Below, in pieces: positions 1 through 64,000 of a DNA stretch of 64,000 nt. A program made the position numbers and the translations under genes. The DNA is from Thermoleophilia bacterium (GTDB taxonomy: Bacteria > Actinomycetota > Thermoleophilia > RBG-16-64-13). The notes under the pieces were generated by a model that saw only the letters and a list, made by a program, of their open reading frames with translations, was not told where the DNA came from and searched no databases. The stretch's first letter is position 1; the number at the start of each line of letters is the position of its first letter. The stretch lies in NCBI GenBank assembly GCA_027493445.1, contig JAOSKU010000001.1, forward strand, positions 794,501 through 858,500, in the 5' to 3' direction.

Positions 1-54
1 CTTCGTTTTGAACCGAGTTCTACGCCGTAAACCATCACCGACGGGGGATGTTCC

Positions 55-2643
55 ATGCCACAGAGTGAGACCCAACGGAAAGCGGCGCCGGCGCCCAAAG
101 AGATCGGCGCGGCCGAGGCCTACCGCGTGTGCGATCCGGCGTCACTCGGCTTCGAGACCACGGCCGACCTCCCCCCTCTCGACCAGGTGATCGGCCAGGA
201 GCGCGCCGTGCGCGCGGTAGATTTCGGCATCGGCATCCGCAGCGAGGGTTACAACATCTACGCCCTCGGTCCCACCGGCACGGGCAAGGCCAGCACCATC
301 CTGCAATTCCTGGAGCGTGAAGCGGCCGGTCTGCCGGTTCCCGACGACTGGGTGTACGTGAACAACTTCTCCGTCCCCCACCAGCCGAACGCCATCCGTC
401 TGCCGGCGGGCAAGGGTTGCGAGTTCCGGGGCGATATGGAGAAGCTCATCGAAGACCTGCAGGCGGCCATCACGCAGGCTTTCGAGGGCGAGGAGTACGA
501 GTCGCAGCGCCGGGAGATCGCCCAACAGGTGAGCGAGCGCCAGGAGAAGCAGCTCGACGCCCTGCGCGGGCAGGCCGAGAGCCGAGGCTTCACGATGGTG
601 CGCACTCCGGCCGGTCTGGCCTTTGCGCCCAAGACCGAAGAAGGCGAGACCATGTCGCGCGACAAGTACAACGAGCTGCCGCCCGAGGAACAGAAGCGCA
701 TCGATGAAGGCCTGGAGAGCCTCAACCAGGAGCTGCAACAGGTGATGCGCCAGGTGCGCCAGGAAGAGAAGGGCGGTCGCGACAGTCTCCGGGAGCTCGA
801 CCAGCAGGTCACCACCTATGCCGCTCAGCACCTCGTCGACGACATGATCGAGAAGTGGGCCGGCGTGCCCGAGGTGGAGGAGTACCTGAAGGCGGTCCTC
901 GAGGACGTGGTGGAGAGCGCCGACGAATTCAAACGCTCCGACGACGAGTCCCCGGCCACCTTCATGGGCATCACCATTCCGGCCAAGCAGCGGAGCGAGG
1001 CGGCTTTCCGCAAGTACCAGGTGAACGTGCTGGTGGACAACAAGGGGCTCAGCGGAGCCCCCATCATCCGGGAGAGCAACCCCAACCTGCAAAACCTGGT
1101 GGGTCGCGTCGAGCACCTTGCCCAATTCGGTGCGCTACTCACCGACTTCAACATGATCAAACCCGGTACCCTGCACGCGGCCAACGGGGGGTTCTTGATC
1201 CTGGAGGCCCGCGAGGTCCTGCTCAAGCCCTATGCCTGGGACGCCCTCAAGCGCACCTTGAAGACCGGCATGGTGCGCATCGAAGACGTGGGGCAGCAGC
1301 TGGGCTTCACCACCACCTCCACGCTCGACCCGGAGCCTGTCCCGTTGAACGCCAAGGTCGTGCTCATCGGCGAGCCCATGATCTACTACCTGCTCCATTC
1401 GCTCGACCCTGACTTCCAAGAGCTCTTCAAGGTCAAAGCGGACTTCGACACCATCGCCGACCGCACAGCCGCGAACGAAGTGCTCTACGCGCGCTTCATC
1501 GCCCACGTCTGCCGGCGGGAGAAGCTCCCACCCTTCTCCAAGGAAGGCGTGGCCCGTATCGTGGAGCACGGCTCCCGCACCGTGGAAGACCAGCGCAAGC
1601 TCTCGGTGAGGTTCCTGGGAGTGGTCGACCTGGTGAGGGAAGCGGCCTACTGGGCCATGCACCGCAATGGAGGCTCTCCGGACGGCACCATCGTCGACCG
1701 GGACGATGTGCAGCGGGCCATCGACGAGCACATTCATCGTTCGGCCCGCATCGAGGAGCGCGTGCGGGAGATGATCGCCCAGGGGACGATCATGGTGGAC
1801 ACAGAAGGCGAGGTCGCCGGCCAGCTCAACGGTCTGTCGGTGAGCATGATGGGGGACTACGCCTTCGGACGACCCAGTCGCATCACGGCCACCACCAGGC
1901 TGGGCAACGGCGACGTGGTCGACATCGAGCGCGAGGTCGAGATGGGGGGCCCCATCCACAGCAAAGGGGTCATGATACTGGCCGGCTTCCTGGGCGCTCG
2001 TTTCGCGGCCGACCGGCCCCTGTCTCTCTCTGCCCGGTTGGTCTTCGAGCAGTCGTACGCCGGGGTGGACGGTGACAGCGCCTCATCGACCGAGCTCTAC
2101 GCCATCCTCTCCTCGCTGTCGGGCCTGCCGGTCGCCCAGCGCTTCGCGGTCACCGGTTCGGTGAATCAACGGGGTCAGGTGCAGGCCATAGGCGGCGTGA
2201 ACGAGAAGATCGAGGGCTTCTTCGCTGTCTGCAAGGAGAAAGGCCTCACCGGCGACCAGGGTGTGCTCATCCCGCAGGCCAACGCGGCGAACCTCATGCT
2301 GCGGCAGGAGGTTCGCGACGCCATCGCCCAGGGCCGCTTCCATGTCTACCCGGTCTCGACCGTGGACGAGGGCATCGCTATCCTGACGGGCGTCGCAGCC
2401 GGGGAGCCGGACGCGGAAGGCGTCTACCCGGAGGGGACGGTCAACCGCCTGGTGGCCGACCGGCTGGCCGAGCTGGCCAAGAAGGCCAAGGAGCACAGGC
2501 GCGAGGGCAAGATCGACGAGGGCGGGGCCACCGACACAGTGGCCCCGGCGCCCGCTGCCCGTACTGCTCGCTCGACCCTCCGCGGGGTCCACCGGATTCC
2601 TGGGCGCCGGGCCCTGCTCAAGCGGAGGGCTCTCGGCGACTGA
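55..2643 (+). CDS. Lon-family AAA+ ATP-dependent protease (AAA_32 type)
   Basis: An 862-residue cytosolic ATP-dependent protease of the Lon-related family that carries an AAA_32 ATPase module rather than the classical Lon N-domain. A Walker A motif GPTGTGKA lies at residues 72-79. A long charged helical insertion with coiled-coil character spans about residues 120-270. The C-terminal Lon protease domain has the catalytic serine in the context DGDSASS (Ser675) and the partner lysine in GGVNEK (Lys718), so the Ser-Lys dyad is intact. The ATG at 55 follows a G-rich stretch. The 3' end overlaps the convergent hemG gene by 26 bases. Family assignment is secure; the physiological substrate is unknown. 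Confidence 0.93.
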   Translation: MPQSETQRKAAPAPKEIGAAEAYRVCDPASLGFETTADLPPLDQVIGQERAVRAVDFGIGIRSEGYNIYALGPTGTGKASTILQFLEREAAGLPVPDDWVYVNNFSVPHQPNAIRLPAGKGCEFRGDMEKLIEDLQAAITQAFEGEEYESQRREIAQQVSERQEKQLDALRGQAESRGFTMVRTPAGLAFAPKTEEGETMSRDKYNELPPEEQKRIDEGLESLNQELQQVMRQVRQEEKGGRDSLRELDQQVTTYAAQHLVDDMIEKWAGVPEVEEYLKAVLEDVVESADEFKRSDDESPATFMGITIPAKQRSEAAFRKYQVNVLVDNKGLSGAPIIRESNPNLQNLVGRVEHLAQFGALLTDFNMIKPGTLHAANGGFLILEAREVLLKPYAWDALKRTLKTGMVRIEDVGQQLGFTTTSTLDPEPVPLNAKVVLIGEPMIYYLLHSLDPDFQELFKVKADFDTIADRTAANEVLYARFIAHVCRREKLPPFSKEGVARIVEHGSRTVEDQRKLSVRFLGVVDLVREAAYWAMHRNGGSPDGTIVDRDDVQRAIDEHIHRSARIEERVREMIAQGTIMVDTEGEVAGQLNGLSVSMMGDYAFGRPSRITATTRLGNGDVVDIEREVEMGGPIHSKGVMILAGFLGARFAADRPLSLSARLVFEQSYAGVDGDSASSTELYAILSSLSGLPVAQRFAVTGSVNQRGQVQAIGGVNEKIEGFFAVCKEKGLTGDQGVLIPQANAANLMLRQEVRDAIAQGRFHVYPVSTVDEGIAILTGVAAGEPDAEGVYPEGTVNRLVADRLAELAKKAKEHRREGKIDEGGATDTVAPAPAARTARSTLRGVHRIPGRRALLKRRALGD

Positions 2644-4123
2644 CCGAGTCGGCGGCCACCGGGCCTCCGGTGGCCGCCAGCTGCTCCACCAGTCCACGAG
2701 CCTGCTCGCGGCTCACGCGCACCGTGTCGGGGATGCCAGAACCCCGGTAGGCCCCTCCCGCCAGGACGATACCGGGCACCTCGGTCAGAAGGGCGTCGAT
2801 GCGAGCGACTCGATCCAGGTGACCCACCACGTACTGCGGCATGGCTCGATTCCAGCGATAGGCCCGCGCCCACAGAGGTTCCGCGTCCACCCCCAGGATT
2901 GAGCGCAGCTCCTCCCGAGCGCGCGCCACCATCTCCTCCTCGGCCATGGTCTCGGTCTCGCCGTCCGCAGAGCGGATGAAGCAGCGCAGGAGCACAATGT
3001 CCTCCGGCGCCCGGTCGAAGAACTTGGAGGTCACCCACGTGAAGGCCTTGATGCGCCGGTTCTCGGCCTTGGGCACCACCAGCCCGAATCCGTCAGGCTC
3101 CCGAGGAAACTCGGCGGCGCGGAAGGCCAGGGTCACGGTGGCTGAGGACACGTAGGGTATGGCCTCGAGCTCGGCCGCTAACGCCGGTGACACGCCGGCC
3201 AGAATGCCGGCCGACGCGTACGCGGGAGTCGCCAGGATCAAGCCGTCGACGCCATGCTCGGCGCCGCTCTCGGTCCGGAGCACCCATCCCGCGCCGTCAC
3301 CGCGCCGGACGGCGACCACCGGGTCCCCCGTGTGAATGGCCGTCTCTCCGATGCGACGCGCAAGCGCGGTCGTAAACATACCCAGCCCTCCATCCAGGGT
3401 AGCGAACATGGTACGGGGGCGCGTCGGCCGGCCGGAAGACCCCGAACGCACCGCCGCGGCCCGGGCCTTGCGCGCCGCCCGCATGCGCCGGAGCATGGCC
3501 ACGATGAGGCTGCGCTGCTCGCACTCCATGTCCACGAACCGTGGGAAGGTGGCCTTGATGCTCATGGTCTCGGGGTCGCCGCTGTGGATGCCTGCCACCA
3601 GAGGCTCGCCGAGCTTGTCCAGCGCCTCGTGGCCAAGACGGCGCCGGATGAAGTCGCCCAGGGTCTCGTCGGACCCGTCGCACTTACGGGGCAGCACCAG
3701 ATCGAAGGCCATACGCAGCTTGCCCGGCCAGCTGAAGAGAGAGCTGGTGACGAAGGGCATCACCCGCGTGGGCACCAGCAAGATCAACCCGTCGGGCAGC
3801 GGATGCACCCGCCCCTTCCAGAGCACGTATGTCTTGCGGCGGGCGTCGTTGGTGGAGGCCAGGTGCGGTCCCAGACCGACTTCCTCCATCAGGTCCATGC
3901 CCCAGGGCTTGTCGGTGACGAAGCAGTCGGGACCGCCCTCCACTAGACAGCCTTCCACGCGCTCGGTCAAGATGCTGCCCCCGACGCGCTCCCGAGCTTC
4001 CAGCACCAGGACCTCTGCGTCCATCCCGCGGCGAACGATCTCGTGCTTGGCCTCCCAAGCGGCCGCCAATCCGCCGACTCCGCCGCCCACGACGGCGATG
4101 CGCAGCGTCCCGCCCGTGCTCAT
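2618..4123 (-). CDS. hemG: Protoporphyrinogen/coproporphyrinogen III oxidase (HemG/HemY type)
   Basis: About 501 residues. The N-terminus has the FAD-binding dinucleotide motif VVGGGVGGLAAAWEA, followed by an ExxxRxGG-type segment (EARERVGGS), as in the flavin-dependent HemY family that oxidises coproporphyrinogen III or protoporphyrinogen IX. The C-terminus has the second FAD contact region (LAGGAYRGSGIPD). The ATG at 4123 is preceded by GGAGGGG and overlaps the ferrochelatase stop as ATGA, so the two are translationally coupled. The order hemE-hemH-hemG on one strand suggests the coproporphyrin-dependent haem route common in Gram-positive bacteria, where this enzyme would be CgoX. That route assignment is inference. 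The gene tail overlaps the convergent Lon-like gene. Confidence 0.92.
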   Translation of the reverse strand: MSTGGTLRIAVVGGGVGGLAAAWEAKHEIVRRGMDAEVLVLEARERVGGSILTERVEGCLVEGGPDCFVTDKPWGMDLMEEVGLGPHLASTNDARRKTYVLWKGRVHPLPDGLILLVPTRVMPFVTSSLFSWPGKLRMAFDLVLPRKCDGSDETLGDFIRRRLGHEALDKLGEPLVAGIHSGDPETMSIKATFPRFVDMECEQRSLIVAMLRRMRAARKARAAAVRSGSSGRPTRPRTMFATLDGGLGMFTTALARRIGETAIHTGDPVVAVRRGDGAGWVLRTESGAEHGVDGLILATPAYASAGILAGVSPALAAELEAIPYVSSATVTLAFRAAEFPREPDGFGLVVPKAENRRIKAFTWVTSKFFDRAPEDIVLLRCFIRSADGETETMAEEEMVARAREELRSILGVDAEPLWARAYRWNRAMPQYVVGHLDRVARIDALLTEVPGIVLAGGAYRGSGIPDTVRVSREQARGLVEQLAATGGPVAADSVSRREPSA

Positions 4124-5187
4124 ACCCCTCCCCCGGCCCGGTCGGGCCCGACCGAGCCGGGGAGCGAGGAAGCGCTCCCGGCGAGGGTATGCGCCCACAC
4201 CTTATCGGCTACCGCCTCCGCCAAGGCGGCCACGAAGGCGGGATGATCCTGCACCGTGCCCGCCCGCTCCATGGGCAGACCCACCCGTTCGGCCTCGGCC
4301 CGCAAAGCCACATCCAGGTCATAGAGAGTCTCGAGATGCTCCGCCACGAACCCCAGGGGCACCACGACCACGGGCCCCCGGCCCCCGGCCGCTTCCTCCG
4401 CCAGCACCGCGGCCGCCTCGGGTTCCAGCCAGTGCACGCCCGGCCGCTCGCTGCGACTCTGGTAGCCCAGGCGCCACCCCAAACCTCCCGCCGTGCGGGC
4501 CACGGCCGCGGCCGTCTCCACAAGGTCACGCTCGTACTCAGGGTCGCCCATTGCCGGATCCACCGGCAGACTGTGCGCAGTGAACAACAACCACGGGGTG
4601 CCGGTCACCCCCCGGCCGGCGAGCCGGGCCCGGGCCTCGGCCACCCGAACGGCCACGGCCTCCAGGTATCCGGCTGAGCGTTGCCAGCCGTCCACGAACA
4701 CCACCTCGCTCGAATGACTCACACCCTCGGCCTTCCAGGCACTCCGGAGGCGCTCCACCTGAGCGTGGTAGGCCCCTGTAGCCCCCCTCGATTGGTGCGA
4801 GGCCATGACAACGGCCGCCACCACACCATCGCCCGCGTAGACGAGCGCTTCCTCCAGAGCGTCGGCCAACCACGGCTCGGTGAAGCGCATGCCCACGAAG
4901 ACCCGGGTCTCCGTGGGCTTCGCCGCCGGGGACCCGGCGCCTTGCGACCAGGCTGGGCGAATGAGCTCTCCTCCCTTGACATGCAGATAGGCATCCAGGG
5001 CAGCGGCCTGCCGGAGCGTGTTTGGGACCAGAGGCGACCCTCCACCGATGGCCCGGTAGCGCTCCCGGGCCCGGACGACCATGCTCGGGACCGGTTCCCG
5101 AGGCGCCAGCACCCGTCCCAGGAAGGGTGCGACACCCTTCAGGTCCGAAGGGCCTCCGTACGCCAGCATCAGGACGGCGACGCGCAT
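4120..5187 (-). CDS. hemH: Ferrochelatase (coproporphyrin or protoporphyrin)
   Basis: About 355 residues from the ATG at 5187 (MRVAVLMLAYGGP, the usual start of the family). A TTG at 5217, overlapping the hemE stop as TTGA, would add ten residues and is also plausible. The enzyme inserts ferrous iron into the porphyrin. The conserved metal-site histidine lies in FTAHSLPV, and the YQSR element follows later (LGYQSRSERPG). The gene is sandwiched between hemE and hemG with four-base overlaps. If the coproporphyrin-dependent route is used, its product would be CpfC. The porphyrin preference cannot be read from the sequence by eye. Confidence 0.92.
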   Translation of the reverse strand: MRVAVLMLAYGGPSDLKGVAPFLGRVLAPREPVPSMVVRARERYRAIGGGSPLVPNTLRQAAALDAYLHVKGGELIRPAWSQGAGSPAAKPTETRVFVGMRFTEPWLADALEEALVYAGDGVVAAVVMASHQSRGATGAYHAQVERLRSAWKAEGVSHSSEVVFVDGWQRSAGYLEAVAVRVAEARARLAGRGVTGTPWLLFTAHSLPVDPAMGDPEYERDLVETAAAVARTAGGLGWRLGYQSRSERPGVHWLEPEAAAVLAEEAAGGRGPVVVVPLGFVAEHLETLYDLDVALRAEAERVGLPMERAGTVQDHPAFVAALAEAVADKVWAHTLAGSASSLPGSVGPDRAGGGV

Positions 5188-5213
5188 TCCCGAGGGAATC
5201 CCGAGCGGCGGCG

Positions 5214-6245
5214 TCAACGGGCGCTCAGACGGTGCACAGCTTCGACCATGACCTCCACGTGCTCCGGCGGTGTGGTGGGGAGCACCCCGTGCCCCAGGTT
5301 GAATATGTGGCCGGCACGGCCGCCGGCGCTCTGCAGCACCCGGGCCACCCGCGCCTCGATCACCTCGGGCGGCGCGTAGAGCGTGATGGGGTCCAGGTTC
5401 CCTTGCACGCCCACGTCCTCACCCAGAATGGCCCAAGCGTCGGCCAGATCCAGGCGCCAATCCACGCCCATCACGTCGCCGCCCGCCTCTCTCATGGTGC
5501 CCAGCAAAGCGGCCGTGTCAGTTCCAAAGTGGATCAGAGGCACAGTGCCCTCGAGGGCGCCCAGCACACGCGTGCTGTACGGGAGCACAAACTCCCTGTA
5601 GTCCCCCGAGCTCAAGACGCCCACCCAGCTGTCGAAGAGCTGCAACGCCTGCACGCCGGCCTCCACCTGATACTGCAGATAGGCGACGACGACGTCGCTC
5701 ATCTTCTCCATGAACCTGTGCCACACCCGCGGTTCGCCGTACATCAGGGTCTTGGTGGCCACGAAGTTCTTCGAACCGCCCCCCTCCAACACATAACTCG
5801 CCAGGGTGAAAGGTGCGCCGGAGAAGCCGATCAGAGGGGCCCGATCCTCGAGCTCCCTACGCACCATGCGGATGGCTGCGGCTAGAAAGGGCACATGGAC
5901 ATCGGGCTCCAGCGGTCGCAGCGCCTCGACGTCCGCTGCGGTGCGCACCGGGTTCCCGATGACGGGCCCCTCCCCCTTGGCAAAGGTCAGGTCGACGCCC
6001 ATCCCGGGCAAAGGCAGCAGGATGTCGGCGAAGATGATGGCCGCGTCGAAATCGAACCGGCGCAGTGGCTGGAGGGTCACCTCGGCGGCCAGCTCAGGAG
6101 TGCGGCACATCTCAAGGAAACTGTGCCGAGCGCGGAGAGCCCGGTACTCTTTCAGATAGCGGCCGGCCTGGCGCATCATCCATACGGGAGTGCGGTCAAC
6201 TTGTTGGCGGCGGCAGGCTTTCAGGAAGCGGTAGTCGGCCGTCAT
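5214..6245 (-). CDS. hemE: Uroporphyrinogen decarboxylase
   Basis: About 343 residues. It decarboxylates the four acetate side chains of uroporphyrinogen III to give coproporphyrinogen III. The family signature PVWMMRQAGRYL lies near residue 20, and the second signature, including GFSGAPFTLASY, lies near residue 130. FNLGHGVLPTTP occurs near the C-terminus. I chose the ATG at 6245 because AAAGGA lies five bases upstream and the protein then begins directly with the conserved region. It is the first gene of a hemE-hemH-hemG unit. The 170 bases upstream, to the HD-GYP gene, hold no other gene. Confidence 0.96.
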   Translation of the reverse strand: MTADYRFLKACRRQQVDRTPVWMMRQAGRYLKEYRALRARHSFLEMCRTPELAAEVTLQPLRRFDFDAAIIFADILLPLPGMGVDLTFAKGEGPVIGNPVRTAADVEALRPLEPDVHVPFLAAAIRMVRRELEDRAPLIGFSGAPFTLASYVLEGGGSKNFVATKTLMYGEPRVWHRFMEKMSDVVVAYLQYQVEAGVQALQLFDSWVGVLSSGDYREFVLPYSTRVLGALEGTVPLIHFGTDTAALLGTMREAGGDVMGVDWRLDLADAWAILGEDVGVQGNLDPITLYAPPEVIEARVARVLQSAGGRAGHIFNLGHGVLPTTPPEHVEVMVEAVHRLSAR

Positions 6246-6416
6246 CTGCGTCCTTTCTCGGTGCCGCCAGGCCCCGGCGCGTCCGTACACGCGGGGCTCG
6301 GCTGTGAAAGCGGTCAAAGCTCAAGGATACCAGCTAGAGCGGTGGATGGCGGGCAGGGCCCCGGTGGCGCGGAGGCGGCCGGTGAGAGCGCGCCTTGGCA
6401 AGCTTGACGAGAGCCC

Positions 6417-7637
6417 CTAGTGCATCGGCGGACGGCCGGCCATGCTCTCGAGGAACCCGAGACCATCAACCGCCACGTGATCAAGGATCGGATTGCGCGC
6501 GGAGACCGAGCTCGCATCCGGGTCCTCGTAGTGCCCTTTTATGCGCAGGATCTCGTCGAGGGCGCCGTCGAAGGCTCGGGCTACCCGCGGGTCGAAGTGG
6601 GTCCCCGCGCCTTCTCGAATCATGTCCACTGCCTCCTCGACCGAATAGGGCGGCCGATAGACCCGCCGGCTGGTCAAGGCGTCGAAGACGTCGGCCAGGG
6701 CTACGATGCGCCCCGAGAGAGGGATGGCTTCGCCCCGGAGTCCGTTGGGATAGCCGGAGCCGTCGAACCTTTCGTGGTGGTTGAGGGCGATCTCCTCGGC
6801 CATCTGCAGCAAGGGGGACTCCGACCCCGCAAGGATGCGGGCCCCGATCATCGTGTGCGCCCTGATCTCGTCGAACTCCTCGGGAGTGAGTTTGGCCGGC
6901 TTGAGTAGAACGCTGTCCCTAATGCCGATCTTGCCCACGTCGTGCATGGGGCTGGCGAGCAGCACCAGGGTCAGGAAGTCATCGTCCAGTCCCATGCCTC
7001 GAGCAATCAGGTGTGAGTACATGCCCATGCGGCGGATGTGGTTGCCCGTCTCCTCGTCTCGGTACTCAGCCGCCGCGGCCAGACGGTACAGGCTCTCACG
7101 GTAGGCGCGCTCCAGCGCCACGTTCGCCTGTTTGAGGGCACCCATGGCGTTCTCGAGCTGCAGCGTGCGCTCCCCCACCAAGCGCTCGAGGTCGCGGCGA
7201 TAGGCTCGGTTCTCGATCCGCAGCCGCCGGTCCTCCAGCACCCTCGCCACCACCTGCACGAGCTCTTCGGGGTTGACCGGCTTGATGACGTAGTTGACCG
7301 CCCCTCGGGTCAGGCAGTCGACCGCGGTGCGCACCTCGTTGTTGGCCGTGACCATCACCACCGCGACGTCCAGACCGCGCTCCACTACCCGGTCGAGCAA
7401 CCACAAGCCATCCTTGCCGGGCATGCGGATGTCGACCAGGGCGGCGCCGAACTCCCCGGACGAGAGATGCTCCAAGGCCTGGCCCGCATCGTCTCCGGAA
7501 GCGACCCGATACCCCCCGCTCTCGATCGCCCGCACCAGAAAGCGCCGGACGCCGGGTTCGTCGTCGACCACCAGGATCCGCTCCGGTCCGAAATCCACCC
7601 CGGATGGGATCCCTTGATCGGCACTGCTCACGCGCAT
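6417..7637 (-). CDS. Response regulator with HD-GYP cyclic-di-GMP phosphodiesterase output
   Basis: About 406 residues. The N-terminal receiver domain (about residues 20-135) has the acidic pair in VVDDE, the phospho-acceptor Asp69 in LVDIRMP and the conserved lysine in VIKPVNP. A helical linker rich in Glu, Arg and Leu follows. The HD-GYP domain (about residues 190-370) carries HDVGKIG and [10 protein letters not shown], the metal-binding and GYP motifs of cyclic-di-GMP phosphodiesterases, so it is probably enzymatically active. The ATG at 7637 lies very close to a GGGAGG sequence, so the GTG at 7631 has better spacing and may be the true start. The gene is divergent from the histidine kinase at 7787, which is a candidate partner. 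Confidence 0.93.
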
Positions 7638-7786
7638 CGCCTCCCTTCGCTGCCCCCCAAACATCGGCAAAGAGCGGCCGAATCTTGAGTCCGATTATTA
7701 CAAGAAGAGATCGGCCTCAAGTAAGACGCTCAACACGTCGATTATCACATCTGGAAGAGAAGCTTCTAGGAAACTCGTTGGTGACA

Positions 7787-9259
7787 ATGGCATCAGCCTC
7801 CAATGGAACCGCCGTCTCCGTCGACCTGCTCGGTCGCCTACTCGACCAGGTCACTTCAGCCGTTCTAGCCGCCGACGAACGCGGCGTGATCGTCATTTGC
7901 AACGCCGAGGCTCAAGCGGTCCTGGGCGCCGACGCAGAGACCATCACCGGGCGCAGCGTCCAGGAGCTCTGCGCCGACGCCCGAATCCCAGCCGTGCGCT
8001 TCCTGGCTAGGATCCTGGCGGAGTGTCTCCAGAGCGGTCGGAGCCAGCGACGGCAGACCGAGGTAGTCGAGGACGCGGACGGAAACCGGCTTCTAGGCTA
8101 CACAGTGACCGCGCTGCCCTCTACATCGGGCGGGCCTCAAGGGGTGATCGCCACCTTCGTCGACCTGGCCGCGGTGAGGGCCAGAGAGCGCGAGCAGGCG
8201 GAGATGGAGCGGTTCGCCCAGGTGGGACGGGTGGCTTCCTGGATGGCTCACGAAATCAAGAATCCTCTGGCCACCATCCAGATGTACGCTCGGCTCTGCG
8301 AGCGATCGGAGGGCACAACGGCCAAAGACAGCATCCAGATCATCCGCGACCAAGTGTCGCTGGCACAAGCCCGTGTCTCAGAGATCCTGCGCGCGGTGTC
8401 GCTCTCGGCCTCCCAACCCCGGAAACCGGCCGCCTCCGATCTGAAGCAGCTGCTGCGGCACTATCTGGTCCGGGAAGCCCGCGGACTCCCCCACATGGAG
8501 CTGGTGCTCGACGTGGGCCCGGGCACTTTCCGCACACCGCTGAGCGACAGCGACGCCCTGTCTCTCTTCTCGAACCTGATCGCCAATGCGGCCGAAGCTG
8601 TCGAGGGTTCAGGGCACATCTGGATCCGCCTCTCCCAGACCGGCCGGACCATAACTCTGGTGGTTGAGGACGATGGTCCTGGCTTCCCGGACGAAGCACC
8701 CCACCGCCTGCTCCAGCCGTTCTTCACGTCCAAGCCTCGGGGGACCGGGCTGGGTCTTTGGGTGATCAAACGGGTAGCCGAGTCGGTGGGGGGCTCCGTA
8801 CTCCTCGAGAACACCGAGCATGGTGGAGCCAGGGTGGTGGTCGATCTACCCGGATTGCCCCTGGACATCCTACGCAAGCGGCAGATACTGGTGCTCGACG
8901 ACGACTCCGCTCGACGCCGCGCTGTTTGCGGCCAGCTTGAGGCCCTCGGGGCGAGGACGCTGCAGGCGCAGGCCGAGGATGAGGCCCTTGAGCTCATTGA
9001 AAGGGAGCCCGTTGACCTGCTCGTAACCGAGGCCAACATCCTGGACGCATGGGACAGCCAACTCAAGCGCCGAGCCGGCGGCGCCCTCCCCACCGTGATG
9101 ATCTCGGGAACCGCCGGGACCCGGGCCGAGTGCGCCTGTATGCAGCGCCCCGGCCTTGCCCTTCTGCTGAAACCGTTCGACGCGGAGGACCTGGGTCTCG
9201 CGCTTTCGTATGTACAGTGGGAAACCGAACACCTCACCGGGAGATGCCAGAATGAGTGA
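7787..9259 (+). CDS. PAS-containing sensor histidine kinase fused to a degenerate receiver domain
   Basis: About 490 residues, with no obvious membrane segment, so probably a soluble sensor. A PAS-like domain (residues ~15-130) precedes the dimerisation/phosphoacceptor helix with His155 in MAHEIKNP. The HATPase domain has N, G1 and G2 boxes ([26 protein letters not shown]). The C-terminal receiver-like domain begins ILVLDDD and has a lysine in LLKPFD, but the expected phospho-acceptor Asp is replaced by Glu in LLVTEANI. The start at 7787 (ATG) is chosen on domain grounds; a TTG at 7778 is possible. The gene overlaps the downstream response regulator by eight bases, so the two form a cotranscribed two-component system. 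Confidence 0.9.
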
Positions 9260-9911
9260 GATCGAGGTCATCCTCGCAGACGACCATGCCCTCTTCCGGC
9301 AAGGGCTGGCCCAACTTCTCGAGACAGAGTCCGACATCGCCATCGTGAGCCAAGCCGCGAACGGCCGCGAGGTGCTGGACAGACTCCACCACCGCAACGC
9401 AGACGTGGTCCTCATGGACATAACCATGCCGGCTATGGACGGCATCACGGCCATCCGCGAGATCTCGCAGAACCATCCCGGCGTCAAAGTGCTGGTCTTG
9501 AGCGCCCACGAAGACCGGGATTCACTATTCGCGGCCATCGAGGCTGGGGCCCAGGGCTACGTGCTCAAGGATAGCGAGCCCGAGGAACTGGCCGGAGCCA
9601 TCCGCGTCGTGGCCGGAGGTGGTTCCATCGTCAGTCCGTCCGTCACTCCTCAGCTGCTCCGCCGCGTGCGAGAGGTAGGCTGGAACCCGGCTGAAGCCGA
9701 GAGGAGCCGGCTGAACCTCTCGGACCGAGAGATGGAGGTCTTGCGTGAGCTGGCCACTCCCAAGAGTCCCGCGCACATCGGCCGCGAACTGCTCATCTCT
9801 ACGAAGACCGTCCATAACCACATCGCGAGCATCTACAAGAAGCTCGCCGTCAACAGCCGGACCGAGGCCGTGATGAAGGCCATCGATGTCCGTCTGATCC
9901 CTCGGGATTGA
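9252..9911 (+). CDS. NarL/FixJ-family response regulator (LuxR-type HTH)
   Basis: A 219-residue DNA-binding response regulator. The receiver has the acidic cluster LADDH, the phospho-acceptor Asp56 in VVLMDITMP and a lysine in VLKDSEP. The C-terminal LuxR/GerE helix-turn-helix includes [13 protein letters not shown] and [16 protein letters not shown], which mark it as a transcription factor. The ATG at 9252, eight bases inside the kinase gene and preceded by GGGAGA, shows translational coupling to the upstream kinase. Target genes are unknown. A strong hairpin follows 22 bases after the stop. Confidence 0.95.
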
Positions 9912-9932
9912 GGCGCGCACCGCCGGACGCAT

Positions 9933-9969
9933 GGACCCGGATCCGGTCCTCCGCTCCGGACCCGGGTCC
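9933..9969. terminator. Bidirectional hairpin between converging genes
   Basis: Two 14-base arms (9933-9946 and 9956-9969) pair with a single wobble position around a nine-base loop. The structure sits between the response regulator gene ending at 9911 on the plus strand and fdhA ending at 10014 on the minus strand. There is no clear T-tract on either side, so termination function is inferred from position and stem strength. Confidence 0.6.
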
Positions 9970-10013
9970 GCGTGTCTCCGCTGGACCCAGCCGCTCGTGT
10001 CCGAAGTCCGTCT

Positions 10014-12763
10014 CTACGCCACCCTTTCCACTTTGACGGCCGCCACCTTCAGCTCGGGGATCTTGGCTATCGGATCGAGCACCGTGTTGGTCAACCGGTT
10101 GGCCGGCGCCTCCGCGTAGTGGAAGGGCATGAACACCAGTCCGGGGAGACCCGATCGGTGACCCAGGCCACCGGCTGGATGCTTCCGCGGCGGCTGGTCA
10201 CCTGCACCAGGCCCCCGTGCTCGATGCCCAGGCGCCTGGCGTCCTCGGGATTGATCTCGAGCCGACCGGTGGGAACCAACGCGTCCAAGCCCGGCGCCTG
10301 CCGCGACATGGTGCCGGTGTGATAGTGCACCAGCTCGCGGCCGGTGGTGAGTGTGAAGGGATACTCCTCATCAACGCCCTCGTCGGGTGCGGCGTACTCG
10401 AGGGCCGAGAAGAGCCCCCGCCCGCGGGCGAACTGCTGCGTGTGCAGGATAGGCGTACCCGGGTGCTCCTCCGTCGGGCAGGGCCATTGCAGACCACACA
10501 CGTCGGTCTGCTCGAACCGGGCGTCGGGAAGTACCTCCAGCCGCTCGTACGTGACCCCGCCATACTGGGGCGTGACCGCGGCGACTTCCTGCATGATGTG
10601 CTCGGGAGAGCGATAGTCCCAGCCGGCTCCCATACGGTTGGCCACCAGCTGGACGATCCGCCAATCCGGTAGCGTCCCCTCTCGCGGCTCGAGAGCTTTG
10701 CGCACCCGCTGGATGCGCCGCTCGGTGTTGGTGAAGGTGCCATCCTTCTCGGCGCTGGTGGTGGCCGGCAGGACCACGTCGGCGTACTCGGCCGTCTCGG
10801 TCAGGAAGATGTCCTGCACCACCAGGAACTCCACTTTCTTGAGCGACTCCTCCACGTGCTTCTGGTCGGGGTCGGAGAGAATGGGGTTCTCCCCCATGAT
10901 GTAGAGAGCGCGTATCTCACCCTCGTCCACCGCCCGCGTGATCTCCATGATGGTCTTGCCTTTGACGCGATCCTCCAGGGTCACGCCCCAGGCCGCCTCC
11001 ATCTTGGCGATGAGCTCGGGATTGTCAACCTTCTGGTAGCCGGTGAAGATATCGGGCAGGCCACCCATGTCGCAGGCGCCCTGCACGTTCGACTGCCCGC
11101 GGAGGGGGTTTACCCCGGTACCCGGCCGCCCGATGTTACCGGTGAGCATGGCCAGGTTGGCTACCGACAGCACGTTGTTGGTGCCCGTGTGGTGCTGGGT
11201 GATGCCCATGGCATAGATGATGTTGGCCGCCCCGGCCATGGCGTAGAGCTCGGCCGCCTTGCGGATATCGGCGGCCGGCACGCCGGTGATCGCAGCCGCT
11301 TCCTCGACGGTCATGTGGTTCAGCGACTCGCGGAAGGCCTCATAGTTATCGGTCCGCTCCGCGATGAACCCCTTGTCTTCCCAGCCCATATCCACGATAT
11401 GGCGCATCATGCCCTTGAGTAGAGCAACGTTCGTACCGGGCCGCAGCCGCAGGTGCAGGTGGGCCTTGCGGGCCAGGTCGATGCGCCTGGGGTCGGCCAC
11501 GATGAGGGTCTTACCCTCCCGAAGCGCTTTGACCACCTCCAGCGCCAGCACGGGGTGCGCTTCGGTGGTGTTCGAGCCGATGATGAAGATCACCTCGGCT
11601 TCATGGATGTCATTGATGGAGTTGGTCATCGCTCCACTGCCAAAGGCTGTCGCCAGACCGGCGACCGTGGAGCTGTGTCATAAACGGGCACAGTGATCGA
11701 TGTTGTTGGTGCCCAGCACCGCCCGCGTGAACTTCTGCAGCAGGTAGTTCTCCTCGTTCGTGCACTTAGCTGAAGCCAGGACGGCAAAGGCCTTGCCTCC
11801 GCTTTCCGACTTGATGCGCTTGAAGTTCTGCTCGATTCGGTCGAGGGCCACGTCCCAGGTCGTTTCGACGAGGTTCCCTTCCTCGTCACGCACCATCGGC
11901 GAGGTGATGCGCTCGTCGGAGTTCACGAACTCCATCCCGAAGCGCCCCTTCACGCAGAGGTTGCCGTTGTTGACCCCGCTGCCCACATCGGCGGTCACGC
12001 GGACCAGCTTGCCCCGGGAGGTGTGAAGAATCAGCTCACAACCCACGCCGCAGTACGGGCAGACCGTCCTGGTCTTCTCGGTCTGCCAGTGCCGGGCGGC
12101 GTAGCGGCTGCGCTTGTGGTTCAGCGCGCCCACCGGGCACGTACTGATGCACTGGCCGCACGACACGCAGCCGACCTCCTGCAGGGGTAGGTTGTAGGGC
12201 GTGTCGATGATGGTGTCGTAGCCTCGGTTGGTGAAGCCCCAACACCCGATGCCCATCACATCGCGGCAGATGCGTACGCACCGGCCGCAAAGGATGCAGC
12301 GGTTGGGGTTGCGGGCCACATTGGGATGGTCGTCACGGGTCTCGAAGTTGAGCGGTGTCCAGCCCCAGGGGCTCATGTTGACTTCGTATTCGTAGGCATA
12401 GTCCTGCAACCGGCAGTCGCCGGCGGCCTCGCAGACCGGGCAGTCGAGGGGGTGGTTGGAGAGCAGGAGCTCGAGCACGAACTTGCGCAGCCGCCTGATC
12501 TTGTCGGTGTGCGTCTGCACGACCATGCCGTCGTTCACTTTCGTGGCGCAGGCCGGAACCGGCCCGCGCGCTCCCTCGACCTCGACTAGACACAGCCGGC
12601 AGGCTCCATAGGGCTCCAGGCGGTCGTCGTGACACAGGGTGGGGATCTCTACTCCCATGGCCCGAGCCACCTGCAGCAACGTCTGCCCCGGGGCCGCCTT
12701 CACCTCCTGGCCGTTGACGGTCAGGGTGAGGGTCCGCTCCTCAGCTTCGCGGGCGATAGCCAT
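10014..12763 (-). CDS. fdhA: Formate dehydrogenase alpha subunit, selenocysteine-containing (one apparent frameshift)
   Basis: Catalytic subunit that reduces CO2 to formate (or the reverse) at a tungsto/molybdo-bis-pyranopterin centre, the first step of the methyl branch. The N-terminus is NuoG-like: a [2Fe-2S] motif (LCHDDRLEPYGACRLC), a His-Cys3 site and two [4Fe-4S] motifs (CILCGRCVRIC and CVSCGQCISTCP), followed by CPYCGVGCEL of the catalytic domain. An in-frame TGA at 11678-11680 in CARL-U-HSSTVAGLA encodes selenocysteine 362, with a SECIS hairpin directly after it. Near 10141-10146 one base appears to be missing; past it the conserved C-terminus (VFMPFHYAEAPANRLTN) continues in another frame to a TAG at 10014. 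Reconstructed length is 916 residues. The start ATG abuts the fdhB stop. Confidence 0.93.
11649..11680 (-). promoter_or_regulatory. UGA selenocysteine codon with bacterial SECIS hairpin
   Basis: The TGA (11678-11680 on the minus strand) is followed after 12 bases by a perfect six-base-pair stem (11660-11665 with 11649-11654) closing a GGTCT loop. The apical GGU and the spacing match the bacterial SECIS of formate dehydrogenases, which recruits SelB so that UGA is read as selenocysteine. The protein context CARL-U-H is the diagnostic site in this family. No selA, selB, selC or selD gene lies in this window. Confidence 0.9.
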
Positions 12764-14650
12764 CTACTGCCTCCTCACCGCGTCGAAACGACACTTCTCG
12801 TAGCACGCGCCACAACGGATGCAGATTTCCGGATCGATGATATGCGGCTCCTTCTTCTCGCCCGTGATAGCGTCCACCGGGCAGGCGCGGGCGCAAGCCC
12901 GACAACCCGTGCAGGCCTCGGCGTCGATCCAGTAGACGGTAAGCGCCGCGCAGGCTCCGGCCCTGCACTTGTGGTCGTAGATGTGCTCCTCGAACTCCTG
13001 CCGGAAGTACTTGAGTGAGGTGAGCACCGGGTTGGGGGCGGTGCCGCCCAGAGCGCAAAGCGAGCCGGCCTTGACGTTCTGCGCCAAATCCTCCAGCAGA
13101 GCGAGGTCGCCCGACTGCCCCTGACCCTCACAGATGCGCTCCAGAATCTCGAGCATGCGCTTGGTGCCGACACGGCAGGGGACACACTTGCCGCAGCTTT
13201 CGGCCTGCGTGAATTGCAGGAAGTACTTGGCCGTATCGACGATGCAGTTGTCGCCGTCGAGCACCACCATACCACCCGAGCCGACGATGGCCCCCGTCTG
13301 GTTGAGCTCCTCGTAGTCCACCCGGGTGTCAAGCAGCTCCTCGGGGAGGCACCCCCCGGAAGGGCCACCCATCTGCACAGCCTTGAACGGCTTGTCGTTC
13401 TTGATCCCGCCGCCGATCTTGAAGATCACCTCGCGCAGCGTCAGGCCCATGGGCACCTCGGCCAGACCCGAGCGCTTGACCTTGCCCGTGAGCGCAAAGA
13501 CCTTCGTGCCCTTGGACTTCTCGTGACCCCGGGCGGCGAAGGCCGGGGCTCCATTCGTGATGATCCAGGGCACGCAGGCCAGAGTCTCGACGTTGTTGAT
13601 GTTTGTTGGCCGAGCCCACAAGCCCGAGATCGCCGGGAAAGGCGGGCGCAAGCGGGGCATGCCCCTCTTGCCCTCGATGGACTGCATGAGCGCGGTCTCT
13701 TCTCCGCAGACGAAGGCCCCGGCGCCTTCCTTGATCTTGAGATGGAAGCGGAAATCCGTGCCCATGACGTTGCCGCCTACGAGCCCCCGCTCCTCCGCCT
13801 GTTTGAGCGCGATCTTGAGGCGCTTGATAGCCAGCGGGTACTCGGCGCGCACGTAGATGTAGCCTTCGGAGGCGCCGATGGCGTACCCGCCGATAGCCAT
13901 ACCTTCGAACACCACATGGGGATCACCTTCCAGGACGGACCGGTCCATGAAGGCTCCCGGGTCGCCCTCGTCGCCGTTGCAGATGAAGTACTTCTGCCCA
14001 TCCACCGAGGGAGCCTCAGCGGCGAACTTCCACTTCAGGCCGGTAGGGAAGCCGGCGCCTCCGCGACCGCGAAGACCGGAAGCGAAGATCTCCTCGTGGA
14101 CTTGGGTGGGCGTCATCTGGGTGAGCACCTTGTAGAGGCCCTGATAACCGCCTTCTTCCAGGTAGTCGTCGATGTCCTCGGGATCGATTTTTCCACAATG
14201 GCGCAGGACCAGGCGGTCCTGATACTGGTAGAACTCGTTGTGCGAGGTCGGCTGATCAGCGGAAAGGACGATCCACTTCTCTATCGGCTGGCCGCCAACG
14301 ATATGCTCCTCAATGATCTTGCGGACCATGGCCGGGGTCACCGTGCCGTAGGTGACCGTGCTCTCGCGGCCGTCCTTACGCAGGGTGACGTCCACCAGCA
14401 CATCCATGGCGCACATGCCCCTGCAGCCGGTGCCGGTGATCGACGAGCACGCGCCCTCGCACACGTCCTCCCGAGGCTTGACCACGCCGAAAACACCTGT
14501 GGCGGCCAAACCTTCCTCGAAGGCGGCAAGAACATCCTCACCGCCGGCGGCGATGCCGCCGGTCCCCAGGCAGATGCCGATCTCGACGTCGGGGGTCACT
14601 CGGCGCGGATGCACGGGGGCGGGTTTGCGGGGCGTCTCGGTGGCGCCCAT
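12764..14650 (-). CDS. fdhB: Formate dehydrogenase NuoF-like NAD(P)H-binding subunit
   Basis: A 628-residue flavoprotein resembling NuoF/HydB. An N-terminal thioredoxin-like [2Fe-2S] domain (about residues 25-125, with CEGACSS and GCRGMC) precedes the FMN/NAD-binding core (GLRGRGGAGFPTGLKW near residue 195; ICNGDEGDPGAF; CGEETALMQSIEGKRG). The SLBB region and the [4Fe-4S] site (ESCGKCVPCRVG) follow, and then two C-terminal ferredoxin clusters (CTGCRACARACP and CIRCGACYEKC). Together with FdhA and FdhC it should pass electrons between NAD(P) and the formate site. Similar three-subunit enzymes can bifurcate electrons with ferredoxin, but that is not shown here. It starts one base after the fdhC stop. 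Confidence 0.92.
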   Translation of the reverse strand: MGATETPRKPAPVHPRRVTPDVEIGICLGTGGIAAGGEDVLAAFEEGLAATGVFGVVKPREDVCEGACSSITGTGCRGMCAMDVLVDVTLRKDGRESTVTYGTVTPAMVRKIIEEHIVGGQPIEKWIVLSADQPTSHNEFYQYQDRLVLRHCGKIDPEDIDDYLEEGGYQGLYKVLTQMTPTQVHEEIFASGLRGRGGAGFPTGLKWKFAAEAPSVDGQKYFICNGDEGDPGAFMDRSVLEGDPHVVFEGMAIGGYAIGASEGYIYVRAEYPLAIKRLKIALKQAEERGLVGGNVMGTDFRFHLKIKEGAGAFVCGEETALMQSIEGKRGMPRLRPPFPAISGLWARPTNINNVETLACVPWIITNGAPAFAARGHEKSKGTKVFALTGKVKRSGLAEVPMGLTLREVIFKIGGGIKNDKPFKAVQMGGPSGGCLPEELLDTRVDYEELNQTGAIVGSGGMVVLDGDNCIVDTAKYFLQFTQAESCGKCVPCRVGTKRMLEILERICEGQGQSGDLALLEDLAQNVKAGSLCALGGTAPNPVLTSLKYFRQEFEEHIYDHKCRAGACAALTVYWIDAEACTGCRACARACPVDAITGEKKEPHIIDPEICIRCGACYEKCRFDAVRRQ

Positions 14651-14651
14651 G

Positions 14652-15218
14652 CTACGCCCCCTCCTCAGCGTCGTTCACGACTGCCTCGGCAACCGGGGCG
14701 CCGACTTCCTGGGCCGCGCGGAACTCCTTCACGGCGCCCACTGCCTTGTCGGGTGTGAGCTTGCCGTAGGTACGGTCGTTGATCATCATTACCGGAGCCA
14801 TCCCACATGCGCCCAGGCAGGCCACGCTCTCCAGCGTGAACATCATATCCGGCGTGTTCTCCCCGTCGCGGATGCCCAGATTCCGTTCCACCTCCTGCGA
14901 CACCAGGGGCGCGCCCGAGACGTGACAGGCCGTTCCATGACAGACGCGAATGACGTTCTTGCCGCGAGGGACCAGACGGAACTGGGCATAGAACGTGGCC
15001 ACGCCGAAGACCTGACTGAGGGGCTCCCCGAGCTCCTCCGCAACGCGCACCATGGCTTCCCTGGGCACATAGCCGTAAGCGGCTTGCGTCCCCTGCAGGA
15101 GCGGGATGAGCGTTCCTCTCTGTCCCCGATACTTCTCGAGCAGCTCCTCGAGAGGCGCTGCGTCGAACCCCCCCGCGTCAAGAGCGCTCACAGCGCTCTG
15201 GCCGACGCTCATGGGCAA
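14652..15218 (-). CDS. fdhC: Formate dehydrogenase NuoE-like [2Fe-2S] subunit
   Basis: 188 residues with a thioredoxin-like [2Fe-2S] fold of the NuoE/HydC family. The four ligand cysteines lie in VCHGTACH and SVACLGACGMAP. The family element YGYVPREA occurs near residue 55. NuoE partners the NuoF-like flavoprotein immediately downstream, so the two form the diaphorase arm of the formate dehydrogenase. The ATG at 15218 follows a GGAGG sequence. The gene name is by analogy, as the naming of these small subunits varies. Confidence 0.88.
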   Translation of the reverse strand: MPMSVGQSAVSALDAGGFDAAPLEELLEKYRGQRGTLIPLLQGTQAAYGYVPREAMVRVAEELGEPLSQVFGVATFYAQFRLVPRGKNVIRVCHGTACHVSGAPLVSQEVERNLGIRDGENTPDMMFTLESVACLGACGMAPVMMINDRTYGKLTPDKAVGAVKEFRAAQEVGAPVAEAVVNDAEEGA

Positions 15219-15235
15219 ACCTCCAGGTCTCGTGG

Positions 15236-16036
15236 CTATTTGAGCTCCGCGTCGCTCACAGAGTATAGCGACTGATTGCTAAGGGCCTTGATCAGCCTCA
15301 CAGTGCGCATCATCTCCTTGTCCAGCACATCGACGATGGCCGAGCTCATACCCACCGCCGCGAGCATGGCCGCGAAAACGTTGTTGATGGCCGGACGCAG
15401 CTGGTCGGGCGCCCCGTTGGAGATGTTGGAGAGACCGCAGGTGGTCTTGACCGGCGGGTCGAACATCTCGGGTAGCATCTTCAAGACCTCCTGCACGGCC
15501 ACCGCGTGCTGCTGGCCGACGTCGACACCAACGGGCAGGATGATGGGATCGACGTAGATCTTCTCATTCGGGATGCCGAGCTCGTTGGCCGCCAAGACCA
15601 GCTCGTAGGCGATCGCGACTCGCTCGTTCGCGTCGATGGGGATGGCCGCCCCCATGGTCAGGCCGATGATCTCGGTGCCGTACTTGGCAGCCAGGGGGAG
15701 GATGTTCTCCATCTTGTCGGGCTGCGCCGAGAACGAGTTGACGATCGGCTTGGGAAGACCCAGCTCTTGGCACTTGACCAAGCCGGCCTCCATGGCCACG
15801 TGGTTGGTGGTATCCAGACAGAAGGGGAGGTTGGTGACCTCGGCCACGCTCTCGACGACGAACTCCATCATCTTGTCGCCGTCCTTGCGGGCCGGCCCCA
15901 GGTTGATGTCGATGACGTCAGCACCGTTCTCCACGAGCCTCTTCGCCAGTTCCTGGATAGGCGCCTTGTCCCTCTCCTTCATGGCAGTACCGATCCGGGT
16001 GGTCATGACGTTGATGTTCTCGGCGATAACTAGCAC
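15236..16036 (-). CDS. acsE: 5-methyltetrahydrofolate:corrinoid/iron-sulfur protein methyltransferase
   Basis: 266 residues, the usual length of AcsE. It transfers the methyl group from methyl-tetrahydrofolate to cob(I)amide on the corrinoid protein AcsCD, linking the methyl and carbonyl branches. A pterin-binding (DHPS-like) barrel is indicated by GADVIDINLGPA near residue 40 and the following conserved Asp and Asn positions (LDTTN; NSFSAQPDK). I chose the GTG at 16036 (MLVIAENINV), which has AAAGGAGG four bases upstream; the longer reading has no sensible N-terminus. The start overlaps the 3' end of lipA by seven bases. Confidence 0.95.
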   Translation of the reverse strand: MLVIAENINVMTTRIGTAMKERDKAPIQELAKRLVENGADVIDINLGPARKDGDKMMEFVVESVAEVTNLPFCLDTTNHVAMEAGLVKCQELGLPKPIVNSFSAQPDKMENILPLAAKYGTEIIGLTMGAAIPIDANERVAIAYELVLAANELGIPNEKIYVDPIILPVGVDVGQQHAVAVQEVLKMLPEMFDPPVKTTCGLSNISNGAPDQLRPAINNVFAAMLAAVGMSSAIVDVLDKEMMRTVRLIKALSNQSLYSVSDAELK

Positions 16037-16959
16037 AAGTCCTCCTTTGACTCTCGGATTCTCCCAGCCCCCTGACGGCGAAAACCCTCCTCCGCCCGAT
16101 AGGAGCTGCGCACGAACGGCGCTGCCTCCACCTGCAGACCGCACTTCTCTCCATACTCACGGTACTCTTCGAATCGAGCGGGGTGCACGTACTCGATCAC
16201 CGGCAGGTGCTCGCGGCTAGGCCGCAAGTACTGCCCGATGGTCACCAGCGCAACGCCGGCGTCAACCGCATCTGTGAGGAGGCGGCGCACTTCCTCGGCG
16301 GTCTCACCCAGTCCCACCATCAAGCCGGTCTTGACCACACTGCCGCCGCACTCGGCGGCGTAGCGCAGCACGTCGAGCGAGCGCCCGTAGTCGGCCTGGG
16401 GCCGTACCCTCAGGTAGAGGCGGGGCACGGTTTCCACGTTGTGGTTGAAGACCTCGGGAGCCTCGTTCAGCACCAAGTCCAGGGAATGCCGAGACCCCAG
16501 GAAGTCGGGCACCAGCACCTCCACCGTAGCGTGCGGAAGGCGCTCCCTCAAGGCCTGCATGGTGGCCACGAAGTGGCCCGCCCCTCCGTCCGGCAGGTCG
16601 TCGCGGGTCACCGAGGTAACCACCACGTGGCGCAGCCCCATCGTGGCGGCGGCGGCCGCCACCTGCTCTGGCTCATCCGGGTCCAGCGGGCCCGGACGCC
16701 CGCTCTCCACGCTGCAGAATGGGCAGTCGCGGGTGCACGAGCCGCCCATGATAAGGAAGGTGGCCGTGCCCCGCTCGAAGCACTCGCCCTTGTTCGGGCA
16801 CCTGGCGCTCTCGCAGACGGTGTGCAACCGGCGGGCGCGGAGGAGGGTCTCCATCTCCCTCATGGCCGCAGCCTTCGGCAACGGCTTCTTGAGCCAAGCC
16901 GGCTTGGGCCCCGGACCTTCTGGGCCCTGCTTGGGCATGGTGTCGTTAGCCGTGCTCAT
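16030..16959 (-). CDS. lipA: Lipoyl synthase (radical SAM)
   Basis: About 309 residues. It inserts two sulfur atoms into protein-bound octanoyl groups to form lipoyl cofactors. The auxiliary cluster cysteines lie in CESARCPNKGEC and the radical SAM cysteines in CTRDCPFC. The C-terminal RSSY element that ligates the auxiliary cluster is also present. The ATG at 16959 follows a GAGG sequence. Its place between lpdA and acsE in the Wood-Ljungdahl run suggests lipoylation of a glycine cleavage H protein that shares methylene-THF with the pathway, but no gcvH or gcvP lies in this window. Confidence 0.94.
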   Translation of the reverse strand: MSTANDTMPKQGPEGPGPKPAWLKKPLPKAAAMREMETLLRARRLHTVCESARCPNKGECFERGTATFLIMGGSCTRDCPFCSVESGRPGPLDPDEPEQVAAAAATMGLRHVVVTSVTRDDLPDGGAGHFVATMQALRERLPHATVEVLVPDFLGSRHSLDLVLNEAPEVFNHNVETVPRLYLRVRPQADYGRSLDVLRYAAECGGSVVKTGLMVGLGETAEEVRRLLTDAVDAGVALVTIGQYLRPSREHLPVIEYVHPARFEEYREYGEKCGLQVEAAPFVRSSYRAEEGFRRQGAGRIRESKEDLC

Positions 16960-17002
16960 ACCTCTGCCTTCGCGGGCGGCGCCTCCGCCCTCCGCAGGTT
17001 CC

Positions 17003-18397
17003 TCAACTGGCGACATGCACCGATTCGCCGTGGACGTCGTGAGCCGCTTCCATGAGGGCCTCGCCGATCGTCGGATGGGCGTGGATGGTATCGCCCACCT
17101 CCCTCACCGTGAGCCCATTCCTCACGGCTACGGCGATCTCGTGGATGAGATCGGTCACGTGCGGCCCCATCATATTCGCACCGATGACCTTGTCGGTCTT
17201 CTGGTCGGCGATGATCTGGATGTAGCCTTGAGCTTCTCCGATCGCGAGCGCCTTGCCGGCCGCCCCCAGGCGGAAAGTGCCGGTGACGGGCTCATAGCCC
17301 TCGTCGCGCGCCTGGTCCTCGGTGAGACCTACGCTGGCGATCTCGGGCAGGGTGTAGATGCAGCTGGGCACCACGTGCAGGTCGCGCTCTTGGCTGCCGC
17401 CCAGGCAGTTCTCCACAGCCACCAGCCCCTCGTACGAGGCCACGTGGGCCAGCAAGATGCCGCCGTTCACGTCTCCGATGGCGTAGACGTTCTTGACGTT
17501 GGTCTCGAGTTTGTCATTCACCTTGATGTAGCCCCGGCCGTCGGTCTCGACCCCTAGCGTGTCGAGGCCTATGCCCTGAGTGTTCGGCTGGCGGCCGATG
17601 GAGACCAGCATCTTCTCGGCGGTGATCTGCTGGCCGCCTTCGATGTTTGCCGTGATGTGATCGCTGGCGTACTCGGCAATACCATCGACCTTTGTCTTCA
17701 GGAGCACCTCGATACCCTTCTTCTTGAAGATGCCCTGGAACTGCTTGGCCAGCCTCTTGTCCTCCAGGGGCAGCATCTGGGGCATCATCTCCACCATAGT
17801 GATCTTCGTGCCCAGCTCCGAGAAGACGCTGGCGAACTCGCACCCGATGACTCCCGCCCCGATGACCAGGAGCGTCTCGGGGATCTCGGTCAGCTCGAGG
17901 GCGCTCGTCGACGTGAGCACCGTGGGCTGATCGAAGTCGAAGAAGGGGAGTCGGGCCGGCTCGGAACCGGTGGCGATGATGGTCGTGTCTGCCTCCAGGG
18001 TCTGGGTGCCCTCCTCGGTCACGGCCTCCACCTTGCCCGGGCCGGCCAGCCTCCCGTGACCTTTCACCAGCTTGACCCTATTCTTCTTGAACAGGACTCC
18101 GACGCCATCGCGCAGCGTCTTCGCGATCTCATTCTTGCGTTCCATCATGCGGGTGAAATCCGGCACGATCTCGCCCGCGACTGAGAAGCCGAACTCGGAA
18201 CCCGACCGGGCCTTGTGCAAAGCCTCGACGCTCCCCAAGAGGGACTTTGTGGGGATGCAGCCCCGGTTGAGGCACGTACCGCCCAGTAGGTCCTTTTCCA
18301 CCACGGTCACGTCGGCGCCGCGTTGCGCCGCCCGGATGGCAGCCACGTAGCCGCCCGGCCCGCCGCCGATGATGACTATCCTCGTCGCATCGCCCAA
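17003..18397 (-). CDS. lpdA: Dihydrolipoamide dehydrogenase
   Basis: 464 residues, a typical E3/L-protein flavoenzyme that oxidises dihydrolipoyl groups with NAD. The FAD motif IIGGGPGGYVAAIRA starts near residue 9, the redox disulfide lies in GGTCLNRGCIPTK, the NAD motif is VIGAGVIGCEFAS, and the catalytic His-Glu pair lies in HAHPTIGE near the C-terminus. lpdA is also found in CODH/ACS clusters of clostridial acetogens, where it is linked to the glycine cleavage system. A GC-rich hairpin separates it from metF upstream. Confidence 0.95.
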   Translation of the reverse strand: MGDATRIVIIGGGPGGYVAAIRAAQRGADVTVVEKDLLGGTCLNRGCIPTKSLLGSVEALHKARSGSEFGFSVAGEIVPDFTRMMERKNEIAKTLRDGVGVLFKKNRVKLVKGHGRLAGPGKVEAVTEEGTQTLEADTTIIATGSEPARLPFFDFDQPTVLTSTSALELTEIPETLLVIGAGVIGCEFASVFSELGTKITMVEMMPQMLPLEDKRLAKQFQGIFKKKGIEVLLKTKVDGIAEYASDHITANIEGGQQITAEKMLVSIGRQPNTQGIGLDTLGVETDGRGYIKVNDKLETNVKNVYAIGDVNGGILLAHVASYEGLVAVENCLGGSQERDLHVVPSCIYTLPEIASVGLTEDQARDEGYEPVTGTFRLGAAGKALAIGEAQGYIQIIADQKTDKVIGANMMGPHVTDLIHEIAVAVRNGLTVREVGDTIHAHPTIGEALMEAAHDVHGESVHVAS

Positions 18398-18421
18398 GAT
18401 GGGTCCTCCCTCTAGCTCCCC

Positions 18422-18448
18422 GGGCGCGGCTCGGGCCGAGCCGCGCCC
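18422..18448. terminator. Strong hairpin between metF and lpdA
   Basis: Two perfect 12-base arms (18422-18433 and 18437-18448) enclose a three-base loop. It lies downstream of metF and upstream of lpdA, both on the minus strand. There is no T-tract, so it may attenuate or protect the transcript rather than end it. Confidence 0.5.
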
Positions 18449-18467
18449 CGAACGGTCTTCGTCGCGC

Positions 18468-18480
18468 CTAGCAGGCTGCC
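18468..18480. repeat. Short copy of the stop-codon-associated repeat end
   Basis: The 13 bases CTAGCAGGCTGCC match the terminal segment of the palindromic repeat at 46988-47156 and lie directly after the metF stop codon (TAA at 18482-18484). This is the smallest of the four sites and could be a remnant or a chance match. Confidence 0.4.
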
Positions 18481-18481
18481 G

Positions 18482-19378
18482 TTAAATGAGGCCGGCCATG
18501 CGGAGGATGTCGGGAACGATCTCCTCCTTGCCGATGGCCATGATGTGCACACCGTCGCACACGTTGTTGTCCATGCAGAACCGGATGTGCCGCGCGCAGA
18601 TCTCCATGCCTTTGTGCAAGGCCTCCTCCTTGGGCACGGAGGCCATCTCTTCCAGCAGGTCGTCGGGCACGAACACACCGGGCACGAACTTGTTCATATA
18701 CTTGGCCATGCCCACGCTGGTGAGCACCACCAGGCCGGCCATCATCTTGACGTCCTGGCCTTCGGTCACGCCCCGAGCGTACTCCATGAACCGCTGGAAA
18801 TTGTCCATGTCGTAGACGGCCTGGGTCTGGAAGAACTGCGCGCCGGCCTCGACCTTCTTTTCGAACTTGAGCTTCTGCGGCTCGATGGGGTCGGACTCCG
18901 GGGTGACCACAGCGCCGATGTAGAAGTCGGTGCTGCCTTGCAGCTCGTTGCCGGCCCAGTCGAAGCCTTCGTTCATCTTCTTGACGGCTTGGATCAGCTG
19001 CACCGACTCGAAGTCGTACACTTCCTTGGCGTCTTTGTGGTCACCCACGCTCACGTGGTCGCCCGTGAGGGCCAGCACGTTGCGGATGCCGAGAAAGTGC
19101 GCCGAGAGCAGATCGTTCTGGATGGCCAGGCGGTTGCGGTCGCGGCAGGTCACCTGGTAGATGGCATCGCCCCCTCGGGTGACGATCTCGTGCGAGACGG
19201 CCATCGACCCCAGACGCAACACGGCGCTTTGGTTGTCGGTCACGTTCAGACCGTCGACCAGGTCCTTCAACAGATCGATGTGATGCACCATCTCGCGGAC
19301 GTCGGTGCCCTTGGGCGGGCCGATCTCCCCCGAGACGACGAATTTGCCGCTCTCGCAGGCCTCCCGGTACCTAGCCAT
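18482..19378 (-). CDS. metF: Methylenetetrahydrofolate reductase
   Basis: 298 residues, MTHFR fold (FAD-binding TIM barrel). It reduces methylene-THF to methyl-THF in the methyl branch. Visible family features include the N-terminal VSGEIGPPKG (catalytic Glu region), VTCRDRNRLAI and LTGDHVSVGDH (flavin contact), and FFQTQAVYD. The gene lies three bases downstream of metV, matching the two-subunit MetFV enzyme of acetogens. No Rnf, Hdr or Mvh partner gene, which supply electrons in other acetogens, is nearby, so the electron donor is unknown. Confidence 0.94.
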   Translation of the reverse strand: MARYREACESGKFVVSGEIGPPKGTDVREMVHHIDLLKDLVDGLNVTDNQSAVLRLGSMAVSHEIVTRGGDAIYQVTCRDRNRLAIQNDLLSAHFLGIRNVLALTGDHVSVGDHKDAKEVYDFESVQLIQAVKKMNEGFDWAGNELQGSTDFYIGAVVTPESDPIEPQKLKFEKKVEAGAQFFQTQAVYDMDNFQRFMEYARGVTEGQDVKMMAGLVVLTSVGMAKYMNKFVPGVFVPDDLLEEMASVPKEEALHKGMEICARHIRFCMDNNVCDGVHIMAIGKEEIVPDILRMAGLI

Positions 19379-19380
19379 GC

Positions 19381-20052
19381 TTATGCCGCCCCTTTCTCTT
19401 CATCAGCCGTTCGCCCGTTGATGCGACCGGGACGCTCCACCGCGTTCCAACGTTTGGGACTGTGGATCTTCATGAACTTGTCGAGCTTGTCCTCGCTCTT
19501 CAGCTGGTTGTAGATGAGGACCCATGCGCAGTCCTTCTCCGAGTCCACCTCGCACTTGCCCATGTTGGTGCCGCCGCAGGGGCCGTTCAGGATGCCCTTG
19601 GCGCAGCGGGTGACCGGGCAGATAGCGCCGTACTCGTCGAGCACGCACTCGCCACAGAGCGAACACTTCTCCTCGAACACCATGTTGCGTTTCGTGTTGC
19701 CCACAAACAGGGAATCGGCCCCGGGCACCACGTGCTTCGACGTCGCCTCGCGTACCGACTGCACTCCGCCGCCGCACGACAGCACCAAGAAGGCGTCTGC
19801 CGTCGCGGCAGCCGCCTTGTTCTGCCGGAAGATGCGCTTCATGTCCAGCTCGTGGCAGGTGGAATGGGCCACGTCGGTGGCGACGATCGTCTTGCCGGCC
19901 TCCTGGAGGCGGGCCTGGATGTCGGCTACCTGCTCTTCGCCTCCCGTCTGTGTCTGGGTGGCGCACTCGCCGCAGCCGACGATGTAGATGTTCGTATCGT
20001 TCGCCAGGCTCTCGAGGATCTCCTCGAAGGGCTTCTGTTTGGTGATGTTCAA
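19381..20052 (-). CDS. metV: MetV, zinc-containing partner of methylenetetrahydrofolate reductase
   Basis: 223 residues from a TTG at 20052 (NITKQKPFEEIL), preceded at seven bases by GGAGGT; this is better than the upstream extension, which looks like non-coding sequence. The C-terminal half has cysteine-rich elements (CSLCGECVLDEYGAICPVTRC and NGPCGGT) typical of the MetV/methylene-THF reductase C-terminal domain. In acetogens MetV forms a complex with MetF and is needed for activity. The GCGECAT element near residue 25 suggests an additional redox or metal site. The gene is followed at three bases by metF. Confidence 0.9.
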   Translation of the reverse strand: MNITKQKPFEEILESLANDTNIYIVGCGECATQTQTGGEEQVADIQARLQEAGKTIVATDVAHSTCHELDMKRIFRQNKAAAATADAFLVLSCGGGVQSVREATSKHVVPGADSLFVGNTKRNMVFEEKCSLCGECVLDEYGAICPVTRCAKGILNGPCGGTNMGKCEVDSEKDCAWVLIYNQLKSEDKLDKFMKIHSPKRWNAVERPGRINGRTADEEKGAA

Positions 20053-20147
20053 CTGGTCGACCTCCGATGTTCGAGGCGGCACGCCCCGGAGCGACGCGCC
20101 GTCCTGACTCTCACTCCCGGCCTGCAGAGCGCCGGAGCGGGACCTGG

Positions 20148-21482
20148 CTACAGGCCCCGCAGGTACCGCGGAACATCCGCCGCCTCGCGTACGCCCACGG
20201 TGACTTCCCATCCGTCGAGCTCCTCTTCGAGCTCGCCACTAATCTGGGCCACGTATCCCGGGATGACGATCTTCCGGTGGTTGACCTTCTCCTCGATGCC
20301 ACTCTTCTTCACGAAGACCGCGATGGCGTCGGCCACGAACTTGCCGGCCGCCCACGAGGTCAACACCGATTGGCCCTCGGTGTCCATGACCAACAGCCAG
20401 GTGGGTACCTTGCTGGCCTCGATCTCGCCGGCCACAGTGAAGTAGGTGAGCGAGAAGTTCGTTGTGATCAGCAGCGGGCTGTCTGGGGTGGGATCGTTGA
20501 TGGGATAGATGCCCTGATCCATCTGCATGGGCCGCTGCGGGTCGGTGTAGATGTTCTGGGCCAGAACCAGCAGGGGCATGACCTGTGCCGGATCCAGGGT
20601 GTCGATCACGATCACGCCCGCGTATTTTGCCACAAAAACCCCTGCAAACACGGACTTCAGCATCGCGTCGCCGGTCATCTTGCAGGGGAAGGCGATGGTG
20701 GGAAAGCCTAGAGGCCGGAGCTTCTTCTTGATGGCCGCCCGGCGGATGTAGGTCTGATCGCGCACGGCATCCTGCAGGTTGGCCGACATGGGGTCGAGAA
20801 CGACCTCCTTGAAGTCGCCGGCCACACATCTCTCCCCCAGCTCGGCCAGCTCATCGAGCGTGGCTGCCTTGATGGCGAAGGGCACCGCAAGCTCCTTGGC
20901 CGCCGCCGACACCGCGTCGAAAGTCGCGGTCGTGGCCGCGTAGAGCAGAGGCTTCCGGTCTTTGATCGGTTCAGCTGCGGTCTTGAGGGCAGCCGGATCC
21001 TCGCTCATGATCACGATGCCCGCGCCCGACTCGTCGGAGGCAGTCTTGACCCGGGCCGCCAACTTCGCGGCGTCCGCCGACTCGATGGCGAAAAGCTTCG
21101 CCCGCAGCACCTGTCCGACCCGCTCGAACTCTTGAGCCTTCATCGTGTCCACGGCCAGCCGGAAGGCCGTGTCGTCCACGGAGTCGTCGATCAGGATGGC
21201 GATGCCCGGCGGGTGCTCGAAACGCTTCTCGTGCCGGTAGAGGACGGTCTCCTCACCCAGCACCAGGGCCATGTCGCCGGCCCCGATGGTGACTTTACGA
21301 ACCGGGGGAGCCGCGGCCTCGCCGAGCTCGGCTGCCGCCTCGGCCGAGATGTGGGGACACTGGGAAAGCTCGGCCTTGCCCGAAGCAAGCTGCATGGCGA
21401 AGGCCATGCAGGTCGGGAACCCACAGTCCTTGCAGTTGGTCTTGGGTAGGAGCTTGAAGATCTGAAGCCCGCTCAGCGCCAA
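20148..21482 (-). CDS. acsC: Corrinoid/iron-sulfur protein large (gamma) subunit
   Basis: 444 residues from a TTG at 21482 (ALSGLQIFKLLP), which has AAAGGAG about eight bases upstream. It carries the [4Fe-4S] cluster that reactivates the corrinoid, with ligands in NCKDCGFPTC and the later C of LSQCP near residue 40. The C-terminal TIM barrel and cobalamin-binding region receive the methyl group from AcsE and pass it to acetyl-CoA synthase with AcsD. Length and motifs match AcsC of acetogens. About 95 bases separate it from metV. Confidence 0.94.
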   Translation of the reverse strand: MALSGLQIFKLLPKTNCKDCGFPTCMAFAMQLASGKAELSQCPHISAEAAAELGEAAAPPVRKVTIGAGDMALVLGEETVLYRHEKRFEHPPGIAILIDDSVDDTAFRLAVDTMKAQEFERVGQVLRAKLFAIESADAAKLAARVKTASDESGAGIVIMSEDPAALKTAAEPIKDRKPLLYAATTATFDAVSAAAKELAVPFAIKAATLDELAELGERCVAGDFKEVVLDPMSANLQDAVRDQTYIRRAAIKKKLRPLGFPTIAFPCKMTGDAMLKSVFAGVFVAKYAGVIVIDTLDPAQVMPLLVLAQNIYTDPQRPMQMDQGIYPINDPTPDSPLLITTNFSLTYFTVAGEIEASKVPTWLLVMDTEGQSVLTSWAAGKFVADAIAVFVKKSGIEEKVNHRKIVIPGYVAQISGELEEELDGWEVTVGVREAADVPRYLRGL

Positions 21483-21517
21483 GGTTCCACTCCTTTCTGA
21501 CTCATCATCGAGGCGAC

Positions 21518-21562
21518 ACTCGGGAGGGGTGACGGCGTCGCGTGCCACCTCCCCTCCCGAGT
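21518..21562. promoter_or_regulatory. Hairpin between acsB and acsC
   Basis: Twelve-base perfectly complementary arms (21518-21529 and 21551-21562) with a 21-base loop lie in the 84-base gap between acsB and acsC. It has no T-tract and lies inside one operon, so a role in partial termination or mRNA processing that sets acsB relative to downstream genes is possible but unproven. Confidence 0.45.
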
Positions 21563-21566
21563 CGGG

Positions 21567-23810
21567 TTAGAACATCGGGTCCATTTCCAGCGCCGGGTGA
21601 CCGACCTCGGTGAGGTAAGCGAGAACCTCGTCCTCCTCCGTGCCGTTCTCCTCGGTCGCGATCTTGTCGTAGAGGTCGGAGTACCCTGACCGCTCCGCAT
21701 TGGCGCTGATGGCCTCGCGCAGCTCCTCCTTCAGCTTCTTGGGCATCCAGACCAGGCGGGCGATGCCGCCGTCACCGCTGATGAACTTCGACGAGCCCAT
21801 GTAGAACTTGGAGTGGCCCACGAAGCCTGGTGTTTGTGCGCCGCCCCCTACGGAACCCGCAAGCGTGGAGAACTTCATGCCGCAAGGAGTCATGCCCGTG
21901 TGGTCGCGGTCGACCGTCATGATGCCGTTGCACATGGGCAGCAGCACGCTGATGGCCTCGAAGCAGCCGCACGAGGTCATGGGATCTTCCATCATGGTGT
22001 AGGCGTTGAAGCGCTCCACGGCGTTGTGGGAGTTCTGGTACACGAACTCGTTCACGCCTACCCACTGACCCTTGGGCTGGTCGATGACCGCGCCCTTGAC
22101 GATAGGCTGGTTCGGCCCGGTGGGGTTGATCTCGAAAGCGGCCTTGCCGTCCAGCCAGTTGTAGGCGCCGCACAGTCCGGGACGCTCCGGGGTGATCACG
22201 CACACGTGGTCGGGAGCAAAGCTCTGGCACAGGGTGCAGCTGTAGAAGGTTTCGACCGACTCGTCGGTCAGCGACCCGATGCGGTCGTCGCGCTCGTGAT
22301 AGGCCGACTGGGCGCGTGCCACCAGCTCGGACACCTCGGGCTCCTTGGTGAAGACGGTGACCTGGGCCTTGTCCATGATCCCACCGAAGTCGGCGTGATA
22401 GCGGGCGTGGATGATCTTGCCCACGTGCTCGAACTTGAGGCCCGCCTCGACGGCCTTCTTGCTGATCCGCTCCCAAATGATGTCCCGCTGGCCCACGTGT
22501 AGAAAGCCTTCGGCCTCGTTCAGGAAGTGGTGCAACTGGCGCTCCAAGATGGGCTCGAAGTCCTTCTGCATCTTCCGGCCGGATACCTCGACCAGCACGC
22601 CGAATGGGATGGTACTGCCTACCTCCACCTCATCGATCTCGGGGCCGACCACGGTCACCTTGCCGTCTTCCACGTTCTCGGCGATGACGGTCAGTTCGGC
22701 GCCGGGCGCCTTGGGGCCAGCCATCTCCACGTGCAGGTCTTCCTTGCGGATGCGTTCGCCTTCGAAGGCCGGCCCGTACGCCACCGGGACCGGGACCTCG
22801 GTGATGACGATCTTGAGGCCGCGCACCTCGATCGCCTTGGCTACGATCTCGCTCGGGGGGACATTCGAGACCACGTGCTCGTAGGTGGTGACACCGGTGG
22901 GCAGGATCTCGGGGATGTCGGTCTCGGCGATGGTGGGGAAGCCGTAGTTGATGGCCCCGGCCGCCGCCGCATACTTCAGGTCGTCGACCTCGCCCAAGGC
23001 CAGGACGAAGGCGAACACCCGGTCCTTGTTGTACCTGAGCGTACCCTTGTAGTCGCCGGGCTTGACGTTTCCGAAGGCCATGGCAGCCCGGGTGGCGAAA
23101 CCGATGGAGTAGATGTGCCCATAGATCTCCGGTCCGAAGGGCACCAGGCGGGTCTCCCAACCCATCTCCACCCCGGCCTCCGCCAGCTGGTCGGCGAAGG
23201 TGGTGCCTCGGGACTCCCCGGCGATGAAGACATACAGCGACTTCTGCTGCATCTCCCGGGCCAGAGCCACGGCCGTCTCCGCGTCGGGAGCCGCACCGGT
23301 CACTGCCGCGAAGCCGGGAGCCGACCCGTCCACGAACTCCACGCCCCGGGCGCGCATGATGACGTCGTCGGCCGCTCCCAGCCAGATGCCCTGCACCGGG
23401 GCCGGTCCCACGCCCACGTATTTCAGCGCCTCGATGACCTCGGCCAACCACAGCGCGGCCATGCCCCCATCGAGGGTCTCACCCAAGTAGGGGAGCCAGA
23501 GCTTGTCGCTCGGTACCGGGGGCAGTAGCTTCTCGGCTTCGTCGAGCACCCACTGGATGTCGCCCAGGGTCTCCACCTTGTGACCGGTGATGGCGTAGAT
23601 CACGGGCAGGAAGTAGCCCGTGTTGGGGAACTCCACCTTGGTGGCGGCGTCCCTGGAGGCCAGGGCCTCCTGGTAGCGGCTCCTGGCCAGGTCGTAGTAG
23701 GCGCGCGCGCCCCGGGCCACGCCGCCCGCGATGACCTCGCGGATACCTTCGGGTTTTCTCCGTTGTATGCCGTTCTTCTGCATGTCGATCCTCTGCATGA
23801 CAGTCGCCAT
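21567..23810 (-). CDS. acsB: Acetyl-CoA synthase (CODH/ACS beta subunit)
   Basis: 747 residues, bacterial three-domain type. It condenses the corrinoid methyl group, CO from CODH and CoA into acetyl-CoA at the nickel A-cluster. The four [4Fe-4S] cysteines are visible in SCTLCQSFAPDHVC and the following GLCGAYNW. The Cys-Gly-Cys that holds the distal nickel lies in TSCGCFEAI, and the region around it is conserved. An internal ATG at codon 5 or 10 could be the start instead. It follows cooS closely, within the same operon. Confidence 0.96.
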   Translation of the reverse strand: MATVMQRIDMQKNGIQRRKPEGIREVIAGGVARGARAYYDLARSRYQEALASRDAATKVEFPNTGYFLPVIYAITGHKVETLGDIQWVLDEAEKLLPPVPSDKLWLPYLGETLDGGMAALWLAEVIEALKYVGVGPAPVQGIWLGAADDVIMRARGVEFVDGSAPGFAAVTGAAPDAETAVALAREMQQKSLYVFIAGESRGTTFADQLAEAGVEMGWETRLVPFGPEIYGHIYSIGFATRAAMAFGNVKPGDYKGTLRYNKDRVFAFVLALGEVDDLKYAAAAGAINYGFPTIAETDIPEILPTGVTTYEHVVSNVPPSEIVAKAIEVRGLKIVITEVPVPVAYGPAFEGERIRKEDLHVEMAGPKAPGAELTVIAENVEDGKVTVVGPEIDEVEVGSTIPFGVLVEVSGRKMQKDFEPILERQLHHFLNEAEGFLHVGQRDIIWERISKKAVEAGLKFEHVGKIIHARYHADFGGIMDKAQVTVFTKEPEVSELVARAQSAYHERDDRIGSLTDESVETFYSCTLCQSFAPDHVCVITPERPGLCGAYNWLDGKAAFEINPTGPNQPIVKGAVIDQPKGQWVGVNEFVYQNSHNAVERFNAYTMMEDPMTSCGCFEAISVLLPMCNGIMTVDRDHTGMTPCGMKFSTLAGSVGGGAQTPGFVGHSKFYMGSSKFISGDGGIARLVWMPKKLKEELREAISANAERSGYSDLYDKIATEENGTEEDEVLAYLTEVGHPALEMDPMF

Positions 23811-23815
23811 CTGCG

Positions 23816-25766
23816 CTACCCCCGCCTGTCGGCCATGTCGAACAACACACGCTCCCGGGCCTCGTGGATACCCAGAGCCTCACGCTTCTTCTGGATGTGG
23901 GCCATGGAAGCCTCGAAGATCCCTTGCCAGTCGGGGATGAACTCCAGCTTGCCGCCGAACTTCTCTTCCCAGCCCGAGGAGTGGATCTCGGTGACGACGC
24001 CCGAGGCGCGCACGGGCGACTCCACCCCCGCCGAAGATGACGTAGGCGCCGCTGCCCACGCAGTACGTGGCGATCTCGAGGGCTTTCTCGCAGTAGTACT
24101 CCGGCGAAATGCCAACCGCCGGGACCTGGTCGATATCGTCGCCCAGACCGCCGGTTTCGACGATCTCAGCCAGAATGGTCAGGATGCGCGAGTTATCCAC
24201 GCAGCTCCCCACGTGCAGGACGGGAGGCATGCCGGTCGTCTCGCAAACTTCGGAGAGCCCGGGGCCGGCGTTCTCGAACATCTCCGGGGTCAGGAAGCCG
24301 TGCTTGCCCGAGGCGTGGGCGGCACAGCCGGTCACCAGCACGAGCACGTCGTTCTGGATGAAGCTCTTGACCAGGTTGATGATGCCCTCGTCCTGGGTGG
24401 TCCGGGGGTTGTTGCACCCCACGATGGCCGCGGCTCCCTGGATCTTGCCGTTGACGATGTTGTCGTTCAGCGGCACGAAGCTGCCCCGGAACTTGCCGCC
24501 CAGCATGTAACGAATGTATTCGTGCGAGAAACCCGCCACCACCGGGCTCTTGTGCGAGGGGATGTGGATCTGACCCCCGTCCCGGTTGGGGAAGTTGTCG
24601 ATGGCCATCTTGACGATGTCCCTGGCGATCTCGAGCGCCCGGTCCTCGTGGAACTCCACGTGCATGGCGCCCTCGATCCTGGCCTTGGACGAGGTGGTCA
24701 CCAGGTGCGTATGGAACTGGTTGGCGACGCCCACCAGCCCTTGGAAGACACACTGGATGTCGGTGACCATGAGCTCCACGGCTCCGGTGAGCAGGGCCAG
24801 CTCCTGGTGCAGGGAGTTGCCCGCCGGTGGGACTCCGCGACGCATCCAGACCTCGTTGGCCGTACAGCAGATGCCGGCCAGGGTGATGCCTTCGGCGCCC
24901 TTGCTCTTGGCGTACTCGATCAGCTCCGGATCCTGGGCGGCGTCCACGATCATCTCCGAGAGCACCGGTTCGTGCCCGTGGATGATGATGTTGACGTTCT
25001 TCGCCTCGAGTACGCCCAGGTTGGCCTCGCTCGTCACCGGCTTCGGCGTGCCGAACAGAATGTCGGAGACGTCGGTGGCCAGCATGGAGCCGCCCCAGCC
25101 GCTGGCCAAGCACATACGCACGCATTGGTCCATGATGTGCTCGGCGTCCTGATCGCCCCCGGCGTGCGTGCGGTGCATGGAATCGACCACCTCGCGGTCG
25201 AAGCCTCGCGGCGTCACCCCCAGCTTTTCCCATAGCTCCTGACGCTTTTTGGGCGCCCGCTTGACGTAGGTCTGATGCTCGTTGTGCTTGCTCCAGTCGT
25301 TGAGCGCGGCCAGCGCCACCTCCTCGGCCAGCTGGAGGTCGTCCTTACCCTCGGTCTCGATGTCGAAGTAGCCGGCGACGGTGCGCAGCTTGATCGGGTC
25401 CTTGACGGCGTAGTCCGGGGTCTGCTTGCGGGCCACGGCCAGCAGCGTCTCCACGATGGTGCGACCATGGTCGGCATGGGCCGAGGCCCCGCCGGCGCAG
25501 GAGCGGATGTAGTTGCGGGCGGCCACGGTCGCCAGGCTGGCGCCGCACACCCCATGCTTCTCTTCCTTCTCCTTGCCGATGAAGCGGCAGGGGCCCATGA
25601 AGCAGACCTTGCAGCAGGCCCCTTCGGCGCCGATCGGGCAGGCGCTGACCTCGTCCACGCGCGAGAACATGGTGGAGATGCCCTTCTCTTCAGCGACCTT
25701 CAGCATCTCGAGGGCTGCGGGGTCGATCGACTTCGCGTACCCGTTTCCCTTCTTCTTGTCAGTCAT
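23816..25766 (-). CDS. cooS: Carbon monoxide dehydrogenase catalytic subunit (one apparent frameshift)
   Basis: Ni-Fe CODH (AcsA/CooS) that interconverts CO2 and CO and feeds CO to AcsB. The N-terminal B and D cluster cysteines lie around GACCKVCFMGPC and GVCGAS. C-cluster ligands are seen in HGHEP, AGICCTANE, TGCAAHASGK and GSCVDNS. At 24025-24029 a run of five C (G on the coding strand) appears one base too long: the reading frame runs off after VIFGG, while the true C-terminus (VESPVRASGVV, then KLEFIPDWQGIFEAS) continues in the next frame to a stop at 23816. Corrected length is 649 residues, close to family size. Confidence 0.94.
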
Positions 25767-25787
25767 GACTTTCCATGACTCCTTTCT

Positions 25788-26732
25788 CTACTCGCCCTTG
25801 AGGCTGGCGATGGCCTGGCGGATCAGGTTGGCGGACTCCGGATGCCGCAGCACGACGACGTTGGCCCCCGCCAAGAGCAGCGAGACCGCCGTCAGGGATT
25901 CCCACATGAGACCGCGCGTCTTGCGATCGCCGGTGCCGGGGAGCTCCTCTTCGGTCACCTTGGTCTCCTTGGCCTTCCAGGCCTCTTGACCAACGGTGGC
26001 CAGAATGGGCATCTGCATCTTGGCGTCGTTCTGAGCGAGAGCGGCCAGGCGGTCCCGCTCGAAGACCGTATAGGCGTACTCCAGGCCGTAACCGAGAGCC
26101 CCGGTGGTGGGATCCATGACGATCATGCCCTCGTCGACCCCCAGCTGCGAGAGAAGCACGTTCAGCTGCTTGGCCAGGTTGACATCCATGGGGCTGAACG
26201 CCACCACGCCATGCTTGTAGCCCATGGCGGCCGCGCCGATGGGACGGTAGTTGTCCTCCTCCGCGTTGCCGATGACCACGGGGGTATCGGCAAGGGTCTC
26301 GGCCACCGCCTTCATGACGTCGACGTCAGCCTCCACGTCGCCCGATCCGACGACCACCACGGGCACGTCCACGCTCTCCACGACCTGCTTGGCCGTTGCG
26401 GCGGCCTCGACCGAGGCTTTGGCCGCTCCGTTGGGATCGGTGCTCTTCAGGCGCAGGTAGATGAGCTGGGCGCCGAACTCGTCCACAGCCCTCTTCGCCC
26501 AGGCCACCGGATCGGCCCAAACGTCGGCGAGGATGACCTCGAGCTCCGGCGACCAATCATCGGGGGCGATGTCCCAGACCTCGAAGGCCAGCTTGGGGTC
26601 GTTGGGCATCTCGCCCTCGAAGGTATGGAAAGGGAAGGCCGTCTCTCCCCCAATAGCCACCCCGCCCAGATCAGTGGCGCGAATGACCCCTTTGTATGTT
26701 TCTGTGGGTGCTTGGAACGCCAAGTCCGTCAC
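25788..26732 (-). CDS. acsD: Corrinoid/iron-sulfur protein small (delta) subunit
   Basis: 314 residues with the TIM-barrel fold of AcsD, which pairs with AcsC to hold the cobamide during methyl transfer. Recognisable stretches are NAEEDNYRPIGAAAMGYKH, YSPMDVN-like AFSPMDVNLAKQLN and the C-terminal LRHPESANLIRQ. It lies between folD and cooS with short gaps. The assignment rests on overall family resemblance and its position among the other Acs genes. Confidence 0.93.
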   Translation of the reverse strand: MTDLAFQAPTETYKGVIRATDLGGVAIGGETAFPFHTFEGEMPNDPKLAFEVWDIAPDDWSPELEVILADVWADPVAWAKRAVDEFGAQLIYLRLKSTDPNGAAKASVEAAATAKQVVESVDVPVVVVGSGDVEADVDVMKAVAETLADTPVVIGNAEEDNYRPIGAAAMGYKHGVVAFSPMDVNLAKQLNVLLSQLGVDEGMIVMDPTTGALGYGLEYAYTVFERDRLAALAQNDAKMQMPILATVGQEAWKAKETKVTEEELPGTGDRKTRGLMWESLTAVSLLLAGANVVVLRHPESANLIRQAIASLKGE

Positions 26733-26774
26733 TCCTTTCTCTTGGCGGCAGTGCGCCCTCGTTTCGTCGTGTCA

Positions 26775-27740
26775 CTATGCTCCAGCCAGCAGGCGGGCCG
26801 CCCGCAGCGTGTTCTTCGCCAGCATCATGTTGGTCACCGAGCCGACGCCCCCGGGAACCGGGGTGATGGCCTTGACCTTTCCCACCAGCTCATCGAAGTT
26901 GGCGTCGCCCACCGTCTTGCCTTCGGCTTCGCTCAGGTCGGCGCCGCATTTCTTGCAGGGGTCCTTCTTGGCCCGATTGTAGGTGCCGCATTCCGGGCAG
27001 ACGATCACCCGGTTGATGCCCACGTCGATGACCACCGCCCCCTCTTTCACCTGCTCGGAGCCGATAAGATTCGGGAAACCGGCAGCCACGACGACATAGT
27101 CCGCGGCCGTCGTATGCTTCTCGAGATTGCCCTTCATCGAGGTGAAGACGTGCACCGTGGTGGTAGAGGCGTTGCGATTCAGGCACAGAAAGCTGACCGG
27201 TTTACCGACGATGTTCGAGTGACCCACCACGCAGATTTCGGCACCTTCAAAGCCGTCTTTTGGATCGATCCCTTCGCCTTTCATGTACCGTTCCATGAGC
27301 TCGATGCAGGCTGAGGGAGTGGCGGGCGGAAACGTCGGCTCGCCCAACGCCAACTTGCCCATGTTGAAGGGATGGAAGCAGTCGATGTCCTTATCGACGC
27401 TGATGGAGTTGATGACCGCCGAGTCCGAGATATGCTCGGGGAAGGGGCGCAGGGGCAGGATGCCCGAGACCTTGGCGTCGGCGTTCAACGACTCGACTAT
27501 CCTGATGACGTCGGCTTCGCTGATGTCGGCCGGGTGGGTCTCCTCCCGGTAGTTGAAACCCATCTCCGCGCAGAACTTCTCCACCGCGCCTCGGTACATC
27601 CGGGCGCCGAAGTTGTCGCCCACCAGCAGGGTGGCGATACCCGGCTCGATGCCCTTGGTCTTGAGCCCCTCGAGCTCCTTTGCCAGCTCCGCCCGAATCT
27701 CGTCGGCGATGGCCTTTCCGTCGATGATCTTCGCACCCAT
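26775..27740 (-). CDS. folD: Methylenetetrahydrofolate dehydrogenase FolD variant with zinc-ribbon insertion
   Basis: 321 residues from the ATG at 27740, with GGAGG eight bases upstream. The fold is FolD: KDIDCFHPFN, the Rossmann motif VVGHSNIVGKPVS and TPVPGGVGSVT are all present. Two departures stand out. The active-site lysine of bifunctional FolD (YxxxK) is Val53 in MYRGAVEK, and the expected Gln of the VQLPLP motif is Leu97 in ILPLRPFP; the catalytic Asp of DxD remains. A 30-residue Cys4 ribbon (C248, C251, C262, C265) is inserted between DVGINRV and GDANFD, next to the cofactor site. I infer a dehydrogenase without cyclohydrolase activity, consistent with fchA directly upstream. Confidence 0.9.
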   Translation of the reverse strand: MGAKIIDGKAIADEIRAELAKELEGLKTKGIEPGIATLLVGDNFGARMYRGAVEKFCAEMGFNYREETHPADISEADVIRIVESLNADAKVSGILPLRPFPEHISDSAVINSISVDKDIDCFHPFNMGKLALGEPTFPPATPSACIELMERYMKGEGIDPKDGFEGAEICVVGHSNIVGKPVSFLCLNRNASTTTVHVFTSMKGNLEKHTTAADYVVVAAGFPNLIGSEQVKEGAVVIDVGINRVIVCPECGTYNRAKKDPCKKCGADLSEAEGKTVGDANFDELVGKVKAITPVPGGVGSVTNMMLAKNTLRAARLLAGA

Positions 27741-27766
27741 GCAGTCTGCCTCCACTTCGGTCCCGA

Positions 27767-28402
27767 TCAACCCAGCTTCTCGTATGTCATGGCCACGACC
27801 TGTGCGCGCAGGCGTGCGGTCTCGGCCAGCACGGCCTCGACCCGGTCCCAACTCGAGCGGTTGAACTCCGCATCGCTGATCCACCCGAGGTTGATCTTCA
27901 CGTTCAGAGCGGCGCTTTGCGCGGCCGCTTCAGCCAGGAGTACGGCCACACCGGCGTCACTCACCGCGTTCACGTTGCCGATCTCGGCCGCGGTGACACT
28001 GAGCCGGGCCACCCGCAGGGAGTGCTCCCCGATGGCGAGAGGGACCCGGGCGGCCTCCCTGAGCGCGGTCTGCATCCGCGCATCGCGAACGGACTTCTGC
28101 TCCTCGGTTTCGCGGGGCAGCTTCATCGCCTCGGAGACCGCCCCGTAGACCTCGGTGTCGCGTTGCAGCAGCTCCTGCAACGACACCCTGACGGCCTCCG
28201 CTTCCCCCAGGAGGACCTCGATCCGGTCCTGCACACCGGCGTACTTCTCCTTCCCGATGGTCAGGGCGGCCACCATACTCACCAGCCCTGCGCCCAGCGC
28301 TCCGGTCAACGCCGCGACGCTCCCCCCACCGGGCTCCGGACTCGAGGTAGCCAGCTTGTCCAGAAAGGCCCGGATGCTCCCATCCACGTAGGGTACAGCC
28401 AC
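27767..28402 (-). CDS. fchA: Methenyltetrahydrofolate cyclohydrolase (FchA, formiminotransferase-cyclodeaminase family)
   Basis: 211 residues, all-helical FTCD_C domain. The family motif PEPGGGSVAALTGALGA lies near residue 22. In acetogens this protein catalyses methenyl-THF cyclohydrolysis, converting formyl-THF to methenyl-THF after Fhs, and is found next to fhs and folD as here. The neighbouring FolD has lost residues required for this activity, which supports FchA as the cyclohydrolase of this pathway. It is 26 bases upstream of folD. Confidence 0.93.
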   Translation of the reverse strand: MAVPYVDGSIRAFLDKLATSSPEPGGGSVAALTGALGAGLVSMVAALTIGKEKYAGVQDRIEVLLGEAEAVRVSLQELLQRDTEVYGAVSEAMKLPRETEEQKSVRDARMQTALREAARVPLAIGEHSLRVARLSVTAAEIGNVNAVSDAGVAVLLAEAAAQSAALNVKINLGWISDAEFNRSSWDRVEAVLAETARLRAQVVAMTYEKLG

Positions 28403-28473
28403 TCAGTTCCTCCCTTCGCTGCGCTGCTTCCCGCTTCCAAAGAAGAGCGGCCGCCCTGCTGCCGGGCGGCCGT

Positions 28474-29232
28474 CTATTCTACGACGTACTGCTCCACAAG
28501 CACGCGCACGGCGGCAAGACCCACCGCGTCCTCCGACAACTGGAAGAGATCCTGGCCCTCGAGGTCGCCCTCGAAAAGCAGCTCGTCCTCGGGGACCACG
28601 CCCGCCAGGGCAACCGAGGTATGCTCCATCAGCGCGCTCACATCCACGTCCCTGGGAACGCGGTTGATGACCACGTACCTCTCCCTGACCACGATGCCCA
28701 GCTCGTCGATGAGCTCCGTTATGCGCTCCACGGTGCGCATGCCCCGCACCGTCGGGTCGGTCACGATGAACATGACGTCCACGTCGCGGGTGGTGTGGCG
28801 GCTCAGATGCTCCAGGCCCCCCTCGTTGTCCATCACCACCCAGGCATACTCCTTGGCCAGGGTCTTGATGTACTCGCGGAAGAGGTTGTTCGCGTAGCAG
28901 TAGCAGCCCGGGCCCTCCGGACGGCCCATCACGAGCAGGTCGAAGCCGTCGGCCTCGCCCAGGGCCTCGTGCATCTTGTACTCGATCCAGCTCTGCTTGT
29001 CCCAGCCCGCGGGGATCTCGCGCGCTCCCATGAAGGCCTTCTCGCGCAGCCCCCCGACCGAGGCAGGAGCCTGCACGCCCAGCACCTCGCCCAGATTCGC
29101 GTTCGGGTCGGCGTCTACGGCCAGGATGGGCGAGGCGCCCCTTGACAGCATGGCCCTGATGATCAGCCCCGAGATGGTGGTCTTACCCGTACCGCCCTTG
29201 CCGGCCACAGCGATGGTGCGCGTCTCGGCCAC
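28474..29232 (-). CDS. cooC: CODH nickel-insertion ATPase CooC
   Basis: 252 residues, MinD/Mrp-type deviant Walker A P-loop GKGGTGKTT near residue 11, followed by VDADPNANLGEVLG. CooC-type ATPases load nickel into CODH and the related AcsF acts on acetyl-CoA synthase; here a single copy lies in the CODH/ACS operon and may serve either or both. CYCYANNLFREY near residue 110 contains the CxC pair seen in the family, a likely nickel site. Its start immediately follows the acsV stop, so the two are coupled. Confidence 0.92.
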   Translation of the reverse strand: MAETRTIAVAGKGGTGKTTISGLIIRAMLSRGASPILAVDADPNANLGEVLGVQAPASVGGLREKAFMGAREIPAGWDKQSWIEYKMHEALGEADGFDLLVMGRPEGPGCYCYANNLFREYIKTLAKEYAWVVMDNEGGLEHLSRHTTRDVDVMFIVTDPTVRGMRTVERITELIDELGIVVRERYVVINRVPRDVDVSALMEHTSVALAGVVPEDELLFEGDLEGQDLFQLSEDAVGLAAVRVLVEQYVVE

Positions 29233-31191
29233 CTACCGGCCTCCCGCCGCCAGGCCGCTCAGCACCTGGTCCATCGCCGGGAAGTAGCTCATGTCGGTGT
29301 GGGGCAGGAACATGGCCGCCATGTAGCGGTCCATGAAAAGCTGGTTGTCGGAGAGCTCCACGTTGGTCATCATCAAGGCCACCTGCTCGGCGCTCTTCAG
29401 CATGTCCTTGGAGAAGGAGACCAGCCGCGCGCCCAGCAGGGAGCCGTTGCCCACGAAGGTGAAGCTGTCGACGTCGACCTCGGGGAAAAGTCCGATGGCC
29501 TGGGCTTCCTCGATGCGCAGGTACTTGCCGAAGCCGCCGGCCACGTAGATCTGCTCCAGATCGGCCCAGTCGAGCGCCACACTTTCGAGCAGGGTCATGA
29601 TGCCCGCGAAGATGGCCGCCTTGGCCCGCACCAGGTTGTCGATATCGGCCTCGTTGATCACAATGTCTTCACCCAGGCCCGAATACTCCGCCTCCACGAG
29701 CACATATTCGTTGGCCCCGTCGGTCTCCCGGATGCGCCACGTATCAAGGTCGGTGTTGAAGCGGCCGTTTTGGGAGATCGCCCCCACCTTGAGCAGCTCA
29801 GCCACCGCATCGATGATTCCCGAGCCGCATATGCCGATGGCCGGCCGGTTGCTGATGGTCAGGATGGTCGGCTCCAGCGTCTGCGGATCGATGCGCACCG
29901 TTTCCACGGCGCCGTCGGTGGCCCGCATGCCGTGCCTAACGCCGCCACCCTCGAAGGCCGGACCGGCCGAGCACGAGGTGGCGATGAGCCACTCCCGGTT
30001 ACCGATGACCACCTCGCCATTGGTGCCAATGTCGATGTACAGGGTGATCTTCTCGGTCTCGAAGATGCCCGAGCCCACGATCCCCGACACGATGTCGCCC
30101 CCTACGTAGCTGGCCACGGAGGGGAACGTGTAGACGTGCACGTGGCGACCCACCTTCAAGCCTTCACCCAGATTGACGGCCCGCACCGGGGGAATGAAGT
30201 CCGCCGGGGGCACGTACGGCGTCATGCGCAAGTACTTGGGGTCGATACCCACCAGCAGGCAGGTCATGGTGGTGTTGCCCGCGGCCACCATGTGCGTGAT
30301 CTGCTCCCGGTCGACCCGGGTGCTCTCTACCAGCTCGTCGATGATCTCGTTGACGGTGTCCACGATGGCCTGCTGCAGCTGCTCGCGCCCGCCGGGGCGC
30401 TGCGAGTGGACGATGCGCGTGATGACGTCCTCCCCAAAGCTGATCTGCTTGTTGTAGGCCGAGGCCTGGGCCAACGTCGCGCCGCAGGTGAGGTCGAGCA
30501 ACTGCCCCCACACGGTGGTGGTTCCAATGTCGAGGACCACCGAGTAGTCCTGCTCGCAGTGGGAGCCCGGCTCGAGGTCGATCGCCTTGTAGCCGTAGGC
30601 GGTGTCGACCACCGTGGCCGTTACCAGCCAGTCCTGCTCGCGCAGCACGCTGGGCATGTTCCGGATCCAGATGGAATCGACCGAGACGGAGCTCAGGCCG
30701 AACTGATCTTTCAAAGCCTTCCTGAAGCGGGCCAGATCGTTCAGATTGTCGCCGTCGGAGGGCGGGGTCAACTGCATGCACAGCTTCTTGACCACCGGAT
30801 CGAGGGTCCAGCCGGTGACCAGCGACTCCAGTTCAGCCGGAGTCAGCAGACGGCCCTTGCGCTCGCCCCGCAGCTCGCGCTCCAGCACGGCGGCGTTGCC
30901 CATGCGCGACGCTTCCGGCACGAACACCGCGACGTCGGAGCTCACCCTGGTGTTGCAGGCCAGACGGGTGCCGTCGGACCACTCGTCGTCGTCGATCTTC
31001 GCCGAGCGGTCGCTGTCGACCTCACCGGACAGCAGCTTGATGCGGCACTTGCCGCACGAGCCTGCTCCCCCACAGGAAGCATTGATATGGATGTTGGCCT
31101 GCATGGCCGCGCGGAGAACGGATTCTCCGCGCGGCACATCAGGGACCTTCACGTCACCCGGCTGGAAGGTGAGGGTATAGCGCTGCGTCAT
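29233..31191 (-). CDS. acsV: AcsV, ATP-dependent corrinoid reductive activator
   Basis: 652 residues. The N-terminal plant-type [2Fe-2S] ferredoxin domain has ligands in NASCGGAGSCGKC near residue 40 and a later cysteine in LACNTRV. The C-terminal ASKHA ATPase domain shows VLDIGTTTV near residue 215 and a further glycine-rich DIGTNGEVVIG. Such proteins use ATP to reduce inactive Co(II) corrinoid to Co(I), so this one should reactivate the corrinoid of AcsCD. It is between fhs and cooC in the operon, a context that supports the role. Confidence 0.92.
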   Translation of the reverse strand: MTQRYTLTFQPGDVKVPDVPRGESVLRAAMQANIHINASCGGAGSCGKCRIKLLSGEVDSDRSAKIDDDEWSDGTRLACNTRVSSDVAVFVPEASRMGNAAVLERELRGERKGRLLTPAELESLVTGWTLDPVVKKLCMQLTPPSDGDNLNDLARFRKALKDQFGLSSVSVDSIWIRNMPSVLREQDWLVTATVVDTAYGYKAIDLEPGSHCEQDYSVVLDIGTTTVWGQLLDLTCGATLAQASAYNKQISFGEDVITRIVHSQRPGGREQLQQAIVDTVNEIIDELVESTRVDREQITHMVAAGNTTMTCLLVGIDPKYLRMTPYVPPADFIPPVRAVNLGEGLKVGRHVHVYTFPSVASYVGGDIVSGIVGSGIFETEKITLYIDIGTNGEVVIGNREWLIATSCSAGPAFEGGGVRHGMRATDGAVETVRIDPQTLEPTILTISNRPAIGICGSGIIDAVAELLKVGAISQNGRFNTDLDTWRIRETDGANEYVLVEAEYSGLGEDIVINEADIDNLVRAKAAIFAGIMTLLESVALDWADLEQIYVAGGFGKYLRIEEAQAIGLFPEVDVDSFTFVGNGSLLGARLVSFSKDMLKSAEQVALMMTNVELSDNQLFMDRYMAAMFLPHTDMSYFPAMDQVLSGLAAGGR

Positions 31192-31232
31192 GCGAGGACC
31201 ATCTGGTGTACTCGATGAGGGATTGCCGGCTC

Positions 31233-32894
31233 CTAGAACAGCCCGACGATCTTCCCGTCGACCAAGTCGATCGCCTCGGCCGCCGGCCGTTTGGGCAGGC
31301 CCGGCATGGTCATCATCTTACCACAGACAGGTACGATGAACCCGGCGCCGGCCGAAAGCCTGACCTCGCGTACCGTCAGACGCCAGTCCCGCGGACGGCC
31401 GACGACGGTCTTGTCGTCGGAGAGCGACGCCTGGGTCTTGGCCATGCAGATGGGCAGGCCGGCGTAGCCGTTCTGAGTATAGAGCTCGATGGCCTCCTCG
31501 GCTTCGGGCGCGAAATCAACCCCGTCGGCGCCGTAGATCTTGGTGGCGATGATCTCGATCTTCTCTCTGACGCTCGTGTCCACGTCGTAGAGGAACTTGA
31601 AGTCGGGCTTCTCCTCCTCGCACATGCGCACGATTTCCTTGGCCAGCTCCACGCCGCCTTCGCCCCCCTTGGCCCACACCTCGGAGAGCACGACCTTGGA
31701 GCCCATGGCCTTGACCTTCTCGTCCAGGAGCGCGAGCTCGCTCTCCGTGTCGTCGGGGAAGCGGTTGATGGCCACCACGACGGGCAACCCGAAGAGATGC
31801 AGGTTCTCCACGTGCTTCTCGAGATTCTCGAGGCCCTTGGCGAGGGCGTCCAGGTTCTCGTCCTTCAGCTCCGCGAAGACCACGCCGCCGTGCATCTTGA
31901 GGGCCCGGATGGTGGCCACCAGCACCACCGCGTCAGGGGTCAGACCGGCGTAGCGGCACTTGATATCGAAGAACTTCTCGGCACCCAGGTCGGCGGCGAA
32001 GCCCGCTTCGGTCACGCAGTAGTCGGCCAGCTTGAGACCCATCTTCGTGGCCTGCACAGAATTGCAGCCGTGGGCGATGTTCGCGAAGGGGCCGCCGTGG
32101 ATGATGGCCGGCGTGTTCTCCAGGGTCTGCACCAGGTTGGGCTGGAGAGCGTCCTTCAGCAGAACGGCCATGGAGCCCGAGGCCTTGATCTCCTTGGCCG
32201 TGACAGGGTCGCCTTTCTTGCTGTACGCCACGATGATCCGGTCCAGGCGAGCTTTGAGGTCCTCGATGCTGGTGGCCAGGCACAGGATGGCCATGACCTC
32301 GGAGGCCACGGTGATGTCGAAGCGGGTCTTGCGTTCAACGCCCTCGCCTTCCTGGCCGATGGTCACGCTGCGCAGAGACCGGTCGTTCAGGTCGACCACC
32401 CGGGGCCAGGCGACGTTGTCGATGTCGATGTCGAGCTCGTTGCCCTGGAACAGATGGTTGTCCAGGATGGCGCCGCAAAGGTTGTGGGCGGTGGTGATGG
32501 CGTGAAGATCGCCCGTGAAATGCAGGTTTATGTCCTCCATGGGGACGACCTGGGCGTACCCGCCGCCCGCGGCGCCACCCTTGATGCCGAAGGAGGGACC
32601 GAGGGAGGGCTCACGCAGGGTGGTGATGACTTTCTTGCCGATCTTGGCCAGGCCCATGGACAGGCCGACGTTCGTGGTGGTCTTGCCCTCCCCGGCCGGG
32701 GTCGGAGTGATGGCGGTGCAGAGGATCAGCTTGCCGTCCGGCCGGCCGGCAAGCCGGTCAAAAACGTCAAGATGGATCTTCGCCTTGTACTTTCCGTAGA
32801 GGTCAAGGTCGTCCTCGCTCAGCCCAAGGTCGTTCGCGACCTCGATGATCGGTTTGAGCGTCGCCTCCTGCGCAATCTGGATATCGCTCTTCAA
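31233..32894 (-). CDS. fhs: Formate-tetrahydrofolate ligase
   Basis: 553 residues. It joins formate to tetrahydrofolate using ATP, the ATP-consuming step of the methyl branch. The P-loop [16 protein letters not shown] occurs near residue 62, and [17 protein letters not shown]-type and [12 protein letters not shown] stretches are characteristic. The start is a TTG at 32894 preceded by GGAGTCGGAGGG. It is the first gene of the Wood-Ljungdahl run; a strong promoter lies about 45 bases upstream. Confidence 0.97.
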
Positions 32895-32938
32895 CCCTCC
32901 GACTCCTTCTTCTTCCGGGGCTTGCGTTCCGAAGGGTC

Positions 32939-32966
32939 ATTATAGTAACGACTGGCTCTAAATCAA
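32939..32966 (-). promoter_or_regulatory. Near-consensus sigma-70 promoter upstream of fhs
   Basis: On the minus strand TTGATT (32961-32966) and TATAAT (32939-32944) are separated by 16 bases, close to the housekeeping consensus. The predicted leader before the fhs TTG is about 35-40 bases. The 262-base gap between fhs and larC contains no gene but this signal, so it probably drives the whole 17-gene block. Confidence 0.75.
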
Positions 32967-33156
32967 TAGCCAGCTGCCCATTCCCCCCGGGAAAGGGACC
33001 GCTCAGCGGCATTGGCGTACCGTTCGAGATTCCCAGGGCGAGCGTGCCCGGGTCTCCGTGCGGGCTGAAGATCAGGACGCGTCATCGCGCCGCCCGCTAT
33101 GGCTGCAGGGGCCAAGGCCTCGTCTGAACCGACCTCTGGAAGTGCGGCGGACCGGT

Positions 33157-34376
33157 TCAGAGCGAGAGTCGGGCCTCAGCCGTCGCCAGCGCCAGGACAT
33201 CCTTGAGAGGCCGACCCAAGCGCTGGGCAACCTCGGCGGCTTCGTCGAACTCGGGCGAGACCGTCACCACCTCGCCGCCCATCAGCCCCAGCTTGACTCG
33301 TAGGAGCTCTCCTTCGACCCCGACCGTGACCCAGCGCCGCTCGAGCACCCGGCGTTGCTGGAGCTGTCGCCGCAGCCCGAAGGTCGTCGAGTGCCGGAAA
33401 AGGAGCTCCACCAACCGCGTCTCGTCGCCCGGGGCGGACAGTACGGTCAGCTCCACACCGGGCCTTCCCTTCTTCATGAAGGCAGGTGTCCACCAGGCGT
33501 CGAGCGCGCCCGCGTCCAGCATCAGCCCGTGCAGGTGGCCCAGCACCTCGGCCGTGGCGTCGTCGATGGTGGTGGCCAGCGCCACCACGGCGTCGTATTC
33601 CCCGGGAGTCTGTGCGCCGACTGCCGCACCCACCACCGCCCGCAGCACGTTGGGACCGTGGAGCGCCTCCCGCGCTCCGGCTCCGTAGCCCACCGCCTCC
33701 ACGATCATCAGCGGCAGCCCGAGCGATGGCGCGCCAAGCTCCGTGAGGAGCAACGCCCCGGTGGGCGTGGTCGTCTCGAAGGTCTCGGGTCCGGCCGTAA
33801 CGGGCACACCCCGTAGCAATTCCAGGGTCGCCGGGGCCGGCACCGGCATGACGCCGTGTGCAGTGGACACGACACCGGACCCCAACGGCACCGGCCCGAA
33901 GGTGACCGAGTCGACGGCCAGGTGCTCCAACAGCGCGAAGGCGCCGACCACGTCGACCAACGTGTCCACCGCCCCGAGCTCGTGCAGGTGCACCCTGTCC
34001 ACCGACACTCCATGCAAAGCGGCTTCCACCCCGGCCAGGCGGCCGAGGGTCGACATGGCTCGCGAACGCACCCCCTCCGACACGGTCGCCGAACTCAGGA
34101 TCTCCAAGAGCGAGGCCAGGTTCCGCGCCGGCGGCTCCTGTGCCCCGCCGTGCGCGATGAGGCGGCGGGCGGTCAGACCGCCCACGACCACCTCCGGCAA
34201 CTCGACGCTCACGCCCTCCACACCCAGGCCGCAAACCGCCCGGCGCAAGGCCTGCTCCGCGCTCTCCCTCCGGCGGCGACCAGGGCCGCCAGGATCATGT
34301 CGCCGGCTGCTCCCGACCAGGGCTCCAAGTGCAGCAGCCGCGAGGCTCGCCGCTCTGCTCCGCTTCTACCGGTCAT
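33157..34376 (-). CDS. larC: LarC, nickel-pincer cofactor nickel-insertion protein (one apparent frameshift)
   Basis: LarC transfers nickel into the pyridinium-type pincer nucleotide cofactor of lactate racemase and related enzymes. The N-terminus (LEPWSGAAGDMILAAL) and the body (VHLHELGAVDTLVDVVG, TPTGALLLTELG, FMKKGRPGV) are in different frames; one missing base in the run at 34266-34268 would restore a 406-residue protein. In Lactobacillus plantarum LarC is made by a programmed frameshift, but that joins two halves at a different point, so an assembly error is more likely here. No larA, larB or larE is in the window. The gene is not fused to the fhs operon. Confidence 0.83.
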
Positions 34377-34540
34377 GTCTTCTCCCAGCCGATGGCCGTT
34401 CACGTGGCTCTGCCCCACGCCCGCCCGCCGGCGCAGCGCAGCGGTCATGATAAACGGCGGGCGCGCCCTTCACAACCAGCCGGGTATCTCATACACTGCA
34501 CCAAAGCACCCGGTGGAAACGGCGAGCGCGAGAGGGCCAC

Positions 34541-34918
34541 GTGACGCGGAGGCGCCTGGCCGACTACATAGGCATCACCGTCCGCCGTCTCCGCATGGAG
34601 CGCCAATACACGCTGCAGGCTCTCGCCGACGAGTCTGGTATCTCCAAGAGCTATCTGGGCGACATCGAGAAAGGCCGCAAGAACCCCACCACCGACGTCC
34701 TGGAAGCCGTCGCCGAAGCTCTGGGCGTGCCCGCCCGCCGCCTCCTGTACCACGCCGCCCTCGACGAGGACGACCCCTTTCTGGAGCCCGAGCAGCTCAC
34801 ACTCGAGTCCGACGCCGAGGTCGACGCCGAGACCCGGGAACTGACCCAGCTCGCCCACCGGTTGAGGGCGTCGGACCGCAGGCTGGTGCTCTCGCTGGCC
34901 CGCCGGCTGGCTCGGTGA
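34541..34918 (+). CDS. XRE-family helix-turn-helix regulator
   Basis: 125 residues from a GTG at 34541. The Cro/C1-type helix-turn-helix lies at residues 8-62 (YTLQALADESGISKSYLGDI), typical of small repressors. The C-terminal part is acidic and then basic, with no known domain by eye. Its stop overlaps the start of the membrane protease gene as GTGA, so the two are cotranscribed. It is divergent from larC; a regulated partner is not known. Confidence 0.87.
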   Translation: MTRRRLADYIGITVRRLRMERQYTLQALADESGISKSYLGDIEKGRKNPTTDVLEAVAEALGVPARRLLYHAALDEDDPFLEPEQLTLESDAEVDAETRELTQLAHRLRASDRRLVLSLARRLAR

Positions 34919-35652
34919 ACGAACTCGACCCCCGGCAGCGCGAGAGGCTTTCCCGTCTGGGCAGCTGGCCGATCGTCCTGGGCACCCTGGCCGCCGCCGT
35001 CCTCGTCGCGAACGCCATCGCCGTGCCGCTCATCTTGACCTTGGTCCTCGGCGGCCCTTCCGACCTGGCAGACGTGGCCGATATCGCAACCACGCCGGCG
35101 GTGCTCTTCCTGTCCGTGCTCGTGGGGGACGGTGCGCTGGCCTTGGCCGCCTACCTGCTCGTGGTGCGCCGCGGGATCCTTTCCTGGCGGCAGATGGGTC
35201 TCACCGGCGGGACCCGCGGGCATCCGGTGCTCAGGGGTTTTGGGTGGGCGGTGGCCTTCATCATCGTCTCCAGCGCCGCGGCAATCCTGCTGGCCAGCTT
35301 CGGCATCGAGCAGGATCAAAGCGACCAGTTCCCCATCCAGGACATGGGGACTCTGGGCCGGGTGGGGATCTGGATCGCCGGCGTGATCTTCGCTCCCGTG
35401 ACGGAGGAGGTCTTCTTCAGGGGCTACGTCTTCCGAGCGATGGCCGCGCGCAAGGGTGTGGCCCGCGGGCTGATCTTCAGCTCGCTGCTGTTCAGCCTGC
35501 TGCATCTGAACCTGGCGGCGTTTCTACCCGTGGCCCTGGGGGGCGCCGTCCTCGCCCTCAGCTATCACCGCGCCGGCGATCTCCGAGTCCCCATCATCGC
35601 CCATGCGCTCAACAATGCGTTCAGCTTCTCGATGCTGCTGCTAGCCACCTAA
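34915..35652 (+). CDS. CPBP-family intramembrane glutamic protease (CAAX/ABI type)
   Basis: 245 residues, several hydrophobic segments. The C-terminal ABI/CPBP domain has the motif EEVFFRGYVFRAM, followed by LLFSLLHLN and AHALNNAFS, the conserved Glu, Arg and His residues of the intramembrane protease family. The GTG start at 34915 overlaps the regulator stop. Family members act in prenyl-protein processing, membrane-protein cleavage or bacteriocin self-protection; the role here is unknown. Confidence 0.88.
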   Translation: MNELDPRQRERLSRLGSWPIVLGTLAAAVLVANAIAVPLILTLVLGGPSDLADVADIATTPAVLFLSVLVGDGALALAAYLLVVRRGILSWRQMGLTGGTRGHPVLRGFGWAVAFIIVSSAAAILLASFGIEQDQSDQFPIQDMGTLGRVGIWIAGVIFAPVTEEVFFRGYVFRAMAARKGVARGLIFSSLLFSLLHLNLAAFLPVALGGAVLALSYHRAGDLRVPIIAHALNNAFSFSMLLLAT

Positions 35653-35725
35653 CAGGCTGCTGAAAAACGAAACCTCGGCCGCCGGACCGCACTGGGCGCG
35701 GGCGCCGTTCGAGAGGGCGTGGACG
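35653..35725. repeat. Copy A of the stop-codon-associated dispersed repeat (partial)
   Basis: Starts directly after the TAA of the CPBP gene with CAGGCTGCTGAAAAACG and continues AAACCTCGGCCGCCGG, then CGCACTGGGCG. The same block occurs in copy B (46988-47156) and, with changes, in copy C (55240-55330). Only one arm is evident here. Confidence 0.7.
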
Positions 35726-36106
35726 TCAGCCCCAGCCCATCTCCTCCAGACGCTCGTCGGAGATGCCGTAGTGGTGGGCTATCTCATGCACCACGGTGAA
35801 GCGCACTTCTTCTCGAATGGCCTCGGGATCGTGGCCAGCCGCCTCCTCGATGGGTCCCTGAAAAAGGACGATCCGGTCGGGTAGGTAGCCCGCGTAGTCC
35901 CCGCCGCGCTCGGTGAGGGGTACACCGGTGTACAGTCCTAGAAGGCCGTAGTCTTCGTCCCCTTCGACGCCGGCGGCTTCCAGGTCGTCCTTGGTTGGCC
36001 AGGTCTCGATCACGACGTCGATGTTCTCCATGTGCACAAGGAACTCCTCGGGCAGAGAGTCGAGGGCCTCGGCCACCAGGGACTCGAAGACCCCCTCAGG
36101 CATCAT
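35726..36106 (-). CDS. Zincin-like metallopeptidase family protein
   Basis: About 126 residues from the ATG at 36106 (MMPEGVFESLV); the next ATG is one codon later. It has the HExxH zinc motif in VVHEIAHHYG near residue 105, with an upstream acidic stretch and a GLYTGVPL element, matching the small predicted metallopeptidase family found in many Actinobacteria. The substrate is unknown. Its start overlaps the end of rdgB by 11 bases. Confidence 0.85.
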   Translation of the reverse strand: MMPEGVFESLVAEALDSLPEEFLVHMENIDVVIETWPTKDDLEAAGVEGDEDYGLLGLYTGVPLTERGGDYAGYLPDRIVLFQGPIEEAAGHDPEAIREEVRFTVVHEIAHHYGISDERLEEMGWG

Positions 36107-36725
36107 CGACGATGCCCTCCGTACCCAGCACTCGCAGCAGCTCCCCCACGGCGCGACCCCGGTGGGAGACCGAGTCCTTTTCGGCAGGAGAAAGCTCGGC
36201 CAGAGTGTGTGCCCAACCATGCGGGCGGAACACGGGGTCGTAGCCGAATCCCCCTCCTCCCCGGGGTGTGTCCTCCAGAGTCCCCTCGAGGACGCCTTCG
36301 GCCAGGTAGACCCGCTCCAGCTCGTCCTCGATGACGGCGGTCGGCATCACCAGGGCCAAGACGCAGACGAAGCGGCCGCTGCGGTCGGTGTGAGGCGCTA
36401 GGTCGGCCAGCAGCTTGGTCAGATTGGCGCGGTCATCGGCCAGCTCGCCCGCGTAGCGAGCCGAAAGCACGCCCGGGCGCCCCTGCAGGACGGCCACCTC
36501 CAGGCCGGAGTCGTCAGCCAGAACCGCCTGCCCTCCGCCCAGGCACTGGAAGGCGTGGCGCGCCTTGATCAGCGCGTTCTCGGCAAAAGTCCCCCCGCTC
36601 TCGTCGGGCAAGGGGCAGTCGTGAGGAAGGGCCTCCACCCGGAAGTCCGCGCCCAGCAGACGGGCGAACTCGGCGGTCTTGCCTCGGTTCCTGGTCGCCA
36701 CCACCAGCCGCAGGGGTCGGTCCAT
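36096..36725 (-). CDS. rdgB: Non-canonical purine NTP pyrophosphatase (XTP/dITP)
   Basis: 209 residues, RdgB/HAM1 family. It hydrolyses dITP, XTP and ITP to monophosphates, cleaning the nucleotide pool. The N-terminal VVATRNRGKTAEFARLL and the central LADDSGLEVAVLQGRPGVLSA-type active-site segment are present, as is GGGGFGYDPVF. It lies 14 bases downstream of rph, an arrangement common in bacteria. Confidence 0.95.
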   Translation of the reverse strand: MDRPLRLVVATRNRGKTAEFARLLGADFRVEALPHDCPLPDESGGTFAENALIKARHAFQCLGGGQAVLADDSGLEVAVLQGRPGVLSARYAGELADDRANLTKLLADLAPHTDRSGRFVCVLALVMPTAVIEDELERVYLAEGVLEGTLEDTPRGGGGFGYDPVFRPHGWAHTLAELSPAEKDSVSHRGRAVGELLRVLGTEGIVDDA

Positions 36726-36739
36726 GGTCGCTTCCTCCC

Positions 36740-37507
36740 TCAGGTCGAGCCTCTGACTCGAGGCGAGCCCTGCCCGTAGGTCGCGTTGATCACCGAGCGC
36801 TGCGCAGCCGTGATCTCACGGACCCCCTGCTCCGCCAGATCGAGCAGCTGTTCGAAGGTGCTCCGGTCGAACGCGACCTTCTCCGCCGTGGCCTGCACCT
36901 CCACCAACCTTCCCGAGCCCGTCATCACCACGTTCATATCGACGTCGGCGGTCGAGTCGGCTGCGTAGTCCAGGTCGAGCATCGGCATGCCCGCCACGAC
37001 ACCCACGCTCACGGCCGCCAGGGAGTCGGTCAGGGGCAATTGTCCGATCACCTTTTGGTCCACTGCCCGTTTGAGGGCCAGGTGCAGGGCCAGGTAACCT
37101 CCGGAGATGGCCGCGCACCGGGTTCCCCCGTCGGCCTCGACCACGTCGCAGTCCACGTACACCGTCCTCTCGCCCAGCTGGGAGAGGTCGGTGACCGCCC
37201 GCAGGCTACGTCCGATGAGCCTTTGGATCTCCACCGTCCTCCCACCCTGTCGGCCCTGTACGGCCTCCCGAGCGGAGCGCTCAGCCGTCGAGCCCGGCAG
37301 TAACGAGTACTCGGCTGTGAGCCATCCTGTCCCGGTCCCCCGGAGCCGCCGGGGCACGCCGTTGGTGATGCTCGCCGTGCACAATACCCGCGTGGAGCCG
37401 ATCTCGAACAGCACCGATCCTTGAGCCGAACCTACGAAGTCAGGGATGACCCGGAGCGGACGGAGCGCCGTCGGACCGCGGTCGTTCCCGCGATGCGTGT
37501 CGTTCAC
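36740..37507 (-). CDS. rph: Ribonuclease PH
   Basis: 255 residues from a GTG at 37507 (NDTHRGNDRG), with AAGGAG five bases upstream. A phosphorolytic 3'-to-5' exoribonuclease that trims tRNA 3' ends. The family motifs are present: LRPLRVIPDFVGSAQGSVLFE near the start, GTGWLTAEYSLLPG, and DCDVVEADGGTRCAAISG in the middle. The murI-rph-rdgB order is typical. Confidence 0.96.
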   Translation of the reverse strand: MNDTHRGNDRGPTALRPLRVIPDFVGSAQGSVLFEIGSTRVLCTASITNGVPRRLRGTGTGWLTAEYSLLPGSTAERSAREAVQGRQGGRTVEIQRLIGRSLRAVTDLSQLGERTVYVDCDVVEADGGTRCAAISGGYLALHLALKRAVDQKVIGQLPLTDSLAAVSVGVVAGMPMLDLDYAADSTADVDMNVVMTGSGRLVEVQATAEKVAFDRSTFEQLLDLAEQGVREITAAQRSVINATYGQGSPRVRGST

Positions 37508-37563
37508 TGTTCTCCTTCCTGAGAGAGACATGAGGCTAAGGGCCGGCGCAGACGCTGCGCCGA

Positions 37564-38442
37564 TCAGCCCGCCTGGCGGACGTCGCGCTCCGCGCCCGGC
37601 CACCTCGTAACCTCGCGGATGGGCAGCTGGAGGAAACGGGCCCCTATCTGCCGGAACATCTCCGGGTCGCCGGTGGCGAAGAAACGGTAGCGTCCCTCCC
37701 TGCGCGGGATGTTAGCGATGCCCTTGCGCTCCAGGATCTCGGCCACCTCCCGCGCGATCTCCTCGGCCGAGTTGATCAGGGACACAGACGGGCCGAGAAG
37801 TCTACGCAGCATGGGTGAGACCAGCGGATAGTGGGTGCAGCCCAGGATGACGGTATCGCAGCCGGCAGCCTTGAGCGGAGCCACGTACTCGCGCACCGCC
37901 TGTTCGATCTCCTCGGAGAAGACGTCGCCCTCTTGGATCATGGGCGCGAGCCGAGGGCAGGCCACAGGATAGACCTCCAGGCCGGCGTCCAGGGTCTGAA
38001 GGGCCTGCTGATAGCTGGCCGAGCGGACGGTGGCCTCGGTGGCTAGGAGCCCCACCCGCCGGTTGCGCGTCTCCTGCACGGCAGCCCGTGCGCCCGGCAT
38101 GACCACCCCCACGATAGGCGTGTCGAAGGCCGCCTGCAGCTGGGGCAGGGCTGCGGCAGCCGCCGAGTTGCACGCCACCACGATCAGCTTCACCTGCTGG
38201 GCTACCAGGAACGAGGCGTTCCGAAAAGCCAGGCTCCGGACATCTTCCAGCGTGCGCGAGCCGTACGGGAACCAGCCCGTATCACCCAGGTAGACGAAGT
38301 CCTCGTGGGGCAGGTTGACCAAGCACTCGTGCAGCACGGTCAGCCCTCCCACTCCAGAGTCGAAGACCCCGATGGGGCGCCTGTCGGGAGGGGGCGGCGC
38401 CTCGAGGCGGCCGCGAGCTCCGCGCTGGATCGTTCTCTCCAT
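37564..38442 (-). CDS. murI: Glutamate racemase
   Basis: 292 residues from the ATG at 38442. It makes D-glutamate for peptidoglycan. The two catalytic cysteines lie in VACNSAAA and LGCTHYPL, and IGVFDSGVGGLTV begins the enzyme. The upstream extension of the reading frame to 39120 is antisense to hypF and has no family match, so it is excluded. It is divergent from hypF with 66 bases between. Confidence 0.96.
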   Translation of the reverse strand: MERTIQRGARGRLEAPPPPDRRPIGVFDSGVGGLTVLHECLVNLPHEDFVYLGDTGWFPYGSRTLEDVRSLAFRNASFLVAQQVKLIVVACNSAAAAALPQLQAAFDTPIVGVVMPGARAAVQETRNRRVGLLATEATVRSASYQQALQTLDAGLEVYPVACPRLAPMIQEGDVFSEEIEQAVREYVAPLKAAGCDTVILGCTHYPLVSPMLRRLLGPSVSLINSAEEIAREVAEILERKGIANIPRREGRYRFFATGDPEMFRQIGARFLQLPIREVTRWPGAERDVRQAG

Positions 38443-38508
38443 GGCGAGGCATTCTACCAGACCGTTCCCCCATCCCCGCCCGGCGGCCGGCATGGTACAG
38501 TGCGCCCC

Positions 38509-40956
38509 ATGGAGCACCAGCCGCCCCCCTGCAGACCCAGCGCTTCTCCCCCCATCGCCGGCGACCTGGGCGCGTGGCGGGTGCGTGTGCGCGGGGCCGT
38601 GCAGGGCGTCGGCTTCCGACCCTTCGTCCATGGGCTGGCCAGCGAGCTCGCCCTGACCGGGGAGGTGCGGAACACCGGAGAAGGTGTGGAGATCGACGTG
38701 GCGGGACCGGTCCGCACGCTCGAGACCTTCGTCGGGCGCCTGGTGAACGAGGCTCCACCGCTCGCCCTGGTGGAAGACCTGGCTTGGGTCTCGATCCAGC
38801 CACCGGGCGGGGTGGGATTCCGCATCGCCCCCAGCGCCGCCGGGGCCCTGGTGGACACTTTGGTCACCGCCGACGCGGCCACCTGTCCCGACTGCCTGCG
38901 CGAACTCCTCGACCCGGCGGACCGGCGCTATCGCTACCCGTTCATCAACTGCACCAACTGCGGGCCGCGATACACCATCACTCGAGCCGTACCCTACGAC
39001 CGGCCGTCCACTACCATGGCCGGCTTCACCATGTGTCCGGCCTGCCGCGCGGAGTACGATGACCCGGCCGACCGGCGTTTCCATGCCCAGCCCAACGCCT
39101 GCCCCCTCTGCGGCCCGCATCTGGGATTCTTCAGGCCCGCGAACCCTGACCGGCGAGTCGAAGGTGAACCCGCCCTGGCCGCCGCCGTCGACATCCTGCT
39201 GGGGGGCGGCGTGGTCGCGGTCAAGGGCCTGGGGGGTACCATCTGGCCTGCGATGCCCTCGACGAGACGGCCGTCACACGGCTGCGGGCCCGTAAGCAAC
39301 GCGACGAGAAGCCTTTCGCCGTGATGGCCGGCCATACCGACGACGTGCGCCGCTTCTGCCAGGTCTCCCAGGCCGAGGAGCAGCTCCTGACCTCGGCCCG
39401 TCGCCCGGTAGTGCTCTTCGAGAAACGCGCAGACGATGGCCCTGCGCCGGCTGAGACCGTGGCCCCGGGAATGGCGGCCTACGGCTTCTTCCTGCCATAC
39501 ACGCCTCTGCACCATCTCCTCCTGCGGGATTGCGGCCGGCCCCTGGTGATGACGTCGGGCAACCTGAGCGACGAGCCCATCGCCTACCGCGACGACGACG
39601 CCTTCGAGCGCCTGGCCGGGATCGCCGACGGCTTCCTGATACACGACCGCCCCATCCACATCCGGGTGGACGACTCCGTGGCCCGCGCCTTCCGCGAGCA
39701 ACCGTACCCCCTCCGGCGCGCCCGGGGCTATGCGCCCTTGCCGGTGACGTTCGCTGGCTCAGCCACCCAGATCCTCGCGGTCGGTGGGCATCTCAAGAAC
39801 ACCTTCTGCCTCACCCGCGGGTCCCGGGCCTTCTTGAGCCACCACATCGGCGACCTGGAGAACCTCCAGACCCTGCGCTCGCTCAGAGAAGGGGTCGCCC
39901 ACCTCCGGGAGCTCTTCGCCCTACAGCCGGGGCTGGTGGCGCACGATCTGCATCCCGACTACCTGTCCACCCGTTTCGCCCGAGAGTACGCGACCGCCCA
40001 GGGACTACCCACGCTGGCCGTGCAACACCACGAGGCCCACATCGCAGCGGTGGTCGCCGATGCGGGATACCCCGGTCCGGTGGTGGGGGTGGCTTTCGAC
40101 GGGGCTGGCTACGGGCCCGACGGCACTATCTGGGGCGGCGAGATCTTCGTGGGCACGGCCGGTCGGCTCACCCGGGCCGCGCATCTGGCTCCGTTTCCCC
40201 TACCGGGGGCGACGCCGCCGTGCGTGAGCCCTGGCGGATGGCCCTCGTGCTGCTCGACCTGGTGCGGGCCGCCGCCGGGGAGGACGACGCCTGGATCGAG
40301 CAGCGGCTGGCAACCCTTGCCCAATGGAACGCTCTGGGCGGAGTTCCTCACGCCTTGATTCTGCAGGCGGCCAGGCAGGGCTGCGCAGCCCCCTGACCTC
40401 CTCAGTGGGACGGCTGTTCGACGGAGTGGCCGCCCTTCTGGGCTTGCGCCACTATGCCTCCTACGAGGGCCAAGCCGCCATGCTGCTCGAGGCGGCCGCC
40501 ATCCGAGCCGCCCGCCGTTTGGGTCTACCCGGGGCCGCCTCCGAGGATGAGCCATCGTGGCACCACGCGCGCGAGAAACCAGTTCCCCCCAGCGCGGCCT
40601 CTGATCCCGTCGACGCTCCCGTCCGGCTGCCCACAGTCGCCTTCGCCCAGAGTGTGCTCCGCGAGCTCGACCAGGGTCTCGAACCCGACGTCATCGCCTT
40701 GCACTTTCACCACAACCTCGCCCAGGCCACCGCCCGGACGGCCGCGGCCCTGGCGGGCGGGCATGGCTGCGAGACGGTGGCCCTGAGCGGGGGCGTCTTC
40801 CAGAACATGCTTCTGCTGGAGCTGCTCTCACGCGACCTCGAGGCCAGAGGTCTGCGCGTGCTCGTTCACAGGAATGTTCCCACCAACGACGGTGGCCTCT
40901 GCCTTGGCCAGGCCCAGACTGCGGCCGCAATAGTCCTCAGAAACGGCGCCGCTTGA
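38509..40956 (+). CDS. hypF: Carbamoyltransferase HypF, hydrogenase maturation (three apparent frameshifts)
   Basis: HypF makes the carbamoyl donor for cyanide ligands of NiFe hydrogenase. The acylphosphatase-like N-terminus (VRGAVQGVGFRPFVHGLA), zinc fingers (CPDCLRELL, CTNCGPRY, CPACRAEY, CPLCGPH), the YrdC-like and the Kae1-like domains (HHEAHIA; VALSGGVFQN) are all encoded, but in three frames. One base is missing at 39231-39236 (VKGLGG), 40205-40209 (PLPG|GD) and 40378-40380 (RQG|LRSP). Adding one G at each site restores an uninterrupted 816-residue protein, so I annotate a single gene. Three real disruptions (a pseudogene) cannot be excluded. Confidence 0.88.
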
Positions 40957-42062
40957 GACAACTCCCCATCCAGGCAAACGTGCCCCTCGCTCCCCTGACC
41001 ACTCTGGAGCTCGGCGGTCACGCGCGCTTCCTTCTCGAGGCCGCCGACGACGCCACCCTGGTCGGCGGACTGCGATGGGCCGGGGCGCGCGGCCTTCGGG
41101 TGTTCCTTCTGGGGGGAGGGTCGAACGTGCTGATAGCCGACGGCGGGCTCGACGGCCTGGTCATTCGCCTGGCTCAACGGGGCAGGCGCTACGAAGAGCG
41201 CGACGCTCACGGCGTGGTTCGGGTGCACGCCTTGGCCGGAGAGCCATGGGACGAGCTCGTAGCGGACACCGTCACCCGAGGGCTAACCGGACTCGAGGGC
41301 CTCTCGGGTATCCCAGGGTCGACTGGGGCCACCCCCATCCAGAACGTGGGGGCGTACGGGCACGAGGTGGCCGAGGTGATCGAGAGCGTGCGCGTGCTCG
41401 ACCTTGCCACGCTCGAGCAAGAGGTCCTTTCCCCGGAGGCCTGCCGCTTCGGCTACAGAGTCAGCGTCTTCAAACGCGAACCCGGTGCCTACGCAGTCCT
41501 GGAGGTGAGCCTCGCGCTCCGCGTGGCGGCCGAGCCCTTCCCCACCGCTCGGGTCCTCCATCCCGACCTGCGGGCTGCTCTCAGCGGGCTGACCGCCACC
41601 CCGGCCGAGGTCCGCTCGGCCGTCCTGGCGCTCCGGAGGCGCAAGTCCATGCTGCTCGACCCTGGCGACGAGAACCGACGCAGCGTAGGCTCGTTCTTCA
41701 CCAACCCCGTGGTCGACCTTGCGCAGGCGGAGCTGGTTGCCGCCCGGGCGGTTTCCCTGGGTTTCGCCGCCGCGCCGGCCGACGTGCCCGTCTACGCGGC
41801 CGAGGAAGGGTCGGTCAAGCTCTCGGCGGGCTGGCTCATCGAGCATGCCGGATTCCACAAGGGACAGCGCTGGGGGCACGTAGGTCTGTCGAGCCGCCAC
41901 GCCCTGGCCCTGGTGCACCACGGAGGCGGCACCACCGCCGAGCTCCTCGAGGCCGCCCGCCAGGTGCACAACCGCGTGCAGGAAGCTTTCGGCATCCGCC
42001 TGGTGCCCGAGCCCATCCTGCTGGGCGACCTGCGCTGGCCCCCGCCGCCCCGGAGGCCCTGA
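40953..42062 (+). CDS. murB: UDP-N-acetylenolpyruvoylglucosamine reductase
   Basis: 369 residues. A cytosolic FAD enzyme that reduces UDP-GlcNAc-enolpyruvate in peptidoglycan precursor synthesis. Family marks include GGGSNVLIADGGLDGLV (FAD/ADP site), GLSGIPGSTGATPIQNVGAYG and the catalytic serine region SVGSFFTNP. The TTG start at 40953 overlaps the hypF stop (TTGA), so the gene is coupled to hypF even though it does not belong to hydrogenase maturation. Confidence 0.95.
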   Translation: MRQLPIQANVPLAPLTTLELGGHARFLLEAADDATLVGGLRWAGARGLRVFLLGGGSNVLIADGGLDGLVIRLAQRGRRYEERDAHGVVRVHALAGEPWDELVADTVTRGLTGLEGLSGIPGSTGATPIQNVGAYGHEVAEVIESVRVLDLATLEQEVLSPEACRFGYRVSVFKREPGAYAVLEVSLALRVAAEPFPTARVLHPDLRAALSGLTATPAEVRSAVLALRRRKSMLLDPGDENRRSVGSFFTNPVVDLAQAELVAARAVSLGFAAAPADVPVYAAEEGSVKLSAGWLIEHAGFHKGQRWGHVGLSSRHALALVHHGGGTTAELLEAARQVHNRVQEAFGIRLVPEPILLGDLRWPPPPRRP

Positions 42063-42104
42063 CCGCACAGAACCCGCAGCGCCTCGGCCACGTATACTGT
42101 TGTC

Positions 42105-43262
42105 ATGCGCTACGTCGACGAGTTCCGAGACCCGGCGGCGGCGGCCGCGCTCCTGAAGGAGCTGCGCCGCGTGCGGCTGCCCGAACCGGTCACCTTCATG
42201 GAGGTCTGCGGCAGCCACACCATGGCTATCAGCCGCTTCGGCCTCCGCGGGTCGTTGCCCGAGGGGATGCGGCTGGTCTCCGGCCCCGGATGCCCGGTCT
42301 GCGTGACCCCCGTCCGCTCGGTGGACCACGCCCTGGCGTTGGCCGCCCTCCCCGGTGTGACCATCACCACCTTCGGCGACCTGCTGAGGGTGCCGGGCTC
42401 AACTTCCTCTCTGGAGCGGGCCCGAGCCGAAGGCGCCGACATCCGCGTGGTGTACTCCACCCTCGACGCGCTGGCTCTGGCCCGGCGTGAGCCCGCCCGG
42501 AAGGTGGTCTTCCTGGGCGTCGGCTTCGAGACGACCGCCCCCACGGTAGCCGCTGCCCTTCTGGAAGCCCGGGCCGAGAGCCTTGAGAACTTCTTCGTCC
42601 TCTCCGACCACAAGCTCATGCCCCCACCCATGCGCGCCCTGGTGGAGGCCCCTGACGTGCGCGTGCGCGGCTTCCTCTGCCCGGGGCACGTGAGCACCAT
42701 CATCGGCTCCGAAGCCTATCGCTTCCTAGCCGCGGAGTTCGGGGCCTGCTGCGTGGTGGCCGGCTTCGAGCCCCTCGACATCCTGCGGGCGCTCCTCCTG
42801 CTGGCCCGGCAGGTGGCCGAAGACCGGGCCGACGTGGAGAACGCCTACGGTCGAGCCGTCACCCCCCAAGGCAACCGCGCCGCCCAGGCGGTGATGGCCC
42901 GTGCCTTCGAACCGGCAGATGGGGCCTGGCGGGGCTTCGGGGTCATCCCAGCAAGCGGCCTGGCCATCAGGGCCGAGCTGGCGGCCCATGACGCCTCCCG
43001 AGCCTTCCTTGTCGAGGTCGGCGCAGGCCGCGATCACCCCGCCTGCCGCTGCCCGGAGGTGCTCCGCGGCGTGGTCGCTCCCCCGGAGTGCCCGCTCTTC
43101 GCCCGGGGGTGCACCCCTTCCGAGCCCAAGGGAGCGTGCATGGTCAGCTCCGAGGGCACCTGCGCCGCCTACTATCGATATGAGCGGCTTCACCCCGGGG
43201 CGACCCGTACCGCCTCGCGGCCCGCCGGAGGCGGGCCGCCCAGCCCGGAGGCCGGCTCGTGA
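42105..43262 (+). CDS. hypD: Hydrogenase maturation factor HypD
   Basis: 385 residues. HypD, with HypC, carries the Fe(CO)(CN)2 moiety of NiFe hydrogenase. The [4Fe-4S] and thiol motifs are seen: EVCGSHTMAISR near residue 29, GPGCPVCVTP, and C-terminal CRCPEVLRG, while GFETTAP occurs near residue 145. The C-terminal tail after CAAYYRY is variable. The usual partner HypC is not found in this window. It overlaps hypE by four bases. Confidence 0.95.
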   Translation: MRYVDEFRDPAAAAALLKELRRVRLPEPVTFMEVCGSHTMAISRFGLRGSLPEGMRLVSGPGCPVCVTPVRSVDHALALAALPGVTITTFGDLLRVPGSTSSLERARAEGADIRVVYSTLDALALARREPARKVVFLGVGFETTAPTVAAALLEARAESLENFFVLSDHKLMPPPMRALVEAPDVRVRGFLCPGHVSTIIGSEAYRFLAAEFGACCVVAGFEPLDILRALLLLARQVAEDRADVENAYGRAVTPQGNRAAQAVMARAFEPADGAWRGFGVIPASGLAIRAELAAHDASRAFLVEVGAGRDHPACRCPEVLRGVVAPPECPLFARGCTPSEPKGACMVSSEGTCAAYYRYERLHPGATRTASRPAGGGPPSPEAGS

Positions 43263-44269
43263 GTCTGGGAGACCGAGTGCTCCTGGCCCACGGAGGAGGT
43301 GGCTCCCTCTCCGGCGCCCTCATTCGGGAGGTCTTCGTGGAAGCCTTCGCCAACCCCGCCCTGCTTCCCCTCGGCGACTCCGCCGTGCTCGAGCTTCCCG
43401 GCTCCCGGCTGGCGTTTACCACCGACGGCTACGTGGTCTCGCCCCCCTTCTTCCCAGGCGGAGACATCGGCACCCTGGCCGTGGCCGGTACGGTCAACGA
43501 TCTGGCCGTCTCGGGCGCCCGCCCTCGGTTCCTTTCCTGCTCGTTCATCTTGGAGGAAGGCTTCCCCCTGCCTGACTTGCGCCGGGTGGTGGCTTCTATG
43601 GCGGCCACCGCGCAGGAGGCCGGCGTGAGCTTGGTTGCCGGCGACACCAAGGTGGTCGAACGAGGCAGCGCCGACGGCATCTTCATCAGCACCTCGGGGA
43701 TGGGTGAGCTGAGGGAGCTCCCCGCCGGCTGGGGAATGCCCGGCCCCGGTGACTGCGTTCTCATCAACGGCACCATCGGCGACCACGGCTTCGCCGTTCT
43801 GGCCGCCCGCGAGGGGCTGGACTTCCAGACCCCCCTGCGCAGCGACTGCGCGCCGTTGAACGGGCTGATCGACGCGCTCTTCGACGCGGGCCTGGCCCTC
43901 CGCTTCTTGCGGGACGCCACCCGTGGAGGCGTAGCCGCCATCCTCAACGAGCTGGCGAGCGGACACGAATGGGGCATCGCCCTGCAGGGAGCCGCCCTGC
44001 CCTTCTCCCCCGCCGCCCGCTCCCTGGGGGAGATTCTGGGCATCGATCCGCTGTACGCCGCCAACGAGGGCAAGGTGGTCGTGGTCGTCGACGGGGCCGG
44101 CGCTGGACGGGCCCTGCAGGTGATGCGCTCCCACCCCCTGGGCCGGGAAGCCGCCCTGATCGGGGCCTTGGAATCCGGTCTCGACGGTCTCGTGGTGGTG
44201 GAGACGGGATTGGGCGCCCGCCGTATTCTCGACATGCCCCTGGGCGAGCAGCTGCCTCGCATCTGCTGA
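43259..44269 (+). CDS. hypE: Hydrogenase maturation factor HypE
   Basis: 336 residues from a GTG overlapping the hypD stop. HypE dehydrates the carbamoyl thiolate made by HypF into the cyanide ligand. The PurM-like ATP-binding start (LLAHGGGGSLSGALI) and the C-terminal cysteine that accepts the carbamoyl group (LPRIC, the last residue) are both present. It also has VAGDTKVVE and DATRGGVAAILNE. The gene shares the operon with hypD. Confidence 0.96.
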   Translation: MSLGDRVLLAHGGGGSLSGALIREVFVEAFANPALLPLGDSAVLELPGSRLAFTTDGYVVSPPFFPGGDIGTLAVAGTVNDLAVSGARPRFLSCSFILEEGFPLPDLRRVVASMAATAQEAGVSLVAGDTKVVERGSADGIFISTSGMGELRELPAGWGMPGPGDCVLINGTIGDHGFAVLAAREGLDFQTPLRSDCAPLNGLIDALFDAGLALRFLRDATRGGVAAILNELASGHEWGIALQGAALPFSPAARSLGEILGIDPLYAANEGKVVVVVDGAGAGRALQVMRSHPLGREAALIGALESGLDGLVVVETGLGARRILDMPLGEQLPRIC

Positions 44270-44338
44270 TGACGACGTCAGCGCGCCCCCGATCTCCCCG
44301 TTGACCCAACCCCCTCGCTCGAGGTCGAGGCCCCGGCC

Positions 44339-44722
44339 GTGCACGAGATGAGCCTGGCCATGAGCGTGGTGGACGAGGTGGAGCGTGTCCTGACCGGCTT
44401 CGGCCCTCAGGCCCGCGCCGTCTCGGTGACCCTGCAGGTCGGTGGCCTGCGGGCGGTGGTGCCCGAGGCCATGGAGTTCTGCTTCGAAGCGGCCGCCCAG
44501 GGCACCCGCGCTCAAGGAGCCCGCCTGGACATCGAGCAGGTACCCATCGTCGTCCGCTGCGGACACTGCGGGCACGATTGGACGGTCGAAGTCATCGAGT
44601 TCATGTGCCCTGCCTGCGAAGGCCCGGTGCAGGTGTTGAGCGGCAAGGAGCTGCTCCTGCGCAGCATCGAGGTCGACGACGGGCACGACGATTATTCCTC
44701 CCGAACCGAGGATGATGCCTAA
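44339..44722 (+). CDS. hypA: Hydrogenase nickel insertion protein HypA
   Basis: 127 residues from a GTG at 44339 (MHEMSLA). The N-terminal His2 nickel ligand is in the usual MHE sequence, and the zinc-ribbon cysteines are in CGHCGHDW and CPACEG. HypA helps HypB deliver nickel to hydrogenase, and HypA-like proteins sometimes serve other nickel enzymes. Its 3' end overlaps the hypB start region. Confidence 0.94.
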   Translation: MHEMSLAMSVVDEVERVLTGFGPQARAVSVTLQVGGLRAVVPEAMEFCFEAAAQGTRAQGARLDIEQVPIVVRCGHCGHDWTVEVIEFMCPACEGPVQVLSGKELLLRSIEVDDGHDDYSSRTEDDA

Positions 44723-45548
44723 TGACCGCGCCACCCTTCTCCCGCCCGCCCCCCCCCCGGCCAGCCTGCGCCATCATCGCGGCCGCGGACCCCATGAGCA
44801 CAACGACGCCGGATTCTCCGATCCCCGCCCCCTCCCAAGCGGCGGTGCACGTACCACCTCTGTCGAGGTGCGCACAAATCTACTGGCGGCCAACGACCGG
44901 TACGCCGAAGTCATCCGCGCTCGCCTGCGCGAGCACGGCGTCTTCACCGCCAACCTGATGAGCTCCCCCGGGGCGGGCAAGACAGCCTTGCTCGAGGCCA
45001 CGCTGGCTCGGCTCTCCGGAAAGCTGCGCGTGGGCATCATCGAGGGCGACATCGAGACCACGGCCGACACCGACCGCCTCGCCCCCTATGGAGTGCCGGT
45101 GGTGCAAATCAATACCGGCCCCTTCGGCGGCGACTGCCACCTGGCCGCCCCCTTGGTGGCTGGAGCCCTGGACAAGCTTGACCTCGGCGCCCTCGACGCG
45201 CTCATCGTCGAGAACGTGGGCAACCTGGTCTGCCCGGCCGAGTTCGACATCGGTGAAGACCGCAAGGTGGTCCTGCTCTCGGTGACCGAGGGCGAGGACA
45301 AGCCTCTGAAGTATCCGCTCATGTTCCACGAGGCCCGTCTGGCCCTCGTGACCAAGATCGATCTGCTCCCCTACCTGGACGTCGACCTCGATCTGATCCG
45401 GGCCAACATCGCCCGGATCAACCCGCAGATCCCAGTGTTCCCCGTGTCTGCCAGGAACGGCGAAGGACTCGACGTGTGGCTGGATTGGCTGCTCCAGGAG
45501 GTGCGGACAAAGCGCGGGTGGCATACCGACCCTCCGCCTTCGGCCTAG
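44712..45548 (+). CDS. hypB: Hydrogenase nickel-incorporation GTPase HypB (start uncertain)
   Basis: The GTPase core (from about 44862, VEVRTNLLAANDRY) has the P-loop SSPGAGKT and the family segments IEGDIETTADT and VENVGNLVCP. It drives nickel delivery with HypA. The N-terminus is uncertain: from the ATG at 44712 the frame reads through a His-bearing stretch (HHRGRGPHEH), plausible as a nickel-storage tail, but a ten-base C run at 44749-44758 could hide an indel, and the coupled ATG at 44722 (TAATG with hypA) lies in another frame. Its TAG stop (45546-45548) is part of the CTAG target duplication of the IS element. Confidence 0.88.
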   Translation: MMPNDRATLLPPAPPPASLRHHRGRGPHEHNDAGFSDPRPLPSGGARTTSVEVRTNLLAANDRYAEVIRARLREHGVFTANLMSSPGAGKTALLEATLARLSGKLRVGIIEGDIETTADTDRLAPYGVPVVQINTGPFGGDCHLAAPLVAGALDKLDLGALDALIVENVGNLVCPAEFDIGEDRKVVLLSVTEGEDKPLKYPLMFHEARLALVTKIDLLPYLDVDLDLIRANIARINPQIPVFPVSARNGEGLDVWLDWLLQEVRTKRGWHTDPPPSA

Positions 45549-46987
45549 TAGTACTTTGTTAGCTTATTGAAGGAACTCCTCCCCTTGCGGCCAACGATAT
45601 CTACAGGGATCATCGTGGCTGGGAGGTGGAGATGGCAGAAACTGCGCGAAGTGCCACGGCGGCTGGCGCCCGGGAGCGACTGGAGAGCTTTGCTCAGGAG
45701 GTGACCGCGGGGCTTGGGCACATCCGTCGCCGGGAGAACGCCCTCATCTACGTGCGTGGGCTCCTGGAGCACGGCGGGCGCAAGAGCTTGCAGCCCACCA
45801 TGTTTCGCCTGGAGGAGACGCCGGCCCGCTACGAGTCGGTGCAGCAATTTCTCGCGGACTCGCCCTGGGAGGCAGGGGAGCTCGTGCGCGCCTGCGCGGA
45901 GCGCGTGGTACCCGAGATCCAGCTCGCCGCCTGGGTGGTGGACGATACCGGTGTCGTCAAAGACGGCCGCCACTCTCCCGGGGTGAAGCGCCAGTACTCG
46001 GGCACCCTGGGCAAAGTGGGCAACTGCCAGGTCACCGTCAGCCTGCACGCCGTCGGCCTGCGGGGCACGGTGCCCCTGGGCTGGGCCCTCTACCTGCCCG
46101 AGGAGTGGGCCGCTGACCCCGACCGGCGCCGCCGGGCCAAGATCCCGGAGGAGGTGAGCTTCAAGACCAAGCCCGAGCTGGTCACCGAACTTTGTGCCGA
46201 GGCCGCCTCTTTCGAGCTTGCCACGGCGCCGGTCCTGGCGGATGCTGCCTACGGCGATGACTCCGCCTTCCGCACCAGGCTGGCCGCCCTTAAGCTTACC
46301 TATGTCGTTGCCCTGCGGGCCGAGACATGCGTCTACGGGCCGGAGACCAGCTTCGCCCCTCCGGAGCGCGAGACCAAGCGCGGACGGCCCCCGAGCCGGC
46401 CGCGGGCCGACCGGGAGCCCGAATCGGTGCTCGCCCTGGCAAAGCGCCTCCCCGAGACGGCCTGGCACATACTTGCCTGCCGGACGACGCCCAGCGGGGA
46501 GGAGGTCGAAGGCCGCTTTTGCTGCCTGCGGGTGGTGGCCGCCCACCCCGTCCGGCGCGACCACGAGCCCCCGCGCGAGGAGTGGCTCATCATCGAATGG
46601 CCTCTGGGCGAGCCCGCCCCCACCGACTACTGGCTCTCCAACCTGCCCGAGGACGAACCGCGCGAGCGCCTCGCTCGCCTGGCCCGGCTGCGCTGGGCCA
46701 TCGAGCTCGACTACCGGCAGCTCAAAGGCGAGCTCGGCCTGGACCACTACGAGGGTCGTAGCTACGTCGGCTTTCACCATCACTGTGCCCTCGTCACCTG
46801 CGCGCACGCCTTCCTCACCTTGGAGCGCCTTGACCCAAAAGTCCCGCGGCCGGCCTGACACTGCCCCAGACGGTGCTGCTCCTGGAGCCCGTCATGCGCT
46901 GCTGGGCCGGCCGCTGCCGCACCTGCCACCAGGCCGTCGACCTCAACCAGCTCGTGCTGTTCCACCGACGTGAGTAACAAAGTACTA
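45549..46987 (+). mobile_element. IS701-type insertion sequence
   Basis: A 1439-bp element with perfect 13-base terminal inverted repeats TAGTACTTTGTTA (45549-45561) and TAACAAAGTACTA (46975-46987). It is flanked by the direct repeat CTAG at 45545-45548 and 46988-46991. The four-base YTAR target is the known preference of IS701. The only gene is the transposase. The element sits precisely at the stop codon of hypB, and CTAG duplication retains the stop. Confidence 0.93.
45632..46858 (+). CDS. IS701-family DDE transposase
   Basis: Transposase of about 408 residues from the ATG at 45632 (GGGAGG five bases upstream). It has the RNase H-like catalytic motifs: WVVDDTGVVK with the first Asp, LADAAYGDD with the second, and the Glu-rich LRWAIELDYRQLKGELGLDHYEGRSYVGFHHH near the C-terminus. 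The frame stops at 46858, but another frame continues with a Cys-rich tail (MRCWAGRCRTCHQ) to a TAA at 46977 inside the right inverted repeat. One missing base in the A run at 46837-46840 would give a 448-residue protein. Confidence 0.9.
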   Translation: MAETARSATAAGARERLESFAQEVTAGLGHIRRRENALIYVRGLLEHGGRKSLQPTMFRLEETPARYESVQQFLADSPWEAGELVRACAERVVPEIQLAAWVVDDTGVVKDGRHSPGVKRQYSGTLGKVGNCQVTVSLHAVGLRGTVPLGWALYLPEEWAADPDRRRRAKIPEEVSFKTKPELVTELCAEAASFELATAPVLADAAYGDDSAFRTRLAALKLTYVVALRAETCVYGPETSFAPPERETKRGRPPSRPRADREPESVLALAKRLPETAWHILACRTTPSGEEVEGRFCCLRVVAAHPVRRDHEPPREEWLIIEWPLGEPAPTDYWLSNLPEDEPRERLARLARLRWAIELDYRQLKGELGLDHYEGRSYVGFHHHCALVTCAHAFLTLERLDPKVPRPA

Positions 46988-47156
46988 CTAGCAGGCTGTC
47001 GGAAAAAGAAACCTCGGCCGCCGGAGCGCACTGGGCGGCGCCATGCGTTGTCCTCACTCGCGCCCGTAGCGCTGCTACGAGCGCTCCCTGCGTCCTAGCC
47101 TGGCGCGTACCCAGCGCACTCCGGCGGCGAAGCGTCATTTCCCGACAGCCTGCTAG
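46988..47156. repeat. Full palindromic copy B of the dispersed repeat, between converging genes
   Basis: About 169 bases with inverted ends CTAGCAGGCTGTCGG at both termini; the arms continue as imperfect complements for about 55 bases, including GCCGCCGGAG. A GTAGC/GCTAC palindrome sits at the centre (near 47066). The left end contained the original hypB TAG stop before IS insertion, and the right end contains the TAG stop of yihY (47153-47155). It would fold into a long hairpin that can act as a bidirectional terminator. Partial copies lie at 35653-35725 and 55240-55330. Confidence 0.8.
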
Positions 47157-48034
47157 CCCACTCGCGCGCCGGGTTCACGCCCCGTTTCCCGGCCGAGGGC
47201 CGAGTTGATCTCGGCGCCCACCAGGACGGCGAAGGCCATCAGATACATCCAGAACAGAATCACGATGACCGTCCCGATGGCGCCGTAGGTGAGCCACCTC
47301 ACTCGAAAAATCCCCGAGCTCAGGAACCACGACAAACCCAGCGACGACAGCACGACGGCGGCTACGGCAAACAAGCTTCCAGGCGCCACCGATCGCCAGC
47401 GCAGCTTCCGATCCGGAGCCACCAAGTAGATGAGGGCCATGCCGGCCACCAGCAGAAGTAGGGTCAAGGGCCAGCGGGAAACCCGCCAGGCGAGATCGAC
47501 GAAGCCGGCGGCGCCGGTGATCTCGATGATGGTCCGGCCAAAGCGCGGCCCCAGAAGAACCAGGGCCACGCCCGTGGGGATGAGCAGGGCCGCCGCCAAG
47601 GTCAGCAGCACAGCCAGGACACGGCGCCGGTACCAGGAACGCGAGTCCTGGACCCCATACGCCCGGTTGACCGCCTTCAGAAGCACCGAGAACCCACTGG
47701 ATGCGCTCCACAAAGTGAGGACCACAGCCGCGGAGAGCAGGGTCGGGTGGCGGGTCTGAATCTGCTCGACCACGTTGTCGCGGACGATCTCGTAAAGCCG
47801 GCTGTTCGTCCCCACCAGAGCAGCCAGACCATCGAGGATGGCAGGCGCCAGCTGCTCGCTGCCGGGTACGTGCGGGACCAGCGCGCGCAGGAAGAGCAGG
47901 AAAGGGAACAGACTGAACAGGCCGTAGTAGGCCATCTGGGCCGCCAGAGAGAGGCAGTCATGCCGGTAGACGCCCCAGAGGACGTCTCGCGGAACTCCCC
48001 ACGCGACGCGGCCTCCGCGCCTGATGGCGGGCAT
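47153..48034 (-). CDS. YihY/BrkB-family inner-membrane protein
   Basis: 293 residues from the ATG at 48034, which overlaps the MFS stop as TGATG. Six hydrophobic segments are evident, with the family's N-terminal element AAQMAYYGLFSLFPFLLFL near residue 30 and the C-terminal GAEINSALGR. The family was once annotated as RNase BN and is now of unknown function. Its TAG stop lies in the end of the palindromic repeat. Confidence 0.9.
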   Translation of the reverse strand: MPAIRRGGRVAWGVPRDVLWGVYRHDCLSLAAQMAYYGLFSLFPFLLFLRALVPHVPGSEQLAPAILDGLAALVGTNSRLYEIVRDNVVEQIQTRHPTLLSAAVVLTLWSASSGFSVLLKAVNRAYGVQDSRSWYRRRVLAVLLTLAAALLIPTGVALVLLGPRFGRTIIEITGAAGFVDLAWRVSRWPLTLLLLVAGMALIYLVAPDRKLRWRSVAPGSLFAVAAVVLSSLGLSWFLSSGIFRVRWLTYGAIGTVIVILFWMYLMAFAVLVGAEINSALGRETGREPGARVG

Positions 48035-49383
48035 CACGGGCTCTCGACCATCTCCGGCTCGCACGGATCCGCATCATCCGCCTCCACCGGAACACCGCCA
48101 GCCGAGCTTTCCGGTCCGATTCCTCGGAAGAACAGCATCGACACGGCCACCGCTATCGCCGCGAACGGCCAGATGGCCGCGTATCCCCTGGAGCTGGGCA
48201 GGAATGGACCCACGACGTCGATGACACCGCCCACCATCACCGGCGCCGTCACGGTGGCGAGACCGCGGGACAAGCTGAACAGCCCGGTGAATTGACCCAC
48301 CCTGGCGGGCGGCATCATGCCCATCATAATGGCGTAGGGCATGGTCAGCACGATGGATCCGCCCAATCCGAACAGGGGAAGAAGGATGGCCCCCGTCCAG
48401 ATGTCGCGGACGAAGAAGCCGATGGCGCAGCCAACGAAGTAGATGGCCAAGCCCACCCACATCACACGCCGCCGGCCCACGCGATCAGCCAGGAAACCGC
48501 TGACAAGCCCGGCAACCACATACGTCACACCCACCAGGCCCAATAGCAGGGCTCCGCTCTTGGTGCCCACTCCGAACGTGTAGAGGAAGTAAAGCATGAT
48601 GAAAGGTCGCAAGCCCTGGATGGTCGATTCCCACAGGTAGTTCGCCACCAGTAGCCGCTGAATACGCCCCTCTCCCCTGGTCGTACGCCACACATCCTTC
48701 AGCCCTCCCCACATTCCCCGCGGACTGATACGGGCTGCCGTCCCGCTGGAATTCCTCCCGGTGGGACGCGTCTCGTGAATGTTGGCCACGACGTAGTAGG
48801 TGACCACGATAACGAAAAGCCCCGCCGCGAGGTAAGGCAGCGGCTCCCAAAGGGAGAGCAGCATCCCGGCGACCACCATGCCCAGGAACATACCGCTACC
48901 CCGCATCAGCGTCTGAAAACCTTGAACCCGACCGTGCTGGGTGACGGGCGTGAAGTCGGGGATCAACGCCTGGTAGGGCGCGGTGTACACATGGTAGGCG
49001 GCAAAGAACACGAAGACGGACAGGGCGATAGGCAGGTACCCCCGCTGGAAGGGAGCCAGCACGAGGGCCGCCGCCATGGGGGGCGCGGCCAGGATCATGA
49101 AAGGCTGACGCCGGCCCCAGCGGGTCCAGATGCGGTCGCTGAAAGCGCCCACCGCCAAGGGGATGGCCAGGGCGAAGATTCCCTCCCCCCCGATAGCGAA
49201 GCCGATCAGAGTGGCCGAGGAGGTGTACCGCTGCAAGGCCAGGGGCAGATACGTCGTCACCAGCGAGAGCGCCAGGGACAACCCCAGAGTGGGCGCCGTG
49301 AGCTGGATCATCCGCCGGTAGGTGAGATCGCGTGCGCGCGCGTCCGTGCAGGCCGCGCGCGCCGGGGAATCTGCCTGCCTCAC
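48034..49383 (-). CDS. Major facilitator superfamily transporter
   Basis: 449 residues from a GTG at 49383 overlapping the glycerate kinase stop (GTGA). About twelve transmembrane stretches are seen, and the cytoplasmic loop between helices 2 and 3 (GAFSDRIWTRWGRRQPFM) and the later DRVGRRRVM are the MFS signature, most like the GPH/sugar or SLC45-type clade. The substrate cannot be read from sequence; glycerate or a sugar is possible because the kinase for glycerate is directly upstream. Confidence 0.88.
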   Translation of the reverse strand: MRQADSPARAACTDARARDLTYRRMIQLTAPTLGLSLALSLVTTYLPLALQRYTSSATLIGFAIGGEGIFALAIPLAVGAFSDRIWTRWGRRQPFMILAAPPMAAALVLAPFQRGYLPIALSVFVFFAAYHVYTAPYQALIPDFTPVTQHGRVQGFQTLMRGSGMFLGMVVAGMLLSLWEPLPYLAAGLFVIVVTYYVVANIHETRPTGRNSSGTAARISPRGMWGGLKDVWRTTRGEGRIQRLLVANYLWESTIQGLRPFIMLYFLYTFGVGTKSGALLLGLVGVTYVVAGLVSGFLADRVGRRRVMWVGLAIYFVGCAIGFFVRDIWTGAILLPLFGLGGSIVLTMPYAIMMGMMPPARVGQFTGLFSLSRGLATVTAPVMVGGVIDVVGPFLPSSRGYAAIWPFAAIAVAVSMLFFRGIGPESSAGGVPVEADDADPCEPEMVESP

Positions 49384-50741
49384 GTCCGCTCCCCCACCAG
49401 CACCAACCGCACGTCGGCCACGTTGGTCCCCGTGGGACCGGTGACCAGCAGGTCGCCCAGGGCGGCCAGGGCAGTGTGGGCGTCGTTGGCCGCCAAGGCG
49501 GCGTCTACATCCAGGCCCACCCACGCGGCCCGAGCCGCCGACCCACCATCCACCAGCCCCCCGGCCGCTTCTGTAGGGCCGTCCACCCCATCGGTGCCCG
49601 CGGAAAGGAAGGTGACCGGCAGGCCCGAAAGCCGGGAGACGGCCGCCAAGCAGGTCTCCTGATTCCGCCCCCCCAGACCGGGGCCCTGGATGGTGACCGT
49701 AGCCTCGCCGCCGGTCACCAGGGCACAGGGAGGCTCCACGGGTACTCCGGCCCGAGCCGCGGCGGCGCCCAAGCCGGCGTGAAACACCCCGAGCTCCCGC
49801 GCCTCTCCCTCCAGCAGGTGGCTCAGGACCAGGGAGCGGTACCCTTGCCCACCGGCCGCCGCCGCCATGGCTCGGCAGGCCTGGAGCGTCCCAGCGAGCA
49901 CGTGATGCCGTACTCCCGCCAGCCTCGGATCTTCCGGTCGCGGGGTCTCCGGGAGCGTGCCTCTCGCGCCTCTCCGCAAGTGGGCCGCCACGCCCGGCGG
50001 TACCTGGTCAAGGAGTCCCCGGCGGGTCATGATATCCAGGCATGCGTCATAGGTCGACTCGTCGCCGTAGGCGGGGCCGCTGCCAATGATGGACAGGTCG
50101 TCGCCCACGACATCGGAGATCGCCAGCACATCCATCTCGGCGGGAGCCGCCGCGACCCCCAGGAGACCACCAGCCACGGCCGACAGGTGCTTGCGCACGG
50201 CGTTGAGCTCGGTGATGGGCGCGCCCGCCCGCGAGAAGGCGGCGGCCGTCGACCGGAGGTCGCCGACAGTCAACCCCGCGGCGGGCACGGTCATGAGAGA
50301 GCTCGCTCCTCCCGAGAGCAGCAGGATCACTCGATCGGCACGGGTCGCACCGTGGGCCAGCTCCAACATGCGCCGACCGGCGGCCTCGCTGGCGGCGTCC
50401 GGAAAGGGGTGGCCCGCCGGCACCGCCTCCAGGCGAACGTCGCCGGCGAGAGGTGGGCTTCCCACCGGGTGAGCCACCACCCCCAGTACCTGCAGGTCGG
50501 AGCCCCGGTCCGGCAGGCCCTCGAGCAGTCCCTCGGTCATGGCCGCCGCAGCCTTCCCTGCCGCCAGGACGATCAGCCGGCGCCGCACTTCGCCGCCACG
50601 GGTGCGCCGCAGGAGGTCCACCGCCCTCCTGGTCAAGACCCGCGCATCGACCGCCACCAGACCGGCCCGTAGGATTGCACGCGCATCGGCGCGCCGTCTC
50701 TTCTCCGCGGCGCTGGGAGCGTATGCCTTAGGGGGGTCCAT
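49380..50741 (-). CDS. Glycerate 2-kinase (MOFRL/GckA type)
   Basis: 453 residues of the type II glycerate kinase family (DUF4147 and MOFRL domains). An N-terminal DUF4147 domain has VLAAGKAAAAM-type and LLLSGGASSLM; the C-terminal MOFRL domain has LGGRNQE and FLSAGTDGVDGPTEAAG. It phosphorylates D-glycerate, usually to 2-phosphoglycerate. It shares an overlapping stop with the MFS gene, so the pair may be a small operon. The start ATG is 54 bases from the hairpin at 50795. Confidence 0.92.
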   Translation of the reverse strand: MDPPKAYAPSAAEKRRRADARAILRAGLVAVDARVLTRRAVDLLRRTRGGEVRRRLIVLAAGKAAAAMTEGLLEGLPDRGSDLQVLGVVAHPVGSPPLAGDVRLEAVPAGHPFPDAASEAAGRRMLELAHGATRADRVILLLSGGASSLMTVPAAGLTVGDLRSTAAAFSRAGAPITELNAVRKHLSAVAGGLLGVAAAPAEMDVLAISDVVGDDLSIIGSGPAYGDESTYDACLDIMTRRGLLDQVPPGVAAHLRRGARGTLPETPRPEDPRLAGVRHHVLAGTLQACRAMAAAAGGQGYRSLVLSHLLEGEARELGVFHAGLGAAAARAGVPVEPPCALVTGGEATVTIQGPGLGGRNQETCLAAVSRLSGLPVTFLSAGTDGVDGPTEAAGGLVDGGSAARAAWVGLDVDAALAANDAHTALAALGDLLVTGPTGTNVADVRLVLVGERT

Positions 50742-50794
50742 CGCGCGATTCTAACAGCTGCCTGCCGGCCGCGACCCTGACAGCCAGAAGGAAC

Positions 50795-50824
50795 GCGAGG
50801 GGCGCAGCACGTGGCGCCCCTCGC
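50795..50824. terminator. Hairpin downstream of the superoxide dismutase gene
   Basis: Perfect 11-base arms (50795-50805 and 50814-50824) around an eight-base loop in the gap between sodA and the glycerate kinase gene. On the minus strand a modest T-rich stretch (GTTCCTTCT) follows the stem, so it probably terminates sodA. Confidence 0.7.
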
Positions 50825-50865
50825 ATCGCAAACCCTGCCGGCCGGCAACCCGCCGGATGTCCGCC

Positions 50866-51452
50866 CTACTTGACCGCCGCCAGGTTCTGGGCCACGAAGT
50901 CCCAGTCGATTAGATGGTCTACGAAAGCGTCGATGTAGCTCGGCCGCGCATTCCGGAAATCGATGTAGTAGGCATGCTCCCACACATCCATGGTCAGTAG
51001 GGCAACCTGCCCGTGCCTCATGGGCAGATCGGCGTTCGAGGTCTGCGTGATCTTGAGGGCGCCGCCGTCATGGACCAGCCAGGTCCAGCCCGACCCAAAC
51101 AAGGTGGCCCCTGCCTTGCTGAACTGCTCTCTGAACGCCTGGAACGAGCCGAACTCGCGGTCGAGAGCCCCCGCCAGCTCGCCCGAAGGTGATCCGCCGC
51201 CCCCGGCTTCATGCATTGCCAGTAGAAGGAGTGGTTCCACACCTGGGCGGCGTTGTTGAACGTGCCGCCATCGGAGGCCATGACGATCTCCTCCAGGCTC
51301 TTGCCGGCCAGCTCCGTGCCTTCTATGAGGCCATTGAGATTGGCGACGTACGCGTTGTGGTGCTTGCCGTGGTGATACTCCAGGGTCTCAGCACTGATGT
51401 GCGGCAGCAGCGCATCCCTGGCGTAGGGCAATTCGGGTAGCGTGAACGCCAT
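50866..51452 (-). CDS. sodA: Fe/Mn superoxide dismutase (one apparent frameshift)
   Basis: About 195 residues after correction. It dismutates superoxide. The metal ligands are seen in [13 protein letters not shown] (His), VWNHSFYW (His) and [11 protein letters not shown] (Asp and His). The frame breaks after QCMKPG, where one G of a run at 51200-51204 appears missing; [14 protein letters not shown] continues in the next frame to the normal C-terminus. Iron or manganese preference cannot be decided from these motifs. A hairpin follows the stop. The start has AGGAAAGG upstream. Confidence 0.9.
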
Positions 51453-51722
51453 GATCCTTTCCTCTCCTTGAGATCCGGGGACTGTCAGCGCGCCGGTGGA
51501 GGAGCCTCCCTCCGTGGCGAGCGCCCCCCCTCAGTACCCTCGCTCGCGAGCGCTCCAAACCCCCAATCGGCTCACCTCTGTCCTTCGATCTTCCTCCGCC
51601 CTCTTGCACGCGCCCCGAGCCGTTTCCCGGCCCCTACCGCTCTTGCCGCCGGCGCGCGTTTGCAGGCGGCAAAGACACGGGAAGAGTCGGGGTGTCAACG
51701 CACCCGCGCAGGAGGAACTCCA

Positions 51723-52577
51723 ATGTCGCTCAACGGCCGTCGCATCGCGATACTCGTGGCCGACCAGTACGAGGACCTCGAGCTCTGGTATCCCAAGCTC
51801 CGCCTCGAAGAAGCCGGTGTCACGGTCACGCTGGTGGGCATGGGCCACGAGAGCTACCTTTCCAAGCACGGCTATCCTGCGGCCGCCGACGCCAACGTGG
51901 CCGACCTGCAGGCGGCCGATTTCGACGGCGTCGTGGTACCGGGCGGCTGGGCGCCCGACTACCTGCGCCGCTCCCAGGCGGTCACCCGCTTCGTGGCCGA
52001 GGTGGCCGCACGCGGGGACCTGGTTGCTTCTATCTGTCACGGCCCCTCGGTCCTGATCTCCGCGAACATCGTACGCGGCCGGCGGTTGACCTCGGTAGAA
52101 GCCATCCGGGACGACCTCCGCAACGCCGGCGCAGATTGGCGGGATATGCCCGTGGTGGTCGATGCCAATCTGGTCACCTCCCGGCGTCCGGCGGACCTCC
52201 CCGCTTTCCTCCCGGCCATCCTGACGGTGCTCGAGGAGAGCTCCCACCGCGAAGCCGGTCGCAGGACCGCGGTAAACGGCGACCTCGTCTCCGTGCGCCT
52301 GCAAGAGGAGTCCTTCGACTACATGGTCGAGATGCTGGCGCGCATGCCCGCGGCAAGGAACTATAACGAGGGCGCCACCATGGTCGACCACGTGCCTTCC
52401 GCGGTGCTGCAGGACTTCGTGGTGCTCTCCGATCCGCGAGGTCCCCTGGAAGCCGAGGCGCCCGTTGTGGTCGACGTCACCGCCGGGGACCGAGGTTGGT
52501 TAGCCCGGGGAAGCTCCCGGGTGCTTGCGATTCTGCGGAGCGCGGATGTTCCCGGCGTCGAGGAAGCCGGCCGCTGA
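51723..52577 (+). CDS. PfpI/DJ-1 family protein with C-terminal extension
   Basis: 284 residues. Residues 1-180 form a DJ-1/PfpI domain: the nucleophile Cys105 is in SICHGPSV, the catalytic Glu is at residue 18 (QYEDLE), and VVPGGWAPDYLR is the family pattern. Members include glyoxalase III, deglycase and cysteine-peptidase-like proteins, and the activity is not certain. Residues about 190-284 are an extra domain with no match I recognise. The ATG at 51723 follows AGGAGGA. The 270 bases between this gene and sodA (51453-51722) hold no recognisable feature. Confidence 0.87.
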   Translation: MSLNGRRIAILVADQYEDLELWYPKLRLEEAGVTVTLVGMGHESYLSKHGYPAAADANVADLQAADFDGVVVPGGWAPDYLRRSQAVTRFVAEVAARGDLVASICHGPSVLISANIVRGRRLTSVEAIRDDLRNAGADWRDMPVVVDANLVTSRRPADLPAFLPAILTVLEESSHREAGRRTAVNGDLVSVRLQEESFDYMVEMLARMPAARNYNEGATMVDHVPSAVLQDFVVLSDPRGPLEAEAPVVVDVTAGDRGWLARGSSRVLAILRSADVPGVEEAGR

Positions 52578-52600
52578 CCCGCAGGCCGGGCGTAGCAGAG

Positions 52601-52873
52601 CTATTCAGACTCCCACTCCCGTGAACCCGCCACGATCCCCTCGACCAAGTTCCTCACGGCCACATCGACGTCGGCCTCGGTGATCCTCAGGCGCTCCTCT
52701 TCCGCCACGGTGTACAGCATGCCCCGCAGCACGGCGACGCTCGAATGCCAGAGCACGGGATCGAAACGGAAGTTCTCGGGAGTGAGGTCCAGACTCTTCC
52801 GGTAACCACCATGGCGACTCAGGAAGGCCGAGGTGAGACGGAAGCTGAGTGATACATTCTGGTCGTCAGGCAC
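52601..52873 (-). CDS. Small conserved-looking protein of unknown function
   Basis: 90 residues (MPDDQNVSLSFRLTS). I do not recognise the family. It has no membrane segment or signal peptide and is rich in charged residues; a helical C-terminal half (ITEADVDVAVRNLVEGIV) suggests a small soluble protein. It overlaps arcC by eight bases, just after the arcC stop, so it is probably cotranscribed with arcC and the cyclic-DPG synthetase-like gene. The overlap and sensible composition are the basis for calling it real. Confidence 0.65.
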   Translation of the reverse strand: MPDDQNVSLSFRLTSAFLSRHGGYRKSLDLTPENFRFDPVLWHSSVAVLRGMLYTVAEEERLRITEADVDVAVRNLVEGIVAGSREWESE

Positions 52874-53825
52874 GACCGCTTCCTTCCGCCCTCATGAAGG
52901 TGCCCCTCTCTCCTCGCAACAGGGAGTCCATGTGCTCGGGGAGCCCGATCCGGACCTCGGCTCCTCCACCCCGCAAAAAGCGCACGGCCGCGTCGATCTT
53001 GGGGCCCATGCTGCCGGGTGGGAACTCGCCCGCCTGAAGGAGCGCCTCGGCTTCCGTCACGGAGAGGACGGGGAGGGCCCGCTCAGCCGCCGTGCCGAAG
53101 CCCGAGTAGACGGCGTCGATGGAGGTGAGGATCACCAGCCTCTCCGCTCCAGCCTCCAGTCCGAGCACGGCGGAGGCCCGGTCCTTGTCGACCACCGCGT
53201 CCACCCCGCGCAGACACCCCTGGGCATCCTCCGTCACGGGCACTCCCCCGCCGCCGGCGGCGATGGTTACGATTCCCGCCCGAGCCAACTGCCCGATGAT
53301 CTGGGCCTCCGGGATCCTGAGAGGTCGAGGCGACGGCACCCGCCTGCGCCACCCCCGGCCGCTGTCCTCCGCCACGGTCCAGCCGCGCTCCGCAGCAAGG
53401 ACCCGAGCCTCTGGCTCCCCGTAAAAAGCTCCCACCGGCTTGCTCGGGTGGCTGAAGTCCGGGTCGGCCACATCCACTACGACTTGAGTGACCAGCGCCA
53501 CCACCTCCCGTTCCACGCCTTCCAAACGCAGACGGTTGCGCAAGGCCTGCTGCAGCAAGAAGCCCACGCTCCCCTGTGACTCGGCGTCCATCACGTGCAG
53601 AGGCATGAGCGGTACCTCGCGCCTGGCGAGCTCGGCCTGCAGAAGCAGCTGCCCGACCACAGGGCCGTTGCCATGGGTCACGATCAAAGGAAGCCCCTCC
53701 GCTGCCAGCCGGGCTAAGGGGATGACCGACTCCTCGATGTGCGCCCGTTGCTCGTCGAGTGTACCGATCTCCCCCCGGCGAATCAGGGCATTCCCACCGA
53801 GAGCAACTACAGTAAGCCGCCGCAC
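52866..53825 (-). CDS. arcC: Carbamate kinase
   Basis: 319 residues, amino-acid kinase family. It interconverts carbamoyl phosphate plus ADP with ATP plus carbamate, usually the last ATP-yielding step of arginine or agmatine or purine degradation. The conserved GGNALI start, THGNGPVVGQLLLQ, IAAGGGGVPV and KDRASAVLGLEAGAERLVILT all match. No arginine deiminase or ornithine carbamoyltransferase is adjacent. It lies seven bases downstream of the cyclic-DPG synthetase-like gene. Confidence 0.94.
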   Translation of the reverse strand: MRRLTVVALGGNALIRRGEIGTLDEQRAHIEESVIPLARLAAEGLPLIVTHGNGPVVGQLLLQAELARREVPLMPLHVMDAESQGSVGFLLQQALRNRLRLEGVEREVVALVTQVVVDVADPDFSHPSKPVGAFYGEPEARVLAAERGWTVAEDSGRGWRRRVPSPRPLRIPEAQIIGQLARAGIVTIAAGGGGVPVTEDAQGCLRGVDAVVDKDRASAVLGLEAGAERLVILTSIDAVYSGFGTAAERALPVLSVTEAEALLQAGEFPPGSMGPKIDAAVRFLRGGGAEVRIGLPEHMDSLLRGERGTFMRAEGSGRA

Positions 53826-53832
53826 GTCTCTC

Positions 53833-55217
53833 CTACTCCTCGTCCAGGCCGTGGCCGCCGAACCCTGAGGGGCCTGGGATCGACGTCGGAAGATCCCGCC
53901 GGTGCAGGAAGGCGCACACCTGACTGGTCAAAGTCGGTTGTCCTGTCTCCTCGAGCTCGTAGGTGACCCGCACGATCGGCCTGTCTATCCGGATCACGCG
54001 GCCCAAGTCGAAGGGGCTGGCGCTCAGCACGACGTCTGCCGGCACCGCGGCAATGGTGGCCTCGAGGTCACGCAGTTGCTCGGGGAAGTAGCCCACGGCC
54101 GGGAGGATAGGGCCCAGATGGGGGTACTTCTCGTACAAGGCGGCAATCTGGCCCACCGCGTAGGGACGAGGGTCGACCACCCCGGCCACGCCGAGCTGCC
54201 GGGCGGCCTCCACTCCCGCGCCGGTGGCCATGCCCCCGTGGGTCAGGGTGGGCCCGTCCTCGATCACCAGGACCTTACGCCCTCGGGCCATCCGGCCGTC
54301 CTCGGCCTTGATGGCCGAAGCCGCCTTGACAATGACGGCGGTGGGATTCGCCTCGCGCACGGTGGCTTCCACGCTGGCGACGCGCTCCGCGGGACCCGAC
54401 CCTACCTTGTTGATCACCACTACGTCCGCCCGGCGCAGGTTCACCTCGCCCGGGTGGTAGAGCAACTCGTGACCGGCTCGCAAAGGATCGACCACCACGA
54501 TCTCCAGATCGGACCTCAGAAAGGGAAAGTCGTTGTTGCCTCCGTCCCAGATGATCAGAGCGGCCTCCCGGGACGCCTCCTGCACCACCGCCTGATAATC
54601 TACGCCGGCGAACACGGTGACGCCCCGGCGGATGTGAGGTTCGTAATCCTCTCGCTCCTCGATGGTGGTTTCGTGGCGATCGAGGTCGTCCAGAGAGGCG
54701 AAGCGCTGGACCCGCTGCCGGGTGAGGTCGCCGTAGGGCATGGGGTGCCGGATGACAACTGGCCGTACCCCTTCGGCCAGGAGGACATCGGCCAGGAAGC
54801 GAGAGGTCTGGCTCTTACCGGCACCTGTCCGAGTCGCGCACACCGAGATCACGGGTACGGGAGCGGGCAGCATGGTGGCGTCCGGCCCCAGCAGCTTGAA
54901 GTCGGCCCCGGCGGCCAGAACGCGGGAGGCGTGATGCATGACAGTCTCGTGGGTCACGTCACTGTAGGCGAACACCACTTCATCCACGGCATCGCGCCGC
55001 ACCAGATCCTCCAGCTCCGCTTCGGGGACGATGGGGATGCCGTGCGGGTACAGCGCACCGGCCAGCGCGGCCGGGTAGCGTCGACCCTCGATCCGGGGAT
55101 CTGAGCGGCCGTGAAAGCCACCACCTCGACTCCGGGGTCCGCCCGGAAGACCACATTGAAGTCGTGGAAGTCGCGGCCGGCGGCCCCCATGATCACCACA
55201 CGCCGTCGCTTCACCAC
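53833..55217 (-). CDS. Cyclic 2,3-diphosphoglycerate synthetase-like GTPase/ATPase (one apparent frameshift)
   Basis: About 461 residues after correction, resembling the cyclic 2,3-diphosphoglycerate synthetase family that methanogens and some bacteria encode. The N-terminal part (KRRRVVIMGAAGRDFHDFN, then VVAFTAAQIPG) and the remainder (CATRTGAGKSQTSRFLADVL P-loop; HPMPYGDL; VIEDGPTLTHG) are in different frames; one base missing at about 55093-55098 would rejoin them through EGRRYPAALAGALYP. The carbamate kinase neighbour suggests a role near carbamoyl phosphate metabolism rather than thermo-protection, but that is conjecture. Confidence 0.83.
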
Positions 55218-55239
55218 CGCTCCTTTCCTTTGGAGCTCG

Positions 55240-55330
55240 TTTCGAAACGAAGCCTTGGCCGCCGCGGCCGCACTGGGCGGCGCGCTGCGGTGTCCTCAGT
55301 CGCGTCCGTAGCTCGGCGCGCGAATGGCGA
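55240..55330. repeat. Copy C of the dispersed repeat, upstream of rnpB 3' end
   Basis: Contains GAAACGAAGCC, then CGCACTGGGCGGCGC and TGTCCTCAGTCGCGTCCGTAGC, aligned to the left arm of copy B. It lies between the synthetase-like gene and the 3' end of rnpB and is more diverged than copies A and B. Confidence 0.6.
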
Positions 55331-55367
55331 AGGCCCTCCCCCGGGGGGAAGAGCCTTCACGTCAGCA

Positions 55368-55736
55368 GCCCTGTAAGCCGGATTCTGTCGAGGGTAGCCA
55401 TCCATCTAGGACGCAGGTTACCCAGCGTCTCGTGCGGCCAACCCGGAGGCTTCGGACGAGCAGCCCTCGAGCGCCTCTCTATTCGGCCTTGCACCGGGTG
55501 GGGTTTGCCTGGCCGCCGTGTCACCACGACGCCGGTGCGCTCTTACCGCGCCATTTCACCGTTGCAGCCGGAGGCGGCGGACCGCCACCGGTGTGCTGTG
55601 TCATTTCTGTGGCACTTTCCCGAGGGTTTCCCCTGCTGGACGTTATCCAGCACCCCGCTCTGCGGTGTCCGGACTTTCCTCGGAGAGTCGGCCCGCCCCG
55701 AAGGACGCGCCGCCCCCCGCGACTACCCGGGCTGCA
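55368..55736 (-). ncRNA. rnpB: RNase P RNA (type A)
   Basis: On the minus strand the RNA has the conserved GAGGAAAGTCCGGAC segment (P4 strand) near 55675-55690 and, at the 3' end, ACAGAATCCGGCTTACAG (55370-55387), both diagnostic for bacterial RNase P RNA. Length is about 370 nucleotides. It is the catalytic RNA that removes tRNA 5' leaders. Exact ends are estimated. A TATACT hexamer (55742-55747) seven bases before the 5' end is a likely -10 element. Confidence 0.93.
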
Positions 55737-55741
55737 GCTCG

Positions 55742-55747
55742 AGTATA
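55742..55747 (-). promoter_or_regulatory. Likely -10 element of rnpB
   Basis: TATACT on the minus strand, about seven bases upstream of the estimated 5' end of the RNA. No convincing -35 hexamer was found at normal distance. Confidence 0.5.
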
Positions 55748-55789
55748 GCACCGGCTCCCGGCACCCGCGGATCCTGCTGGAGGTCGCCG

Positions 55790-56821
55790 TCACTCCCGGT
55801 CGAGTGGGAACCAGCAGGCAGCCTGGTGCTGCGGACCGTGGTCCCACATGGGCGGCACCTCCAGGGAGCAGACCTCCTTGGCCCGGAAGCAGCGGGGATG
55901 GAAGACGCAACCCGAAGGGGGGTCGACCGGACTAGGCACGTCGCCCTCCACCACCCGGTGGGCGCGCTTCTTCTCCACCGCCGGATCGGGGATGGGGATG
56001 GCGGAGAGCAGCATGTAAGTGTAGGGATGCACCGGATTGGCGTACAGCTCGGCGCTGGGAGCGCTCTCCATGATCTTGCCCAGATACATCACGGCCACCC
56101 GGTCGGATACGTGCTTCACTACCGAGAGGTTGTGGGCTATGAACAGGTAGGTGAGGCCGAGCTCGTGCTGCAGCTCCTCGAGCAGGTTGAGGATCTGCGC
56201 CTGGATGGAGACGTCGAGTGCCGAAACCGGCTCGTCGCAGATGATCAGCTTGGGGTTGAGAGCCAGTGCCCTGGCCAGGCCGATACGCTGCCGCTGACCG
56301 CCCGAGAACTCGTGGGGATAGCGGTTGGTGAACTGCGGGTTCAGGCCAACGACGTCCAACAGCTCCCGTACGCGCTCGCGGCGCGCCGCCCGGGTCCCGA
56401 TGCGGTGAATGACCAGAGGCTCAGCCACGATGGTGCCCACCGTCATGCGCGGGTTCAGCGAGGCATAAGGATCCTGGAACACGATCTGCATATCGCGGCG
56501 AATGGCCTGGAGCTCGCGGCCGCGGAGCGACGTGAGCTCCAGGCCCTCGAACTTGATGCTGCCCGAGGTGGGCCGGTAGAGCTGCAGGATGCAGCGCCCG
56601 GCGGTGGTCTTGCCGCACCCCGACTCCCCGACCAAGCCCAGTGTCTCTCCATCGTTCAGATCGAAGCTGATGCCTTCCACGGCATGCACCGTGCCGATCG
56701 TCCGTTGCAGGAGCACGCCCGACGTGATGGGAAACCGCTTGACCAGGTCCCTCACCTGCAGGAGCGGCCCGGTGTACGCCCCGACCGCCGGCTTGTTGAG
56801 CTCTTCGAGGACGCGGCTCAT
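55790..56821 (-). CDS. oppF: Peptide ABC transporter ATP-binding protein OppF/DppF
   Basis: 343 residues. Walker [14 protein letters not shown] near residue 68, ABC signature [14 protein letters not shown] and Walker [13 protein letters not shown]. The C-terminal oligopeptide-transporter extension contains the conserved Cys-rich segment CVFHPRC. It pairs with OppD to power uptake. Its start overlaps the oppD stop as ATGA. Confidence 0.94.
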
Positions 56822-57810
56822 TCGGCCCTCCGGGAGTCACGATAGTGCCAGCAGGCCACCAGATGGCCGGAGCCGCCGTCGTATGGCACCAGCGGCGGCT
56901 CCACGGTCCAGCACTTCTCCGTGGCGTAGCGGCAGCGCGGGTGGAAGCGGCAGGCCGCCGGAGGCTCCACCAAGTCGGGTGGCAGCCCGGGGATGTTGGC
57001 CAGCCTCTTGCGACCTTCCTCGTCCAGCCGGGGGATCGACGCGAGCAAGGCCTCGGTGTAAGGGTGCTGGGGATTGGCGAAGAGCTCGTCGGTGGTGGTC
57101 TGCTCGACAAACTTGCCCGCGTACATCACGTCGATGTCCTCGCTGATCCCCGCCACCACACCCAGATCGTGCGTGATGAGCAAGATCGACATGCCGAAGC
57201 GCTCCTGCAACTTCCGCAGGAGGTCGAGGATCTGCGCCTGGATGGTGACGTCGAGGGCCGTGGTCGGCTCATCGGCGATGAGCAGCTTGGGCTCGCAGCT
57301 CAGGGCCATGGCGATCATGACCCGCTGGCGCATCCCCCCCGAGAACTGGTGGGGGTAATCCTTCAGTCTGCGGCGCGCGTCTGGCAGGCCCACAGCCTCC
57401 AGAAGCTCCACCGCTCGGAACTCGGCTTCTTTCCTGTCCAGACCCAGATGGAGGCGCATACCCTCGGTCAGCTGGGTGCCGATCTTGAGCACCGGATTGA
57501 GGGAGGTCATGGGATCCTGGAAGATCATGGAGATGTCGTTGCCGCGGATGCTCCGCATCTCCCTCTCGGGGAGTCCGGCCAGGTCGCGGCCGTCGAACAG
57601 GATCTTCCCTTCGACGATGCGGCCCGGCGGGTCGGGGATGAGGCGCATGATCGACAAGGCGTGCACGCTCTTGCCGCAGCCGCTCTCTCCCACCACTCCG
57701 GCGGTCTTGCCCCTGTCTAGCGCGTAGCTAATGCCGTCCACGGCGTGGACCACGCCCTCGCGTGTGAAGAATTGGGTCCTCAGGCCCCGCACTTCGAGCA
57801 GCGGCGCCAA
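56818..57810 (-). CDS. oppD: Peptide ABC transporter ATP-binding protein OppD/DppD
   Basis: 330 residues, ABC ATPase. Walker [14 protein letters not shown] near residue 42, signature [15 protein letters not shown] and Walker [15 protein letters not shown]-terminal oligopeptide extension has [14 protein letters not shown]. It follows oppC without a gap. The substrate class (di- or oligopeptide) is not resolved by sequence. Confidence 0.94.
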
Positions 57811-58745
57811 TCAAGTCTCCTTCGTCCGGGGGTCGATGGCGTCACGGAAGCCGTCGCCCACGAAGTTGAAGCACAGCACCGTCACGGCGATGAAGACGCC
57901 GGGCAGTATGATCAGCCACGGGAAGGAACGTAGGGCCTTCCACCCCTCGGAGGCCAGAGTGCCCCAGGAGGCATCGGGCGCGGAGATCCCCAGCCCCAGG
58001 AAGGAGAGGGTGGCCTCCCCCAGGATCATCGCCGGAACCTCAAGGAACATGGCCACCACGATGATGCCCAGGGTGTTCGGCAGGAGATGCCGCATGATGA
58101 TGCGCCACCGGGAGGCGCCTAGTGCGCGAGCGGCCTCCACGTACTCGTTTTGCTTGAGGGAAAGAATCTGTCCCCGCACCAGCCGCGACGGCGTCAGCCA
58201 GGACACGATGGCGAGCGCCAGCAGCATGGGTAGAATGCCGCTGCCCAGAATGACCAGCAGAATGATGGCGAAAGGCAGATACGGCAGGCCATAGAGGATG
58301 TCAACAAAGCGCATCATAGTGTCATCGACCTTGCCCCCCACGAAGCCGGCCAATGAACCGTACGCCACGCCGATGACCAGCACCACGCCGGTAGCGGCGA
58401 AGGCCACCAATAGGGAGACCCGTCCCCCATGGCCATCCGGACAAAGAGGTCGCGCCCGAAAAAGTCGGTGCCGAACCAGTGTACCGAGCCGGGGAGCTGG
58501 TTGGCGATGGAGAAGTCCTGGGCGGAGTACGAGAAGGGGCGAATCCACGGACCCACGGTGGAGTAGAGCAGCAGGATCACGAGCACGGTCAGGCCCAGCA
58601 TAGCGGCTCGGTTGCGGGCGAAGCGGCGGACCACATCGCCCCACAAAGTCGTCTGCCTTACGGTGAGGGGCGCGCCGGCGTCCCGGCTGGTCGCGTCGAA
58701 CGGGCTGGATATCTGCGTCGGCATCTCCGAAGGGTTCACAGACAT
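57811..58745 (-). CDS. oppC: Peptide ABC transporter permease OppC (one apparent frameshift)
   Basis: About 311 residues after correction, an integral inner-membrane permease. The N-terminus (MSVNPSEMPTQIS) has one membrane helix and the HWFGTDFFGRDLFVRM element; the rest, with VEAARALGASRWRIIMRHLLPN (EAA loop) and LGLGISAPDASWG, lies in another frame. One G is missing in the run at 58424-58428 between RMAMG and RVSLLVAF. It is placed in the opp operon between oppB and oppD. Confidence 0.9.
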
Positions 58746-58754
58746 CTCGAACCC

Positions 58755-59671
58755 CTACTCGTACCGGATCCTGGGGTCCAGGATTCCGTAGATGATGTCG
58801 ACTACCAGGTTGGCCAGGATGATCACCGACGAGAGCAGCACGGCCAAGCCCATGACTACCGAGTAGTCCCGGTTGCTGACGCTGGAGATGTACGTCCTCC
58901 CCAGACCGGGGATGGAGAAGATCCACTCGGTAAGGAAGGACCCGGTGATCACGAAGCCCAGAAGGGGGCCCGCCTGCGTCACCACCGGGATGAGCGAGTT
59001 CCGGAGCACGTGCTTCATGACCACCGTGCGGTAGGGCAGGCCCTTGGCCTGCGCCGTGCGCACGAAGTCCTGCTGCAGGGTTTCGAGCATGCTCCCGCGT
59101 GTCAAGCGCGCGAAGTACGCGGAGAGCGCGGTCCCCAGGGTGATGGTGGGCAAGACCCAATACTCGGGCCCTTCCCAGCGCGAGGTAGGGAACCACTTCA
59201 GCCTCAACGAGAACGCGAGAATGAGCACCGGGCCCACGATAAAGATGGGGATGGCCCAACCAATCGTCGAGTAGAAGATGGCGCTGTAGTCCATCCAGGT
59301 GTTGTGCTTAAGCGCAGCCACCACCCCGGCCGGCACCCCGATGAGGATGGCCAGCCCGAAGGCCATGCCCCCAGGTGCATCGACACCGGGAATTGCGACC
59401 CGATGATCTCCACCACCGTACGACTCTTCTGGGTCATTGACACGCCCAGGTCGCCCTGCAAGGCGTGCCAGATGTACCGGATGTACTGCTCGTACCAGGG
59501 CTTGTCGAGACCATACTTTGCGTTCATGTTGTCGAGGATCTCTTGCGGGATGCCCTTTTCGCCCGTGAAGGGCCCCCCGGGGATGGCCTTCATCAACAGG
59601 AACGTCAGGAAGATGACCAGCAGCAAGACGGGAATACTCCACAAGATCCTACGAAGTACGAACTTGAACAC
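58755..59671 (-). CDS. oppB: Peptide ABC transporter permease OppB (one apparent frameshift)
   Basis: About 305 residues after correction, an inner-membrane permease. The first part (MFKFVLRRILWSIPVLL; FLLMKAIPGGPF; GDLGVSMTQ) and the second part (LAILIGVPAGVVAAL; EAA-like VRTAQAKGLPYRTVVMKHVL; ILDPRIRYE) are in different frames. A missing G in the run at 59368-59372 (MHLGG|MAFG) accounts for it. It is nine bases upstream of oppC and follows oppA at about 210 bases. Confidence 0.9.
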
Positions 59672-59819
59672 GGCTGGGCCACTCCTTGGACGTCAGACCT
59701 GGTTGCCCGACTCGCAGCGGCGCTCGACCAGAGAGGGATCGAGAGGCAAAAGCTGCAGAGCAGACTGCACAAGTATCACACGACATTGCGGCCAGAGGAA
59801 GGCCGGGTACCCCCGCGAA

Positions 59820-59849
59820 GGGCACCCCGGCCGGGGGGGGCCGGCGCCC
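59820..59849. promoter_or_regulatory. Hairpin between oppA and oppB
   Basis: GC-rich imperfect hairpin (outer four bases paired with two bulged bases, inner GGCC/GGCC stem) containing an eight-G run, in the 210-base gap downstream of oppA and upstream of oppB. Such structures often reduce permease expression below the binding protein; the function here is inferred. Confidence 0.45.
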
Positions 59850-59881
59850 CCGTCCAGAATCCGGTCATTGATCGGACGGCG

Positions 59882-61564
59882 TCACTCGTGCTTGAGGATC
59901 TTCACCGTCCAGAAGTTGGTGAGCTCGCCCAGCGGATTGGGCTCGTAGCCCTCCACATAGTCGGCCACCAGCTCGGGGTTGGTGTACCAGTAGATGGGAG
60001 CCACCGGCATTTCGTCCACGCTGATGGCTTTCTCCATGCTGGCGTAGATAGCCCAGCCGTCCTCGTCACTAGCGGCGTTCAGGGAATCGTTCAGGCCTTT
60101 GTCGAAGTCGGCGTTGGCCCAACGGGTGTAGTTGTTGCCTCCACCACCCCGCAGAACGTCGAGGAAGTTGAAGGCGTCGGCGAAGTCGGCCACCCAGCCC
60201 ATGCGGTAGACCATGACGTCGTCGTTGTTCTGCACGAAGTCGAGGTACTGCTTCCACTCCATGTTCTTCAGAGTGGCGTTCACGCCCAGGGCTTTCCACT
60301 GCTCCTGGATGGCCGTGGCGATGGCCTGGTGACCCTCGCTCGTGTTGTAGTAGATGACGATCTCGGGCAGGCCCGCGCCGTCAGGGTAGCCGGCGTCCGC
60401 GAGGAGCTGCTTCGCGGCCTCCAGGTCGGCGGTCGGCTTGATGAGGGTGGCCTGGGCGTTGATGACGTCGAAGCCGGGCATGCCTTCCGGCACGAAGCCG
60501 GTGGCCGCCACCTGACCCGCCTTGGTCACGTTGTTGACGATCGACTCGCGGTCGATGCCCAGTGAGAGGGCCTTCCGCACCTCGGGTTTGTCCAGCGGCG
60601 CGTGCTTCACGTTGTAGCCGTAGTAATAGATCCCCAGCAGCGGGAACTGTTTGTACTGCGGCAGTTGCTTCAAACGGTCGATGTCGGCCACCGGGATATC
60701 TTCCTGGATGTCGATCTCGCCGTTCTCGAAGGCGGCCACACCGGTGGTCTCCTCCTGGATCATGACCATCTTGATGTTCTCGAGCACCACGCTGTCGGCC
60801 TCGCGCCACTCGGGCCACTTCTTCAGCAGGACGTCCGACTCGTGATTCCAGGCCTCCAGGGTGTACGGGCCGTTGGTCACGATGTTCCCCGGCTCGGTCC
60901 ACTTGTCGCCGAACTGGTCGACGGTGTTCTTGGGAATGGGGAAGAAGGCCTGATGGCTCATCATGGGGATGAACCAGGGAGTGGGGGCCTTCAAGGTCAC
61001 GACCAAGGTGTTCGGATCGCTGGCGTCGACGGCCACGTCCTCGGCCGTGCCTGAGCCGGAGTTGAACTCCTCGGCGCCGTTGATGAAGTACAGCTGGTAA
61101 GCGTAGTCGGCAGCCGTGGCCGGATCGAGGATACGCAACCAGGAGTTCTTGAAGTCCTCGGAGGTCACTGGATCCCCGTTGGTCCACGTGTCGGTGCCGC
61201 GCAGATTGAAGGTGTAGGTGAGGCCGTCGTCGGAGACGTCCCAGGACTCAGCGGCGCCCGGGAAGGGGTTGCCGTCGAAGTCAATGTGTACCAGACCTTC
61301 GAAGACGTTGTTGATGACCTTGACCGAGGTCGTGTCGGAAGCCAGATTGGGGTCGAGGCTCGGCGGTTCCTCTTTGATGTTGATGACGAGAGTCTGGTCT
61401 TCCGCCAGGTCGCCTTCCGATGGACCCTGCGTCGTCTCGGTCGACTCGCCACCAGCACTGGTGGTGGTCGTCTCGCCGCCACCGCAACCGGTGATAAGGC
61501 CAAAGGCGACCGCGAGCATGATCGCGAGGGCCAGACCCAGCCATGGACGTTTCCAGCTACTCAA
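59882..61564 (-). CDS. oppA: Peptide ABC transporter substrate-binding lipoprotein OppA/DppA
   Basis: 560 residues. The N-terminal lipoprotein signal has a lipobox LITGC, so the mature protein is anchored at the outer face of the membrane; a Thr-rich linker follows. SBP family 5 features include LVINIKEEPPSLDPNLASDT, FNLRGTDTWTNGDPVTSEDF and VRKALSLGIDRESIV. The TTG start at 61564 follows AAGGAGG. It leads the opp operon and should set substrate specificity (peptides or nickel-type ligands cannot be distinguished by eye). Confidence 0.94.
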   Translation of the reverse strand: MSSWKRPWLGLALAIMLAVAFGLITGCGGGETTTTSAGGESTETTQGPSEGDLAEDQTLVINIKEEPPSLDPNLASDTTSVKVINNVFEGLVHIDFDGNPFPGAAESWDVSDDGLTYTFNLRGTDTWTNGDPVTSEDFKNSWLRILDPATAADYAYQLYFINGAEEFNSGSGTAEDVAVDASDPNTLVVTLKAPTPWFIPMMSHQAFFPIPKNTVDQFGDKWTEPGNIVTNGPYTLEAWNHESDVLLKKWPEWREADSVVLENIKMVMIQEETTGVAAFENGEIDIQEDIPVADIDRLKQLPQYKQFPLLGIYYYGYNVKHAPLDKPEVRKALSLGIDRESIVNNVTKAGQVAATGFVPEGMPGFDVINAQATLIKPTADLEAAKQLLADAGYPDGAGLPEIVIYYNTSEGHQAIATAIQEQWKALGVNATLKNMEWKQYLDFVQNNDDVMVYRMGWVADFADAFNFLDVLRGGGGNNYTRWANADFDKGLNDSLNAASDEDGWAIYASMEKAISVDEMPVAPIYWYTNPELVADYVEGYEPNPLGELTNFWTVKILKHE

Positions 61565-61664
61565 CGCGTTTTCCTCCTTGTCTCGACTGCATCCGCACCT
61601 GCCTTGAAGCCTCCTGCGGGTTCACCTCCTTGTGTGGTTTCCCACGAGTCCGGACGGCATCGAC

Positions 61665-61886
61665 CTAGAGCGTAAACCCTAGGCCGATGGTGACCAGGAA
61701 GAACACGATGGCGAACGCAACGGTCAGCCGGTCGAGGTTCTTCTGGACCACGCTCGTTCCGCCAAAACTCCCCATCCCGCCACCGAAGGCGCTGGACAGG
61801 CCGGCATCTTTGCCGGAATGGAGGAAGATCAGGACGAGCAGCCCCGCTCCGAGGATGGTGTCGAGTATCGCAAGTATGTAGGTCAC
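61665..61886 (-). CDS. secG: Preprotein translocase subunit SecG
   Basis: 73 residues from a GTG at 61886. Two membrane helices flank the loop GLSSAFGGGMGSFGGTSV, the usual SecG composition. It assists SecYE in protein export. A 12-base palindrome lies just upstream. Confidence 0.9.
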   Translation of the reverse strand: MTYILAILDTILGAGLLVLIFLHSGKDAGLSSAFGGGMGSFGGTSVVQKNLDRLTVAFAIVFFLVTIGLGFTL

Positions 61887-61904
61887 TCCAAGACGCTCCT
61901 CATG

Positions 61905-61916
61905 CGATCTAGATCG
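61905..61916. promoter_or_regulatory. Palindrome CGATCTAGATCG upstream of secG
   Basis: Perfect 12-base palindrome 19 bases upstream of the secG start, within the 196-base gap (61887-62082) that contains no gene. It could be an operator or simply chance sequence. Confidence 0.25.
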
Positions 61917-62082
61917 TTTGACAACGTGCGTAGCCTACCACGCGTCTCGAACGCCCGCACAGCACCCGGCACCGAGGCCAGATATGCACTTCGGAGTTGC
62001 ACTGCTCCCGTCATGTAGACGATGACCGCACCTTCGAAGTTAGGCAGGACACACGCCCGGCCACGAATCGAGCTCCTACCTA

Positions 62083-62669
62083 CTAGAGCCTCTCGGGGCG
62101 GTAGTGAGACTCCTCGAACCGCGACATGGGCGTAACCCAGAAGAGCCGCTTCTCATCGGCGGTTCCGGCCTTGATCACGCCGGCGTCCCAAGAGGCGACC
62201 AGGGGCCGCTTCAAGTATGGGACGTAGCTCGGGTCGAGGGTCCTGGCGGCCACCACACGCGGAAGGGCCAGCTCGTGTGTACGCGCCTGGCGGTCAGCGC
62301 CCAGTCGAAGAACCCCCGAGCCGCCCAGAAGGAACCCAAGCATCAGTGACGCCCCCACCGCCGTCACCAGCCCCCAGTCAATCTGCGGCGCCGGCTCGAA
62401 CGCCCCGCGGCCCGGCGGAGGGCACGGCCGTCCACCGCACACGTGCGCGAGGGCGACTGGTCCTTGCGCATGACCTCGCCGGCGCTCAGGGCGAACTCTC
62501 GGAACTCCGTGCAGCGCGGACACGCGCGCAGATGACGTTCGGCCAGGGCCCTCTCCAAGTCGTCGACCTCGCCGTCGATGGCCGACGAGACGATCTCTCT
62601 GTAGCGACCGCAGCTCAGGGAGACCTCTCCCGGCCCCCCGGCCCCGCTCGTTGTGCTCCTGCGCGTCAT
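62083..62669 (-). CDS. Zinc-finger anti-sigma factor with one membrane helix (one apparent frameshift)
   Basis: About 195 residues after correction. The N-terminal anti-sigma zinc-finger domain has the pattern with the ligands in ERHLRACPRCTEF near residue 55. A single membrane helix (VTAVGASLMLGFLLGG) precedes an extracytoplasmic tail. One G missing in the run at 62403-62406 joins the two frames (RALRRAAG|AFEPAP). It lies downstream of the ECF sigma factor gene and is its likely regulator. Confidence 0.83.
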
Positions 62670-62714
62670 GATCTCACCGAACGGGTCATGCGATCCCGCC
62701 CGCAAAGCGGCCCC

Positions 62715-63284
62715 TCAACGCTTCGCCTCGGGGACCGGTCGGGCCTGCATGGAGGACTCCGCCTCCCGGAAGCGGGCCTGCACGTGCTCTCTGGCCGTGT
62801 AGATGCGCCATTTCACCGTCGACAACGTCGTATCCAGGATCACGGCGATCTCCTTGTAGCTGAAGCCCAGGAGATCGCGCAGAAGCAAGGCCGACCGCAA
62901 ATCCTCGTTGAGGGTCCCGATACAGCACCACAGAAGCTGCGCCTCCTCGAACTCCTCGACGGCATCGCGCCCGGCAGGCGGCACCCGGAACGCCCGCGGC
63001 GCCCTCGCCCGCTCCGCCTCCCGACGGCGGAGGTGATCAATACCCACGTTGCGGGCGATCTGGAAGAGCCAGGTGCTGAACCTGGACCTACCGCCGAAGT
63101 CGCCAAGGCCGCGGGCCATGCGGACGAAGACCTCTTGCGACAGGTCCTCAGCCTCGGTGGCGTCCCCCACGAGACGGTACAGATAGCTGTACACGGGCCC
63201 ATCGTACGTGCGCACCAGAACCTCGAGGGCCCTTTCGTCGCCTGAAGCCGCCCTGCGGAGTTCCTCGTCGGGGGGTTGAAGCAC
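62715..63284 (-). CDS. ECF-family RNA polymerase sigma factor
   Basis: 189 residues from a GTG at 63284 (LQPPDEELRRAASGD). Region 2 (LEDLSQEVFVRMARGLGDFGG-like stretch) and region 4 (LLRDLLGFSYKEIAVILDTTLSTVKWRIYTAREHV) are both clear, with the usual short linker. It is followed at about 45 bases by a membrane anti-sigma factor, so it probably answers an envelope or environmental signal. Confidence 0.93.
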   Translation of the reverse strand: MLQPPDEELRRAASGDERALEVLVRTYDGPVYSYLYRLVGDATEAEDLSQEVFVRMARGLGDFGGRSRFSTWLFQIARNVGIDHLRRREAERARAPRAFRVPPAGRDAVEEFEEAQLLWCCIGTLNEDLRSALLLRDLLGFSYKEIAVILDTTLSTVKWRIYTAREHVQARFREAESSMQARPVPEAKR

Positions 63285-63400
63285 CGGCCACCCCTTTCTG
63301 CACGTTGCGACGTACGGCACACCATGGAAGTTAGCAGATGTCGCACCAGCCGGCACCCTCCATCCACCAATGGGACGTCCCGCGCGTTGGGCGACTACGG

Positions 63401-64000
63401 TCAGCAGATGGAGCAGCCGGTCATGGCCGCGGGGGGCTCCAGGCCCAAGAGGCACAGCACTGTGGGGGCCACGTCGGATAGGCCCGCACCTTGCCTCAGC
63501 TCCAACCCGTCTCCCACGTAGACGAGGCGGACCGGGTTGGTCGTATGGGCGGTGTTGGGATGGCCATCGGGATCCAGCATGTACTCGGCGTTGCCGTGAT
63601 CGGCGGTCACGAACACGCGAGCCTCTCTCCGCGCGAGGACATCGAGCACCCGGCCCAGACAGGAATCCACGTGCTGCAAGGCTTCCACGGTCGCCTGGAT
63701 GTCGCCGGTGTGGCCCACCATGTCGGGGTTGGCAAAGTTGAGTACCACGAAGTCCACATGCTCCGAGGCCATGACCTCCTCGAAGACCGCTGTCACCTCG
63801 TATGCGCTCATGGCCGGCTTCTCGTCGTATGTGTCCACGTCCTGGGGTGAGGGAATCAGACGCCGGATCTCACCGGGGAAAGGCCTCTCGCGACCGCCGT
63901 TGAAGAAGAAAGTGACGTGGGCGTACTTCTCTGTCTCGGCGATGTGCAGCTGTGTGAGACCCGCGCGACTCAGAACCTCCGCCAGCACGTCAGCCGGGGG
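63401..64000 (-). CDS. gpmI: 2,3-bisphosphoglycerate-independent phosphoglycerate mutase, C-terminal part
   Basis: The gene runs beyond the right edge; about 200 C-terminal residues are present. It isomerises 3- and 2-phosphoglycerate in glycolysis. The alkaline phosphatase-like metal motifs are visible in VTADHGNAEYM, NFANPDMVGHTG and HTTNPV. KYAHVTFFFNGG near the left part is family specific. The N-terminal half is outside the window. Confidence 0.95.
   Translation of the reverse strand, partial: PPADVLAEVLSRAGLTQLHIAETEKYAHVTFFFNGGRERPFPGEIRRLIPSPQDVDTYDEKPAMSAYEVTAVFEEVMASEHVDFVVLNFANPDMVGHTGDIQATVEALQHVDSCLGRVLDVLARREARVFVTADHGNAEYMLDPDGHPNTAHTTNPVRLVYVGDGLELRQGAGLSDVAPTVLCLLGLEPPAAMTGCSIC

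Follow-up and report, generated by a model that had tools for sequence, protein, structure and literature searches.

A FolD protein with a zinc-ribbon-like insert and predicted loss of cyclohydrolase activity, encoded next to FchA in a Wood-Ljungdahl operon

The window, that is, the whole stretch of 64,000 nucleotides analysed here, encodes a FolD protein that lacks two residues characteristic of the bifunctional enzyme and carries four invariant cysteines in a lengthened loop. Judging from sequence comparison and modelling, we consider it fairly probable that this is a dehydrogenase-only FolD that works together with FchA in a Wood-Ljungdahl operon, has a structural zinc ribbon in the loop on the cofactor side, and probably uses NADH. 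On this reading, FchA would convert 10-formyl-THF to methenyl-THF, and FolD would convert methenyl-THF to methylene-THF, probably with NADH. The ribbon would bind zinc and serve as a structural clamp ordering the lengthened loop beside the cofactor site, being an elaboration rather than a part of the catalytic machinery.

The FolD gene and its key residues

The gene (Table 1) starts with ATG, has no internal stop codon and encodes 321 amino acids; the coordinates given in an earlier note on this DNA were right, the strand being minus. Both Pfam domains of the family score above their cut-offs (THF_DHG_CYH, E=5e-32, 111 bits vs 32.8; THF_DHG_CYH_C, E=7.5e-48, 162.3 bits vs 27), and Y49, D120 and the PGGVG motif are present, as in other members of the FolD family. 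The NCBIfam models matching the protein best are all named bifunctional, and all score below their own cut-offs. The AlphaFold2 model (pLDDT 92, pTM 0.89, 17-sequence alignment) has FolD and MTHFD2 as its best Foldseek matches. The genome, which is 92% complete, contains this single FolD and no second copy.

In the alignment with FolD from E. coli, Y50-x3-K54 corresponds to Y49-x3-V53, Q98 to L97, and D121 to D120. The window protein reads Y49-R-G-A-V53 for YxxxK and ILPL97RPFP for ILVQLPLP, and hence has neither the lysine nor the glutamine of bifunctional FolD. The earlier note had described precisely these substitutions, with the catalytic Asp kept, and the alignment bears it out. In a set of 91 FolD sequences, position 53 is occupied by Val in 17/17 ribbon-bearing and 10/10 clostridial sequences, by Ile in 11/11 sequences of class family f3, and by Lys in the other 51/51; position 97 is Gln in all 51 sequences with the lysine (K+) and Leu in all 40 without it (K-less). 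Other residues near the active site are also changed in the K-less clade, namely R98, C121 and S301-V302-T-N304, the last group altering the folate loop (PGGVGSVTN in the window protein vs PGGVGPMTI).

Relatives and phylogeny

The window's family was represented by 18 genomes from 12 genera, the window's own included, with one FolD cut at a contig end. Val53 and Leu97 were found in all 17 relatives, and the four cysteines in all 16 that are readable there. Class family f3 has Ile and Leu at positions 53 and 97 and a short loop, and the rest of the class sample outside the K-less groups has K and Q at both positions.

A profile search in the phylum of a clostridial genome yielded K-less FolD in two genomes, and the follow-up in 18 of 100. 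These proteins are about 66-68% identical to the FolD of the window and share V53 and L97 with it. Their loop is Cys-free, of the VKVLDENGQPVLNEKGKPKTK type, and about 10 residues shorter than the ribbon (it had been taken to be of the same length, which proved wrong on checking); in the model it is ordered, with short strands (block pLDDT 92-94). FchA is located directly upstream in 17 of the 18. As a separate observation, PGGVG, otherwise a near-invariant folate-site motif, is changed to PKGVG or PRGVG in several clostridial K-less FolD (L169, L171, L174, L175, L177, L178, L181, L183 and L184).

Trees were built from alignments stripped of the insert and of the K and Q columns. They group all K-less sequences in a single clade, with support of 98 SH-aLRT for the 91-sequence tree and 100/98 for the 48-sequence one. 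The loss of the lysine is one change on the tree, effectively one event, and independent replication of this loss was therefore rejected. In the best tree the clostridial group lies inside the ribbon clade, and the ribbon then needs two changes; a tree uniting all ribbon sequences is also compatible with the data by the AU test (p=0.37), so that a single loss of the ribbon in Clostridia is just one possible order of gain and loss.

The Cys4 insert

The insert lengthens the region from VGIN to VGD to 41 residues, compared with 14-26 in K+ FolD and 31 in the clostridial relatives. The CxxC-10-CxxC pattern that the earlier note had placed at residues 248-265, before GDANFD, is formed by C248, C251, C262 and C265. 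These cysteines, arranged in two CxxC knuckles, are invariant in 17/17 sequences of the window's family, down to 45% identity, and their spacing is CxxC-x10-CxxC throughout, except in L018 (x17). Since Val53, Leu97 and the four Cys do not vary across 17 sequences, chance substitutions and chance cysteines, the latter tried as an explanation of the ribbon and rejected because the Cys are invariant across genera, are excluded.

The ribbon is modelled with confidence (block mean pLDDT 87-93, residues 241-280). Zinc-ribbon Pfam models match 6-10 of the 17 family members at E<=0.01; for the window FolD the best score is 18.4 bits vs 27.3, below the curated cut-off. Given the invariant cysteines, the confident model and these sub-threshold matches, the metal-stabilised insertion proposed in the earlier note is plausible: the ribbon is probably zinc-binding, and a structural zinc site would be the simplest reading of the loop, although the scores below cut-off speak against it. 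In our alignment the ribbon starts six residues past the equivalent of MTHFD2 Ile276, in the beta-h/beta-h1 loop. In MTHFD2, Ile276 bonds NAD+, and this loop is among the loops surrounding NAD+ (PMC8389891), which indirectly supports the earlier placement of the insert near the cofactor site.

The earlier note named a ribbon common and known in FolD proteins as a refutation of its interpretation; in our searches, with their genome sets and cut-offs, it turned up only in the window's family. Outside this family, no ribbon was detected in 299 genomes of the class, in 397 of the phylum, or in three further phyla, those of L105 (Clostridia, 250 genomes), L040 (Thermodesulfobacteriota, 247) and L078 (Anaerolineales, 201), with profile cut-offs and a strict DNA pattern that could miss divergent ribbons. 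The fifth match of the DNA pattern, G535, resembles out-of-frame noise. A generic motif gave no ribbon FolD among the matches listed for named genomes, a result that does not show its absence there. With the genome sets and cut-offs used, the idea that FolD proteins in general carry the ribbon is not supported. No published FolD with a Cys4 zinc ribbon turned up in a literature search covering few subscription papers.

As the clostridial clade with the same catalytic substitutions has a Cys-free loop, the ribbon appears to be replaceable and not catalytic. An alternative that we consider unlikely, but the strongest of those examined, is that the ribbon is an interaction module by which FolD docks to a pathway enzyme such as FchA or MetFV, for instance channelling methenyl- or methylene-THF. 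Zinc ribbons often mediate contacts, FchA is a fixed neighbour, and N255, R256, K258 and K259 of the ribbon are well conserved besides the cysteines; however, the clostridial relatives have FchA as a neighbour but no ribbon, and the downstream neighbour varies between sub-groups (AcsD or MetV/MetF). Similarly doubtful is a role of the Cys4 loop in regulation or docking, by which the methyl-branch flux of the Wood-Ljungdahl pathway would be controlled at the cofactor site of a dedicated methylene-THF dehydrogenase, either via the metal or the redox state of the loop or via its hold on FchA or MetFV.

Predicted loss of cyclohydrolase and the probable FchA partner

The gene directly upstream, separated from FolD by 26 bp, belongs to an unrelated family, as the earlier note had recognised: Pfam FTCD_C matches it with E=4e-62 (209.6 bits vs the cut-off of 24.5), and the NCBIfam FchA model gives 208.4 bits, below the equivalog cut-off of 275. 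The separate, linked FchA gene expected of a monofunctional dehydrogenase working with FchA is present; in total, the window genome (G000) has four FTCD_C-family matches, the operon FchA included.

In the 61-genome sample of the class, a strong FTCD_C match (E<=4.9e-48) is found in 27/27 genomes with K-less FolD, and FchA is directly upstream of this FolD in each of the 26 cases that the contig covers. At this level FTCD_C is absent from all 34 K+ genomes; weaker matches (E 4e-41 or worse) occur in nine of them, none beside FolD. The slot after CooC offers a natural control for the pairing of FchA with the loss of the lysine. Candidatus Aquicultor (L097) and class family f6 (L028-L030), in whose genomes no FTCD_C gene was found, have a FolD with K and Q immediately after CooC. 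L018 and the sub-group of the window have FchA inserted between CooC and the K-less FolD. Other members of the window's family have the order FTHFS-FchA-FolD-MetV-MetF. Still, this correlation does not represent many independent events, since the lysine was lost once on the tree, and the presence of FchA alone does not imply the loss in FolD, as 48 of the 82 clostridial genomes in which no K-less FolD was detected also have FTCD_C genes.

Two further loci contain YERRL-type K-less FolD. In the Actinomycetes MAG YP2.bin47 (L067, 6912-8924), a divergent K+ FolD precedes an adjacent K-less FolD with YERRL and LRPLP; FTCD_C was not found in this genome, which counts against the reading of a FolD working with FchA. 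A possible explanation is that the two activities are split between the two FolD proteins. In class family f4 (L131, 1313-2870, genome G220), a distant FchA-like gene lies upstream of the K-less FolD.

The consequences of losing these residues are known from E. coli FolD, where K54N has undetectable cyclohydrolase and about 19% dehydrogenase activity, and Q98H retains about 1% and 8%, respectively (PMC5688156). The statement of the earlier note that replacement of the lysine removes cyclohydrolase and leaves dehydrogenase agrees with the K54N data. Both substitutions weaken the dehydrogenase as well, which is a point against a dehydrogenase-only enzyme. Moreover, Lys56 and Gln100 of human MTHFD1 have also been proposed as helpers of hydride transfer (PMC6443876), so compensation at other residues of the K-less enzymes is likely. 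From the invariant substitutions, the fixed FchA neighbour and the K54N data, we infer, on what we regard as good grounds, that FolD of the window is a dedicated dehydrogenase, with the cyclohydrolase activity supplied by FchA. To this extent the earlier proposal of a dedicated dehydrogenase stands, its interpretation as a whole being partly supported.

It seems improbable that FolD instead keeps a useful cyclohydrolase via other residues, such as K55, with FchA only boosting the flux. Lys or Arg is conserved at position 55, two residues past V53, and most acetogens are reported with both fchA and folD (PMC10103890), which fits such an arrangement. On the other hand, K55 is also found beside K53 in ordinary FolD, and E. 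coli K54N has no detectable cyclohydrolase; in the window protein, the glutamine of position 97 is lost as well.

Cofactor preference

Position 174, in the Rossmann loop, is Arg in 51/51 K+ FolD and His in 15 of the 17 ribbon sequences. The K-less clade as a whole mostly lacks R174, S/T198 (replaced by Val) and R/K199 (replaced by Phe), the two deepest ribbon members keeping R and S. A three-residue insert follows position 201 in the ribbon sequences and also in the clostridial ones. In MTHFD2, Arg201 and Arg233 bind NAD+ and phosphate (PMC8389891); in our alignment they are equivalent to positions 174 and 198. As the usual contacts with the NADP phosphate are gone in most of the clade, the loss of these residues suggests that the predicted dehydrogenase may prefer NAD+.

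The paired CxxC knuckles adjoin the cofactor loop, and one ribbon member matches zf-ChsH2, a 'rubredoxin-like zinc ribbon' model (E=0.0033). Both observations would suit a Cys4 site that acts as a redox or metal switch, turning FolD off when it is oxidised or loses zinc, or that holds iron in a rubredoxin-like manner. We consider this quite improbable: the motif has only 18 residues, most matches are to zinc-ribbon models, and cysteines are absent at this place from the close clostridial clade, which shares the catalytic substitutions and mostly also the FchA neighbour. The redox sensing considered in the earlier note has found no support.

The Wood-Ljungdahl operon

The gene order in the operon is FTHFS, RACo, CooC, FchA, FolD, AcsD, CODH, AcsB, AcsC, MetV, MetF (Table 1), followed by Lpd, LipA and AcsE, and then by NuoF-like and formate dehydrogenase genes. 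That FolD is a divergent non-functional or repurposed protein is very improbable, as, despite the altered folate loop, it is the only FolD of the genome, lies inside an operon with FTHFS, MetF and CODH/ACS, and is strongly conserved across genera.

Two observations concern other genes of the region. The lipoyl synthase and dihydrolipoyl dehydrogenase genes are located inside the operon, between AcsE and MetF (16030-18397, minus strand). The gene of the formate dehydrogenase alpha subunit (10091-12763, minus strand) has an in-frame TGA in the context NIDHCARL-TGA-HSSTVAGL, a classic selenocysteine site; when TGA is read as U, one long frame results. Its C-terminal end (about 10120-10145, minus strand) looks frameshifted, with the usual FHYAEAPANRLT-like tail running on in another frame, which could be an assembly error.

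Table 1. Features of the FolD gene and its operon neighbours in the window
Feature	Position	Strand	Basis
FolD, methylenetetrahydrofolate dehydrogenase, predicted to lack cyclohydrolase activity	26775..27740	-	Pfam, AlphaFold2, Foldseek
Tyr49 codon, conserved active-site Tyr	27594..27596	-	Invariant in all FolD aligned
Val53 codon, replaces YxxxK lysine	27582..27584	-	Alignment
Leu97 codon, replaces VQLPLP glutamine	27450..27452	-	Alignment
Asp120 codon, retained catalytic/binding Asp	27381..27383	-	Alignment
His174 codon, replaces Rossmann-loop Arg (GRS)	27219..27221	-	Alignment
Val198 codon, replaces Ser/Thr (Arg233 in MTHFD2)	27147..27149	-	Alignment
Insert, residues 246-274, loop between VIDVGIN and VGD strands	26919..27005	-	Region-length comparison
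Cys4 zinc-ribbon-like motif C248-x2-C251-x10-C262-x2-C265, 18 residues	26946..26999	-	Cys conservation
FchA-like methenyltetrahydrofolate cyclohydrolase, directly upstream of FolD	27767..28402	-	Pfam FTCD_C
Formate-tetrahydrofolate ligase (FTHFS)	31233..32894	-	Pfam FTHFS, E=2e-267
RACo-type corrinoid activation protein	29233..31191	-	Pfam RACo domains
CooC-type ATPase (CODH maturation)	28474..29232	-	Pfam CbiA; conserved neighbour
AcsD-like corrinoid protein small subunit (CdhD family)	25788..26732	-	Pfam CdhD
CO dehydrogenase catalytic subunit	23880..25766	-	Pfam Prismane/CODH
Acetyl-CoA synthase (AcsB)	21567..23810	-	Pfam CdhC, ACS_CODH_B_C
AcsC-like corrinoid protein large subunit	20148..21548	-	Pfam CdhD, FeS
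Methylenetetrahydrofolate reductase: MetF (18482-19378), MetV-like (19381-20211)	18482..20211	-	Pfam MTHFR, DUF5981

Significance and comparison with known systems

The host bacterium fixes CO2, and its FolD no longer has the residues for one of the two reactions, a step that fchA probably supplies. FolD is usually annotated as bifunctional; the signature without K and Q, together with a linked FchA, would allow the two-step activity to be split correctly in reconstructions of acetogens and the Wood-Ljungdahl pathway. NADH is a testable cofactor prediction that matters for energy accounting, and the zinc ribbon, the Cys-free loop and the short loop on the same catalytic core provide a natural comparison for the gain or loss of a metal site.

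The bifunctional FolD of E. coli (PDB 1B0A/5O22) shares with the window protein both Pfam domains, the fold, the Tyr, the Asp and PGGVG. In contrast, the catalytic Lys and Gln are missing from the window protein, which carries the Cys4 and three-residue inserts and is changed in the region of the cofactor 2'-phosphate.

Enzyme pairs of the FolD/FchA type are already known, and for the ribbon we found no report. The methylene-THF dehydrogenase of Acetobacterium woodii has a single function, and Aluri et al. reportedly described in 2016 a FolD and FchA of Clostridium perfringens as a monofunctional dehydrogenase paired with a separate cyclohydrolase. We know of no ribbon described in these enzymes or in that of Peptostreptococcus productus; all three resemble the window enzyme, as predicted here, in being one-step dehydrogenases of anaerobes, with the cyclohydrolase activity coming from FchA. 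The P. productus methylene-THF dehydrogenase is referred to as monofunctional in work cited in PMC6443876, and that of A. woodii as NAD-dependent in work cited in PMC9430772.

Among eukaryotic proteins, yeast MTD1 (PDB 1EDZ) has the FolD fold and is described as NAD+-dependent and a dehydrogenase only; its sequence matches the window FolD weakly (E=3e-6). In the NAD domain it carries a two-strand insert of its own and, to our knowledge, no ribbon. Human MTHFD2 (PDB 6S4A, 7EHJ) is the second-best fold match, and its beta-h/beta-h1 loop corresponds to the one in which the ribbon is rooted here, but it is bifunctional and uses Arg201 and Arg233 with phosphate, both Arg being absent from the window FolD. 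Finally, the zinc-ribbon families (Pfam DZR, Zn_Ribbon_1, Zn_ribbon_3, DUF7577) share the CxxC-x10-CxxCG-x2-L pattern; they differ in that the window FolD scores below their curated cut-offs and in that its ribbon is a loop inside an enzyme rather than a separate domain.
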